Below, one piece after another: positions 1-64,000 of a stretch of 64,000 bases of DNA. The notes beneath the pieces are model-generated. The model was not told the origin of the DNA and did not search any database. It worked only from the letters and a program-made list of their open reading frames with translations. The stretch spans positions 744,001 through 808,000 of the forward strand of contig CAJSYZ010000007.1 of assembly GCA_910574455.1 (NCBI GenBank). The letters are read 5' to 3'. The DNA is from Trichaptum fuscoviolaceum. Its lineage: Eukaryota > Basidiomycota > Agaricomycetes > Hymenochaetales > Trichaptaceae. Both the position numbers and the translations under genes were made by a program. Each line of letters begins with the position of its first letter. Positions within the stretch are counted from its first letter, which is position 1.

Positions 1-1005
1 GTGCGTAACGCGATTGCTTCAGATGAATATCCTCTGATCATATCAATAGCTTCAACCGGGAAGATATCCGAGAGCTTGCACCTGAGATCATTAACACCTT
101 ACTCGCAAAGATTGAGGCGGGTGGGACGCCGGTGAAAGTTGCAGAAAACGATTATCTAATGAAATGTAAGTTCACTATTTTCTCGAGAATATTCGGTTCT
201 TAATCCTATCTGTGCCACCCTCAGGTGTCATGCATGTTATTCTGACCGTGAGGTCGGCGATAGCCTCAGAACATGAACGACTGCTACATCGTCTCGTCGC
301 TATCCTTGCTGCGATCTGCAAAAATCCAAGCAATCCGAACTTTGATCAATATATCTTCGAGAGTATCTCTGTTTTGATTAGGTGAGAAATCTTCAAATCA
401 AAAAATGCAACATGTTCTGATTGTTGACTTATACAAGGTTTACGGTCGGCTCATCGTGTCAAACACTGACAACATTCGAACAGGCTCTGTTTGGCCCATT
501 TACAATCATTCTACAGCAGGACATCGATCGTGAGTAGCCTTCCTTTTCCCACCTACCAAAACTGACCACTCATCTACACAGAATTCATTCCGTATATCTT
601 CCGAAACTACTCGCAGATGCTCGAGCTCCACGACGGCGATGTTCCTCCCGATTACCGCTTCATCCTCCCCTTCCTCCTCCAGCCCGCCTCTTGGGCACAA
701 AAAGGCTCTATTCCCGCCCTCGCCCGCCTCGATGCCGTGCAATTGGCGCAAACCAGCCAGTTCACGGCCATCCTGGCCGTCGTGCAACAGAAACTCATCC
801 CGACACGTGTCAACGATGCATGGGGCTTCGAGCTGCTGCAGAGTGTCGAGAAGTACATATCGAGCGCGACGTTGAAGCCGCTAATGAAGAGTGTGGTGAT
901 GTTGCACTTGACAGACGGCCCGGACGGACGCATATGTCTATGACCTAGTTTACTTTTTTGCATTCATCATGGCAAACCCAGTGGACGGTATCAGCAACCG
1001 TAGGA
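1..1005 (+). pseudogene. CSE1: CSE1 exportin (importin-alpha re-exporter), 3' half, broken
   Basis: CSE1/CAS is the karyopherin that returns importin-alpha from nucleus to cytoplasm with Ran-GTP. Four exons can be read: up to 165, 225-381, 438-529 and 582 onward, separated by GT-AG introns of about 50-60 bp. Recognisable HEAT-repeat stretches include LLAKIEAGGTPVKVAENDYL, EFIPYIFRNYSQMLELH and FILPFLLQPASW, which match the middle to C-terminal half of the family. A small deletion near 907-915 breaks the frame. The other frame then continues the family pattern (YVYDLVYFFAFIMANPVDG) up to about 1005, where similarity stops roughly 230-260 residues before the usual C-terminus. The 5' part would lie left of the window. 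The gene therefore looks dead or truncated. Separate 5' fragments of the same gene sit at 28968-34920 on the opposite strand. Confidence 0.85.
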
Positions 1006-1501
1006 TGCCTCCCTTCCATTCATAAAATAAATACCACAAATTATAATCATTATCACATATATATCATATATAAAATTTCAATATATTCTCAATCTAATGA
1101 AATAATCCAAACCTGGGTAGCGGGCTCTGCTGTGCACCCACAGCGTTCGCAATTATGTAATAAAAGAGAAAGATAATACCATATACATTACTTAAGCATG
1201 CAATTCAGTAACGTCATAGGAGACAACGTTGGACAAGGTTGCACGAAAAAGGTACGATCAGATATTGAGCATAAAACCCAAAACAATGAAGTAAAAGTAG
1301 ATAAGACAGAAAATTTACCACGAATGGTACGTAAAGGAACAGGACAAAGCTATGCACGGAGAGTATCACAAGAGAGAAAGGAGGCACGAGATAAGAGGAA
1401 AATGTATGATTGGCTGAAGCGTGAGAGTTTGCTTACTTTCTGTAACGATGATTTAGAGTTCACGTCCACACAGCCCTCCCTCAGCTACGCTTCGTGTCGG
1501 G
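1006..1501. other. AT-rich spacer, no gene recognised
   Basis: This stretch holds no supported gene. An open frame at 1198-1545 has lysine-rich, low-complexity composition, no family resemblance, and runs into the inverted repeat. Positions 1113-1133 match, in reverse, part of a short hairpin-ended repeat found at 27189-27209, 28602-28659 and 30916-30973. Confidence 0.5.
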
Positions 1502-1547
1502 GAATGCTATTCACCCCCAGGATTTGCGACGCAAACTGCACGTGACA
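1502..1547 (+). repeat. 46-bp inverted repeat, left copy (candidate MULE terminus)
   Basis: A perfect 46-base inverted match to 27081-27126. It begins GAATGCTATTC and ends CGTGACA. The right copy lies about 130 bp upstream of the MULE transposase start, the usual place for a MULE terminal inverted repeat. No matching 8-10 bp target duplication was found outside the two copies. Confidence 0.6.
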
Positions 1548-2083
1548 TAGCTATATTCAGTATGGTCTTCTCACATAGGTCACGTTACATGAAGCGCCCG
1601 CAACCAAGCGCGCCGACTCAAATCGCGCGCGAGATGTTTGATAACTAAGCTTTTCTCACACGCAGACCAACATACATGGTTGCCACGTCCGTCGTCACCC
1701 TCCATACCCCTCTTGCAAGTGCTGGAAAGTGGAGGGGGGCAAGGTGGCTAGGCAGGGCACTTTCGTGCTTACGGACTAGGCGTTGAACCCGAATGTCCGC
1801 TTGGCCATCGACCGTTTGAGTTCGTCCCGGACACACGGTCATGCTCTTCTTTACAATCCTCACTTTGCTTCGGGAGATCTTCCTCTTCTCTTCAAGTCCA
1901 AACCAGTAAGTCTCATAAATATGCCTTCATTCTACATATTCGAGGCCAATCTAATGCATTCTTTCTTACAGTTAATTATGTTTGACTATCACTTTTGCTT
2001 ATTAGATCAGTACTCGGACTTGTGACCCGTGTCACCAAGGCTTATCGCATCAACAACGCCAGCAGCCATGCAACCGGACGCCT
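1548..2083. other. Spacer inside the inverted-repeat block, no gene recognised
   Basis: Short open frames on both strands here have no recognisable family and no coherent intron chain. It may be upstream sequence brought along with the ING fragment that follows, but nothing in the bases proves it. Confidence 0.4.
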
Positions 2084-2545
2084 CCTCCTAATATCTTATT
2101 CTGCTTGCATGACACAGACTATGTGCAGACGCTCGACTCCCTCCCTTTTGACCTCTCCCGCATCTTTGCCAACCTGCACGAGCTCAACGCCATTCTCACG
2201 TCGACCGTTACCCCTCTGACCTCGAAAATCTACAAACTTATTGAACCCATCAAGGCCCACTCAGCTTTGTGTGAAGAATGTCTGTGGCCGCTCGGAGAGA
2301 TTGAGGATGAGGCGCAGAAGGTGTGCTCAGGTGTGGGGGACAAGATTTGTATTGCAACAACGACAACGAGCTCCGTGGGCAATCATCATACCTCAGCAAC
2401 CTCGTCTCCGCCTTCCTCGACTTCCAGCCCTATTCTCTCGTCTAAAGGACGACGTACCCACATGTGAGCACGATGGCGAACTTGATGCCGACGAACTATG
2501 AGACAGGACGAAGGTGGCGTGCACCGAACAATTGCGCCTGCACCA
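2084..2545 (+). pseudogene. ING-family (inhibitor of growth) N-terminal fragment
   Basis: ING proteins are subunits of histone acetyltransferase and deacetylase complexes, with an N-terminal helical ING domain and a C-terminal PHD finger. The sequence around 2105-2350 shows the ING-domain pattern (DYVQTLDSLPFDLSRIFANL, then EIEDEAQKV and GDKICIAT). After a frame change a second family-like patch appears at 2440-2540 (STMANLMPTNYETGRRWRAP), the linker that usually follows the ING domain in basidiomycete homologues. There is no ATG start, at least one frame is lost near 2350-2440, and no PHD finger (Cys4-His-Cys3) follows. It joins an F-box-like fragment almost directly at about 2550. It is a captured or rearranged gene piece and not a working gene. 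Confidence 0.6.
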
Positions 2546-2975
2546 AAGGATGTGCTGTGTGCCCGATGACCGCCTTCTCGCCAACTGCGCGCTTGTCTAC
2601 CAGGTGTGATCATCTCCAGCACAGCGGCTGCTTCCCTGTCGCGTCTCTGCACTCAGAGACTGCCTGCAAGACCTTCGCATGCGCTGTCGACCGCAAGACA
2701 AGCCGCGGCCGCGAGCTCGGTGATGTCCTTCCAAATCTGTCCATGACACTCGACCGCAACCACCCCAATCAAACTCCCTACCACTCCTTTGCACGCGTAG
2801 TCGTCATATATCCCATCCTCTACGAACTCGACATCTCGCTCTATGGCCGCGGTGTGCCTAGGCATCAGACGGAGGGCGCCCTTGGCGAAGCACGCATGCA
2901 AGACAGTTCCATCATTCAACACCGGAACCTTGGCCTTATTACGCTCTGGACTGCAGATTTGTGCGTTAGGTGATG
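2546..2975 (+). pseudogene. F-box-like family fragment 1
   Basis: Conceptual translation across frames gives the pattern of a large basidiomycete F-box/LRR-like family: a DDRLLANCALV-type start, then SLHSETACKTFACAVDRKT, LDRNHPNQ, SFARVVV, LYELDISLYGRGVP and QTEGALGEARM. The same blocks recur in hAT copy 2 (13320-13680), so both derive from one host gene family. Frame changes and missing ends show that it is a relic. F-box proteins normally act as substrate receptors of SCF ubiquitin ligases, but no function can be claimed for this fragment. Confidence 0.5.
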
Positions 2976-3014
2976 GTGGTCAACAGAGACCACGAGGTGG
3001 CCCTCAACTAATCG

Positions 3015-3240
3015 TGTGCCCGATGACCGCTTCTTGCCAACTGCGCGCTTGTCCGCTGGCTATGCATGGTTGGCTCCAGCACAGCTTTTCCACCACGTCA
3101 CCCTGCGCTCAGAGACTATCTACAACTCCTGCGCTCGCATGGTTGACCGCAAGACAGAATGCGGCCGCAAGCATTCGCACGCGCAGTCGTCGTATGTCCC
3201 TACCTCCATGAGCTATTGACCTCAGCAACCTTGTCGGCCC
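3015..3240 (+). pseudogene. F-box-like family fragment 2
   Basis: A second partial copy of the same N-terminal block: a DDRFLPTARLS-type start followed by WLAPAQLFHHVTLRSETIYN and MVDRKTECGRK. It lies downstream of fragment 1 in the same orientation. The two together look like a local duplication inside the block bounded by the 46-bp inverted repeats. No start codon context, no intron chain and no C-terminal leucine-rich part are present. Confidence 0.45.
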
Positions 3241-3887
3241 TCATCCAAAGAAGTATGTTTGCTAGCTCAATGGTAATCTTTCTCCAGAACTGACTGGGTA
3301 CCGTTACCTTCCAGATCTATATTCTCTGTATTCTTATACAGACTGACCGAGAACACCTCTATGTGGTTGTTATATATCATATTGTTATGAGAATAATTGA
3401 TGTATAAATGAAATAATCAAAATATGTGGTCAAATGACTCAAACAGGAGAGGATGCTCTTGATGGATTTGGTGAGGAGCTGGGCATGTATCCCATAAGGT
3501 ATCTTGACTTTCGAGACTCCTGCGCATTTCGGGGCCATGTTGTGTCACGAACACGGCCAGTCCTTTCCAGCCACCGGACTGCTGCTACAAGTGCACTAGC
3601 ATCCTTTCCAAATCCGGACCCGGTCAGACGTTGGGTCCACATAGCATTTCTTTGCTCAACCTGCCTATCAATAATGTCAGCACATTCTCAAAGGTCCTTG
3701 GCCAGTTGGTTAAGGTGCTCAAAACTCCGTTCGATCTATTGTGCATTAGTGAGCTATTTCCTTTTATGGAAATGTAAGCTACTCACTGCTTCATCGTCAT
3801 CAGAGTCACCTACACGAGTAACAGCAGGCTCCCTTGTCTCACTTACTGTCGGGATCCCCCAGGACCCCAACATGTCTAAGGCAATCC

Positions 3888-4717
3888 TGTTACGACCGTC
3901 GGGAATTGTAGCGGGAAACAGTTTCGGGAAACTGGAATTCGCGACAAGAACCCGCGTTCGGGAATCTGGATTCGCGACTGGGAACGAGCGTGGGAATTCA
4001 GGCGGGAAACGCGCGGGATTCTATCCAGGCGCGTCGCGGGATTCTCAAGGCCAGCTAGGACTCTTCACTGCTTTGAACGTCAAGTAAGCGGATCCCTAAG
4101 GAAGCACTCCACAAGTAAGTATTGCGCAAATAACTACACAGGAGAAAAGAGAGAGATTGCACCTAAGGAAGCACTCCACAAGAGGTCAAAAGTGGGGTGC
4201 TCCTTACGATGCCTACAGCTATTTATCTACTTCGTAAAGACTGTATAGTTAATCTACGCTAAGTGTCCTTGCGCAATGCGCACCTATCTACTACAAACGA
4301 TACATGCTACGACCGCACTGCTAGGCATGTCTATCCCGTCTCTCCAGATGGCTACGGCCTGTCCGTGGACGTCAGCGTCCGGTCCGGGGCCGCGACTAGC
4401 CAGACTAGGTATGCCAGACTGTTGCAGGTCGTCACCTTGAGGTACTAACGGATTAATGAGCGTATGTTGATAAGTGAATGTACGTGTGCCGTGGCGGGTC
4501 GTCGTAAATGAATGTGTGTATGCGTGCATGGTGGTCGGGACGGTGGTGCGGGATAGGTCACGTGAGCGGGGGATCTTGCGGGGGATCGTGCGAGTCGGGA
4601 AAGGGGTTTCGCGCGGGGAATCCAATGGCGGGATTCTCCCCGCGGGATTGTCTGCTCATGTCGGGATCCTTGGCGGGAAAGTGCGGGAAATGAGAAAAGG
4701 GGCCTGGGATCTCGACA
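3888..4717 (-). repeat. Gypsy-1 3' LTR
   Basis: 830 bp, TG...CA. On the minus strand it holds the TATA-like box, the ACTTTTGACCT motif (plus-strand 4183-4193) and many GGGAATC-type words. The pol reading frame runs about 160 bases into it. Confidence 0.92.
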
Positions 4718-4734
4718 TTACCCCCCTCCAAAGG
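4718..4734 (-). other. Gypsy-1 polypurine tract
   Basis: On the minus strand the sequence CCTTTGGAGGGGGGTAA abuts the 3' LTR. This is the expected second-strand primer site. The same tract is present at 15938 in Gypsy-2 and at 62389 in the third Gypsy-1 copy. Confidence 0.85.
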
Positions 4735-6927
4735 CGCAACTCCGGGGCGCCAAGCTTGAATCTTGCTCAGGTCACAGAGCTCGATAGCGTTGACTTCTCG
4801 AGGGGCGTCCGGGTGTTTTCGATAGAAACTGCGAATTTTAGCCTTTGCATTACCCATATCCTTTGCGGGAATCCATGTATCTTCCGCGCTCGAATATCCC
4901 TTCCATCGTACCAAATATTCAAACCTCCGTCTAAACCGTCTAGCGTCCAGTACCTCTTCCACCTCGTATTCCAGATCTCCTTCTACTTCGACTGGGGGCG
5001 GCGGGGGTTGCGTTCGACCGGGAATGTCGTCTTCGTGGTATGGCGAGAGCAGCGACACGTGAAATACGGGATGAATCTTCAGCGACGCGGGGAGTTCGAG
5101 TTCGTAGGTGAGGTCACTTAGCTTTGCCTTCACTTTATACGGCCCTAGTCGTTTCGGTAATAATTTGCGCGCTCCCGGTCGCCGAACGTTCGTCGCCTCG
5201 AGCCATACTTTATCCCCGACTGCGTACTGCGGGGCCTCGTTCCTGGCCTGATCGTAGTGCTGCTTCATGCGCTCTGCCGCAACCTCCAAAGCCGCTCTTG
5301 CCTCTTCCTGTGCCTGCTGAAGCTCCTGTAGTCGTGCGTCCGCGGCGGGGACCGTGGACAGGCCGTCGCTCGGGGCAATCGTGAATTCGGGATTGTAGCC
5401 GTAGACGAGCGCGAACGGGGATTGTCGTGTTGCCGCGTGCGCTTTCGTGTTGTGCGCGAATTCTGCCATCGGGAGTAATCCGGCCCAGTTTTCTTGTCGT
5501 GTATCTATGAAAGCCCGTAAATATTGTTCCAGCTCTTGGTTTACCCTTTCGGTTTGCCCATCCGTCTGCGGGTGATATGCAGTCGACGTGGTACCCTTGA
5601 TACCGAGTCGGGAAAAAAGGGCTTTCATGAATTGCGCGACAAACTGTGGTCCTCGGTCGGATATGATCTGGCGGGGGGTTCCGTGCAGCTTCCAGACGTG
5701 TTGCAGGAAGAGTTCTGCAGTTTCTGGTGCATCGACATCAGACGTGGTCGGGATAAAATGCGCTTGCTTGGTGAGACGGTCGACCACCACGAAAATTGCG
5801 TCGTAATCCTCAGATCGGGGGAGCTGGGTGATGAAATCGCACGAAATCGCCTGCCAGGGGCCCTGCGGGATTTCGTTCGGTTGCAGGAGTCCTACCGGGC
5901 GTTGGGATCGGTTCTTCGTGCGTGCGCAGGTATCGCATCCCGAAACGTATCGTTCTACGAAGTTAGACATCCCGGGCCACCAGTAGTTGCGGCTTACCAT
6001 CTCAAACGTTTTCCAACGTCCAGGATGTCCGGCGGGGAGACTGTCGTGGTAAGTCTTCACCACATCCCGGCGAATGGTCTCGTCTTTCGGGACGTAAACC
6101 TTACCCTGGTACAGGATGAGGCCTTCCTCGGTGCTCCAGTCCTCAAGTTCCTTGGTCAGGACTCGAGGCGCTTTGGACTTGACCAGCTCGATCGCGTCCA
6201 CCAGTTCGTCTTCATATTGATCTGACTTACGAATGCGTCGTAGGAGGGCCTGATCCCCGTGTACCTGCGTCATTCCCCGACGAATTGCCTTTAGTCAAAA
6301 CATTTCGGGGGTCAAGAGGGTCCGTCCCGTGTTGTCTTCGCCTTCGGGTTGAAGATCGACGCGTCGTGACATGGCGTCGGGTTTGCCCCCGAGTCGCCCT
6401 GGGCGATGGCGAATCGTAAAATCGAAGCGGGTGAGGAACAGACTCCACCGGGCTTGGCGTCGCGTCAGCGTTCGGGATTCAGAGAAATATAGCAGATTCT
6501 TGTGGTCAGACACAATATCGAGTTTATGACTCGCACCTTCGAGATAATGTCGCCACTCGTCAAGAGCTCGAATAATCGCGAGTAGCTCCTTGTCATAAAT
6601 CTCGTAGTTGCGTTCCGCATCGTTGAGGGATTTCGAGAAAAAGGCGACCGGATGTATCAGCCCGTCGTCGCCTTCCTGGGACAAGACCGCGCCAGTCGCG
6701 AAATCAGAGGCGTCGCATTCCACGATGAATTGTTGCGACATGTCTGGCATCATCAGGACGGGGGCGGTCGTGAACATGCGCTTGAGATAGTCGAAAGCGA
6801 ACTGCTGGTTTTCTGTCCAGGCCCAGCGAACGTCCTTCTTCAGCAGCGTCGTGAGCGGTTTGACGATGTGCGAGAAATCCCGAATGAAGCGTCGATAGAA
6901 ATTCGCGAACCCGAGGAAGGCTTGAAT

Positions 6928-8509
6928 TAGAGCATGACACGGGTGCACCTGCAGGTGTACCCGGATCCGCGAAGCGCAGGTACCTGCGCAAAAAAACTGA
7001 TACCTGGATCCGACCCGGAACCGTGGGAAACGGATCCGGGTCTACCTGGACCCGTTACCTGCAGGTATTGCAGGTACCTGATAGGACCTGCAGGTAATAA
7101 TAGTAAGTAATGTAATAACAAGATAAAATAAACAATACAACATACCATCTGTGTTTCTGAGGAGTCCTGCATGGTCTGGGCCGCGTCATCCACTAAGGCA
7201 AGGTGACCCCGAAGGCAGGGAAGTTGATTTCTTCAAGCTGCGGAAGGGACGAGAGCGCGTTGCTGAGCACGGGCTCGAGGACGGAGATGCCAACATTCGC
7301 GCTGAGGTCTGATTGGTGAACTCGGGACACAGCTTGTAGCCCTTCTATGAAATCGCGCAATCCGCTGGTCGCCATGTCTGGAGGACGATGAGCTGTAGCT
7401 TCTTGAGATGGCTATGCATGAACAGCCTTGCAAAGGCGAATGCACATCATCAACCACAACCTTAACAAGACGATCGAGGTTCGGAAGCAGTGTGAGTCGA
7501 GGACGCATTGCCGAGAGAAGAAGGAAACGCACCGTGTCCCGCTCGCCATCCTCCAAAGGCCCTAGCAATTGCAGTAGAGTCAAGACATTCGATATGTTCC
7601 TCCATAACTTGTTGTTTGCACCCTTCTCCCACGAACGACATACGCAAGCTGCTCTTGCTATGCTTTTCGTCAATTAGTTCTCCAGTACTATAGTCAAGAT
7701 GTCTGGTAGCTGTAGAGCGCGGTGCATGGCGTGAAGACGTGTGCGAAGGTGCGCGGTCCACTGCGAAGGCGAAAGACTTGCAGGCGGTTTCTGCGCGCAG
7801 ACGCGTCGCAAACTTGGCGAGGAGGCGGTCATCGGGCTCGAGGTCGTTATCGCAGTTGGCAAGGCCTAGGGGATCAAGTATAATAGGGGGTTACGACGGT
7901 GGAAGTTGGCTGACGACGCGTACCGCTTGTGGCACGGCTTCATGAGTCCAGACGACGGTGGGTGTTGCGGTTGCCGGACGAGCAGCAGCATGTCGAGGGC
8001 GACAAGCGGCTGTGGTCTCGCGGTCTCGCGAAGAGAGCGCGGCGGGCGGGAGGACGCTGACAAGCGCGCAGTTGGTGAGGAGGCGGTCATGGCGCACGTT
8101 GTCGTCGTAGTAGGCGGCTGTCCGAGCGCAGATGCGTCGCAGACCAGCGCGCAGTTGGCGCGGAGGCGGTCATCGGGCTCGAGGTTGTCGTTGTAGTCAG
8201 CGGGGCCAAAGGATTAAGTATAACTTCCATAGGGAGCTTCGAGAGAGCTCAGGAGTGGCCATGTCGAGTAGAATGTAGGTGAAAGTAATGGTACATCGTT
8301 GCGTTCGTCGCACTCAAGATGAGTGCACGTGATTTACCGGGTACTTGCAGGTACCCGGCCAGGTACCTGGGCAAAAAAAAATCCAAACCTGGATCCGCAG
8401 GTAAGCGTGGGAACCAGGTACCTGCACACAGGTGCACCTGGAACCGCAGGTATTTGAGTGCAGGTACCTGCAGGTACCCACGGGTGACCTGCACCCGTGT
8501 CATGCTCTA
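6928..8509. mobile_element. Non-autonomous hAT element, copy 1 (1582 bp)
   Basis: Terminal inverted repeats begin TAGAGCATGACACGGG. An 8-bp target duplication GCTTGAAT (6920-6927, 8510-8517) lies in Gypsy-1 pol, and the uninterrupted frame is seen in Gypsy-2. Eight-base duplications and this TIR type point to the hAT superfamily. Both ends (about 170-200 bp) are packed with CAGGTACCTG and CTGCAGGT words, likely transposase-binding subterminal repeats. There is no transposase. The interior carries pieces of F-box genes: an F-box/LRR 5' fragment at 7193-7680 and DDRLLANCALV-type scraps at about 7870-8200. Confidence 0.88.
7193..7680 (-). pseudogene. F-box/LRR gene fragment carried by hAT copy 1
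   Basis: On the minus strand the text reads like the start of a fungal F-box/LRR protein: ARAACVCRSWEKGANNKLWR and NVLTLLQLLGPLE, then in a shifted frame LRDFIEGLQAVSRVHQ and LSSLPQLEEINFP. The first part fits an F-box helix region and the second a leucine-rich repeat edge. A frame change near 7390-7400 and loss of the rest show it is a captured fragment. This is a different F-box gene from the one represented at 2546-3240 and in hAT copies 2 and 3. Confidence 0.55.
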
Positions 8510-10079
8510 GCTTGAATGTCTTTCACCTTTTTCGGGGTAGGCCAGTCGAGGACCGCCTGTACCTTGGCGGGATCCATCGCCACCTTTCCCTGCGAAATAA
8601 TCATCCCGAGATACTCGACGGAAGTCTGTTTGAATTTGCACTTTTCGGGTTTACAGAACAAGTCGTTTTCGCGCAGCCGCTTAAGGACTTCCCGTACGTG
8701 TTCCTCGTGCTGCAATTCATCTTCGGAAAAGATTAGCAAGTCGTCAAGATAGATGATCACGTATACTCCAATGAGATCTTTGAAGATATCGTTCATCATA
8801 TGCTGGAAGGTCGCCGGGGCATTCGTGAGCCCGAATGTCATCACCGTTGGTTCGAAATGTCCTGCCTGAGTCCGAAATGCGGCCTTCCACTCGTCGCCTT
8901 GCTTTAGTCGCACGTTGTGGTAGCCCCATCGCAAATCTAACGTCGTGAAAACCTTCGCCTTTTGCAGTGCGTCTACGAGTTCCATCGTGAGGGGAAGCGG
9001 GTATCGATTCTTGACCGTGATATCGTTCAGTCGTCGGTAATCGACTACCATGCGCAAGGTTCCGTCCTTTTTCTTGATAAAGAAGACGGGAGCCGCTGCA
9101 GGGGATTTCGAAGGTCGTATGTACCCTTTGCGCAGGTTTTCGTCAACGAATTCGCGAAGGGCGTCGCGTTCGGCCGGGGCCAACGGATAGATTGTGCTGT
9201 ACGGGGGAACTTTCCCGGGTTCTAGATCTATGGCGTGATCATACGGCTTGCGTAGTGGAAGCCTTTCGGATTCAACTTTCGAGAAAACGTCGGCAAACTC
9301 ACGAAATTCGGGGGGAACTAGTTCCTCGAAGGTTTTCTCGCCTTCCTTCACTGCTGACTTCTCAGCGATGGCCTGGGAGTGGGTGTACGAGGCGGCAATT
9401 TTGTACGCGAAGTGGTTGTCCGTCGTGACGAAGTAGGATTCAGCGTCGTGGTACTGGTCCCAATATTTTTCTGAGTACCGAAATCCTGGTGGGACAGCTT
9501 CCCATTCGGCCTGGGTCCTGTCGGGCCCCCAGGGGGTCTCGACTTCTTCTGCTATGGCGAGGCGGGGAAGCGGGACCAGGCGTTGCTGGTTGTCACACTG
9601 GGGCGGGCAGCGGTTGAGATCGACCACGTCGTTGGTCCAGTCAATGGTCGGGTTATGGTGCCGCAACCAGTCGATCCCCATGATAATATCGTCGTCGCCA
9701 ATATCCGCGACGGCCATGGTCAACTGTTCTAAGTGTCCCTTCATCTCGACGTTGAGGACTACTTCCTTGGTGATGCGTCCAATCGCGTTCGGGGAATTGT
9801 CCGCGTTGCGCAAAAGTATCGGGATTACCAAGTCCTGGGTCTGGAGTCCGTGTCGCGAAACGTAGCGGGAATTTATGAAAGTTCCCGACGCACCGCTGTC
9901 TAACATTACTGTGGCTAAGGCATCCGTTTTTCCGTCGCTAACCTGTACCGGGAACTTCAAATGTCGTCTAAGACGACGGTCTATTGTAGAGATGGTTAAA
10001 TACAAGGGACCATTATTAAGAGAGTTCTTCGGCCACAAGGGCGGTTGGGTCGTATAGGGCGCGACTGAGCAATACGACC

Positions 10080-11287
10080 CTACTGAAAATCCGCTGGGGG
10101 CGGGGCTTCGGGATTGTGAACGTTCTTGGCGGCGGGCGTCATGGCGGCGAATGCGTTCTGTAGCACGGACTGCTGCACATTCTGGACGTACTGTTCCGCC
10201 ATACGTTTGAGCGTTTCTTCGAACGACTGGAGCGCGGGGGGCGAGGGGCTCGACGGGGACGTGGATTTCGTAGCCTTTAGGTTTCGGGTTGGCGGTCGCG
10301 TTGGGCAATCGCTCACTAAATGGTCTTTCTCTCCGCAGTAGTAGCATAGTCCCTTACTCCTGCGCTCCCGGCACACCCTGTCAATCTCCATTGCGTTGGG
10401 ATCCTTCGTCGAGCTTGCGCCCGCAGTCGGGATCGTACGCGGAACTGAGCTAGTGGTGCCGGGATTGCTTCGGGGCGTAGCCGCTGGCTTTGATACTGGT
10501 CCATAGGCGTGTGCGAGCCTTAGCTTCTCGTCCGTCTCGGAAACCCAATTGACGTAGGCATCGAATTTCATATCCTTCGCCTCTGTGCTGGCGATGTGCT
10601 GGCGAACCTGGTCTTTGAGTCCCTTCCGGAACATGTCGAGGTAGATGACGTCCGTCGTTGCGTCCTTGGGCCACCCGGTGAGGGCTTGGAGGGCACGGAA
10701 TTGCGACGCAAACTCGGCGACCGTTCCTGTCTGGCGTAGTCGCATCAGCTTGTCGGCTGCGGCTTTGTCTGCATCGATTTCTCCGTAAGAGGCGCGAAGG
10801 GCGGTGAACAGGGCCTCCAGGCTGGCGGCTTCTGGCGGTGTCGGGATGTCCTGGAGTCGATCTAGAATAGGTCGTGCCCAGTCTTGCGCCGGCCCCCGCA
10901 GTAGCATCAGAGCGAATGCGACCTTGCGGGTTTCGTCTAGTCCCGGATGTTGTCCGAACAGGTGAGCTTAATCTGGTGAATCCAGTTCTCCAGCTTGGCT
11001 CGTTCGCCTTCGAAGGTGTCGGGAAGCTTCATCTTGAGCCCTGCTCCGCCCCCAGACGGGGAGGCGGGCTGGCTCGCGATTTGGGCTTCTAACGCCTGGT
11101 TGGCGTGCTTGAGCTGGGCGACTGTGTTCTGAACCTGATTGTGTTCGTTGACTAGCTTGGAGTAGCGTTTTTCGAGGGTGTCGAGGCGATCAAGGATGGG
11201 CTGGAGTTTGTCTTCCTCCATCGAGGAGCTCGGGGACGGGAAAGCGAAGGTATCTGCGAGTCCTCCCCATTCCTGGTGGGACGACAT
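10080..11287 (-). pseudogene. Gypsy-1 gag, frameshifted
   Basis: Starts at 11287 (MSSHQEWGGLADTF), with a coiled-coil-like stretch (LDTLEKRYSKLVNEHNQVQN). A one-base frame break near 10960-10970 follows: the first frame stops at 10937, while the homologous frame continues as GQHPGLDETRKVAFAL into LRGPAQDW. The C-terminal part has a CCHC zinc knuckle (CYYCGEKDHLVSDC, about 10300-10345) that binds element RNA in this family. It ends PPPADFQ at 10080. The last codons (GGATTTTCAG then TAG) allow a -1 slip on the T run into pol. The frameshift makes this copy defective. Confidence 0.85.
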
Positions 11288-11363
11288 CGCTGGTCGGCGG
11301 TACGGGTGCGGGGGTAGAAGTAAAGAGCGTGAGGGTGTCGAGTCCGAGCGGCGGTGAGCCAGG

Positions 11364-11374
11364 ACTTTTGACCT
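11364..11374 (-). promoter_or_regulatory. Gypsy-1 primer-binding site, complementary to its own LTR
   Basis: Two bases inside the 5' LTR, the sense strand reads AGGTCAAAAGT. Its exact 11-base complement ACTTTTGACCT lies in the same LTR (sense strand, plus-strand coordinates 11672-11682), about 33 bases downstream of an ATAAATAG box. This is the arrangement of Tf1/sushi self-priming elements. Confidence 0.75.
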
Positions 11375-11376
11375 AA

Positions 11377-12206
11377 TGTTACGACCGTCGGGAATTGTAG
11401 CGGGAAACAGTTTCGGGAAACTGGAATTCGCGACAAGAACCCGCGTTCGGGAATCTGGATTCGCGACTGGGAACGAGCGTGGGAATTCAGGCGGGAAACG
11501 CGCGGGATTCTATCCAGGCGCGTCGCGGGATTCTCAAGGCCAGCTAGGACTCTTCACTGCTTTGAACGTCAAGTAAGCGGATCCCTAAGGAAGCACTCCA
11601 CAAGTAAGTATTGCGCAACTAACTACACAGGAGAAAAGAGAGAGATCGCACCTAAGGAAGCACTCCACAAGAGGTCAAAAGTGGGGTGCTCCTTACGATG
11701 CCTACAGCTATTTATCTACTTCGTAAAGACTGTATAGTTAATCTACGCTAAGTGTCCTTGCGCAATGCGCACCTATCTACTACAAACGATACATGCTACG
11801 ACCGCACTGCTAGGCATGTCTATCCCGTCTCTCCAGATGGCTACGGCCTGTCCGTGGACGTCAGCGTCCGGTCCGGGGCCGCGACTAGCCAGACTAGGTA
11901 TGCCAGACTGTTGCAGGTCGTCACCTTGAGGTACTAACGGATTAATGAGCGTATGTTGATAAGTGAATGTACGTGTGCCGTGGCGGGTCGTCGTAAATGA
12001 ATGTGTGTATGCGTGCATGGTGGTCGGGACGGTGGTGCGGGATAGGTCACGTGAGCGGGGGATCTTGCGGGGGATCGTGCGAGTCGGGAAAGGGGTTTCG
12101 CGCGGGGAATCCAATGGCGGGATTCTCCCCGCGGGATTGTCTGCTCATGTCGGGATCCTTGGCGGGAAAGTGCGGGAAATGAGAAAAGGGGCCTGGGATC
12201 TCGACA
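11377..12206 (-). repeat. Gypsy-1 5' LTR (promoter LTR)
   Basis: 830 bp. On the minus strand a TATA-like ATAAATAG lies at plus-strand 11708-11715 and the candidate transcript start/primer motif at 11672-11682. The motif sits in a hairpin-like context (GCACyCCAC ... GTGGAGTGC). GGGAAT-type words recur throughout. Confidence 0.9.
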
Positions 12207-12538
12207 AATCCCGAACAGAACCCGGTATACTGAAACCCGAATCGCGACCTTGGCAAGATCCCCGAAAGGATCCCCCGCTCTCTGATCCCAGAAGAACCTC
12301 TGCTTCGCCATGCATTCTCCTGCTAAGAGTTCCGCCCCGCTACGACCTCCTCGCCCCTGCTTGTCCTCGCCCACGTCTCCTCGTCAGTCCCCCGCCTCGT
12401 CCCCGCGTCTCGATCCATCCCTAGCCCGCCTCGTCGTTCCCCCGACTCTAGGATGGTCCCCCGCTCGCTCCCCGCTCCCGTCATGCTCTGTTCCCCGCTC
12501 CAGTGAACCCCGTACCTCGCCATAGTCCCGAAGTCACT

Positions 12539-12598
12539 CACCATAGCCACCGCCATAGCCATAGCCTGCCACAGCCATAGCCATAGCCATAGCTATCC
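12539..12598. repeat. CCATAG microsatellite within giant LTR copy A
   Basis: A short imperfect run of the hexamer CCATAG/CATAGC. The same run occurs in copy B at about 56199-56258. Confidence 0.8.
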
Positions 12599-12811
12599 CA
12601 GACCTCGTAGGTTCTCGACTATGCCCGGATACCAGATCCCGGCCTCACGTCCACAGTCATGAAGTGCAGTTAGGAGATTGATCCACTGCGTCCAAAGCCG
12701 ACCTCTGTCTGGCCTTGAGTAAGCCAACACGACAGCGGTCAAGGATTGCTGTCCCGCAATCCTGCCCGGTCACAAACCCTGCCCTGCGCTCGTCCCGCCA
12801 CGGTGCCCTAG

Positions 12812-14380
12812 TAGAGCATGACACGGGTGCAGGTCATCCGTGGGTACCTGCAGGTACCTGCGCTCAAATACCTGCGGTTCCAGGTGCACCTGTGCGCAGG
12901 TACCTGGTTCCCACGGTTACCTGCAGATCCAGGTTTGGATTTTTTGGGCCCAGGTACCTGCAGGTACCCGGTCAATCACGTGCGCTCACCTTGAGCGCGA
13001 CGAACGCAACGATGTACCACTACTTTCACCTACATTCTACTCGATATGTACCATTTTTTTCGTCATCCTCGAAGCCGCCTACTACAACGACAACATGCGC
13101 GATGACCGCCTCCTCGCCAACTGTGCGCTTGTCAGCGCCCGCCCGTCGCGCTCTCTGCGCGAGACCGCGAGACCGCAGCCGCTTGTCGCCCTCGACATGC
13201 TGCTCGTCCAGCAACCACAACACCCACCGTCATCGGCACTCATGATGCCGCGCTAAAAGCGGTACACGGCGTCAGCCAACTTCCACCGTTGTAACCTCCC
13301 CGTTGTAACCTCCCCGCCAACTGCGCGTTTGTCTGCCAGGCGAGGTCGGCTTCAACACAGAGGCTGCTTTTCCGTCGCGCTTCTCTCCATTCAGAGATTG
13401 CCTACAAGTCCTTCGCCCGCGTGGTCGACCGCAAGACAGAACACGACCGTGATGATTCCGTTGCACGCTTGCGCATTACACTCGATTACAACCATCCAGA
13501 TCAGGTCTCCCACCACTCCTTCGCTCGCCGTCGTATGTCCCAACCTCTATGAGCTCGACATCTTGCTGTATGGCCGCGGTGTGCCTATGCAACAGACGGA
13601 GGGTGCCGTTGACGCAGCGCGCATGTGCAAGACAGTCCCAGCAACCACTCTCGAAGCACCCTATGGAAGTTAAGTCTCAAAGCCGCCTACCATGATGACG
13701 GCCCCGTCGCGCCCAATGGCCGCCTCCTCGCCAACTGCGCGCAGACAACCGCAAAACAGAATGGGACCGCGGCGAAGATCAAGCTAGAATCTCGTAATGC
13801 AGAGGCTGAACTGGTCTTCTGGTACGTCTTTTTTCTTCTTTTTTCTTACCTTCATCGTACTAATCTCGCCATTGATCCCGCTCGTCGCCTTCGACATGCC
13901 GCTCGTCCAGCATCCGCAACACCCATCCTCGCCTATGGTCATGATGCAGCCCCACAAGCGGTGCGCATCGTCGGCCAACTTCCACCGTCGCAAGCCCTCG
14001 GTGCTCACCGCCGTCGTCCAGTTCCACCGCCTCCTCGCCCTCTTCAAGCCCATTCAGATTCGACCAAGCCTGAATCCTCTGGCGGCGAGGCAGTCGTCTC
14101 CCCGCCAGCCCTTTCGACTGGTCGTGGTCCATGCAAGGCTGTCCACCTCCAGGACATATGGTATGTTATTCATTATGTTTTTATCTTATTACTACACTAC
14201 TTACTGTTAACTACCTGCGGGTTGTATCAGGTACCTGCAATACCTGCAGGTAACGGGTCCAGGTAGACCCGGATCCGTTTCCCACGGTTCCGGGTCGGAT
14301 CCAGGTATCAGTTTTTTTGCGCAGGTACCTGCGCTTCGCGGATCCGGGTACACCTGCAGGTGCACCCGTGTCATGCTCTA
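12812..14380. mobile_element. Non-autonomous hAT element, copy 2 (1569 bp, inverted)
   Basis: Same TIRs as copy 1 but in reverse orientation. An 8-bp target duplication TGCCCTAG (12804-12811, 14381-14388) lies in the giant LTR, and the empty site is visible at 56465-56472. The subterminal CAGGTACCTG arrays are conserved at both ends. The interior carries host-derived F-box-like fragments on the plus strand and no transposase. Confidence 0.88.
13090..14150 (+). pseudogene. F-box-like family fragments carried by hAT copy 2
   Basis: Blocks of the DDRLLANCALVSA family appear out of register: RDDRLLANCALVSA at about 13100, then SEIAYKSFARVVDRKTEHDR, a shifted ITLDYNHPDQVSHHSFA, and ELDILLYGRGVP with QTEGAVDAARM at about 13380-13680. 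A second scrambled piece follows to about 14150. The order matches fragment 1 at 2546-2975, so the parent gene is the same family. Stops and frame changes rule out function. Confidence 0.5.
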
Positions 14381-14639
14381 TGCCCTAGCTAACCCCTTCG
14401 ACATCCTGTGCCTCTCGACCTGCCCTTGTTCGTCCACAGCCTGCCCCGCCAGGAATCCCGCCTCGCCGCGAACGCTGTCAAGCGTCCCCTCTGACAATCC
14501 CGCAACCCACGCTCGTTCACGGTTGGAGTCCTGTCAAGACTCCCCCACTCGTCCCGATTGGAGTCCCGCCAAACTCCCCCCGCTCGTTTCCCGACTAGAG
14601 TCTCGCCAGACTCCCCCGCTCATTCCCGGTAGAAACCCC

Positions 14640-14940
14640 GCTCGCTTCCCGGTTGGAATCCCGCTCCTTTCCCCCGCACGATCCCAGTCGAAAACCCGCT
14701 CGTTTCCCGCCTCGCGTCCCGTCTCGAATCCCTGCGCAAATCCCCCGCAGGATTCCCGCCTTCGATCCCGCCGCGATTCCCATCGCAACCCCAGCTAAGT
14801 TCCCGCTCTGATTCCCGAAAGATTCCCGCTACGATTCCCGGTCGAACCCTGTCTCGATTCCCGGTCAAAACCCGAACTCGATTCCCAGTCGAAACCCGAA
14901 CTCGATTCCCGGTCGAAACCCGAACCAGGTTCCCTGCATG
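14640..14940. repeat. CCCG-rich degenerate tandem repeat array in giant LTR copy A
   Basis: Repeated words such as GATTCCCG, AATCCCGC and CGAAACCCGAA occur every 10-25 bases. Near 14855-14935 a ~24-base unit is present about three times. A second array lies at about 22130-22330. Both arrays recur in copy B (about 56700-57010 and 57900-58110). Long open frames across them are composition artefacts. Confidence 0.75.
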
Positions 14941-15357
14941 ATCCCGTCGCGAATCGCGCGAGTTTCCCGTTGTCCAAGGGAAACCCCTTAGCCTCCCCGC
15001 TCCTCGATGCTAACCCCGTCTCGAGATAGCCCCAGGTGATTGGCCTGGCCACGCGCGTGCCAGCCAACTAGTCTTGTTAGTAGCGTCCTGTCCCGGCCCG
15101 CAGACCACATTCCCGCCACCCCGTGTGCGGGATTGATCTCATTGTCTGCAAGGACTCGAACCCCGTCCTTAGTCGCCCTGCCCCGCGCGCGCCTCACGAT
15201 TAGGCTTCGTTACGACATCGAAGCACCGGCTTCTTCGAAGTTGGTCCCTGTCGATCTCCCGCGACCCTGATCCACGCCAGAAGTTGTCTGCAACTTATCC
15301 CGAGACGATGTATGCATTACATCCGCCCCCCACGTTCGTTACCCCGCTGCCTGTGCG

Positions 15358-15937
15358 TGTTACGACACAGAGTGGATCTACGCGTTCTCAGGACCTCGGA
15401 CAATGTAAATCGGACGATCAGCGGCTATGCGAAGCGGTTCCACACTCTGGGAAGCACTTGACAAGTCAATTAAGCTATTCTACACATCAGAAGCACAAAT
15501 ATAACGTCACCTGGGAAGCACTTGACAAGAGGCCAAAAGTGGAGTGCTTCTCAGGCGGACGGGCGCTTTTGGCAAGCGCAGGAAGAACTATACAGTTCCT
15601 CCAAGCCACCGTCCGTACGGACCCGTGGTCCGATCCGAATTTGAAATACAAATAGAAAGATGAATAAGCATCGCTGGCGCGCCGGGTTTGAACCCAAGCG
15701 CACCAAAAGGTGTCCGTTAGTGAATAGAATGAAAAGAAACAATAATCCCGTGTGCAGACAGATGCAAAGGTGTACGCGCCGTACGGGCTTCGTACCGAGT
15801 GCGTACCGCTGACCGTACGAGACCGTACGAGTGTCTCGTACGATGTCAGGAATCGAAAGTAAATAAAAACATCAGTAAATCATAAGTAAACGGAAAACAA
15901 AAGAAAACAATAAGTAAATCCGTGGCGATTCCTGACA
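15358..15937 (-). repeat. Gypsy-2 3' LTR
   Basis: 580 bp, TG...CA. Indistinguishable from the 5' LTR on reading. The AGGCCAAAAGT/ACTTTTGGCCT motif is at 15530-15540. A dense cluster of CGTACG/GTACGAG words lies at about 15765-15845. Confidence 0.93.
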
Positions 15938-15952
15938 TTACCCCCCTCCAAG
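15938..15952 (-). other. Gypsy-2 polypurine tract
   Basis: The minus strand reads TTGGAGGGGGGTAA directly next to the 3' LTR, nearly the same as in Gypsy-1. Confidence 0.85.
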
Positions 15953-15994
15953 GACGCTGCTAAACAGCGTGCGTGTTCGTACCGATCCGTACGG

Positions 15995-18900
15995 TCACCG
16001 TACCGCCAATGGGTATTTGCGATGGAAAGCACGAATTCGAGCTTGTGCGTGTTCCATATTAGCCGCGTCGAGCCAGGTATCTTCGTCCGACTGGTAACCC
16101 TTCCATCGAACCAAATACTGAAGTTTCTGCGTACGGCCCGTACGACGCGAGTTCAGTATCTCCTGAACTTCGTACTCAATGTCCCCATTGATTGGTACGG
16201 GCTCGGGAGGGGTCTGTACACGTCCGGGGATTGTGTCCGACTGGTACTTGGTCAGGAGCGAGACATGGAAGACTGGGTGCACCTTCATCGAAGCTGGAAG
16301 TTTCAGCTCATAGTTTAGCGGACTTAGCTTTCGTACGACCTCGTACGGACCGAGTCGACGATGATTGAGCTTCCTGGCACCTGGCAAGGCTATATTGCGA
16401 GCCTCGAGCCAGACACGATCACCTGGTTCGATGTCCGGTACGTCCGTACGGTGCTGGTCGTAGTAGCGCTTCATACGATCCGCAGCAACTTCCAACGCGG
16501 CCTGGGCATCGTCCTGAGCCTTCTTCAGCATGTCTATACGGTCATCAGCTGCTGGTACGGTCGAAAGACCCGTACTCGGTACGATGGCGAACCCGGGCTC
16601 GTACCCGTACAACAGCGCGAACGGCGAGGTCCGAGTGGCTGAATGCGCACGAGTGTTGTGCGCAAACTCGGCCATAGGCAGCAGCCGAGCCCAGTTCTCC
16701 TGCCGAACATCTGTGAAGGCTCGAAGATACTGTTCGAGCTCCTGATTTACTCGTTCGGTCTGACCGTCAGTCTGAGGGTGGAAAGAAGTCGAAGTAGCAC
16801 CTTTAATACCAAGACGCTTGAAGAACTCCTTCATAAAGCGTGATACAAACTGTGGCCCGCGGTCCGAGATGATTTTTCGAGGCGTACCATGGTGTTTCCA
16901 AACCTCGGACACGAACAGTTCGGCCGTACGAGTCGAGTCAACGTCGGACGTCGTTGGTACGAAGTGCGCCTGCTTGGTGAGCCGGTCAACCACCACAAAG
17001 ATCGCGTCGAAACCCTCAGACGGTGGCAGCTGCGTGATAAAGTCGCAGGAGATGGTCTGCCATGGTCCGGACGGTACCTCGTTCGGTTCGAGCGGTCCGA
17101 CCGGTCGCTGGGGAATATTCTTGGTGCGCATACAGGTATCGCACCCGGACACGTACCGCTCGACAAAAGAAGACATCCCTGGCCACCAATAGTTGCGACT
17201 CACCAGCTCGTACGTCTTCCACCGTCCGGGGTGTCCCACCGGCAGAGAATCATGATGTAATTTCACAATATCTCGCCGAATTTCCTCGTCCTTCGGTACG
17301 TAGACCTTCCCTCGGTACAGCAGCAGTCCATCCTCCGTGTTCCAGTCCTCCAACTCCTTCTTCAAGGACACAGGGGCCTTCCCCTTCAGAGCCTCGATCG
17401 CCTCTACCAATTCCTCATCCCAACTCTTCGAACTCCGGATCCTTCGCAACAACGCCGTGTCCCCCTCGAGCCGTACCATGCCTCGACGCATCGCGTGCAG
17501 GCGAAACAAGTCTCTGTCCAACAGAGTCCGGTTCGTGTTGTCCGGACCATTTGGTTCGAGGTCGGTACGACGTGACATCGCGTCTGGCTTGCCCCCAAGC
17601 CGGCCAGGGCGATGTCGGATCGTGAAGTCGAACCGACTGAGAAAAATACTCCAGCGAGCTTGTCTGCGAGTGAGATTGCGAGCTTCAGAGAAGTAGAGCA
17701 GGTTCTTGTGGTCCGAGACAACGTCGATCTTGTGTGGAGACCCTTCGAGATAATGTCTCCACTCGTCGAGCGACCGTACGATAGCCAGTAGCTCCTTATC
17801 ATAGATCTCATAGTTTCGCTCCGCATCATTTAGCAATTTCGAGTAGAAAGCCACCGGATGAATCGTACCGTCCGTACCGACCTGCGACAGTACTGCACCT
17901 GTCGCAAAGTCAGAAGCGTCACACTCAAGAATAAATGGTTTCTCGAGGTCAGGCATGGCCAGCACCGGTGCTTGAGTGAATCGACGCTTCAACTCGTCGA
18001 ACGAGGCTTGTTGTCTCGTACCCCACTCGAACCGGACGTCCTTTCGAAGCAGTTCGGTCATAGGCCGTACGATCCGGGAGTAATCCTCGATAAACCGGCG
18101 ATAGAAGTTCGCAAAACCAAGGAAGGCTTGAATATCCTTGACCTTTGCAGGTGTAGGCCACTCCAGAACCGCCTTGACCTTGGCCGGGTCCATCGAAACC
18201 GTACCGGCTCCGATAACCATGCCTAGGTATTCCACAGAAGACTGGTGGAACTTACACTTCTCTGGCTTGACAAACAGGTCGTGCTTCTCGAGCCGTTCGA
18301 GTACGGTACGAACGTGCTCGACATGATCTTCCTCATTCTCAGAGAAAATCAGCAAATCGTCTAAATAGATGATTACAATCACCCCATTCAGATCTTTGAA
18401 GATGTCGTTCATCATGTGCTGGAACGTCGCCGGAGCATTGGTGAGTCCGAAGGTCATCACTGTCGGTTCGAAGTGGCCTTCCTGCGTACGAAAGGCCGCT
18501 TTCCACTCGTCTCCTTCCTTCATCCGTACGTTGTGGTACCCGGATCGAAGGTCTAAGGTCGTAAACACCTTCGCTTTCTTCAAGGCATCGACTAGCTCAG
18601 TGGTGAGAGGCAGTGGGTACCTGTTCTTCACAGTCATCGCATTGAGCTTGCGATAATCTACCACCATGCGCAGCGAACCGTCCTTCTTCTTGATAAAGAA
18701 GACCGGAGCCGCAGCCGGAGACTTGGAGGGTCGAATGTACCCCTTCCTCAAGTTCTCCTCGATGAATTCCTTCAGCGCCGTACGCTCGTTCGGCGCCATG
18801 GGGTAGATCTTGCTGTAAGAAGGTACCGCACCCGGTACGAGGTCGATCGCATGGTCGTACGGTTTACGGGTGGGGAGGCGTTCTGCCCGGTCCTTCGAGA

Positions 18901-19726
18901 AGACTTTGGCGAAATCGCGGTACTGCGGCGGTACGAGTTCTTCGAACGACTTCTCGCCTTCCTTCACTGCAGTCTTCTCAGCAATTGCCTGAGACCAGGT
19001 GTACGAAGCGGCGATCCGCTGTGCGAAATCCGGGTCATCCGTGACAAAGAATTCCTCAGAATCGTGATAAACATCCCAATACTTCTCAGAATACCGGAAG
19101 CCTGGCGGAACTTTGTCTCGTTCGCTGACCGGTTCGTCCGTACCACCCGAGTCGTACGGTTCGTCCTCGAGCTCAGCTACCGTCACTCGAGTTCGAGGAG
19201 GTGGCTGAGGCTTCGCGCGGCGTGCGCGGTTCGAGGTCTCCGTACGAGCCGTGCGCACTGCGTCTGACTCCGGGGGACCTTCCATCTGAAACTCCGTACG
19301 GTCCGTACGAGGCTGACAGGCCTTCGCACAGCGCATAAAAGTCATCTGGTCGTTTGCCCAGTCGATCTCTGGGTTGTGGAGTCGCAGCCAGTCGACCCCA
19401 ATAATCAGGGGATAGTCCCCAATGTCCGCCACCACTGCAGTCACGTTCTCAGTGTGCGATCCGACTGTTAAACTAATCGGCACTTCATCTGTGAGCCAGC
19501 CCACATTGTTCAAGGAGTTGTCTGCGTTGTACAACCGCGTACGAGGGACCAAAGGTCTCGTACGGAGCCCGAACCGTTCGACAACCGTACGGTTAATAAA
19601 TATCGATGAGGCCCCACTGTCTAAGAAGGCTCTCATCCTTAAGATCTTTCTGCCATCGCTGACTCTCACAGGAAAACGAATGAACCGGCGCAACTTCTTG
19701 TCTATTGACTGTATACTAGTAGACAT
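15995..19726 (-). CDS. Gypsy-2 pol polyprotein (PR-RT-RNaseH-IN-chromodomain)
   Basis: 1243 codons from the first ATG at 19726; the same frame is open upstream into gag, so the natural product is probably a gag-pol fusion. Domains in order: aspartic protease (LDSGASSIF, ~residue 33), reverse transcriptase with the YLDD box (YLDDLLIFS, ~450), RNase H (DASDFATGAVL, ~600), integrase zinc finger (HHDSLPVGHPGR ... CDTCMRTK, ~845-870), and the integrase core with Asp residues in SCDFITQLP and ISDRGPQF (~955) and a Glu in NQELEQYLR. A chromodomain with YLVRWKGYQSDEDTW lies near the C-terminus (~1190-1225). All expected catalytic motifs are present. It copies element RNA into DNA and inserts it, with the chromodomain expected to bias insertion to marked chromatin. 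There are no internal stops, and the frame ends 58 bases before the 3' LTR. Confidence 0.95.
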   Translation of the reverse strand: MSTSIQSIDKKLRRFIRFPVRVSDGRKILRMRAFLDSGASSIFINRTVVERFGLRTRPLVPRTRLYNADNSLNNVGWLTDEVPISLTVGSHTENVTAVVADIGDYPLIIGVDWLRLHNPEIDWANDQMTFMRCAKACQPRTDRTEFQMEGPPESDAVRTARTETSNRARRAKPQPPPRTRVTVAELEDEPYDSGGTDEPVSERDKVPPGFRYSEKYWDVYHDSEEFFVTDDPDFAQRIAASYTWSQAIAEKTAVKEGEKSFEELVPPQYRDFAKVFSKDRAERLPTRKPYDHAIDLVPGAVPSYSKIYPMAPNERTALKEFIEENLRKGYIRPSKSPAAAPVFFIKKKDGSLRMVVDYRKLNAMTVKNRYPLPLTTELVDALKKAKVFTTLDLRSGYHNVRMKEGDEWKAAFRTQEGHFEPTVMTFGLTNAPATFQHMMNDIFKDLNGVIVIIYLDDLLIFSENEEDHVEHVRTVLERLEKHDLFVKPEKCKFHQSSVEYLGMVIGAGTVSMDPAKVKAVLEWPTPAKVKDIQAFLGFANFYRRFIEDYSRIVRPMTELLRKDVRFEWGTRQQASFDELKRRFTQAPVLAMPDLEKPFILECDASDFATGAVLSQVGTDGTIHPVAFYSKLLNDAERNYEIYDKELLAIVRSLDEWRHYLEGSPHKIDVVSDHKNLLYFSEARNLTRRQARWSIFLSRFDFTIRHRPGRLGGKPDAMSRRTDLEPNGPDNTNRTLLDRDLFRLHAMRRGMVRLEGDTALLRRIRSSKSWDEELVEAIEALKGKAPVSLKKELEDWNTEDGLLLYRGKVYVPKDEEIRRDIVKLHHDSLPVGHPGRWKTYELVSRNYWWPGMSSFVERYVSGCDTCMRTKNIPQRPVGPLEPNEVPSGPWQTISCDFITQLPPSEGFDAIFVVVDRLTKQAHFVPTTSDVDSTRTAELFVSEVWKHHGTPRKIISDRGPQFVSRFMKEFFKRLGIKGATSTSFHPQTDGQTERVNQELEQYLRAFTDVRQENWARLLPMAEFAHNTRAHSATRTSPFALLYGYEPGFAIVPSTGLSTVPAADDRIDMLKKAQDDAQAALEVAADRMKRYYDQHRTDVPDIEPGDRVWLEARNIALPGARKLNHRRLGPYEVVRKLSPLNYELKLPASMKVHPVFHVSLLTKYQSDTIPGRVQTPPEPVPINGDIEYEVQEILNSRRTGRTQKLQYLVRWKGYQSDEDTWLDAANMEHAQARIRAFHRKYPLAVR

Positions 19727-19803
19727 AGAAGGGACTGGGACATCATTTTCTAAACAAGAGAATCGGTTATGGGTCTCGAGCGGCGCGACGATGCGCTGAG
19801 ACC

Positions 19804-19816
19804 CTAGTTGAAACCC
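19804..19816 (-). promoter_or_regulatory. Candidate -1 ribosomal frameshift site, gag to pol
   Basis: In the gag frame the codons are TCG GGT TTC AAC TAG. The heptamer G GGT TTC (plus-strand 19810-19816) has the canonical X XXY YYZ form and ends 3 bases before the stop. A -1 slip enters the open pol frame. Whether a downstream stem or pseudoknot exists was not computed. Confidence 0.6.
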
Positions 19817-21003
19817 GATTCCTTCGAGAGGTGCGCCATAAGGACTTTGGCAGCATCAGAAACAGAGATTGGGTGTTCGGTCGTACCGCTCGGTACGAGG
19901 GGGGTCTCGTCCGAGACGTCAGCGATCGAAGCAGTGGGAGCTGGGGCCGGTACCTGGGGTGTCGAGGCCGTACTGATGTTCGTACGGTTCGAGGTATTAG
20001 ACGCGTGGCGCTTGGGGCACTTGGCGGACATATGACCTTTCTCGCCACAGTGGAAGCATAACCCCTTGCGCAGCGCCTCTTCCCTACTGATCTGGTCCAC
20101 CTCCATCGCGTTCGGGTCACGGTGGCTCGAGCCGGTACGAGGCTGGTTCGAGTTCGACATCTGACGCGTCTGGAAAGCAGTTCCAGTGCGCTGAGGGATG
20201 GGGTTGGTACGAGTTGTGGCACGGATGGCTCGCAGCTCATCATCGTAGACACAACAGGCCTTCACATACCCATCAAAGTCCTCAGGCATCTTCTTGAGCG
20301 TCAGGTCCGTACGAAAACGGTTCGAAAGTCCGTACCGGAACCAAGCAATCCATGGTTTATCGTCAGCAACCCACTTGGTCTTGACCTTGAGGGCCCTGTA
20401 GCGAGCAGCATACTCAGCCACGGTTCCAGTCTGCCTGAGAGCCATAATTTCGTTCTCAGCAGCAGCAACAGCATCAGCTTCACCATATCCAGCAGCCAGA
20501 GACTCCAAGAAAGTGTCCAACTTGTCGAAAATGGCGACCGGCTCGCCCTTGTGGATCGAGTCCATGTAGGGACGCACCCACTCGTCTGCAGGGCCTCGAA
20601 GGTAAGTCGCAGCGAACTGGCACTTCGTACGCTCGTCCGGGAACTCGTGCGGGCGCATAGAGATGTAGTTCCGTACCTGACCGGACCAAGCTTCGTACGA
20701 AAGCTTGTCCTTGTCCGCGGCATCGCCCTTGGGGCCGTAAAACAAGCCTGGGGGTGGAATCTTCGGACCCTTCGTACCGCGCGGTTCGGCGACGCGCGTT
20801 TCGAGCGCTCCCTTCAAGTATGCATTCTGCTGAAGCAACTGATCGATCTGCTCCCTCCAGGGGGCCATATACTGGTTCAGCATAGCTTGAGTCGCCTCAT
20901 CCATAGTTGGGGGTTGTGGGGGTACGGGTGCCTGCACGGGTGCGACGGGGGGCGCTCCAGGAGGGCCTCCGGGCGCAGGAACAGGCGGTGTAGCGTTCTG
21001 CAT
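19804..21003 (-). CDS. Gypsy-2 gag capsid protein
   Basis: 399 aa from ATG 21003 to TAG at 19804. A Pro-rich N-terminus is followed by a capsid-like region with LRGPADEWVRPYMDS, the conserved core of Ty3/Gypsy gag in fungi. A CCHC zinc knuckle (CFHCGEKGHMSAKC) lies at about residues 313-326, then a low-complexity tail. It forms the cytoplasmic particle in which reverse transcription takes place. The reading frame is intact. The gag stop is preceded by a -1 slippery heptamer, linking it to pol. The start codon lies about 96 bases inside the 5' LTR boundary. Confidence 0.92.
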   Translation of the reverse strand: MQNATPPVPAPGGPPGAPPVAPVQAPVPPQPPTMDEATQAMLNQYMAPWREQIDQLLQQNAYLKGALETRVAEPRGTKGPKIPPPGLFYGPKGDAADKDKLSYEAWSGQVRNYISMRPHEFPDERTKCQFAATYLRGPADEWVRPYMDSIHKGEPVAIFDKLDTFLESLAAGYGEADAVAAAENEIMALRQTGTVAEYAARYRALKVKTKWVADDKPWIAWFRYGLSNRFRTDLTLKKMPEDFDGYVKACCVYDDELRAIRATTRTNPIPQRTGTAFQTRQMSNSNQPRTGSSHRDPNAMEVDQISREEALRKGLCFHCGEKGHMSAKCPKRHASNTSNRTNISTASTPQVPAPAPTASIADVSDETPLVPSGTTEHPISVSDAAKVLMAHLSKESGFN

Positions 21004-21086
21004 CGTACGGGCGTTCGAGCGAAGCGAGCGTCGGCAGAATGGTTCGAACGGTACGAGTTTTTTCGCGCGAGGTAGTGAGAAAAAAG

Positions 21087-21097
21087 ACTTTTGGCCT
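21087..21097 (-). promoter_or_regulatory. Gypsy-2 primer-binding site, complementary to its own LTR
   Basis: The sense strand reads AGGCCAAAAGT two bases inside the 5' LTR. The exact complement ACTTTTGGCCT lies in the LTR at 21272-21282. Relative to Gypsy-1 both partners changed together (T:A to C:G), a compensatory change. Confidence 0.75.
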
Positions 21098-21099
21098 AA

Positions 21100-21679
21100 T
21101 GTTACGACACAGAGTGGATCTACGCGTTCTCAGGACCTCGGACAATGTAAATCGGACGATCAGCGGCTATGCGAAGCGGTTCCACACTCTGGGAAGCACT
21201 TGACAAGTCAATTAAGCTATTCTACACATCAGAAGCACAAATATAACGTCACCTGGGAAGCACTTGACAAGAGGCCAAAAGTGGAGTGCTTCTCAGGCGG
21301 ACGGGCGCTTTTGGCAAGCGCAGGAAGAACTATACAGTTCCTCCAAGCCACCGTCCGTACGGACCCGTGGTCCGATCCGAATTTGAAATACAAATAGAAA
21401 GATGAATAAGCATCGCTGGCGCGCCGGGTTTGAACCCAAGCGCACCAAAAGGTGTCCGTTAGTGAATAGAATGAAAAGAAACAATAATCCCGTGTGCAGA
21501 CAGATGCAAAGGTGTACGCGCCGTACGGGCTTCGTACCGAGTGCGTACCGCTGACCGTACGAGACCGTACGAGTGTCTCGTACGATGTCAGGAATCGAAA
21601 GTAAATAAAAACATCAGTAAATCATAAGTAAACGGAAAACAAAAGAAAACAATAAGTAAATCCGTGGCGATTCCTGACA
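21100..21679 (-). repeat. Gypsy-2 5' LTR
   Basis: 580 bp. A TATAG-containing box (minus strand, near 21328-21337) lies about 50 bases upstream of the ACTTTTGGCCT motif. The motif stands between AAGCACT and AGTGCTT, able to form a hairpin. Confidence 0.92.
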
Positions 21680-23581
21680 GTGCGCCAGCTTGATACCTCG
21701 CGCACAATTACATTCCTTTAGTTCTCTTTGTTTCACTTGACCATGCTTCACGCTCGTTCCCTTAGATCTTGCCCAGATGTTCCCGCACCGAATCCCGAAT
21801 CCCGGATTCACATCACTGTATGCGCGGCCTTCGCCCGCAAGATTGTGTAACTAGTTAGTTGCGCGTTTGTGCATGCCCGTTCCCTGTAGATTCTGCCCAG
21901 TAGATAAATACCTGTCGCCACCGTAAGGAGCACTCACTTTTGTCCTCTTGTCGAGTGCTTCCTTAGGTGTGTTTCTGTCTTGTCTCTAGTGTAGTTTTAC
22001 AATGCTGACTTGTCGAGTGCTTCCTTAGGGAACCTCCTCCTGATAACAGAAGTGTTGCCTTGAGATCCCGGTTATCCTGAGCTCTCTGCTCCTGTCCTGA
22101 GCACGCCTGCTCTCTGGCTCTCTTGTCTCTGTCTTGTCCCGGATCCCGCTCTGCGAATCCCGCTCTGAGTCCTGCCCAGAATCCCGCTCTGAGATTCCCG
22201 CCAGAATCCCGCTCTGCAATTCCCGCCAAAGTCCCGAACGATTCCCGCTCTGCAATCCCTGCACGAATCCAGATTCCCGCGCGAATCCAGATTCCCGCCA
22301 GAATCCCGCTTGGCATTTCCCCGCGTCTCGACTCTGTCTCCCCGCGCCTCGACTCTGCCTTCCCCGCCTCGACTCTGACTCCGTCCCGTCCTCGCCTTGA
22401 GCCCCCTTGCGTCTCGCCCCCGTAGCCCCGCTCCCCGCGCGACTCCGTTGGCGTTGTAGCGTCCTTAACGGTTCCCCTTTGCCTTCTCCGCTGCCGCGCG
22501 CTCTCCCAGGCCTTGCTCCGGAAGCCGCTAACGCGCCCCGGCCCCCAGGTTCCCCCCAGGTCGTAACACTTACAGCTGAAGACACTTCTTTGTCGTCTGC
22601 CGTATCTTCTTCAAACCGCTGCCTCTTCTTCAGCAAGACATCTGCCGAGTTGTTCATTAAGGTACGCCAACTTCCAGTCCCTTGCAGCTCCTTTGTATCC
22701 CCAAGCCAAACATGGTCGTCACCATCCATGATACCTCCCTCTTCATCTGAGGAAACTGTAGCTGATGATGCATTTTGATTGTCTTCCTTAGGTCTTAGCC
22801 ATGGGTGTTGATATAAGGGCTGTGTCCTACGTCGATGGACAAAGCGGAAGAATGCCGATGGAGGTGGCTGACAAGCCTGGACAAGGTGTTTGCATAAATG
22901 GAAGCAGTTGTACTTCTGTTGTCCACAGCGGCAAACCCAAGCTTTTACATCTGTGTGGTAGTTTGTGCTACTAACAGGACGATCTGATAGCACCTTCCAA
23001 GCTCGTTTGAAATCTTGCTGGTGCTTTGTCAATGTTTTTGCACGACCTAAGGCATGGTTATCCTCAAGCACCTGTCCACGATGAAGATAGGCAGGTAAGA
23101 CCTTCGTGAGAATGATGTATACAAGCTGATCCAATCGTGGGCGTAGCAGGTGGTGGAGATAATCATGTTTCAGTTGACGCCAATGATTCTCCACGCTCAT
23201 GGTTGTTCGTAACCGAGAGATATGCTCTGATGTTGAACGTGCCCAGAGTTTCCACTTCTTTGCTGAGTACCATTGTGTCCACATATATCCCCAAACTTCA
23301 CGGAGTCCACGTTGATGACAAAAGTTGTACATCTCCCAGACTGACTCCCTGCGTATATCTTCTCCAGACATAAAGCCAAAGTCTTCTTCTGGAAACACAG
23401 GATGCATGCAAAAATGCTTCGAAAATATGCGAAGCAGTTGGTGTCGATGTGGTGCTGGACAGAAGACATATTCTGAGTCTGAAGAGCGTGTCTCTTGTTC
23501 CTCAAACTCCCAGTCTGGTGCGTCCTCCTGGTCCGTATCATTCTGATGCTTTCTGATCCAACCCTCTAACTGGGTAGAAAC

Positions 23582-25055
23582 TAGGGCATGACACGGGTGC
23601 ACCTGCAGGTGTACCCGGATCCGTGAAGCGCAGGTACCTGCGCAAAAAAACTGATACCTGGATCCGACCCGGAACCGTGGGAAACGGATCCGGGTCTACC
23701 TGGACCCGTTACCTGCAGGTATTGCAGGTACCTGATAGGACCTGCAGGTAATAACAGTAAGTAATGTAATAATAAGATAAAGTATTTGAAGAACATACCA
23801 TCTGTGTTTCTGAGGAGTCCTGCATGGCCCGAGCTTCGAACGAGCCACGTTGTCCTGCAAGACAAGGTGTTTGCGTCCTCATCAGATTGTGTGCGGTTGT
23901 GACGAGGTGCCTACAGGCGTCAACCGCATTGACAGCGCGGTAAGGCATAGGCGCAGGCGTCGACCGCGTCGACCGCGAAGTAAAGCCTAGTGCGCAAGTT
24001 CGCAGGCTCCTGAAGCGAAGGAACATGGTGATAGTGAGAGGATCGCCACGCTGCAAGTCAATGAGTAAGGTATTATCAACAACATGAGAATAACCAGAAC
24101 CACTCACGACCATTGCACGAGAATGATGTACATTCCCTGTGCCCCGGAATACTGCTCCTGTCATAGCACAGGCGATCTTCAGACATGGTAACATAGGGTG
24201 CTTCTCGCCTTCATCCCAACACTGAACCGTAACCACTGCCAGCTTCTCCAGTTCCTTCACACTGTTGCTCGTTACGCGCAGAGAAGCAACCCGGAAACTG
24301 AGAAGTTCAAGCGCCCGATGCCTGCCAGGAGCTGTTTGAAAGCGAGAGGTGATGGAAAGAGGTTTTCGACCTTGAACTCCCGTAAGCGATTGCAGGTGTG
24401 TGTGGAAGCACTCCCGCAGCTGTCCAGCACATCGGGGTAGAAAGCGATTCCAAAGACGAGCCATATTGTCGCAAGAGATGGTTCAGTAGCTCAGGCGCCG
24501 GTTCCCATTCCAACTCCAAAAGCGCAGTGACTGCGAAGAGTTTCGCAGCAGCCAGTCAATGAAGTCCATCTTCGGGCGAGCCTGTTCAGCCTGACCTTTG
24601 TGAGGCGGCATGAGTGCAGACAATGGCGAGTGTTGCGGTTGCCGGACGAGCAGCATGTCGAGGGCAACAAGCGGCTGTGGTCTCGCGGTCTCGCGAAGAG
24701 AGCGCGGCGGGCGGGAGGGCGCTGACAAGCGCGTAGTTGGTGAGGAGGCGGTCATGGCAGCCGTTGTCGTCGTAGTAGGCGGCTTCGAGGATGGCGAAGA
24801 GGACGGCACATGTCGAGTAGAATGTAGAAAAGTAATGGTACATCGTTGCGTTCGTCGCACTCAAGATGAGTGCACGTGATTTACCGGGTACTTGCAGGTA
24901 CCCGGCCAGGTACCTGGGCAAAAAAAATCCAAACCTGGATCCGCAGGTAAGCGTGGGAACCAGGTACCTGCGCACAGGTGCACCTGGAACCGCAGGTATT
25001 TGAGTGCAGGTACCTGCAGGTACCCACGGATGACCTGCACCCGTGTCATGCTCTA
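23582..25055. mobile_element. Non-autonomous hAT element, copy 3 (1474 bp)
   Basis: TIR starts TAGGGCATGACACGGG on the left and TAGAGCATG on the right. The 8-bp target duplication GTAGAAAC (23574-23581, 25056-25063) lies in the MULE transposase gene between exon parts that join cleanly when it is removed. The subterminal arrays are the same as in copies 1 and 2. It carries the 3' part of the F-box-like gene on the minus strand and no transposase. Confidence 0.88.
23810..24860 (-). pseudogene. F-box-like family fragment (3' part) carried by hAT copy 3
   Basis: The minus strand begins with the RLSAPSRPPRSLRETARPQ-type scrap near 24750, passes to DFIDWLLRNSSQSLRF and WNGNRRLSY, and then ELEWEPAPELLNHLLRQYGS. 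In other frames it continues with ELLSFRVASLRVTSNSVKE, VVTVQCWDEGEKHP and KIACAMTGAVFRGTGNVHHS. These blocks follow the order of the C-terminal half of the same basidiomycete family, so copies 2 and 3 carry complementary halves. Frame changes make it non-functional. Confidence 0.5.
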
Positions 25056-27080
25056 GTAGAAACATCGCCGGTGTCGTCATGTTCACCAATGACATCTTCA
25101 TAATTGCCTGGAGCAGAGGTTATGTGTTCTTCATTGTGTGTCTCAGCATGAGCTGACTGATTGGTATCCCAATTACCAAGAGGTGGAATCCGTATTGTAA
25201 GTCGTTCTTGTGGTGGAGCTGCAACTGTTTGAAGAACACCATTGAGGCGTACACGAAGCCGTGGAATTGTATGTTGTGATAGCGGTGGAATTGGGTTAAT
25301 CTGAAATCTGTAAGCTATTAATTTTAAGCTGTTGCAAAAAAGACCTACTGGTGCTCCGTTTGCTTGCCCAATGGGAACAAAATCTTTGTCAATCCACGTA
25401 AACTCAGAACGTGCGCCATCAACATCATAGTACCCTGGTGTTCTTCGGAGAACAGAGAGACGTGTCTTGACTGCCTTTACAGAATGCCAGAAGCACAATT
25501 GGTGCTTTGCATCTGGATAGACGTCTCCCATGGCGTTGATTTCACTTGGGTCCTTATCTGAGTGAGTGAACTTTGCTTGAATGTTCCACGTTTTCTTGAT
25601 ATATTGTAGGAACTGAGCTATCAGCCGCTCTTTGGCACCAGCAGGACCAGTACCGTCAGAATGTATGAGCAAGTATCCCAATGGCAAACCTTTGCCATAC
25701 GTCTCTCCCATTAGGGCAAATATCTCAAATGATGAGCCATTGGTGTTCCCTGAAGCTGAGTCAGTATTGGCTATTAGATAATCAATGTTATACTTACATG
25801 CAGAGTCTATGGATAGCTCACGTATTCGCCCTGCCCATTCTTCCAGATGTTTGGGAAGTGCAAATGCAAGAGCAATGTGACCTTCTTCTTGCAAGAGAAC
25901 AATAGGGTCAACATTCTTTGCATTTGATGCAAAATCATGCAGGAGTTTCTGAGCAGATTCCACTTCGTTATCTGCTCTCTTCCAGTTCTTCTTATCATTG
26001 TGTTGCCACAAATGATGAATCGACCGTCTAGAGAATGGTGGTGAGGGATTAATCTTGAGGATCTCTGGCCATAGCTAAAAGCATTAATTAGAAATGCAGA
26101 TAGATCTAAAATAATTACTGCACTTCACCTGATCAACTGTAAGGCCTGCGTTCTTATTTACAAAGTCCTTAATTTCTTTTGGGACGGAGATTGACCAATA
26201 GTGAATGTGATCTTCCAAATGAGAAACTGTGATGGAAGCAACACTGGATGATTCATGAAGAATAATGCTAAGCCATCCCTTGCATTCAAAGGATGTCATT
26301 GCTTCTCTGTCACGGTGTTTTGATTTGTCTGCTACTTTCTTGGGATTCTTCTGATAGCTTTGACTTTGGGCGCAGTGATATCTGAAGCGAACCCCACCAT
26401 TTCTAACTAGATCAATTTTGTCATGGTAGCTTTAAAGTTCAAATAGAAAATTAGGACTCATTAAGTCATTAGACAAGCTTGTAACGTACGTGAACCGGTA
26501 CTGTGTCATGTCCCAGACTCTTTCTGCCACCTTATCTGCCTTCTCTTTAATTCCACCCTCTCCAATGACCAAGCTTGACAAATTTACACGTGCAGAAATC
26601 TGCATACAGCCATTCTGTTTTGCAAGGACGGAAGAGAATGTGTCTAGACTGATCTCAGTAACACCTATGAAGTCTGAGTCGTTCTCCTTATTATCTGGAG
26701 TTCTTGATACAACTAGTCCTGGTATATTCTCCTTCTCTGGTCCATTCTTCTTTGCATGTCATGCATCTTTAATTATGCCACACGGTGCACAAGTCTTGGT
26801 AATTTCTCCTTGTCGGCGTCCAGACTTGGCCAAAGGAAATAACGAAAGTGGAAGTTGTTTCTTGCACCGCTGACATTTTTGATTGCCATTGGCAGTTGTT
26901 GAGTTGCCGCCATCAAGATTTATATCATAAGACATTGAAGCAGAGTCCATTTAGCATGATTTAACGTAAAAGAAGCCAGTGTGTGAGAGAGAAGCGGGGT
27001 AACGTAAAAGAAGCCTTAGCAGACGCGTGCACACACCAAAACAAGACGCGAGGTGGGCGTTCCATTGCTTTCCCACGAAC

Positions 27081-27126
27081 TGTCACGTGCAGTTTGCGTC
27101 GCAAATCCTGGGGGTGAATAGCATTC
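27081..27126 (-). repeat. 46-bp inverted repeat, right copy (candidate MULE terminus)
   Basis: A perfect inverted match of 1502-1547. The transposase start codon at 26950 is about 130 bases inside. The word TAACGTAAAAGAAGCC is repeated at 26962 and 27000 between the two, in the presumed promoter. Confidence 0.6.
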
Positions 27127-28539
27127 AGTTACCACGAATACTTCAGACTTGCAACAAGCAGTTAGAGGCTGAGAGTGAACTCGCAGCAGAGCCCGCTACC
27201 CAGGGATGGGTGGAAGCAAGTCTTAGGCACAGCAGAGCTTGCTACCTGTGGATCGCTGTGAACCAAACATTTTTTTTTGCAGAAGTATATTACTATCCAT
27301 TGATTTTTATCACATAGTCTGTGACGACCTCTTTCAAGGACATCCCTTCGGACACTGGCAGACGTCAGCAAGGTGAAAACTTGAACAGGACAGCACGGAA
27401 TGCCAAATGCCATAGCCCGTTGGTAGCTCAACACTCCGCCGCTTCAGCCACATTTCAGAATTTGTACTCAATTGATAGCATTGATTTCTTTGAGAACGAG
27501 AGCGCGGGGACAATAAGGTGTGAGTCAAAGAGGTCAAAGAACTTGAAATGAGCATTGCATCCAGGTTTAATGGCGAGACACGGCCTAAAGCGGATGCACA
27601 GGTGGAGTATATTGAGGCAACTCATTTCGGTCTCAACCAACAACGAGAACAAGACAAGACACCTGATTTGTGATTTGCTGTCCATGCACATCTTCAAACA
27701 GCATAGAAGGATGACCCCAGCACATCTTGACCAGCATCCAACATCACCGGCACTCGACACTCGACAATGACCGTTGTAGCTTGCCATATCGCGGCGTGTC
27801 ATCCTCTGGGCCTGTACTGCGGATGGCTTGCAGTCCACAGTCTTAGATGTCAATGACCTTTATGCCTGTGCTGCAGTTGGGGATGGCATAGTGCCACTAC
27901 ACCTTCCTCTCTGGAACTCACATCTTAGTGTGGCTGAGACGTGGGATGTAAGCCGAGCACAAGTGGTTGACAACAGTACACATGAGGCTCGCAACGTTCG
28001 GGAGTCCTTCATCCAAGTGAGTACACTTCGTCCACATAATGAAATGGCCACAGCTTGTAAGGGAGGAACCACTGACTCCCCTCCTCAAAACTGTGCCACG
28101 GCCCACAATCACGGTGGGAGCATCAGACGGTCATCACGGTCAGCAGGACAGTGAGCGTTGCCGCTTGGTGGGCCCTGCCCGTTCGATCATATTCGCATGA
28201 CACCTTCGGCCCATGACAGTGCAGCTACGTGCTGCACTTGCTTCGGCCATTCAAATGCTCCTCTGCGCAATGGTGGGTGCAGGGGCAGTAAGGCCGACAA
28301 GTTGTCCAAGCCACTTTGGAAGGAAACGTGTGCCTCAAGATTATGACTAAGGGCAGCAGCAGTAAGCAAGACAATATCAAGTGGGGTATAATAAGAACAT
28401 GTTAGTGAGTTTTAGTTTGTAGATGAATGTGAGGTATCGGAGTTTTGTGCGGAGGAGCCTCGAGAACGCAGACAAAAATGCGTGAGAACAACCTACTCTG
28501 AAAGGCAGTTTCGGTACCGAAAGTGCAAGTCACGAGACC
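27127..28539. other. 1.4 kb without a recognisable gene
   Basis: Several short open frames on both strands (for example 27455-27853 minus and 27828-28154 plus) have unremarkable composition and no family resemblance or intron chain that I can defend. Positions 27170-27213 carry a diverged copy of the short hairpin-ended repeat seen at the tandem unit boundaries further right. It could be old transposon sequence. Confidence 0.4.
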
Positions 28540-28601
28540 GGATGAGATTTGGCAGGCGCCGGACACAGTTGCATACGCCATAGGATACCCAGCTACCTTA
28601 A

Positions 28602-28659
28602 GGGTAGCGGGAACAAGCAGTTAGTGGCTGCAAGTTCCTCACAGCAGAGCCCGCTACCC
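28602..28659. repeat. 58-bp hairpin-ended repeat, copy 1
   Basis: Starts GGGTAGCGGG and ends CCCGCTACCC with a unique 38-base middle (AACAAGCAGTTAG...). Further copies: 30916-30973 (complete), about 33106-33153 (left arm lost), about 27170-27213 (diverged) and 1113-1133 (partial, opposite strand). Confidence 0.75.
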
Positions 28660-28967
28660 GTGGATGGGTGTGAGGTTATTGTTAGAGAAAAAAACATTTT
28701 CTTCTTTACATCCGTACATACAATATTCTACTATGTTACAAGCAGACAAAATTCTATTATGTTAAAATTACACACCTGATTTCGGAAGGAGTACAAAAAG
28801 CAAATCACATCAACCTGGAGAATTGGATGCACGGAGTTCTAATCGGCCTGTAGGTCCTCGTGCACATGTTGCGAGAAGAACTGCACGACATGCACCATTC
28901 GTGCTTGTAACACCTTGCTATAGATCCTCAAAATTATTCACTGTTCCTCCTGAATGATTTGCATCAC

Positions 28968-30664
28968 TCACCTGAGCGGCTGCACCAACAATTGCCCCGC
29001 CATGAACAGGTACACACTCTCATCCTTCCTCTTCCAGCTCTCCTTGTCTCCCTTCCTGTTGTAATCCTCCGGTCCGTTCCCTATTAGCGTCAAGACGACT
29101 TCCGTCATCTCAGTCTCGAAACCTGAGGCAACGAGTGCACGGAGGACATCGGCCGCAGTTTGTCGCCACGTGGTTCCCTCCGCAGTCAACCCGCTGGACC
29201 AAGAAGACGCCGCGAAAGAAAGGTCGACTCGGACGTACTCCAGAGGATCGTCCTCAAATTGCTCCACTTCGTGTTCTGCAGGTCAAGATAATATCAGTAA
29301 AAAGATGAGCGCGATGAAAGAAGAAGTTTGCGCACCTCGTAATGTGACATTGGGGACAACTACGCCATTGATCACAACCTTAATCATCTCCCTTTCCGCT
29401 AGCGTCGCCTTGTAGTTTCCTGATCAAATGACCGTGCTGAGGAAGCGTAGTCCCTGACTGACCAGCCCGTCACATGCTATCTGACCTCCACCGAGATGTC
29501 CCCACAGAGCTGTGGCCGGTACGGTATTCGAAGACGAGAGGGCCTCCGGGTATCGATGCGTATAAAGCTTGGCGAGCTCGAAAAGCGAAGTTTTGATTCG
29601 GGTGAGGAAAGAGGGAGTCAAATCGTCGGGATCACTGCGCATGGTCCCAAGCAAGGAGTTTGATGAGCACTCCCAGCTCGGCGCCAGAGAAAGCGGAGTT
29701 CGAGTCTGGCACATCCTGGCACGTCAAGTCGTAGAAGAAGGACAGAAGCACGACCTGAGCCTGCGCATCGCTTCAGTTCCCAATCCATTCAGAAGATTGT
29801 TAGCGGTGTGTGTTCGAAGATTTGGAGGAAGGTGCTCGAGAAGCGGCAAAGTTGATCATTGTGTAAAGCAAGTCCGAGCGTATTTAAGAACGCCAAGGCG
29901 CGAAGATCGAGCGGCAGTTTCGAGAACAGAGACAATTGTTGAATAATTTGCAGCTTCGGGCGAGAGTGAAAAGACAAGCTGATCGATGAGATCTGGCCAC
30001 TGCTCGGGGAAATTGTGCTTGACGAGAATGGACACGGCCTCCGCAACCTGCGCTCGTAATGTCTTGTCCGCTGGACTCGAAAGGGCGATTGTTGCAGGGA
30101 CCAGCTGACCTTTCAGCTGCGTCTCCTCTGCGTCTGCGAAAGGCGAGTCTTCATCCTCCCATTGCCGTTTGATCGTGTTCTTGAGATAGATACTGGCTGC
30201 GGGGCGCACCAAACGGTCTTGGGAGACATTGAGTATGAGCTGAATGAGGAGAGCAAAGAAGGCGGAGTGCGAGTCCTTGACGAGAATGGACACGGCCTCC
30301 GCAACCTGCGCTCGTAATGTCTTGTCCGCTGGACTCGAAAGCGCGATCATTGCAGGGACCAGCTGACCCTTCAGCTGCGTCTTCTCTGCGTCTTCTCTGC
30401 GTCCGCCAAAGGCGAGTCCTCATCCTCCCATCACCGTTTGATCGTGTTCTTGAGATAGCGCTGGCTACGAGCCACACCGAACGGTCTTGGGAGACATTGA
30501 GTATGAGCTGAAGGAGGAGAGCAAAGAAAGCGGAGTGCGAGTCTTCAAAGGTGGGCGGCAGATCCTGGCAGGTCAAGTCGTAGAAGATTGACAAAAACAC
30601 AAAATATTAGCAATGTCATTTACATGTAGGAATCAGAAAGAAACTCACAAGGACGCGTGGCCAT
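28968..30664 (-). pseudogene. CSE1: CSE1 5' fragment, tandem unit 1
   Basis: Read right to left, family blocks appear in scrambled order. FYDLTCQDLPPTFEDSHSAFF near 30530-30570 belongs after the N-terminal HEAT repeats, yet it is fused directly to LLLQLILNVSQD, an N-terminal block. The region YLKNTIKRQWEDEDSPFAD with ALSSPADKTLRAQVAEAVS follows and is partly duplicated (30113-30304 and about 30330-30500). A broken middle follows. The fragment ends with LEYVRVDLSFAASSW and ESWKRKDESVYLFMAGQ, stopping at a splice-donor-like GTGAG at about 28967. Residues beyond roughly 380 of the usual 960-970 are absent. Internal duplications and frame changes indicate a pseudogene. Confidence 0.75.
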
Positions 30665-30915
30665 TAGGAGTGTCAATACGTGAGTCCGACTCCGAGGAAA
30701 GAAGAAGGAAGAGTACACACGTTGAACGCTGGCGACGATGGCGAGGACACGGCGCAATGTCTCAGATTGCGTCATCGCTTGTCATCAGAAGTTTCCAATG
30801 GAATGCCTTCCTTAAGAGGAAGGAATTCCCTTTACAGGAAGGTGGCACGTGACCTTTTGACTTTTGGCGGGTGCTGGACACGGTTGCATACCCTAAGAAT
30901 ACCCAGCTACCCAAG

Positions 30916-30973
30916 GGGTAGCGGGAACAAGCAGTTAGTGGCTGCGAGTTCCTCACAGCAGAGCCCGCTACCC
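30916..30973. repeat. 58-bp hairpin-ended repeat, copy 2
   Basis: A complete copy at the unit 1/unit 2 boundary, preceded by CAGCTACCCAAG so that a second small palindrome (CTACCC...GGGTAG) overlaps its left arm. Confidence 0.75.
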
Positions 30974-31339
30974 GCCGATGGGCGTGAAGTTATTGTAAGA
31001 GAAAGAAAAGAAAATCATTTTTACATACAGAAGTCTATTATTATCTATACATTTGAATCCTTCGCCAACTTCGACTGCCGGAGAAGGTGGCATGTAAAGT
31101 AGATGTCACCCTCAGCAACCGACACAGGTCTATGACTGTCAGTCACGAGCAAGCCAAGATCCCATCGCTACAGATGAGCTTGAAATTGGGAGGTAGATGG
31201 TCGCGTGGGAATATGGAAAATAAACAGAAGCACCTGATTGGCAGAAAATGCAGTAATCTTTTCGCAACTTTGTGCACTGAGGTTGAGACAGCATCAGTAG
31301 AGATGAGGGTGATGGAAGAAAAAGATTGCGCACCTCGTA

Positions 31340-32530
31340 AATGTGACATTGGGTACGACTACGCCTTTGATCAATGCATTGATTGTCTCCCTCTCCTCAA
31401 ACGTCGCCTTGTAGATTTCTGATTGAATGGCCATGCTGAGGAAGCGTGTTCCCTGACTGACCAGTCCGTCACATGCTATTCCAGATCTCTGACCTCCACC
31501 AGAATGGCCATGCTGAGGAAGCGTGTTCCCTGACTGACCAGTCCGTCACATGCTATTCCAGATCTCTGACCTCCACCAAGATGTCCCCACAGAGCTGTGG
31601 CCGGTACGGTATTCGAGACGAGAGGGCCTCCGGGTATCGATGCATATAGAGCTCGGCGAGCTCAAAGATCGAAGTTTTACTTTGGGTAGGGAAAAAGGGA
31701 GTCGAATCGTCGGGATCACCGCGCATGTTCTCGAGGTCCCAAGCAAGGAACTTGGCGAGCAGTCTCTGCTCAGCGCCAAAGAAAGCGGAGTGCAAGTCTT
31801 CAAAGGCGGGAGGCAGATCCTGGCACGTCAAGTCGTAGAAGATTGACAGAAGCACGACCTGAGCCTGCGCCATCGCTTCAGTTCCCAATCCATTCAGAAG
31901 ATTGGTGGCAGTGTGTTCGAAGATTTGGAGGAAGGTGCCCGAGAAGCGGCTCAAAATGAAGTTGATTGTCGTGTAGAGCGAGTCCGAGCATATTTCAGAA
32001 CGCCAAAGCGCGAAGATCGAGTGGGCAGCTTCAAAAACAGAGACGTTTGTTGGATAATTTGCAGCGTCGGGCGAGAGTGAAGAGACAAGCTGATTGACGA
32101 GATCTGGCCATTGCTCGGGGAAATCGTACTTTGCGACAATGGACACGGCCTCCGCAACCTGCGCTCGCAATGTCTTGTCCGCTGGATTAGAAAGCGCGAT
32201 CATTGCAGGATCCAGCTGACCCTTCAGCTGCGTCTTCTCTGCGTCTTCTCTGCGTCCGCCAAAGGCGAGTCCTCATACTCCCATCGCCGATTGATCGTGT
32301 TCTTGAGATAGACGCTGGCTGCGAGCCACACCGAACGGTATTGGGAGACATTGAGTATGAGCTGAAGGAGGAGAGCAAAGAAAGCGGAGAGCAAGTCTTC
32401 AAAGGCGGGCGACAGATCCTGGCAGGTCAAGTCGTAGAAGATTGACAAAAACACAAAATATTAGCAATGTCATGAACATGTAGGATAGGTGAAAGAGGAA
32501 TCAAAAAGAAACTCACAAAGACGCGTTGCC
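31340..32530 (-). pseudogene. CSE1: CSE1 5' fragment, tandem unit 2 (best preserved)
   Basis: A single frame of 216 codons (31553-32203) reads ALSNPADKTLRAQVAEAVS, FPEQWPDLVNQLVSSLSPDA, EAAHSIFALWRSE and TINFILSRFSGTFLQIFEHT. It continues with VLLSIFYDLTCQDLPPAFED, then FLAWDLENMRGDPDDSTP and ELAELYMHRYPEALSS, all in the normal CSE1 order. The next exon (KATFEERETINALIKGVVVP) reaches about 31340 and then stops at a donor-like site. A 77-bp tandem duplication at about 31427-31580 disturbs the frame between them. The fragment is missing its C-terminal two thirds. Confidence 0.8.
31427..31580. repeat. 77-bp perfect tandem duplication inside CSE1 unit 2
   Basis: The text starting AATGGCCATGCTGAGG repeats exactly with a period of 77 bases. 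It is absent from units 1 and 3, so it arose after the unit duplication. Confidence 0.85.
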
Positions 32531-32543
32531 ATTAGGAGTGTTA

Positions 32544-32830
32544 TTCTTCTTTGCAAAAAGCATGACAGTCGGGAGAAAGAAAGAAAAGAAGAAGCCGTTA
32601 CGTGAAAGACGCTGCCGACGTGCCGAGAAGCCAAATGAAGTAAGGCGGCACAGTCGGTCTGCGAATGGCGTCATCCGGCCGAGGATCGCTGCTCATTGAT
32701 TGGCTGATTTTGTTGCGAGCTGATGACGACAGGCTCGGAATTTCTCGCCGGGGTGTCCCGAGCTCCGGGCTCTCTTTACTTCCAAATCTTCTCTTTTCTC
32801 GCCGACTGTCATCCTTTTTGCAAAGAAGAA
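32544..32830. mobile_element. 287-bp MITE with TA target site (Tc1/mariner type)
   Basis: Terminal inverted repeats of about 29 bp start TTCTTCTTTGCAAAAAG and hold one mismatch, flanked by TA on both sides (32542-32543, 32831-32832). Removing the element and one TA restores the sequence found in unit 1 at about 30671-30690 (GTGTYAATAYGTGAGTCCGA). It has no coding capacity. It is unique to unit 2 in this window. Confidence 0.75.
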
Positions 32831-33463
32831 TAATATGTGAGTCCGACATACAAGAAAGCCAAGAAAGAGATTAGGCCAGCGTTGGCGACGACGGCGAAGA
32901 CGGACAAGCTGCGCGTGGCGCAATGTCTCAGATTGCGTCATCACTGGCATTAGTAATTTAGTCCATCAGAACCTTCGAATGGAACGCCTTCCTTAAGAGG
33001 AAGAAATTCCCTTTACAGGCAGTTTCACGTGACCTTTTGACTTTTGGCGGGCGCGGCGGACAGTTGCATACCCTAAGAATACCCAGCGACCTTGCATACC
33101 CTAAGAACAAGCAGTTAGTGGCTGCGAGTTCCTCACAGCAGAGCCCGCTACCCGTGGATGGGTGCGAGGTTATTGTTAGAGAAAAAAAACATTTTTCTTC
33201 TTTACATCTGTACATACAATATTCTACTATGTTACAAGGAGAGAAAATTCTATTATGTTAAAATTACACACCTGATTTCGGAAGGAGTACAAAAAGCAAA
33301 TCACATCAACCTGGAGAATTGGATGCACGGAGTTCTAATCGGCCTGTAGGTCCTCGTGCACATGTTGCGAGAAGAACTGCACGACATGCACCATTCGTGC
33401 TTGTAACACCTTGCTATAGATCCTCAAAATTATTCACTGTTCCTCCTGAATGATTTGCATCAC

Positions 33464-34920
33464 TCACCTGAGCGGCTGCACCAACAATTGCCCCGCCATG
33501 AACAGGTACACACTCTCATCCTTCCTCTTCCAGCTCTCCTCGTCTTCCTTCCTGTTGTAATCTTCCGGTCCGTTCCCTATTAGCGTCAAGACGACTTCCG
33601 TCGTCTCAATCTCGAACCTGAGGCAACGAGTGCACGGAGGACATCGGCCGCAGTTTGTCGCCACGTGGTTCCCTCCGCAGTCAACCCGCTGGACCAAGAA
33701 GACGCCGCGAAAGAAAGGTCGACTCGGACATACTCCAGAGGATCGTCCTCAAATTGCTCCACTTCGTGTTCTGCAGGTCAAGATAATATCAGTAAAAAGA
33801 TGAGCGCGATGAAAGAAGTTTGCGCACCTCGTAATCTGACATTGGGGACAACTACGCCATTGATCACAACCTTAATCATCTCCCTTTCCGCTAGCGTCGC
33901 CTTGTAGTTTCCTGATCGAATGACCGTGCTGAGGAAGCGTAGTCCCTGACTGACCAGCCCGTCACATGCTATCCAACATCTCTGACCTCCACCGAGATGT
34001 CCCCACAGAGTTGTGGCCGGTACGGTATTCGAAGACGAGAGGGCCTCCGGGTATCGATGCGTATAAAGCGTGGCCAGCTCGAAAAGCGAAGTTTTGATTT
34101 GGGTGAGGAAAGAGGGAGTCGAATCGTTGGGATCACCGCGCATGTTCTCGAGGTCCCAAGTAAGGAACTTGGTGAGCACTCCCTGCTCGTCGCCAAAGAA
34201 AGCGGAGTGCGAGTCTTCAAAGGTGGGCGGCACATCCTGGCACATCAAGTCGTAGAAGAATGACAGAAGCATGACCTGAGCCTGTGCATCGCTTCAGTTC
34301 CCAATCCATTCAGAAGATTGTTAGCGGTGTGTGTTCGAAGATTTGGAGGAAGGTGCTCGAGAAGCGGCAAAGTTGATCATTGTGTAAAGCAAGTCCGAGC
34401 GTATTTCAGAACGCCAAGGCGCGAAGATCGAGCGGCAGTTTCGAGAACAGTGACGATTGTTGAATAATTTGCAGCTTCGGGCGAGAGTGAAAAGACAAGC
34501 TGATCGATGAGATCTGGCCACTGCTCGGGGAAATTGTGCTGGACGAGAATGGACACGGCCTCCGCAACCTGCGCTCGTAATGTCTTGTCCGCTGGACTCG
34601 AAAGCGCGATCACTGCAGGGACCAGCTGACCCTTCAGCTGCGTCTTCTCTGCGTCCGCCAAAGGCGAGTCTTCATCCTCCCATCACCGTTTGATCGTGTT
34701 CTTGAGATAGCACTGGCTACGAGCCACGCCGAACGGTCTTGGGAGACATTGAGTACGAGCTGAAGGAGGAGAGCAAAGAAAGCGGAGTGCGAGTCTTCAA
34801 AGGTGGGCGGCAGATCCTGGCAGGTCAAGTCGTAGAAGATTGACAAAAACACAAAATATTAGCAATGTCATTTACATGTAGGAATCAGAAAGAAACTCAC
34901 AAGGACGCGTGGCCATTAGG
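33464..34920 (-). pseudogene. CSE1: CSE1 5' fragment, tandem unit 3
   Basis: Nearly the same sequence as unit 1. Blocks seen from right to left: FYDLTCQDLPPTFEDSHSAFF fused to LLLQLVLNVSQD, TQLKGQLVPAVIALSSPADK, then FPEQWPDLIDQLVFSLSPEA. A frame of 164 codons (33778-34272) follows with FLTWDLENMRGDPNDSTPSF, LATLYTHRYPEALSSSNT, GLVSQGLRFLSTVIRSGNYK and INGVVVPNVRLRG. The last exon reaches 33464 and ends at a GTGAG donor. Like unit 1 it has the misplaced FYDLTCQDLPP exon at the front and lacks everything beyond about residue 380. Confidence 0.75.
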
Positions 34921-35209
34921 AGTGTCAATACGTGAGTCCGACTCTGAGGAAAGGAGAAGGAAGAGTACACACGTTGAACGTTGGCGACGATGGCGAGGAC
35001 ACGGCGCAATGTCTCAGATTGCGTCATCGCTTGTCATCAGAAGTTTCCAATGGAATGCCTTCCTTAAGAGGAAGGAATTCCCTTTACAGGCAATTTCACG
35101 TGACCATTTGACTTTTGGCAGGCGCTGGACACGGTTGCATACCCTAAGAATACCCAGCTACCCAAGGGGTAGCGGGAATGGGTAGCTGGGTATTTTTCCC
35201 GACTAAGAT

Positions 35210-36059
35210 TCGTTGGAAGTGACTCCGACAGATCCTCCCAAAATCAAGCAGTGACATGTTATTGAACTTCCCGTCCTAAACCAGTTCACTAGTATTCCCC
35301 GAAGACTGAACTGCAAAGACCGTCTCGGATGGCGTTGGCAGTCTCGCGACGCAAGTCTGAATCTACTAGTCTTGTACATCCCCAAGTCTCCTCCTTATTA
35401 GCTGGTGTGTGTTTGGAATCAAGTGGCTGGACTTGGAGGATTCTGTACCATTTGGAAGGTGAGTTTACTTCCCTAAGTTTGACCACGGATTGCTAATTTC
35501 TCGTCCGAGCAGGGGTATCTAGGGATACATTGTGCACAAAATTGAATCAGCGGTGAAGCAACAGTGTTAAATACGTCCGAGTCTATACCAACGCTCCCAT
35601 CGGCGACCGGCCTCAATACGGACATGCACTTCATAAAAGTTTGCTCCTGCCTCCTGCTGCGCGATAGCTGTTCGACCTCCCTCCCTTTGTGTTCAGTATC
35701 GCTATGCAGTGTCCTAGTCTCGAGACCTGTGCTACAAGGTTCACGTCTGCCATGATCTTGGACCTTCATTCATATTCAAGTTGACAGATTGCCGCTCATG
35801 CGGCTGCCTATTCTTATCCCCTTCGTTCGCAAACTCGCAAATCCTTCAACAACATACTTCTTTTTGTCGTCTATGTTTCAAGACTATGAGCTGGTTTATC
35901 GAGCATGCCGAGCAGACTTTCACCACAGGCCTTACTATGCCCTCCTTCTGAATTCTGGATGTTCCATGAGCGTCGCGACTTGTGTACGCTGTGCGGTTAG
36001 GGCGCTCATCTCGGATGCTTTACTACAGCGAGAAGCGCTGGCCTACCTGGCCACGAGGC
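35210..36059 (+). other. Upstream region of four-helix/kinase-like gene A
   Basis: About 850 bases conserved between units but without a convincing gene. Short frames such as 35564-35755 differ between the units in length and register. The last 70 bases hold the core promoter. Confidence 0.5.
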
Positions 36060-36065
36060 TATAAA
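36060..36065 (+). promoter_or_regulatory. TATA box of gene A
   Basis: TATAAA, 64 bases before the start codon, followed by a CT-rich stretch (CTCTCTTCCTTCCTCC) typical of fungal core promoters. Copy B keeps it at 42755-42760; copy C has TTAAA at 49685-49689. Confidence 0.6.
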
Positions 36066-36123
36066 CCACTGCACGCCTTGCGCCGTCCTACTCTCTTCCT
36101 TCCTCCTACCACCACCATCGAGA

Positions 36124-38775
36124 ATGTCGACAACATCCGTTCCCCGTCCATCTCGTTCTCGCATCCACGGTGATACGGTGCTCGGAACGGCGCACACAAT
36201 CGCGCAACTAGCAAAGGATGTGACAGCAATCGCGAATGTCCCTTTTGCGTCGGAGGCCGTCTCGTTGGTGCAGTCTATGTTAGAAGTTGCGAAAGTGAGT
36301 CAGCCTACGTCTGCGTCTATTCTTTGTGTACTAAGTAGTTTACAGGGGGTCAAGGATAATAATGATGCGCGTGTCCGCCTAGCTACGACTGCGGCAACCT
36401 ATCTCCTCGAGCTCCGGCCGATTCTGGATCCTCAAGACTCAATAGATGATATACCTTCAGAATTGAGGCTTCGACTGGACCGATTTTGCGAGTGAGTTAT
36501 CTGTACATTCCATTGATCATTATATGAGCAACTGTTTGTATACTAGATCGTTGGTTGATTTGAAAGCCTACCTCGAGACAATGAAGAAGCGGAACATTTT
36601 GAAGCACATCTTCGGGAAGGATAGGATTTCTACGGTACTTCTGGACCGAGAAAAAGCCTTGCAGGCTTCATATAATGCACTACAGGTATGTGATCAAACG
36701 CTGGTTGTATGAAATGCGCGCTAATATGTTGACCAGATGTGGACAAGTGTAAATACGTTTACCATGGTTCAAAAGGTTGTCACAGATTTGGAAGCCGATA
36801 ATGTATGTGAACCCAATCCTGTCTGTTAGCTCATTACTGATGACCTATATACCTAGATTCCTCGAGTCGATCGAGCACAAGTAATTCTAAAGGGTACCAT
36901 TAAAGCAAACAGCGGATTCTTCTCCAACTTCGAAACTGCCGAACTCCTTACGAATGGCTGTTGTCAGCGAGTGCTTGTAAAACACTTCGCGAACAAGACA
37001 GTAAGAATGATTCCGACTTCGCTGGAATGACCTGACTTGTGTCATAGGAACGAGATGACGAGGCGAGGAAGTGGCGAAAGCTCTGGTATTTTGGCTTTCT
37101 TGCATCTCGATCTTGCCTAACATCTTTAGCAGGCACGCAAATCTCCCACAGCTGGCTGGATGTTCAAACGACCGATCAGCCATGCAGTTTATCCTTTTCC
37201 ATGATACATGTCTGACATCCCAGACGGCGGAAATTCGTAGCTTGGCCGCTTTTGTTTTGGAGTTTTCTAGATCGCATGATGTCTTTTCTTTGACCAACAA
37301 GCTGACTGATTTTGTAAGTATATTCTTCAGCTGATGGAAACAAATGGTTGAGATTTGGATGACAAACAGATCAATGATGCTATTGTAAGTGATGTGTCGA
37401 ATTTCCTCGCTCCTGCTCAATGTGCTATAGTCAGCAATAAGACATATGCAGGTAATGCTAAATTACGATGAGGGTGAGGCCGCTCAGCTCGCTAGGGTAC
37501 ACAATGCTTCTTCTCGATATGTCTATTTCGCTCAAAATGGTTTGCGAGCAGATCACGAAGTATACTGTCGGTGGTGACGGGCGAGTCGTTGTTACTCCCC
37601 CACTTCAGGCTTTAACCAAGTCCGGCGATGGTGTTCGGAAAATTATATATAGCAATCTGTTTCCAGCATATGTACGCGATCAGATTTGCAGCGTCTCTTT
37701 GTCTGATATTAAACTAACTAGGGTACGAGTGAGGCTTCCATGCGGCGGTATTTTGTGGAGCTTGACGACATGCCCACACATGCTACGCTCACGGAGGTGC
37801 TTGATAGTGAGCAACTCGAAAAATGGGCGGTGCTGGATAGTCTTACGGGTCAGCTTCGAGATACGCCTGACGGATATGAGAAGCCACAGCAATACTTCAT
37901 ACCGGAAACACGGTGGGCAATGGCTGATTATTCTGTCGACATCGAACCAGGCGACTTTGGCGTGCTCGTTCCTGGAGAAAGAATGGAGTATGCTTTCCGA
38001 CGAGTGGGCAACTCCGCGGCGAACAAATCTGCTCGGTTCGAGTATAAGTCACGGCATTGGGTGTATGACCGCAATTATGTTGACTTCGACGTAGTCTATG
38101 AGCAGCCAATCACGTACGTCATAGACTTTGCCTAGCTTTGCTGCTGACGTCATAGATGATGCAGGTGGAAACTCGATCGGCTGACAGATGGCTGCTTTTT
38201 CAGTCACCAACACAATCAAAATCTGAAACACGCTGTCTATCGGTCGAAGCGAATTCTTGAACTGAGTGCACCCAAAGACTGCGACGTGGACGAGCTGGTC
38301 TTCGGTGCGTTGATTATGTGCTGTGCTGTTGCAGGTCTGATGCCAGCTATGCCAGTCGTTTCCGTTCTGCGCTTTCACGATTATCAATATGCTCTCCGAC
38401 ACGAATCATTAGGAGAGAGCCAGGTCGCTGACGTCTACGCCAGTCTACCAAACTGGAACTCAGACGAAATACTATTTACGCACTGCGCTCCTGGCCTCTG
38501 TTGTGATTTCTACGATCAACCTCTCGACAGTCGGGTCAGCATAGAGGAATATGAGTGAGTCCTTAGTAAATGCACCGTCATACGACTCCTCAAATCCTTT
38601 CAGTGAGTATATACACATTGAATACGTCACTGTCCCGGTCGCGAAACGCACCACAATGCTCGAAACACCTGCGGAAAAGTCCCATAGGCTCTGGGCGTCG
38701 AGATTCAAGGAATATGAGTCAATCATTCTTCGACGGAACGAGACCGAGAAGCGCTCACCAGCGGAATGGCCTTAG
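36124..38775 (+). CDS. Four-helix (MLKL/HeLo-like) and kinase-like protein A, function unknown
   Basis: Fourteen exons can be chained by GT-AG introns of mostly 45-65 bp: 36124-36294, 36346-36491, 36547-36685, 36737-36802, 36857-37000, 37048-37085, 37133-37313, 37370-37384 (15-nt micro-exon), 37452-37559, 37609-37671, 37722-38113, 38165-38304, 38335-38554, 38604-38775. The sum is 1995 bases (664 aa) with no internal stop. Residues ~1-150 are helical (DTVLGTAHTIAQLAKDVTAI, VPFASEAVSLVQ, then NNDARVRLATTAATYLLELR) and resemble the N-terminal four-helix domain of fungal MLKL/HeLo-type proteins. Residues ~175-360 look kinase-like: a beta-3 style VLVKHF with Lys, then NLPQLAGCSNDR and FILFHDT, but no HRD or DFG, so a pseudokinase is likely. 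The C-terminal ~300 residues (VDIEPGDFGVLVPG, YEQPITWKLDRLTDG) are not recognised. No transmembrane segment is certain. A role in cell-death or immune signalling is only an analogy. Confidence 0.65.
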
Positions 38776-39099
38776 TTTCGGACTCTGCTTACATTGAATG
38801 TGACTTCTTCTGCTAGACCATCGTATTCATCGAGTTGGTTTAGCTTCATTCGTTTGTTCGTCACCAGTCTGTTGCACTATCCTTGCATTAACGCTCAGCA
38901 AAGCTTCTTGGATCATGTGCATAGTAAGCTATGACAGCCCTATGTCGACTCAGAACTTGATATCTTAGCTAAAGGCATTAGCCATGGACGATTTACATTT
39001 TCTAATTCTACACAGCAAAACTTATACAATGCTCGCAGCTATCTGTTGTGTTTATCAGCGGATGGCTGGAAGGTGAAGTATTCTTTGCACATACCTAAT
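38776..39099. other. Intergenic region after gene A
   Basis: 3' region shared with the other two units (CATTCATCGAGTTGGTTTAG). No gene is seen. It separates the convergent gene A and hydrolase remnant. Confidence 0.5.
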
Positions 39100-39700
39100 T
39101 ACAGACCGCATCTGCGAACTCGCCAACATGCTTCATCACTTCCTCCGGATTTTCGAGGGACGGTGCGTGGTTAGAACCGTCCATCAGAGCAATTTCATAT
39201 TTGTGAAAACCTTCTGTGCCCCCGACATCACTGCTTGCGTATCCACGAGCACGTCCTGGGTTGACTGCACGACAAGCACCGGGAATCCTTCCTGACCAAG
39301 CGCATTCAGTGCACTGCTATCTTGCTCTCGCAGCCAAGTACTTTGAATGTCCTAACAGAAAAATTAGTCACTCTCTGATGCAGCGTCTACCTTCGATTGA
39401 AGGTGGAATATCCGGTCTGAGAAACGTTGAGAAACCTACTCCACTGGCTTCCGGGATAAATAGAACTGCCCATTCCTTCTGGTACAATGGCGTCATGAGA
39501 GTTAAGTCGTCCGCGCGAAGGAGTCCGCAGAGATAGACAATTCCGGAGATTGTCTTCGGAGAAAGATGCACAGTTGAACCAGCAGCGACCGATTCTGGGA
39601 ATCATATGGAAATATATAGACTGTAATAGACAACGAGAATTTACCTCCCAGGCTGCGTTCTCTTGGGAAGTCAATGTATTGCTCCATCATGAATGCTACT
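39100..39700 (-). pseudogene. Alpha/beta-hydrolase remnant, unit 1
   Basis: Read right to left: SGIVYLCGLLRADDLTLMTP, then broken frames, ending near 39110-39190 with SDGSNHAPSLENPEEVMKHV. The last block fits the C-terminal His loop of alpha/beta hydrolases (DG-x-x-H-x-P-x-x-ENPEEV). The catalytic Ser elbow (GxSxG) is not found and frames change several times. Substrate unknown. Confidence 0.5.
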
Positions 39701-39749
39701 ATACAGATACAAATGTCTCAATGGAAAGTGGAAAAGTGAAAGAACACGT

Positions 39750-40560
39750 AAGCGAGAAACTGAAGAATGGGAATCGTCGATACGACCGCTCATCTGGATG
39801 GTTTTCCACCTTCGCGGATTTGACCCATTTCTTCTTTACGAGCCTTTCCTTGCAGTCCAAATATATCCGGTACATTAACATGACCGTACTCTTACTGACA
39901 CCCGCCACTTGACTGATCTCCTTCCCGAGAAGGTGGCTTGTAAAGTAGATTGCGCCCCCAGCAATCGAAACGGGGCTACGACCGTCACCAGCAAGCCTGA
40001 TCACATCACCACAGATGGCCTGGAAATCGAGGATTAGATCCAAATGGTCGCAGAAGCGGACCAACAGGTCCTCGGCGCCTGTGGCTCGCGACAGGCTGGC
40101 AGCTGGGTTTCTACATATCATGCGTTCCCGGCGAAAGGTTGAAAACCTGATCGAGTGTCTTGTAGCACTGTCCAAGTGTCGTCTTTGAGACGCGGGTCAG
40201 GTTGCTAATCTCGCCGAATGTCCGAGGAATATGCGCCTGACGACACGCGACGAAAATGCAGGCCCCGATGACTGACTGCATCGAGGTTCTTTCTTCTCAG
40301 CAGGTTCTCTTCGTATGAACGCTTGTACAGCCGTTTTGCAATGTTCGAGTCGCTGATCGTCTTGATATTGCCAAAGACCTGCATGAGGTTTCGCTCCGAT
40401 TGCGACGCCTTTCCACGGGCAGCGGCATGCAGTAGCTTGCGGGCTTCGCCCCGCCCGACTCACCGTCGCGGAAGCCGATGACCGTGTCGAGCTGCTCCAT
40501 TCCATCCCATAGAGAATCACTAGCACGGATCATCTCCTTCAACATTTGCGAAGGTCTAAT
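39750..40560 (-). pseudogene. TFIIB core-domain remnant, unit 1
   Basis: TFIIB bridges TBP on promoters to RNA polymerase II. The minus strand shows QLDTVIGFRDG near 40490, then TFIIB cyclin-fold blocks in changing frames: pieces of KTISDIAKQLYKR, FGEISNLTRVSKTTLGQCYK, then a clean second cyclin repeat (39790-40080) with RFCDHLDLILDFQAICGDVI, GDGRSPVSIAGGAIYFTSHL and GKEISQVAGVSKSTVML. The N-terminal zinc ribbon is absent. A 4-bp duplication (AGTCAGTC) within the DAVIGACIF segment breaks the frame and is shared with unit 3. Not functional. Confidence 0.75.
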
Positions 40561-40599
40561 GAATGCTGAGTCTTAAGGAGATAGCTAACCATATTTCAC

Positions 40600-42004
40600 T
40601 TACACGCCATTCACTCTTATGAAGAAACATCATTAATATGTTGACTGTATGTCAATACCACCGCCATACTCATCTTCGCCATGAAGTTGGCAATCCTCTT
40701 ATCTGCCAAAGTACCTGCATTCACGATGATGATGTGCAGTAAGTTCACCTTGGTGTGAAGTTGCCGCATGAATTCTATACATCGATAGATCGCATTCTGA
40801 TATAAGCATCTTATGCAGGATTTAGATATGACTAAAAAGACTTACGCGGTTGTCAACAGTTTGACATGGTTCTCTTGCTCCAGATACGCGTTAAAGCGCA
40901 ACTCGATGTTGCTTTCCAGCCACAATGCGATCAAGCCATTAATCTCTGCACTTCTTATCCGAGCAAAGAAGGCTAGATAAAATACACCTATCCTCATTGT
41001 TGATGAGGACGCCGAACCCAGGCGTTTCAACGAGCGTAAGACGAAGAAGGACACCATTCCTCTCGAATGAAAAGAGAAGATACGCGCACGATAATTAGCG
41101 AGAAGAAAATCCCGTACCGCACTGACGTTTTCAATCGCAGCTCTTCGGCCTCATGGAGCAGAGCTGCCTTCGAAGGATAAAGGGACGGGATGAAGAGGTG
41201 TTGACTAGCGTTTGACTTTCCCATTCCAGATTCGCCTGAGAGAAAGTAGACGCCAGCGCAAAATATTGCAGGTACAGGGACCAGTTTCCGGAAAGCATAC
41301 TTGCTACAGAATGCAGAAGGATGGGCGGATAGAGTGAAGGAGATTAGCTTTCTTGGAGAGTTGTGCGAGGAAGTGTCAAGTTGGGAAGGGGAAGGCCAGA
41401 GTCCAATGGGGTGCCATTTGCGAGATAAGTTGACCACCATACATTCCACTCGCACTTGTTAGTAGTGAGTCCCTTATCAACGTAAAGAGTCCTTGAGCAA
41501 TACATATGATGTATAGTGAGTAATTGACAGACTGTCTCAGTATCAGTTCTTGGCTTGAGTTGGTATTGAAACGACTACTCACCTGTAACTGCCAGACTCA
41601 ACATACATCAATTCGTCATGTTGAGCTGCCCCCACTTCCTCTCACCATTTCCGTAGCTCCCGAATGCACGCCAGTCCGATGCGTTCACAGGACCTAAGAG
41701 CCTTTCCACTCACCCTCCTTGTTGCTATTGCTGTCCCTTCGGCCTCTCTCACGTAGATAGGCCAGTCCCGGTTGGAGCATCTGCCAGAGCTTAGTGATGG
41801 TGTCAGTCGAGCAAAGTCCTATCCAGAAGCATTTCGGCTGTTCATGAAAGATCGAGCTTGAAGAGAAGTCAACCGGTAGCAGGGATGAGGAGAACAAAAC
41901 TCACCAGTCGCAAGAAGATGTAACTCGGATCCTGCCGAGTCCGAGCTATTTGCTTCCGGTGACATTTCGTTCCTCGTCTTCGCAAATGTCATGAATACCT
42001 GCAA
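40600..42004 (-). pseudogene. Unidentified broken gene, unit 1
   Basis: Minus-strand blocks conserved with the other units: SDSAGSELHLLATG at the start (about 41900-42000), CSTDTITKLWQMLQPGLA, SYPSKAALLHEAEELRLKTS-like text, ENHVKLL and VNLLHIIIVNAGTFADKRI. Introns can be guessed (for example GTGAGTTTTG...AACAG near 41825-41905), but stops occur in every chain I tried. I do not recognise the family. Confidence 0.35.
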
Positions 42005-42754
42005 CGACTCGGATGGCGTTGGCGGTCTCGCAATGCAAGTCTGAATCCATAGTCTTGTACATCCTCAAGTCTCCTTCTCATTAGTAGCTTGTGTGTGTTT
42101 GGACTGGACTTGGAGGATTTTGTACCAATTTGTACCAATTGGAAGGTGTGTCTCTTTACTTCCCTAAGTTTGACCATGGATTGCTAAGTTCTTGTTTGAG
42201 CAGTCGGAATGTCTAGTGATACATTATGCGTAAAAACTGAACCTGAGGTGAGGTTACATTGAAAAAGACGTTTATACCAGTGCTGCAACCGGTGATCGGC
42301 CTCAATTCGGACATGCACTCCATAACACTCCTCTCAGTTTGCTTCTACCTCCTCCTACACGATAAGGATATCGAGGCTATTATATCTCCCTCCCTTTCTC
42401 TTCGGTATCACTATGCTATGTCCTAGTCTCGAGACCTGTGCTACAAGGTTCACGTCTGCCATCTTGGGCCTTCGTTCATATTGACAGATTGCCGCTCATG
42501 CCTATTCTTAGTCCCTTCGTTCGAAAACTCGTAAACCCTTCAACAAACAACATACTTCTTTTTGTCGTCTATGTTCCACGACTATGGGCTGGTTTAACGA
42601 GTATGCCGAGCAGGCTTTCATCACAGGCCTCCTTGTGTTCTCATTCTCCTACAATATTCCATGAGCGTCGCCGCTTGTGTACGCTGTGCGGTTAGGGCGC
42701 TCATCTCGGACGTTGTACTGTACCGAGAAGCGTTATCCTTCCTGGCCACGAGGC

Positions 42755-42760
42755 TATAAA
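42755..42760 (+). promoter_or_regulatory. TATA box of gene B
   Basis: TATAAA, 57 bases before the start codon at 42812, in the same context as gene A (CACGAGGCTATAAACC). Confidence 0.6.
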
Positions 42761-42811
42761 CCACACGCCTTGAGCGCATTCTCTTCCTTCCTCCCACTGT
42801 CATCATCGAGA

Positions 42812-45450
42812 ATGTCGACAACATTTGTATCCCGCTCATCTCGCATTCGTGTCCAGAGCGACACTGTACTCGGAACAGCGCACATACTCGCGCAGCTGGC
42901 AAAGGATGTGACAGATATTGCCAAGGTACCCTTTGCCTCGGAAGCTGCCTCACTAGTGCTGTCATTGCTGGAAATCGCCAAGGTGAGTTGAATCAGAGTC
43001 TATATATTTCTTCGCGTCCTAACCAGTCTATAGGGAGTTAAGGACAACAATGACGCCCGCGTGCGCCTGGTTACCACTGCGGCAACCTATCTCGTCAAGC
43101 TCAGACCTATTCTTAATAATCAAGATTCGTCAGAGGACATTCCTCCAGAGTTAAGGCTCCAACTAGAGGATTTTCAACAGTGAGCTACCTAGATACTCAT
43201 GAGGCCATCATCTTTAAGAACTACATACTAGTGCATTGGTTGAACTGAAAAATGACTTGGAGAGGATGAAGCAGCAAAACTTTTGGAAGCGAGTCTTCGG
43301 AAAAGACCTTATTTCTACGACACTTCAAGACCGCAAGGATGCTCTGCAGGCTTCATATAATGCGCTACAGGTATGTATTAGATGTTGATTGTATGAAAGG
43401 CGCGCTAATATGTTAAGCCCAGATGTGGACAAATGTAAATACATATGCCTTGGTCCGAAAGGCTGCGAAAGAGCCGGACGCCGATGGTGTTGTAAGTCAA
43501 CTCGGTCTCGTATGTTAACACATTATTAATGATCTATACCTAGATTCCACGATTTAACCAATCCCAAGTAGTACTCAAAGCCACCATCAAAGCAAATAAC
43601 GGATTCTTCTCCAACTTCCAGACTGCCGAACTCCTTACGAATGGCTGTTGTCGGCCAGTGCTCGTAAAACGCTTTGCGAACAAGACAGTAAGCATGATGC
43701 AGACTTAGCTATAATGCTTTAACGTGTTTAACAGGAGCGAGACGAGGAGGCCCGGAAGTGGCGACAGCTGTGGTATTTCCGTTTTCTTGCTTCTCTGTCT
43801 TGCCTGACATCTTTTGTAGGCACGTGAATCTTCCGCAACTGGCTGGATGCTCAAACGACCGTTCAACGATGCAGTTTATCCTTTTCCACGACACATACCT
43901 TACATCTCAGGCGGCGGAAATACGTAGCTTGGCCGCTTTTGTTTTGGATATTTCAAGATCGCATGATATCTTTTCGTTGATCAACACGCTAACTGATTTT
44001 GTGAGTATATTCTTCGGCTGAGCGAAACAGATGGTTGAGATTAGGATGCCACACAGGTGAATGATGCTATTGTAAGTGATGCATTGAAGCCCCTCGCTCC
44101 TGCTCAATGTGCTGTAGTCAGCAATAAGACATATGCAGGTAATGCTGAATTACGATGAGGATGAGACCGCTGAGCTCGCCAGCGTACGCAATGCTTCTTC
44201 TCGATCTGTCTATTTTGCTCAAAACGGTCTGCGAGTAGATCACGAAGTTTACTGTCGGTGGTGACGGGCGAGTCGTTGTTACTCCCCCACTTCAGGCTTT
44301 GACCAAGTACGCGGGTGGTGTCCGGAATAGTGTATATACCAGTCTGTTTCCAACAAATGTACGCGATCAGATTTGTAGCGACTCATTATCTGATATCGAA
44401 CTAACTAGGGCTCGAGCGAGGCTTCCATGCGGCGCTATCTTGCGAAGCTTGACGACATGCCCACACATGCTACGCTCACGGAGGTGCTTGATAGTGAGCA
44501 ACTCGAAAAATGGGCGGTACTGGACAGTCTTAGGTTTCAGCTTCGAATTACGCCTGACGGATATGAGAAGCCACAACAATATGTCATGCCTGAAACACGA
44601 TGGGCAATAGCTGATTACTCCGTCGACATCGAACCAGGCGACTTTGGCGTGCTCGTTCCTGGAAAAAGAATGGAGTATGCTTTCCGACGAGTGGGCAACT
44701 CCGCAGCGAACAAATCTGCTCTGTTTGAGTATCAGTCAGACCATTTGGTGTATGACCGCGATCAAATTGACTTCGACGTAGTCCGGGAGCAGCCAATCAC
44801 GTACGTCATAGACTTTGCCTAGTTTTGCAGCTGACGTCATAGATGAAGCAGGTGGAGACTCGATCGGATGACAGATGGCTGCGTTTTCCATCACTATCAC
44901 AAACAAAAGCTGACACACGCTGTCCATCAGTCGAAGCGAATTCTTCAACTGAGTGCACCAAAAGACTGTGACGAGGATGAGCTGGTTTTCGGTGCGTTGA
45001 TTATGTGCTGTGCTGTTGCAGGTCTGATTCCAGCTATGTTAGTTATCAGCGTCCGGCACTTTCGCGGTTATCAATATGCTCGTCGATCAGAAACATTAGG
45101 AGAGAGCCAGGTCGCTGACGTCTACGCCAGTCTACCAAACTGGAACTCTGACGAAATACTCTTTTCGCACTGCGCTCCCGGCCTTTGCTCTGATTCCTGC
45201 GATCATCCTCTCGACAGTCGGGTCAGCATTGAGAGATATGGGTGAGTCCTTAGTAAATACACCATCCTACGACTCCTCAACTCCCTTCAGTCACTATATG
45301 CGCATCGAGTACGTCTCTCTCCCGGTTGCTAAACGCACCGCAGATCTCGAAAAGTCTCATAGGCCTTGGGCGCCGAGATCCAAGGAATATGAGTCAATCG
45401 TTCCGCGACGGAATGAGACTGAGAAGCGCTCACCAGCGGAATGGCCTTAG
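42812..45450 (+). CDS. Four-helix (MLKL/HeLo-like) and kinase-like protein B
   Basis: Tandem paralogue of the gene at 36124-38775, with the same exon boundaries wherever I checked them. Exons 1-3 encode the helical N-terminus (SDTVLGTAHILAQLAKDVTD, VPFASEAASLVLSLLEIAK). Exon 5 has NGFFSNFQTAELLTNGCC with VLVKRF. After a 47-base intron the chain continues HVNLPQLAGCSNDRSTMQ. The C-terminal part has SEASMRRYLAKLDDMPTHAT, VDIEPGDFGVLVPG and ends RNETEKRSPAEWP. No stop was found in the spliced chain, and substitutions are largely conservative, suggesting retained coding function. HRD and DFG motifs are missing as in gene A. Expression is plausible because the TATA box and splice sites are kept. 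Confidence 0.62.
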
Positions 45451-45616
45451 CTTCAGACTCTGCTTACATTGAATGTGAGTTCTTCCTCGGCTAGACCATC
45501 GCATTCATCGAGTTGGTTTAGCTTCATCCGCCTGTTTGTCACCAGTCTGTTGCTTTATCCTTGCAGTAATACTCAACAATGATGTGTATGATAAGCCATG
45601 ACAGCCCTATGTCGGC

Positions 45617-46440
45617 TCAAAACTCAATATCCCTGCCAATGGCAGTAGCCATGTACAATGTGCATATAGAGATCCACACAGCAAAGCTATATGACGCACG
45701 CAGATTTCTGTAGAGGTTAATCAGTGGGTGACTCGAAGGATAATTATTATTTGCACATACCTTATCCCAGACCACATACACGAACTCGCCAGCATGCTTC
45801 ATCACTCCCTCCGGATTTTCGTGGAATGGTGCGTGGTCAATACCGTCCATGAAAGTGATTTTCAGATTTATGAAACCCTTCTGTGCCTCCGAGACCACTG
45901 CTTGTGAATCCACGAGTGCGTCCTGATTGACTGCGCAACAAGCACCGGGAACCCTTCCTAACCAAGAGCATTTAGTGCACTGCTATCTTGCTCTCGTAAA
46001 ACAGCGCCGATACGATGATGAACTGTCTGATATGCAGTGTATCCCAGCCAAGCACTTTGAACGTCCCAGCGGCGCAATCGCCTCGCCTTCAATCCAATCT
46101 CTAATGCAACGTCTACTACCTCCGATTGAAGGTCGAATATCCCGTCTGAGAAGCTTAGAGTAGCCGCATGTACCTCTGCTCCACTGGCTTCCGGGTTTCT
46201 TGCACAGTGACGTGAGAAGAGTGAACTCGTTCACGCGAAGGAGTCCGCAAAGATAGACAACGCCGGAGAGTGTTCGGACGGGGATGCGCGGTTGGATCAG
46301 CAACTGCCGATCCTGGGAATATGGAAATATATGGGCCTCAGAGATTGTAATAGATGACGAGAATCTACCTCCTGTTCAATGAATGAATATATGATATGTT
46401 TGATCTCTGGTAACCAATGTATTGCTCTATTATGAATGCT
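45617..46440 (-). pseudogene. Alpha/beta-hydrolase remnant, unit 2
   Basis: The C-terminal frame at 45617-45913 reads SQAVVSEAQKGFINLKITF and MDGIDHAPFHENPEGVMKH, the family's His loop. Upstream SGVVYLCGLLRVNEFTLLT and RPSIGGSRRCIRDWIEGEA are recognisable in another frame. The nucleophile elbow is absent. A relic. Confidence 0.5.
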
Positions 46441-46499
46441 AATGTCTCAATGGACAGTGGAAAAGTGAAAGAACATATAAGCGAGAAACTGACGGATGA

Positions 46500-47300
46500 G
46501 AATCATCGATACGACCGCTCATCTAGATGGTTTTCCACCTTCGCGGATTCGACCCATTTCTTCTTTACGAGCCTTTCCTTGCAGCCCAAATATATCCGGT
46601 ACATTAACATGACCGTACTCTCACTGACACCGCCATTTGACTGATCTCCTTCCCGAGAAGGTAGCTTGTAAAGTAGATTGCGCCCCCAGCAACCGAAACG
46701 GGGCTACGACCGTCACCAGCAAGCCTGATCACATCACCACAGATGGCCTGGAAATGGTGGGGTAGATCTGAATGGTTGCAGAAGCGGACCAACACGTCCT
46801 AGGCGCCTGTGGCTTGCGACGGGCTGGCAGCTGAGTTTCTATCATGCGCTCCCGGCGAAAGGTTGAATACCTGCTCGAGTACCTCGTAGCACTGTCCAAG
46901 TGTCGTCTTTGAGACGCGGGTCAGGTTGCTAATCTCGCCGAACGTCCGGGGAACATGCGCCTATCGACACGCGACGAAAATGATGACTGCATCGAGGTTC
47001 TTTCTCCTCAGAGGTTCTCTTCGTATGCACGCTTGTACAGCTGTTTTGCAATGTCGCTGATCGTCTTCGGGAGCGAAAAGCCGATCATACCAGCTCGAGA
47101 TTTCGCCAAAGGCCTGCATGAGGTTTCGCTCCTATTGCGACGCCTTTCCACAGGCAGCAGCATGCTGAAACTTATGGGCTTCGCCCGACCCACCATCGCG
47201 GAAGCCGATGACCGTGTCGAGCTGCTCCATTCCATCCCAGAGAGAATCACCAGCACGGATCGTCTCCTTCGCCATTTGCGAAGATCTGATAGAGGCTGAG
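46500..47300 (-). pseudogene. TFIIB core-domain remnant, unit 2
   Basis: The second cyclin repeat is readable at 46604-46795 (RFCNHSDLPHHFQAICGDVI, GDGRSPVSVAGGAIYFTSYL). Upstream MEQLDTVIGFRDGGSGEA starts the fragment near 47235. The central part has deletions: the DAVIGACIF segment lacks the bases for GAC and the frame is lost. It does not have the 4-bp insertion seen in units 1 and 3. No zinc ribbon. Confidence 0.75.
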
Positions 47301-47399
47301 TCTTAAGGAGATAGCTAACCATATTTCACTTACACGACATTCACTCTTATGAAGAAACAAAATTAATATGTTGACTGTATGTCTATACCAGCGATGCGT

Positions 47400-48760
47400 T
47401 CTAGACTCACTTTCGCCTTGAAGTTGACAATCCTCTTATCTGCGAAAGTACCTGCATTCACGATGATTATGTGCAGTAAGTTTACCTTGATGTGAAGTTG
47501 CAGCATGAATTCAATACATCGGTAGATTGCATTCTGATATAAGCGTCTTGTGTAGGATTGCGACACGACTGGAGACTTACGAACGACCTATGAGCTGAAT
47601 GAAATACGGAAAAAGAGTGTACACATTTTGACATGGTTCTCTTGCTCCAGATACGCGTTAAAGCGGTTTTCCAGCCACAATGCGATCAAGCCATTAATCT
47701 CTACACTTCTTATTCGAGCAAAGAAGACTGGATAAAATGCACCTATCCTCATTTTTGATGAAGACGCCGAACCCAGACGGAGAAGGACACCATTCCTCTC
47801 GACAGGTCCGAAGGGAATGGAAAGACAAGATACGCGCACAACAATTAGCGAGAAGAAGATCCCGTACCGCACTGACGTTTTCAATTGCAACCCTTCGGAA
47901 CCATGGGGCAGAGCTGCCTTCGAAGGATAAAGGGACGTGATGAAGAGGTATTGACTAGTGTTGACTTTCCCATTCCACGCCTGAGAGAAAGTGAACGCTG
48001 GTGCAAAATATTGCAGGTACAAGGACCAATCCCCGGATTGCATACTTGCTACAGAATGAAGCATCGGCGGATAAAGTGAAGGAGAATATCTTCCTTGGAG
48101 AGCGATGCGAGGAAGTGTCAAGTGTCAAGTTCGGAAGGGGAAGGGGAGTCTAATGGCGGTACACGTAGGTGCCCTTTTCGAGACAAGTTGACCATGGATC
48201 ATTCCACTCGCAATTCCTGGTAACGACTCGCTTATCAACGTCAAGAATCCTTGAGAAATATATATGATGTATGATGAGTAACTGACAGGCTGTCCCAGCA
48301 TCAGTTCTTGACTTGAGTTGGTATCGAAACGAAAACTCACCTGTAACCGCAGGACTCAACATTCATCTCTTCCTCATGTAGAGCCATCCCCACCCCGTTG
48401 CTCCGAAAGCACTCCACTCCGCTGCGTTCACGGGACCTACAAGGCCTGCTATCCTTGTTGCTATTGCTACTTTGTCCCTTTGGCCTCTCACGTCGACTGG
48501 CCAATCTCGGTTGGAGCATCGACTAAAGCTTAGTGATGTTGTCAGTCGAGCATAGTCTTATCCAAGAGTATTTCAGCTGTTCATGCAAGACTGCACTTGA
48601 AGAGAAGTCAAACAGTAGCAGGGATAAGGAGAACAAAACGAGTTACCAGTCGCAAGAAGATGGAACTCGGTTCCTGCCGAGTACGAGCGATTTGCTTCCG
48701 GTGACGTTGACTCGGAGTTCGTTTCCTTCCTCCGTCTTTGCAAGTGCCACGGATACTTAC
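47400..48760 (-). pseudogene. Unidentified broken gene, unit 2
   Basis: Homologous to 40600-42004. A frame of 177 codons (47588-48121) includes SYLQYFAPAFTFSQAW-like text, PSKAALPHGSEGLQLKTSVR and IALWLENRFNAYLEQENHVK. Stops separate it from the block ELHLLATG near 48660. Family unknown. Confidence 0.35.
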
Positions 48761-48801
48761 TGCTGTTTGCATAACTTTGTAGTTATGCAAACAGCAGTAA
48801 G
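48756..48801. repeat. 46-bp perfect hairpin insertion
   Basis: Two 21-base arms (CTTACTGCTGTTTGCATAAC... and its exact complement) around a TTGT loop. The corresponding place in unit 3 (about 55345-55375) has no such sequence. Confidence 0.9.
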
Positions 48802-49750
48802 GCTTGCGAGTTTTCTTGACTAAAATTCGATGGAAGAGGCTTCGATGGATCATCCCCAAAAGTCAAGCAATGAAATTTCATTGGACTTCCCGACCTGAAC
48901 CAGTTCACTATTTCCCGAAGACTGAACTGCAACGACTCGGATGGCGTTGGCGGTCTTGCGATGCGATTCTGAATCCACTATTAGTCTTGTACATCTTTAA
49001 TTCATCTCTGACGTTGGATTGTGTATATTTGGAGCTGAGTGGCTGGGCTTGGAGGATTCTGTACCAATTGGAAGGTGAGTTTACTTGCCTGAGTCAAACC
49101 ATGGATTGCTAATTTCTCGTCCGAGCAGCGATATCTATGTGGTGATACATTTTGCCCCAAACTGAACCTGAGGTGAGGTTACACTGGCAGTGTTAAATAC
49201 GTCTATACCAGCGCTGCAACCGGTGACCGGCCTCAATTCGAACATGCACTCCATAACACGACTATCAGTTTGCTCCTGCCTCCTTCTTCGAGGCTGTTCT
49301 ACCTCCCTCCCTTTGTGTTCAGTATCGCTATGCTGTGTCCTAGTCTTGAGACCTGTGCTACAAGGTTCACGTCAGCCATGATCTTGGACCTTCGTTCATA
49401 TTGATAGATTGCCGCTCATGCGGCTGCCTATTCTTAGCCCCTTCGTTCGCAAACTCGTAAACCCTTCAACAAACAACATACTCCTTTTTTGTCGTCTATG
49501 TCTCAAGACTATGAGCTGGTTTATTGAGTATGCCGAGCAGGCTTGCATCACAGACCTTACTGTGTCCTCCTTCTGAGTTCTGGATGTTCCATGAGCATCG
49601 CGGCTTGTGTACGCTGTGCGGTTAGGGCGCTCATCTCAGATGCTGTACTGTAGCGAGAAGCGCTGGCCTACCTGGCCACGAGGCTTAAACCACTGTACGC
49701 CTTGCGCCGCCCTCCTACTCTCTTCCTTCCTCCTACCACCACCATCGAGA

Positions 49751-52388
49751 ATGTCGACAACGTCCGTCTCCCACTCATCCCGCTTTCGTGTTGACAGCGA
49801 CACCGTTCTCGGAACAGCACACATACTCGCGCAGCTCGTCAAGGATGTAACAGATATTGCCAAGGTTCCCTTTGCCTCGGAAGCTGCCTCACTAGTGCTG
49901 TCATTGCTAGAAATCGCCAAGGTGAGTTTAATCAAAGTCCATATCCTTTTTCGCGTCCTAACCAGTCTATAGGGAGTTAAGGACAATAATGACGCCCGCG
50001 TGCGCCTCGCTACGACTGCGGCGACCTATCTAGTCGAGCTCAGGCCTATCCTCGATCCTGAATGCTCTGAGACGGATATACCTCCAGAGCTCAGAGTCCG
50101 GCTTGACAGGTTTCAACAGTGCGTGGTCTATACACTCGCGGTACAACTATTCAAAGTGTGACTTGTGTGTCAGCTCATTGGTTGATTTGAAGGTCTACCT
50201 CGAGAACATAAAGAAGCGAAACATATTGAAGCACATCTTCGGAAAGGATCGGATCTCGACAACACTTCTAGACCGTGAAAGAGCTCTGCAGGATTCATAC
50301 AATGCGTTGCTGGTAAGTGAAACTCAATCGGAGACACGACAACTGCAAATACAATTTCAAGATGTGGACTGCAGCAAATATATACATTACTGTTCAGCAA
50401 AACACCGAAGATGTATGTCAGATCAATCGTTTCATCCGAAACACTCCTTGAGAAACTTTGCGTAGATTCCTCGTTACGATCAAACACAAGTAGTTCTAAT
50501 GGGTCCCATCAAGGCAAATAATACTTTCTTTTCCAATTTGCAGAGTGGTGAACTCCGTGCCAATGGCGATCGTCAGCGAGTTCTCGTGAAACGCTTTGCA
50601 AACAAGACAGTAAGTATGGTGCCTTTAAGGCTGGAACGTCCTAACTTGTCTCACAGGAACGCGATGACGAGTCGAGGAAGTGGCGAAAGCTGTGGTATCT
50701 CCGTTTTCTTACTTTCTGGTTTTGTTTGACATCTTTAGCAGGCACGCAAATCTCCCGCAGCTGGCTGGATGTTCAAACGACCGATCAGCCATGCAGTTTA
50801 TCCTTTTCCACGATACATATCATACAGCTCAGCATACGGTGGAGATACGTAGCTTAGCCGCGTTTGTTTTAGAGTTTTCTAGAACGCATGATGTCTTTTC
50901 TTTGGCCAACACGCTGACTGATTTTGTGAGTATATTCTTCAACTGGCCGAAAAAAATGGTTGTGATTTGGATGATAAACAGATCAATGATGCTATTGTAA
51001 GTCATGTGTTGAAGTTCCTTACTCCTGCTCAACGTACTATAGTTGGCAATAAGACATATGCAGGTGATGCTGAATTACGATGAGGATGAGACCGCTCAGC
51101 TGGCTAGGGTGCGTTATGCTTCTTCTCGATCTATCTATTTGGCTCAAAATGGTTTGCGAGCAGATCACGAAGTTTACTGTCAGTGGTGATAGGCGAATCG
51201 TTGTTACTCCCCCACTTCAGGCTTTAACCAAGTACAGCGGCGGTGTTCGGAATAGTTTATATAACAGTCTGTTTCCAGTATATGTACGCGATCAGATTGG
51301 CAGCAACTCTTAATCTGACATTGAACCAACTAGGGCACGAGCGAGGCTTCCATGCGGCGCTATTTTGCGCAGCTTGACGACATGCCCATACATGCTACGC
51401 TCACGGAGGTGCTTGATAGTGCGCAACTCGACAAATGGGCGGTGCTGAATAGTGTTATGGCTCAGCTTCGAGATACGCCTGACGGATTTGAGAAGCCACA
51501 GCAATTCTTCATGCCTGAAACACGATGGGCTGTGGCTGACTATTCCGTCGACATCGAACCAGGCGACTTTGGCGTGCTCGTTCCTGGAGAAGGTCAGGAG
51601 TTTGCTTTCCAACGAGTGGGCAACTCCGCAGCAAACAAGTCTGCTCTGTTCGAGTATCAGTCAGGACATTGGTTGTATGACCGCAATTCTGATGAGTTCG
51701 AAGTAGTCTGTGAGCAGCCAATCACGTACGTCATAGACTTTGCCTAGTTTTGCAGCTGACGTCATAGATGAAGCAGGTGGAGACTCGATCGGATGACAGA
51801 TGGCTGCTTTTTCAGTCACCAACACAAACAAAAGCTGACACACGCTATCCATCGGTCGAAGCAATTTCTTCATCTGAGTGCACCCAAAGACTGCAACGTG
51901 GATGAGCTGATATTCGGTGCGTTTATTTCTGTGCTGTGCTGTTGCAGGTCTGATGCCGGCTATGCCAGTTATCGGCGTTCGGCGCTATCAGGATTATCGA
52001 TATCGTCACCGATCAGAATCATTAGGAGAGAGTCAGGTCGCAGACGTCTACGCCAGTGTACCGAGCCGGAGCACAGGAAAGCTTCGATTTAGACACTGCG
52101 CTCCTGGTCTCTGCACTGATTCCTGCGAGCATCGTCTTGGCAATCGAGTCAAAATCAAGAATGTCGAGTGAGCCCTTAGTAAATGTACCATCCTACGACT
52201 CCTCAAATCCTTTCAGTGAGTATCTGTACATTGAATACGTCACTGTCCCAGTTGCGAAACGCACCGCAAATCTCGAAACACCTGCGGAAACGTCCCATAG
52301 GCTCTGGGCGCCGAAATTCAAGGAATATGAGTCAATCATCCCGCGACGGAACGAGACTGAGAAGCGCTCACCAGCGGAATGGCCTTAG
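49751..52388 (+). CDS. Four-helix (MLKL/HeLo-like) and kinase-like protein C
   Basis: Third tandem paralogue, with the same exon chain. The N-terminal helices read SDTVLGTAHILAQLVKDVTD and SEAASLVLSLLEIAK. The kinase-like part has VLVKRF, HANLPQLAGCSNDRSAMQ and FVLEFSRTHDVFSLANTL. The C-terminal part has SEASMRRYFAQLDDMPIHAT, VDIEPGDFGVLVPGEGQEF and ends RNETEKRSPAEWP. An intron at about 51253-51350 is proven necessary by an in-frame TAA that the splice removes. The short segment that is 30 nt in genes A and B is 31 nt here: either it is an intron or this copy is frameshifted. Its TATA box has decayed to TTAAA. The most diverged stretch is exon 13 (SVPSRSTGKLRFRHCAPG). Confidence 0.58.
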
Positions 52389-52545
52389 CTTCAGACTTTG
52401 CTTACATCTTCTTCGTCTGCTAGATCATCGCATTCATCGAGTTGGTTTAGCTTCATTCATTTGTTCGTCACCAGTCTAATGCACTATCTTTGCATTAACA
52501 CTCAAAAATGATGTGTATATTAAGCCGTGACAGCCCTATGTCGAC

Positions 52546-53340
52546 TCAGAGCTTGAAATCTGATCCAATGGCAGTAGCCATGGTCAATGTACATTTTCTA
52601 CATCTACGCTCGCAAATATCTGTTGTGTTAATCAGGAGATGGACAGAAGGTGAATTATTCTTTGCACATACCTTACTCCAGTCCGCATTTGCGAGCTCGC
52701 CAACATGCTTCATCACTTCCTCCGGATTTTCGAGAAATGATGCGTGGTTAAAACCGTCCATGAGAGCGACTTTCACATTTGTGAAAATTTTCTGTGCCTC
52801 CGAGACCACTGCTTGCGCATCCACGAGTGCGTCCCGGGTTGACAGCGCAACAAGTACCGGAAATCCTTCCTGATCAAGAGCATTTAGTGCACTGCTATCT
52901 ATACGACGATGGACTGCCAGTGTCTGATATGTAGGCTATCCCAGCCAATCACTTTGCACGTCCCCAGCGGCGCAATCGCCTCGCCTTCAAGTCAGCCTAT
53001 GATGCAGCGTCTACCTCCGATTGAAGATCGAATATCCGGTCTGAGAAACGTAAAGCACTCTACTCCACTGGCTTCCGGGATAAATAGAACTGCCCATTCC
53101 TTCTGGCACAATGGCGTCAGGAGAGTTAAGTCGTCCGCGCGAAGGAGTCCGCAGAGATAGACAATTCCGGAGACTGTCTTCGGAGAAAGATGCGCAGATA
53201 AATCAACAGCGACCGATCCCGGGAATATGGGAATATATGGGCCTCATGCATAGACTGTTCAGATCACGAGCATTTACCTCCCAGACTGCGTTCTCTTGGG
53301 AAACTAATGTATTGCTCTATCATGAATGCTACTATACAGA
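52546..53340 (-). pseudogene. Alpha/beta-hydrolase remnant, unit 3
   Basis: The best-preserved copy of the three. A segment at about 52790-52870 gives EGFPVLVALSTRDALVDAQA, where the Asp of the catalytic triad is expected. The frame 52546-52824 continues VVSEAQKIFTNVKVALMDGF and NHASFLENPEEVMKHVGEL with the His. SGIVYLCGLLRADDLTLM is visible near 53120-53170. The N-terminal half with the Ser nucleophile is not present, so it is a remnant. Confidence 0.55.
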
Positions 53341-53399
53341 TACAAATGTCTCAATGGACAGTGGAAAATTGAAAGAACATACAAGCGAGAAACTGACGG

Positions 53400-54200
53400 A
53401 TGAGAATCATCGATACAATCTTTCATCTGGAAGGTTTTCCACCTTCGCCTTTCCGGATTCAACCCCTTTTTCTCTATGAGCCTTTCCTTGCAGCCAAAAT
53501 ATATCCGGTACATTAACTTGATGGTACTCTCACTGACACCCGCCATTTGACTGATCTCCTTCCCGAGAAGGTGGCTTGTATGCGCCCCCAGCAACCGAAA
53601 CGGGGGCTACGACCGTCACCAATGATCACATCACCACAGATGGCCTGGAGAGATGGGGGGGGGGGGGGGGGGTAGATCCAAACGGTTGCAGAAGCGGACC
53701 AACAGGTCCTCGGCGCCTGTGGCTCGCGACGAGCTGGCAGCTGAATTCCTATCATGCGCTCGCGGCGAAAGGTTGAAGGCCTGCTCGAGGGCCTTGTAGC
53801 ACTGTTCAAGTGTCTTCTTTGAGACGCGGGTCAGGTTGCTAATCTCGCCGAACGTCCGGGGAACATGCGCCCGATGACACGCGACGAAAATGCAGGCCCC
53901 GATGACTGACTGCATCGAGGTTCTTTCTCCTCAGCAGGTTCTCTTCATATGACCGCTTGTACAGCTGTTTTGCAATGTCGCTGATCGTCTTCGGGAGCGA
54001 AAGCCGATCACACCGGCTCGAGATTTCGCCAAAGGCCTGCATGAGGTTTCGCTCCGATTGCGACGGCTTTCCACGGGCAGTGTGCGGGCTTCGCCCGACC
54101 CACCATCGCGGAAGCCGATGACCGTGTCGAGCTGCTCCATTCCATCCCAGAGAGAATCACTAGCATGGATCGTCTCCTTCGTCATTTGCGAAGGTCTAAT
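53400..54200 (-). pseudogene. TFIIB core-domain remnant, unit 3
   Basis: The first cyclin repeat is the clearest of the three copies: LMQAFGEISSRCDRLSLPKT, ISDIAKQLYKRSYEENLLRR and KNLDAV, then the shared 4-bp insertion. After it come CIFVACHRAHVPRTFGEI and SNLTRVSKKTLEQCYKALEQ. The link to the second repeat is broken by an 18-base G run (53655-53672 on the plus strand) and a later deletion. EISQMAGVSESTIKLMYRI remains. There is no zinc ribbon and no continuous frame. Confidence 0.78.
53655..53672 (+). repeat. Poly(G)18 tract
   Basis: Eighteen consecutive G. The homologous site in unit 2 (about 46752) has a GGTGGGG run, so the tract expanded only here. Confidence 0.95.
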
Positions 54201-54269
54201 AGAGGCTGAGTCTTAAAGAAATGGCTAACCATATTTCACTTACACGCCATTCACTCTTATGAAGAAACA

Positions 54270-55430
54270 TCATTAATATGATGACTGTATGTCAATACCA
54301 CCGATGCGTTCTAGACTCACCTTCGCCATAAAGTTGACAATCCTCTTATCTGCGAAAGTACCTGCATTCACGATGATTATGTGCAGTAAGTTTACCTTGA
54401 TGTGAAGTTGCAGCATGAATTCAATACATCGCACACGACAATTAGCGAGAAGAAGATCCCGTACCGCACTGACGTTTTCAACCACAACTTTTCGGCCTCA
54501 TGCTCTCGGCTGATGGGGGCAGAGCTGCCTTCGAAGGATGAAGGGACGTGATGAAGAGGTGTTGATTAGCGTCGACGTTCCCATTCCAGATTTGCCTGAG
54601 AGAAAGTAAACGCTAGCGCAAGATATTGCAGGTACAAGGACCAATCTCCGAACTGCATACTTGCCACAGAATAGAGAAGGATCGGCGGATAAAGTGAAAG
54701 AGATTAGCTTTCTTGGAGAGCGATGCGAGGAAGTGTCAAGTTCGGAAGGGGAATGCCAGTCCAATATGTAGGTGCCATTTGCGAGATAAGTTGACCACCA
54801 TACATTCCACTCGCACTTGTTAGTAGCGAGTCCCTTATCAACGTAAAGAGTCCTTGAGCAATACATATGATGTATAAGGAGGAATTGACAAACTGTCTCA
54901 ACATCAGTTCTTGACTTGAGTTGAGATTGAGACGAATACTCTCCTGTAGCCGCCAGGCTCAACATACATCAATTCGTCACGTAGAGCCGTCCCCATCCCG
55001 TAGCTCCCGAGAGCACGCCACTCCGCTCCTTTCACAGGACCTACGAGCCCTCCTATTCACCCTCCTTGTTGCTATTGCTGTCCCTTCGGCCTCTCTCACG
55101 TCGACAGGCCAGTCCCGGTTGGAGCATCTACCAGAGCTTAGTGATGTTGTCAGTCGAGCATAGTCGTAGCCAGGAGAATTTCATCTGTCCATGATAGATT
55201 GCGCTTGAAGAGAAGTCAAACGGTAGATGAGAACAAACAAGTCACCAGGCGTAAGAAGATGTAACTCGGATTTTGCCGAGTTCGAGCCATTTGCTTCCGC
55301 TTGAGCCTGAGTTCGTTTCGTTCCTCCGTCTTTGCAAACAGTGCCACGAATCCTTTCTAGACTTGCCATTTTTCATGTCTAAAATTCGTTGGAAGAGACA
55401 CCGACGAATCCTCCCAAAATCAAGCAGTGA
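54270..55430 (-). pseudogene. Unidentified broken gene, unit 3
   Basis: Possible start MASLERIRGTVCKDGG at 55369, followed by SAKSELHLLTPG and a plausible intron (GTGACTTG...GACAG). An in-frame TAG then follows in the LCSTDNITKLW block. Further left are SYPSKAA-type and VNLLHIIIVNAGTFADKRI blocks shared with units 1 and 2. I do not recognise the product. Confidence 0.35.
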
Positions 55431-55690
55431 CATGTCATTGAACTTTCTGACCCCAGTTCATCATTCCCCGAAGACTGAATTGCAATGGTTGGCGTTGGCG
55501 GTCTCGCGATGCAAGTCTGAATCTACTGGTCTTGTACATCCTCAGGTCATCTCTGACATTGGATTGTGTGTGTTTGGAGCTGAGTGGCTGGGCTTGGAGG
55601 ATTCTGTACCAATTGGAAGATGAGTTTCTTTACTTCCCTAAGTTGCTGTGTCCCAGTCTCGAGACCTGTGCTTCAAGGTTCACGTCTGCC

Positions 55691-55850
55691 CTCTTGGTCC
55701 TTCGTTCAAACTACACAACGATGCGCGGCACACATAGCCTGGAGGTTTTTACCACATATGGTATGGGTGAGTTGCACATGTGACTATCAGTCATGTGACA
55801 TTTGGTAGCGAGAAAGCTACGTCGATGGTACCATCGTGGAGCCATAGGCC
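55691..55850. other. Short unique spacer before solo LTR copy B
   Basis: Contains a small inverted repeat (CACATGTGAC...GTCATGTGAC, 55767-55800). No gene is seen. Confidence 0.5.
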
Positions 55851-58369
55851 TGTCGGGATCCCCCAGGACCCCAACATGTCTAAGGCAATCCCGAACAGAA
55901 CCCGGTATACTGAAACCCGAATCGCGACCGTGGCTAGATCCCCGAAAGGATCCCCCGCTCTCTGATCCCGGAAGAACCTCTGCTTCGCCATGCATTCTCC
56001 TGCTAAGAGTTCCGCCCCGCTACGACCTCCTCGCCCCTGCTTGTCCTCGCCCACGTCTCCTCGTCAGTCCCCCGCCTCGTCCCCGTGTCTCGATCCATCC
56101 CTAGCCCGCCTCGTCGTTCCCCCGCTCGCTCCCCGCTCCCGTCATGCTCTGTTCCCTGCCCCAGCGAACCCCGTACCTCGCCATAGTCCCGAAGTCACTC
56201 ACCATAGCCACAGCCATAGCCATAGCCTGCCACAGCCATAGCCATAGCCATAGCTATCCCAGACCTCGTAGGTTCTCGACTATGCCCGGATACCAGATCC
56301 CGGCCTCGCGTCCACAGTCATGAAGTGCAGTTAGGAGATTAATCCACTGCGTCCAAAGCCGACCTCTGTCTGGCCTTGAGTAAGCCAACACGACAGCGGT
56401 CAAGGATCGCTGTCCCGCAATCCTGCCCGGTCACGAACCCTGCCCTGCGCTCGTCCTGCCACGGTGCCCTAGCTAACCCCTTCGACATCCTGTGCCTCTC
56501 GACCTGCCCTTGTTCGTCCACAGCCTGCCCCACCAGGAATCCCGCCTCGCCGCGAACGCTGTCAAGCGTCCTCTCTGACAATCCCGCAACCCACGCTCGT
56601 TCCCGGTTGGAGTCCCGTCAAGACTCCCCCACTCGTCCAGGTTGGAGTCCCGCCAAACTCCCCCCGCTCGTTCCCCGACCAGAGTCTCGCCAGACTCCCC
56701 CGCTCATTCCCGGTAGAAACCCCGCTCGCTTCCCGGTTGGAATCCCGCTCCTTTCCCCCGCACGATCCCAGTCGAAAACCCGCTCGTTTCCCGCCTCACG
56801 TCCCATCTCGAATCCCTGCGCAAATCCCCCGCAGGATTCCCGTCTTCGATCCCGCCGCGATTCCCATCGCAACCCCCAGCTAAGTCCCCGCTCTGATTCC
56901 CGAAAGATTCCCGCTACGATTCCCGGTCGAACCCTGTCTCGATTCCCGCTCGAAACCCGAACTCGAAACCCGGTCGAAACCCGAACTCGATTCCCGGTTG
57001 AAACCCGAACCAGATTCCCTGCATGATCTAGTCGCGAATCTCGCTGGTTTCCCGTCGTCCAAAGGAAACCCCTTAGCTTCCCCGCTCCTCGATGCTAACC
57101 TCGTCTTGAGATAGCCCCAGGTGATTGGCCTGGCCACGCACGTGCCAGCCAACTAGTCTCGTTAGTAGCGTCCTGCCCCGGCCCGCAGACCACATTCCCG
57201 CCACCCCGTGTGCGGGATTGATCTCATTGTCCGCAAGGACTCGAACCCCGTCCTTAGTCGCCCTGCCCCGCGCGCGCCTCGCGATTAGGCTTCGTTACGA
57301 CATCGAAGCACCGGCTTCTTCGAAGTTGGTCCCTGTCGATCTCCCGCGACCCTGATCCACGCCAGAAGTTGTCTGCAACTTATCCCGAGACGATGTATGC
57401 ATTACATCCGCCCCCCACGCTCGTTACCCCGCTGCCTGTGCGCCAGCTTGATACCTCGCGCACAATTACATTCCTTTAGTTCTCTTTGTTTCACTTGACC
57501 ATGCTTCACGCTCGTTCCCTTAGATCTTGCCCAGATGTCCCCCGCACCGAATCCCGAATCCCGGATTCACGTCACTGTATGCGCGGCCTTCGCCCGCAAG
57601 ATTGTGTAACTAGTTAGTTGCGCGTTTGTGCATGCCCGTTCCCTGTAGATTCTGCCCAGTAGATAAATACCTGTCGCCACCGTAAGGAGCACTCACTTTT
57701 GTCCTCTTGTCGAGTGCTTCCTTAGGTGTGTTTCTGTCTTGTCTCTAGTGTAGTTTTACAATGCTAACTTGTCGAGTGCTTCCTTAGGGAACCTCCTCCT
57801 GATACAGAAGTGTTGCCTTGAGATCCCGGTTATCCTGAGCTCTCTGCTCCTGTCCTGAGCACGCCTGCTCTCTGGCTCTCTTGTCTCTGTCTTGCCCCGG
57901 ATCCCGCTCTGCGAATCCCGCCCTGAGTCCTGCCCAGAATCCCGCTCTGAGATTCCCGCCAGAATCCCGCTCTGAGATTCCCGCCAGAATCCCGCTTTGA
58001 GATTCCCGCCAAAGTCCCGAACGATTCCCGCTCTGCGATCCCCGCACGAATCCAGATTCCCGCACGAATCCAGATTCCCGCGCGAATCCAGATTCCCGCC
58101 AGAATCCCGCTTGGCATTTCCCCGCGTCTCGACTCTGTTCCCCCGCGCCTCGACTCTGCCTTCCCCGCCTCGACTCTGACTCCGTCCCGTCCTCGCCTTG
58201 AGCCCCCTAGCGTCTCGCCCCCGTAGCCCCGCTCCCCGCGCGACTCCGTTGGCGTTGTAGCATCCTTAACGGTTCCCCTTCGCCTTCTCCGCTGCCGCGC
58301 GCTCTCCCAGGCCTTGCCCCGGAAGCCGCTAACGCGCCCCGGCCCCCAGGTTCCCCCCAGGTCGTAACA
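55851..58369 (+). mobile_element. Giant (2519 bp) solo LTR, copy B, uninterrupted
   Basis: TGTCGGGATC...GTCGTAACA, flanked by the 5-bp duplication AGGCC (55846-55850, 58370-58374). It carries the empty sites of Gypsy-1 (AATCC), hAT copy 2 (TGCCCTAG) and Gypsy-2 (GTGCG), confirming those insertions in copy A. A TATA-like box and the ACTTTTGTCCT motif (57695-57705) are conserved. No coding frame of known family is present. Confidence 0.9.
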
Positions 58370-58374
58370 AGGCC

Positions 58375-58785
58375 CTGGCAGCCACCTGGCCTGGTTCAGC
58401 TGGCTGCTTCATGGAAAAAAAGCTGACAGCCAGCTGACGCAAAAGATGACAGCTCTTACCATTAAACATGGTTGCTTTTGATGTATCAATTTTTTTTTCC
58501 GGTTTCACAAAATGGGATTTAAAAAACAATATATATATTATTGCTAGAAAATACAAATATCTAATTATTATCTACACATCTGAGCAGCAAACATCGAAAA
58601 GAAAAGAAGATCAATAAAAAGCATCTCAGAGAAAGAAGACCACAGAACAGAGGGAGAAAGAGCATCCATCTTGCACAACAGAAAGCATACAGAATAAGCC
58701 CCAGAGAGATCACAAAGCAACACTCCAGAGCTTCTTTCGACCATTCACCAGTCCAGATGGTAACCGAGTTCATTAGAGCCTTCAG
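58375..58785. other. Spacer between solo LTR B and the third Gypsy-1 copy
   Basis: Begins with CTGG/CAGC-rich text with an inverted repeat (CAGCTGGCTG ... CAGCCAGCTG at about 58398-58435), then AT-rich sequence. No gene recognised. Confidence 0.45.
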
Positions 58786-59104
58786 TGTTACGACCGTCGG
58801 GAATTGTAGCGGGAAACAGTTTTGGGAAACTGGAATTCGCGACAAGAACCCGCGTTCGGGAATCTGGATTCGCGACTGGGAACGAGCGTGGGAATTCAGG
58901 CGGGAAACGCGCGGGATTCTATCCAGGCGCGTCGCGGGATTCTCAAGGCCAGCTAGGACTCTTCACTGCTTTTGAACGTCAGGTAAGCGGATCCCTAAGG
59001 AAGCACTCCACAAGTAAGTATTGCGCAACTAACTACACAGGAGAAAAGAGAGAGATCGCACCTAAGGAAGCACTCCACAAGAGGTCAAAAGTGGGGTGCT
59101 CCTT

Positions 59105-61880
59105 CACTGCTACCAGCATACTGCATGCATGAGATACAGCCTTGCTGCGCATATCTGCAAAACAGTTTGTGCATTTTGCTCAGCCATTACTGATATTCTC
59201 ATGCATGAGAAGACAGTGAATGGCTGAGCCAAAATACATCCTTAACAAGGCATATACTATATATTTAATGTACAAATCTAATAATCTTATGTATATTACT
59301 TTAATGTCTTTGCATACCCACCGCTTTTTTAAGCTATTTATAGTATTCAGGCACTACTAATTGACAGGATGCTGTAATAAATTAGAAAATCATAATTTCC
59401 ATCTATTTTGGGATTTGAGGCATGCCAGGGTCCAGGACCCTGAGGTCCAGATCACTTGGTGCCTGTTGCCGCTTTGGGGTGTGGGAATAAATTCAAATTA
59501 GCCTTTGCAGGCCCTACAGGCCTTTAAAAATAGCGCAAAAATAGCCAAAAAATCAGAAAAATATTCCTGGGCACTGCCGCTTTGCCCTAGCGTGGGAACT
59601 ACGCCTCTGGGTGACCATATTAGGGTACCAGGGTGCTCTGGGCCTCCCTGGGCCCTTCCTAAAGCGGTAAAAATCATCATAAAATAGATAATTATATTCA
59701 TTTGCACCTGCATATATGCAGGCTTCCCCTGGGCTTACCAGCAGCAAATAAAATACACTAAAATCGGATTATATTAGGAGAAGTATATCTAAGATGATTT
59801 AGATGGCTAAATATAGCAATACTAGCTGGAAACATGTATATAACAGAAAAATATGTTCTATTATTAATGCTAATCAAATGGGGCTCATTAAACCACATTG
59901 GGATACCTCCGGGATGCAAATTTTGATGTGAATCCAATGAGACGTGCTAAACGAGCTGAAACGGGCTTTGACGGCGCCAAAATACGCATTTTTCATATTG
60001 TTACAGAATAGTCTTTTATTTAAATGTTATTTTTGTTACAGCACTTCTACTGCACCTAAAGACATGTATAGATAGTCAAAATTGTACAGAACGACGAGGA
60101 GAACAATAATATGAGCTTAGAATAGCTACGCGGGGGCTATATATAGCTCTAGCATACTAACTATTTTCGGAGTACATGCAAATATTGTTAGTCTCTCATA
60201 TGCATGTCTGCACGCTGTGCACGTACTCTGAAAGCTTTAAATAGCTGTATATATATACCTCTCGCATTGTGCGAAGTTTCACGGCGATCGGAGCGCATTC
60301 CTAATTGATATAAGGTATACAAGTTTCGGAAAGATAGGTTAATTTTAATTTATTTGGAGGGTTATGGGTCAGGCACATAGTGCCAAACATTCACTATGAC
60401 TATTCTAATCATAATCCAAATGCATGTTTGAGGTACAGAGTGAATCTGTAAGTTATATGTGTTTCTGACATAACATGTACATTCTGATATCACACATAGC
60501 ATGTCATCCTACAATGTTGGATATGACTTCCACATTCCAATGACATCTTAAACATGCATTTGGATTATGTTTAGGATACTTATAGTGAATGTTTGGCACT
60601 ATGTGCCTGACCCATAACCCTCCAAATAAATTAAAATTAACCTATCTTTCCGAAACTTGTATACCTTATATCAATTAGGAATGCGCTCCGATCACCGTGA
60701 AACTTCGCACAATGCGAGAGGTATATATATACAGCTATTTAAAGCTTTCAGAGTACGTGCACAGCGTGCAGACATGCATATGAGAGACTAACAATATTTG
60801 CATGTACTCCGAAAATAGTTAGTATGCTAGAGCTATATATAGCCCCCGCGTAGCTATTCTAAGCTCATATTATTGTTCTCCTCGTCGTTCTGTACCATTT
60901 TGACTATCTATACATGTCTTTAGGTGCAGTAGAAGTGCTGTAACAAAAATAACATTTAAATAAAAGACTATTCTGTAACAATATGAAAAATGCGTATTTT
61001 GGCGCCGTCAAAGCCCGTTTCAGCTCGTTTAGCACGTCTCATTGGATTCACATCAAAATTTGCATCCCGGAGGTATCCCAATGTGGTTTAATGAGCCCCA
61101 TTTGATTAGCATTAATAATAGAACATATTTTTCTGTTATATACATGTTTCCAGCTAGTATTGCTATATTTAGCCATCTAAATCATCTTAGATATACTTCT
61201 CCTAATATAATCCGATTTTAGTGTATTTTATTTGCTGCTGGTAAGCCCAGGGGAAGCCTGCATATATGCAGGTGCAAATGAATATAATTATCTATTTTAT
61301 GATGATTTTTACCGCTTTAGGAAGGGCCCAGGGAGGCCCAGAGCACCCTGGTACCCTAATATGGTCACCCAGAGGCGTAGTTCCCACGCTAGGGCAAAGC
61401 GGCAGTGCCCAGGAATATTTTTCTGATTTTTTGGCTATTTTTGCGCTATTTTTAAAGGCCTGTAGGGCCTGCAAAGGCTAATTTGAATTTATTCCCACAC
61501 CCCAAAGCGGCAACAGGCACCAAGTGATCTGGACCTCAGGGTCCTGGACCCTGGCATGCCTCAAATCCCAAAATAGATGGAAATTATGATTTTCTAATTT
61601 ATTACAGCATCCTGTCAATCAGTAGTGCCTGAACACTATAAATAGCTCAAAAAAGCGGTGGGTATTGCAAATTAAATATATGTCTATTTATCCAGCATAT
61701 ACATATATCTCCCAAATACTATATATCAGCTATATCTACTCTCTGATGTATATTGACTGCAGCAATGGCTGACCATAATGCACAAACTCACATGTAGTTA
61801 GGCACAGCAAGGCTGAATCTTATACATGGAGACCCATCAGCAAATGCTGTATATCATGCATCCCATTTGCTGGTAGGACT
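59105..61880. mobile_element. 2.8-kb palindromic (fold-back) hAT-like element 1
   Basis: Terminal repeats CACTGCTACCAGCA (left) and CAGTCCTACCAGCA (right, complement). The flanks are TGCTCCTT (59097-59104) and GGCTCCTT (61881-61888), an 8-bp duplication with one mismatch or a 7-bp one. The empty site is in the Gypsy-1 LTR. Inner arms of about 1.13 kb (59311-60438 and about 60546-61669) are near-perfect inverted copies around a ~107-base loop. The outer ~205 bases on each side are also related but clearly diverged. No transposase; open frames in the arms mirror each other. Confidence 0.8.
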
Positions 61881-62520
61881 GGCTCCTTACGATGCCTACA
61901 GCTATTTATCTACTTCGTAAAGACTGTATAGTTAATCTACGCTAAGTGTCCTTGCGCAATGCGCACCTATCTACTACAAACGATACATGCTACGACCGCA
62001 CTGCTAGGTATGTCTATCCCGTCTCTCCAGATGGCTACGGCCTGTCCGTGGACGTCAGCGTCCGGTCCGGGGCCGCGACTAGCCAGACTAGGTATGCCAG
62101 ACTGTTGCAGGTCGTCACCTTGAGGTACTAGCGGACTAATGAGCGTATGTTGATAAATGAATGTACGTGTGCCGTGGCGGGTCGTCGTAAATGAGTGTGT
62201 GTATGCGTGCATGGTTGCCGGGACGGTGGTGCGGGATAAGTCACGTGAGCATGGGATCGTGCGATTCGGGAATGAGGTTTCGCGCCGGGAATCCACTGGC
62301 GGGATTCTCCCCGCGGGATTGTCTGCTCATGTCGGGATCCTTGGCGGGAAAGTGCGGGGAATGGGAAAAGGAGCCCGGGATCTCGACATTACCCCCCTCC
62401 AAAGGCGCAACTCCGGGGCGCCAAGCTTGAATCTTGCTCAGGTCACAGAGCTCGATAGCGTTGACTTCTCGAGGGGCGTCCGGGTGTTTTCGATAGAAAC
62501 TGCGAATTTTAGCCTTTGCA

Positions 62521-64000
62521 CACTGCTACCAGCAGAAATGAAGCTCACTATATGAACAATTACTCAAGTCAAATATGACATGGGTGATCATCAGCAGTGA
62601 GTGAAGTTCAAAAGTGAGCTTGAAGCGGTGCTCACCTCTGAAGCTCACTTTGCTCCCTCCTATAGAGGGTAGTATACAGCTATAGTTATACTATAATACA
62701 ACAAATGTCTATTTAATAATTGAGCATACCCACCGCTTTTTTCAGCTAATTATAGTACTCAGGCACTGCTGATTGACAGTATGCTGTAATAATTTAGAAT
62801 TTCATAATTTCCATCCATTTTGAGATATGAGGCACATCAGGGTCCAGGACCCTGAGGTCTGGCAGGTTCCAGGTCACTTGGTGCCTGCTGCCGCTTTAGG
62901 GGGTTGTGGGAATAAATTCAAATTAGCCTTTGCAGGCCCTACAGGCCTTTAAAAATAGCGCAAAAATAGCCAAAAAATCAGAAAAATATTCCTGGGCACT
63001 GCCGCTTTGCCCTAGCGTGGGAACTACGCTTCTGGGCGACCATATTAGGCTACCAGGGTGCTCTGGGCCTTCCTGGGCCCTTCCAAAAGCGGTAAAAATC
63101 ATCATAAAATAGATAATTATATTCATTTGCCCCTGCATATATGCAGGCTTCCCCTGGGCCTACCAGCAGCAAATAAAATGCATTAAAATCAGAATATATT
63201 AGGAGAAGTATATCCAAGATGAACTAGATGGCTATATATAGAAATACTAGCTGGGAACATGTGTAGAATAGCATAACATATTCTATTCTTAATTCATAGC
63301 AAATGGGGCTCATTGCACCACATTGGGGTACCTCCAGAATGCAAATTTTGATGGGAATCCAATGGTGCATACTAGACGAGCTGAAACGGGCTTTCACGGC
63401 GCCAAAATATGCATTTTATGTTTTGTTACAAATTATTCTTTTATTTAAATGTTATTTTTATTACAGCACTTCTACTGCACGTAATGGCACGTATAGATAG
63501 CCGAAATGGTAGAGAATGAAGAGGGGAACAATAATATGGGCTTAGAATAACTACGCGGCGGCTATATATAGCTGTAGCTCACCAACTCTTTTCGGAGTGC
63601 ATGCAATTATTGTTTCTCTCTCATATACATATACACACAGTATTTACGTGTGCTAATAGGTTTGAATAGCTCTCTCTATATGCCTTTCATGCTGTACGAA
63701 GTTTCACGGCAATCGGAGCTCATTCTGAATTGATATAAGGCATGCAATTTTCGGGAAGAATGGTTAATTTTAATTTATTGGGAGTGTTATAGGTCAGGCA
63801 CAGAGTGCCAAACATTCACTATAAGTATACTAAACATAATCCAATAGCATGTTTGGGATGCAGGTGGAAACTGTAAGTTATATGTGTTTCTGACATAACA
63901 TGTATATTCTGATATCACACATAGCATATTACCCTACAATGTTGGATATGACTTCACCATTCCAATGACAGCCCAAACATGCAATTGGATTATGTTTAGT
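62521..64000. mobile_element. Palindromic (fold-back) hAT-like element 2, truncated by window end
   Basis: Starts with the same CACTGCTACCAGCA. The next ~185 bases differ from element 1 (with AGCTCACT/AGTGAGC motifs). The arm from about 62727 matches the left arm of element 1 at lower identity. The loop is at about 63853-63975, and the second arm begins at about 63976 (AAACATGCAATTGGATTATG). The left target duplication is predicted as CCTTTGCA (62513-62520). Confidence 0.75.

Follow-up and report, generated by a model that had tools for sequence, protein, structure and literature searches.

Matched primer and primer-binding sites point to self-priming in chromodomain retrotransposons of Trichaptum fuscoviolaceum

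How do the LTR retrotransposons in this 64,000-nucleotide stretch of the Trichaptum fuscoviolaceum genome (the window) prime their reverse transcription? Two of them, Gypsy-1 and Gypsy-2, are chromodomain Ty3/gypsy elements on the minus strand, and an earlier note had proposed that each uses the first 11 nt of its own RNA as the primer.

The window elements and their 11-nt pairs

The LTR pair of Gypsy-1 (5′ LTR, 11377..12206; 3′ LTR, 3888..4717; both minus strand) is 830 bp long with TG...CA ends, and has two differences (99.76% in the self-alignment) and the TSD AATCC. Its gag-pol region (4558..10907, minus strand) comprises several ORFs and is broken at about 6928-8509 relative to other copies. 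The Gypsy-2 LTRs (5′ LTR, 21100..21679; 3′ LTR, 15358..15937; both minus strand) are 580 bp long and identical, with 0 differences and the TSD GTGCG. They enclose a gag ORF (19804..21003, minus strand; Retrotrans_gag and zf-CCHC) and a pol ORF of 1243 amino acids (15995..19726, minus strand), whose best PDB match is Ty3 Gag-Pol 7q5b. Pfam identified gag, protease, RT, RNase H, integrase, SH3_Tf2-1 and chromodomain in both elements, in the chromovirus order gag-PR-RT-RNaseH-IN with the chromodomain at the C-terminus, and in both a GGAGGGGGGTAA tract precedes the 3′ LTR.

Other repeats surround these elements. An insertion of ~1.5 kb is repeated at 6928-8509, 12812-14380 and 23582-25059, breaking Gypsy-1 pol and one of the giant LTRs described below. 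Two Gypsy-1-like LTR pieces (58786-59104 and 61882-62520) are split by an inverted repeat (59309-61671; 97-99%, with a 114-nt spacer), and a primer motif lies in this interrupted LTR at 59082..59092 (minus strand). Between 35194 and 55643, a segment of 6.7-6.9 kb is present in three tandem copies that are 79-81% identical in the main alignments.

The primer-binding site (PBS) of Gypsy-1, AGGTCAAAAGT (11364..11374, minus strand), lies 2 nt internal to the 5′ LTR, and its exact complement ACTTTTGACCT, the putative self-primer and predicted RNA nt 1-11, lies within the LTR at 11672..11682 (minus strand). Gypsy-2 has the PBS AGGCCAAAAGT at 21087..21097, again 2 nt internal to the 5′ LTR, and the putative self-primer ACTTTTGGCCT at 21272..21282 (both minus strand). 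These sequences and that of the giant LTRs were all found where the earlier note had placed them, and the exact 11-nt complementarity it had claimed for the two elements was confirmed. The complement is present in both LTRs of each element, the 3′ LTR copies being at 4193-4183 and 15540-15530. The window holds nine copies of ACTTTTGNCCT, where 0.10 would be expected. Three LTR sequences (Gypsy-1, Gypsy-2 and 411 nt of the LTR of a further family, L125, described below) were each dinucleotide-shuffled 5000 times, and the exact complement was recovered in 0/5000 for each.

We compared five LTR types: Gypsy-1, Gypsy-2, a relative of Gypsy-2 (pol about 73% identical), giant and L125. The pairing is exactly 11 bp long in all five, the length that the earlier note had given for the window elements. 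Nucleotide 12 is mismatched in 5/5 types, C against T. At the other end, the C that precedes the motif in every type does not pair with the C or T that follows the PBS. A TATA-like box in Gypsy-1, ATAAATAG (11708..11715, minus strand), starts 33 nt upstream of the primer motif, and ATAAATA stands 32 nt upstream in the giant LTR (measured in the genomic locus L022, with the box present at both window copies), in agreement with the distances noted earlier. The Gypsy-2 LTR contains neither ATAAATA nor TATAAA, with TATAGT at -52 (locus L031) or -53 (L010), and its relative is likewise without a TATA box at the expected distance. From the TATA spacing, which holds in three of the five LTR types only (Gypsy-1, giant and L125), we infer a transcript start at the motif.

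Matched changes across the genome

The searched genome comprised 59 Mb in 12 contigs, within which ACTTTTGNCCTCTTGT matched 982 sites (reversed control, 0) and GTAACANNAGGNNNAAAGT matched 371 (control, 1). Among the 100 listed of the 371 matches, the three unconstrained PBS positions read NCA in every case, where N is T, C or A, and the exact 11-nt complement lies upstream in all of the first 30 of the 371 loci (19 with T, 9 with C and 2 with A). The base that differs between Gypsy-1 and Gypsy-2 was said to have changed in both partners, and this pattern extends through the genome. In searches of these two types that varied the middle base only, with the family spacing fixed and the other bases intact, a motif with A was paired with a PBS carrying T at 198 sites and A, C or G at none (Gypsy-1 type), and a motif with G was paired with a PBS carrying C at 119 sites and A, G or T at none (Gypsy-2 type). 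Independent change of the two sites was not seen in these searches (0 mismatched against 198 + 119 matched), to which L125 adds a wholly different pair. Copies inside one family share descent and these counts are not independent events; since only 1/11 positions varies among the three window types, the window covariation represents at least two double changes (between Gypsy-1, Gypsy-2 with its relative, and the giant type), not hundreds.

The giant LTRs carry the primer motif ACTTTTGTCCT twice in the window on the plus strand, at 21936..21946, in an LTR whose similarity to the other giant LTR stops at 22568, and at 57695..57705, in an LTR that ends at 58369 with no PBS after it. The earlier note had predicted that the missing internal part would carry the PBS AGGACAAAAGT. 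This site exists: at all 12 such sites (AGGAC) among the 100 matches listed, the giant motif lies 645-747 nt upstream on the same strand. The motif has 173 genome copies, many of those listed being about 4.0 kb apart, and the elements comprise a predicted LTR of about 2.5 kb and an internal part of about 1.5 kb. As an aside, some giant elements stand in rows at ~4.0 kb as if sharing LTRs (e.g. C2:1928584, 1932586 and 1936601).

Directly after the giant PBS runs a stop-free frame of 427 codons in L022 (L022:1511-2791) and 418 codons in L017. A Pfam scan of the L022 frame found zinc knuckles and no protease, RT or integrase. The resemblance of the giant frame to Gypsy-1 Gag lies mainly around the knuckles, and only in that part is a resemblance to Gypsy-2 Gag clear; the L022 and L017 frames differ by 13 synonymous and 10 non-synonymous changes in 394 codons, which is weak evidence on coding constraint. 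With their single zinc-knuckle ORF, the giant-LTR elements look non-autonomous; as the frame holds no retroviral enzyme, they should rely on helpers, yet keep their own primer/PBS pair. Non-autonomous LTR elements with a gag-like ORF are a known kind, and the giant elements likewise have LTRs, a PBS and one long zinc-knuckle frame; they differ in an LTR that is longer than the internal part and in a primer/PBS pair distinct from those of their likely helpers. Such a pair in elements with no RT seen speaks for a primer choice made in cis by the RNA, with the enzymes supplied in trans.

Further families were drawn from an integrase-core search, with 150 of 581 candidates scored. Pfam places L125 among the chromoviruses, its chromodomain being borderline (25.0 bits against a cut-off of 25.1). 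Its pair came from a scan of six loci for complements at least 10 nt long, and consists of GACTCAAATAT in the LTR and ATATTTGAGTC as the PBS, in wholly different letters. The LTR ends in CTGACA, followed by GT and then the PBS, which is therefore 2 nt after the LTR end, and the motif lies 314 nt upstream of the PBS and 34 nt after TATAAA. The genome holds 19 sites of the LTR motif (searched as an 18-mer) and eight of the PBS. The exact motif lies about 310 nt upstream of 7/8 of these, and no exact LTR-motif site was found near the eighth, at C3:488900. Four motif pairs are 9.28 kb apart with a PBS after the first member only, which places the motif in both LTRs. The remaining matches of the scan are 10-12-mers without LTR context, including a 12-mer within L125, and a complement alone is for that reason no proof; the case for self-priming is carried by position, TATA spacing and the copy pattern of LTR and PBS.

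Could shared ancestry alone account for the matched pairs, with Gypsy-1, Gypsy-2 and the giant type descending from one ancestor whose middle base drifted and was matched by recombination or template switching? The single varying position and the common descent of copies within families suit this account, and a primer copied into the PBS during replication could homogenise the pair. Such homogenisation would, however, itself be a product of self-priming, and L125 has a different matched pair in an LTR with no detected similarity to the other types. We regard the chance that ancestry alone suffices as close to negligible.

The six-locus scan gave no complement of 10 or more in L127 and L128. 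These two and L122, L123 and L124 belong to further chromovirus families, in which gag and pol lie within long open frames, and no LTR pair was found within the L122, L123/L124 and L127/L128 loci, a 4-kb extension of L127 being unmatched to L127. By eye, a frame upstream of gag in these families resembles an integrase zinc-finger stretch. L125 itself has an antisense, open-looking stretch (by eye) between pol and the 3′ LTR (L125:7020-8001). In viral contigs, GTAACANNAGGNCAAAAGT matched 13 stretches, with the complement in 0/13 of the stretches examined, and we took these matches as chance; no relative of Gypsy-2 pol was confirmed in those contigs.

Candidate primers and known self-priming elements

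Priming by a tRNA is the rule, and these elements too could take their primer from a host tRNA or another host RNA, the LTR motif then being a chance or unrelated complement. Scoring 63 of 2254 candidates gave a list of at least 61 tRNA genes; 40 of these were read, and 40/40 were called as tRNA. The comparison set was these 40 of the 61 listed, without His, Trp and Tyr, in mature form with predicted introns cut. Against it the best matches for four primers were 7-9/11, a result in keeping with the earlier proposal, and the PBSs showed no good fit to any 3′ end or internal arm of the 40 tRNAs, the complementarity that marks tRNA-primed elements. The top match (9/11) was between the giant PBS and the acceptor arm of tRNA-Leu(CAG), 4 nt short of the CCA end. 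As a control, the copia complement GGCTCATAACC of the same genome matched tRNA-Met(CAT), which we take to be the initiator, at 11/11, and two copia-like elements carry a tRNA-Met-type site. The PBSs of our elements have no TGG start, and even the best match leaves two mismatches and an unpaired CCA end. Moreover, one external RNA fails to explain three PBS letters each matched by its own LTR, or the unrelated L125 pair. Weighing these points with the 40-of-61 coverage and the tRNA-Leu(CAG) match, we consider host-RNA priming exceedingly unlikely.

Two side results belong here. Of the copia loci, L126 and L129 were identified by RVT_2, whereas L130 counts as copia solely by its short LTR and a similar PBS. 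Among the 40 tRNAs, no long match was found for a TGGCGCC stretch in L127.

We therefore favour, with a probability of roughly 0.9, the reading in which the window elements and their kin, as chromodomain Ty3/gypsy retrotransposons, use their own RNA to prime reverse transcription, by a mechanism modelled on Tf1. The observations behind it are the exact 11-nt complementarity, its position, the matched family changes, the different L125 pair and the poor fit to 40 tRNAs; the self-priming interpretation of the earlier note is likewise supported by the successful giant PBS prediction. By analogy with Tf1, the first base of ACTTTTGNCCT would be the transcription start, lying about 32-34 nt beyond the TATA-like box where one is present, and RNA nt 1-11 would pair with the PBS, 2 nt downstream of the 5′ LTR. 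The RNase H of the element would then cut between nt 11 and 12, and the freed 3′ end would serve as the primer for minus-strand strong-stop DNA.

Tf1 is an established self-priming element, and the same mode has been proposed for many Tf1/sushi elements (PMC7175516, PMC10085805, PMC6317226 and PMC4600332). Self-priming is as such already known in Tf1/sushi chromoviruses, and the present elements would be a further instance of it. In Tf1 and Tf2 of Schizosaccharomyces pombe, the first 11 RNA bases complement the PBS and the cut falls between 11 and 12 (PMC7175516). The same 11-nt complementarity is found here, and the window elements have SH3_Tf2-1 and a chromodomain at the integrase C-terminus; the letters differ, and our pairs are known from sequence, with the RNase H cut and RNA start predicted. 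Two features used to recognise Tf1/sushi priming are present: the PBS is complementary to an LTR segment near the putative transcript start and not to a tRNA, and the primer is 11 nt long in 5/5 LTR types. The SH3_Tf2-1 domain is only a hint of placement within the Tf1/sushi group.

Self-priming was likewise predicted from sequence for Tj1, Tosmo1-3 and Tcry1 of other fission yeasts (PMC4600332 and PMC10085805). Those elements have different hosts, and 'pretzel' folds are reported for them; the pretzel of Tf1 is a three-duplex leader fold (PMC10085805), whereas the folds here are equivocal. Self-priming has also been proposed for Tcn1 of Cryptococcus (PMC7175516) and is predicted for most Tcn1 elements of mosses and club-mosses (PMC6317226), while for SM-Tcn1 neither tRNA priming nor self-priming was evident (PMC2864245). 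The likeness of the Cryptococcus and plant Tcn1-clade elements to ours lies in the predicted priming mode. Within one genome, the self-priming signature is found in four related LTR types and one unrelated family. The natural matched changes resemble ready-made compensatory mutants, and these sites would escape PBS finders restricted to tRNA matches.

The stem around the primer, leader folds and a direct repeat

The segment from -20 to +38 around the primer forms a stem-loop with the primer in its loop. It lies at 11645..11702 in Gypsy-1 (minus strand; MFE -27.0, z -4.97) and 21245..21302 in Gypsy-2 (minus strand; MFE -24.4, z -4.11), with z-scores of -3.84 in the Gypsy-2 relative, -5.51 and -5.22 in the giant type and -3.61 in the interrupted LTR; the L125 stem is weak (z -1.83). 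In a comparison of stem pairs across LTR types, the Gypsy-1/giant and Gypsy-2 groups carry different bases on both sides of the outer pairs with pairing mostly kept, and the stem of each group has mismatches or a bulge; the paired change is one contrast between two groups.

If the RNA starts at the primer, the upstream arm of this stem is missing from the RNA 5′ end and present in the 3′ LTR. A speculative proposal, which we hold to be rather unlikely, is that the strong stem, astride the putative U3/R border and kept with paired changes in the four motif-sharing LTR types, locks away the 3′-LTR copy of the primer, so that the 5′-terminal copy alone would be available to the PBS. It would be a device that fixes the right end, also in a non-autonomous family borrowing its enzymes, and offers a concrete idea of how a self-priming RNA avoids the wrong end. 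The stem may act in DNA instead. A literature search mostly without subscription papers found no report of a stem looping out the 3′-LTR primer copy, or of matched pairs in helper-dependent elements.

The stem also bears on whether something other than priming explains the match of the two sites, as an inverted protein-binding motif or as a contact between the RNA 5′ end and the leader in packaging or circularisation. The flanking stem and a direct repeat nearby are also kept in step between LTR types, as this account would allow. A protein site should, however, hold the same letters, and here the letters change while the pairing stays, with L125 sharing no motif; the site also occupies the position required of a PBS, and these elements showed no recognisable PBS of the tRNA type. 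We judge a non-priming match very unlikely, and retain self-priming as the preferred reading.

Free RNA folding was considered as proof of priming and set aside as equivocal across the five LTR types. The minimum-energy fold of the free leader retains the primer:PBS helix in Gypsy-2; in L125 the helix forms with 40 nt of downstream sequence and is gone with 60. In Gypsy-1, the Gypsy-2 relative and the giant type it is absent from the free fold and costs 6.6-7.1 kcal/mol. When the helix is forced, Gypsy-1, Gypsy-2 and its relative gain an extra 3-bp UGU:ACA helix beside the PBS, which the giant type does not.

Finally, a direct repeat of 19-20 nt (CTTGT..AGTGCTTC...AG) occurs right after the primer and again further on. 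In Gypsy-1 it reads CTTGTGGAGTGCTTCCTTAG, with its first copy at 11671-11652 and its second at 11585..11604 (minus strand), bounding a 67-nt GT...AG stretch; the other window copies are at 21189-21207 and 21253-21271 (Gypsy-2) and at 21947-21966 and 22009-22028 (giant). The copies change in step across four LTR types and bound GT...AG stretches of 62-67 nt. Viewed as a possible intron, by eye and against the fungal splice consensus, the stretch seems to have a good donor and branch only in the giant LTR.
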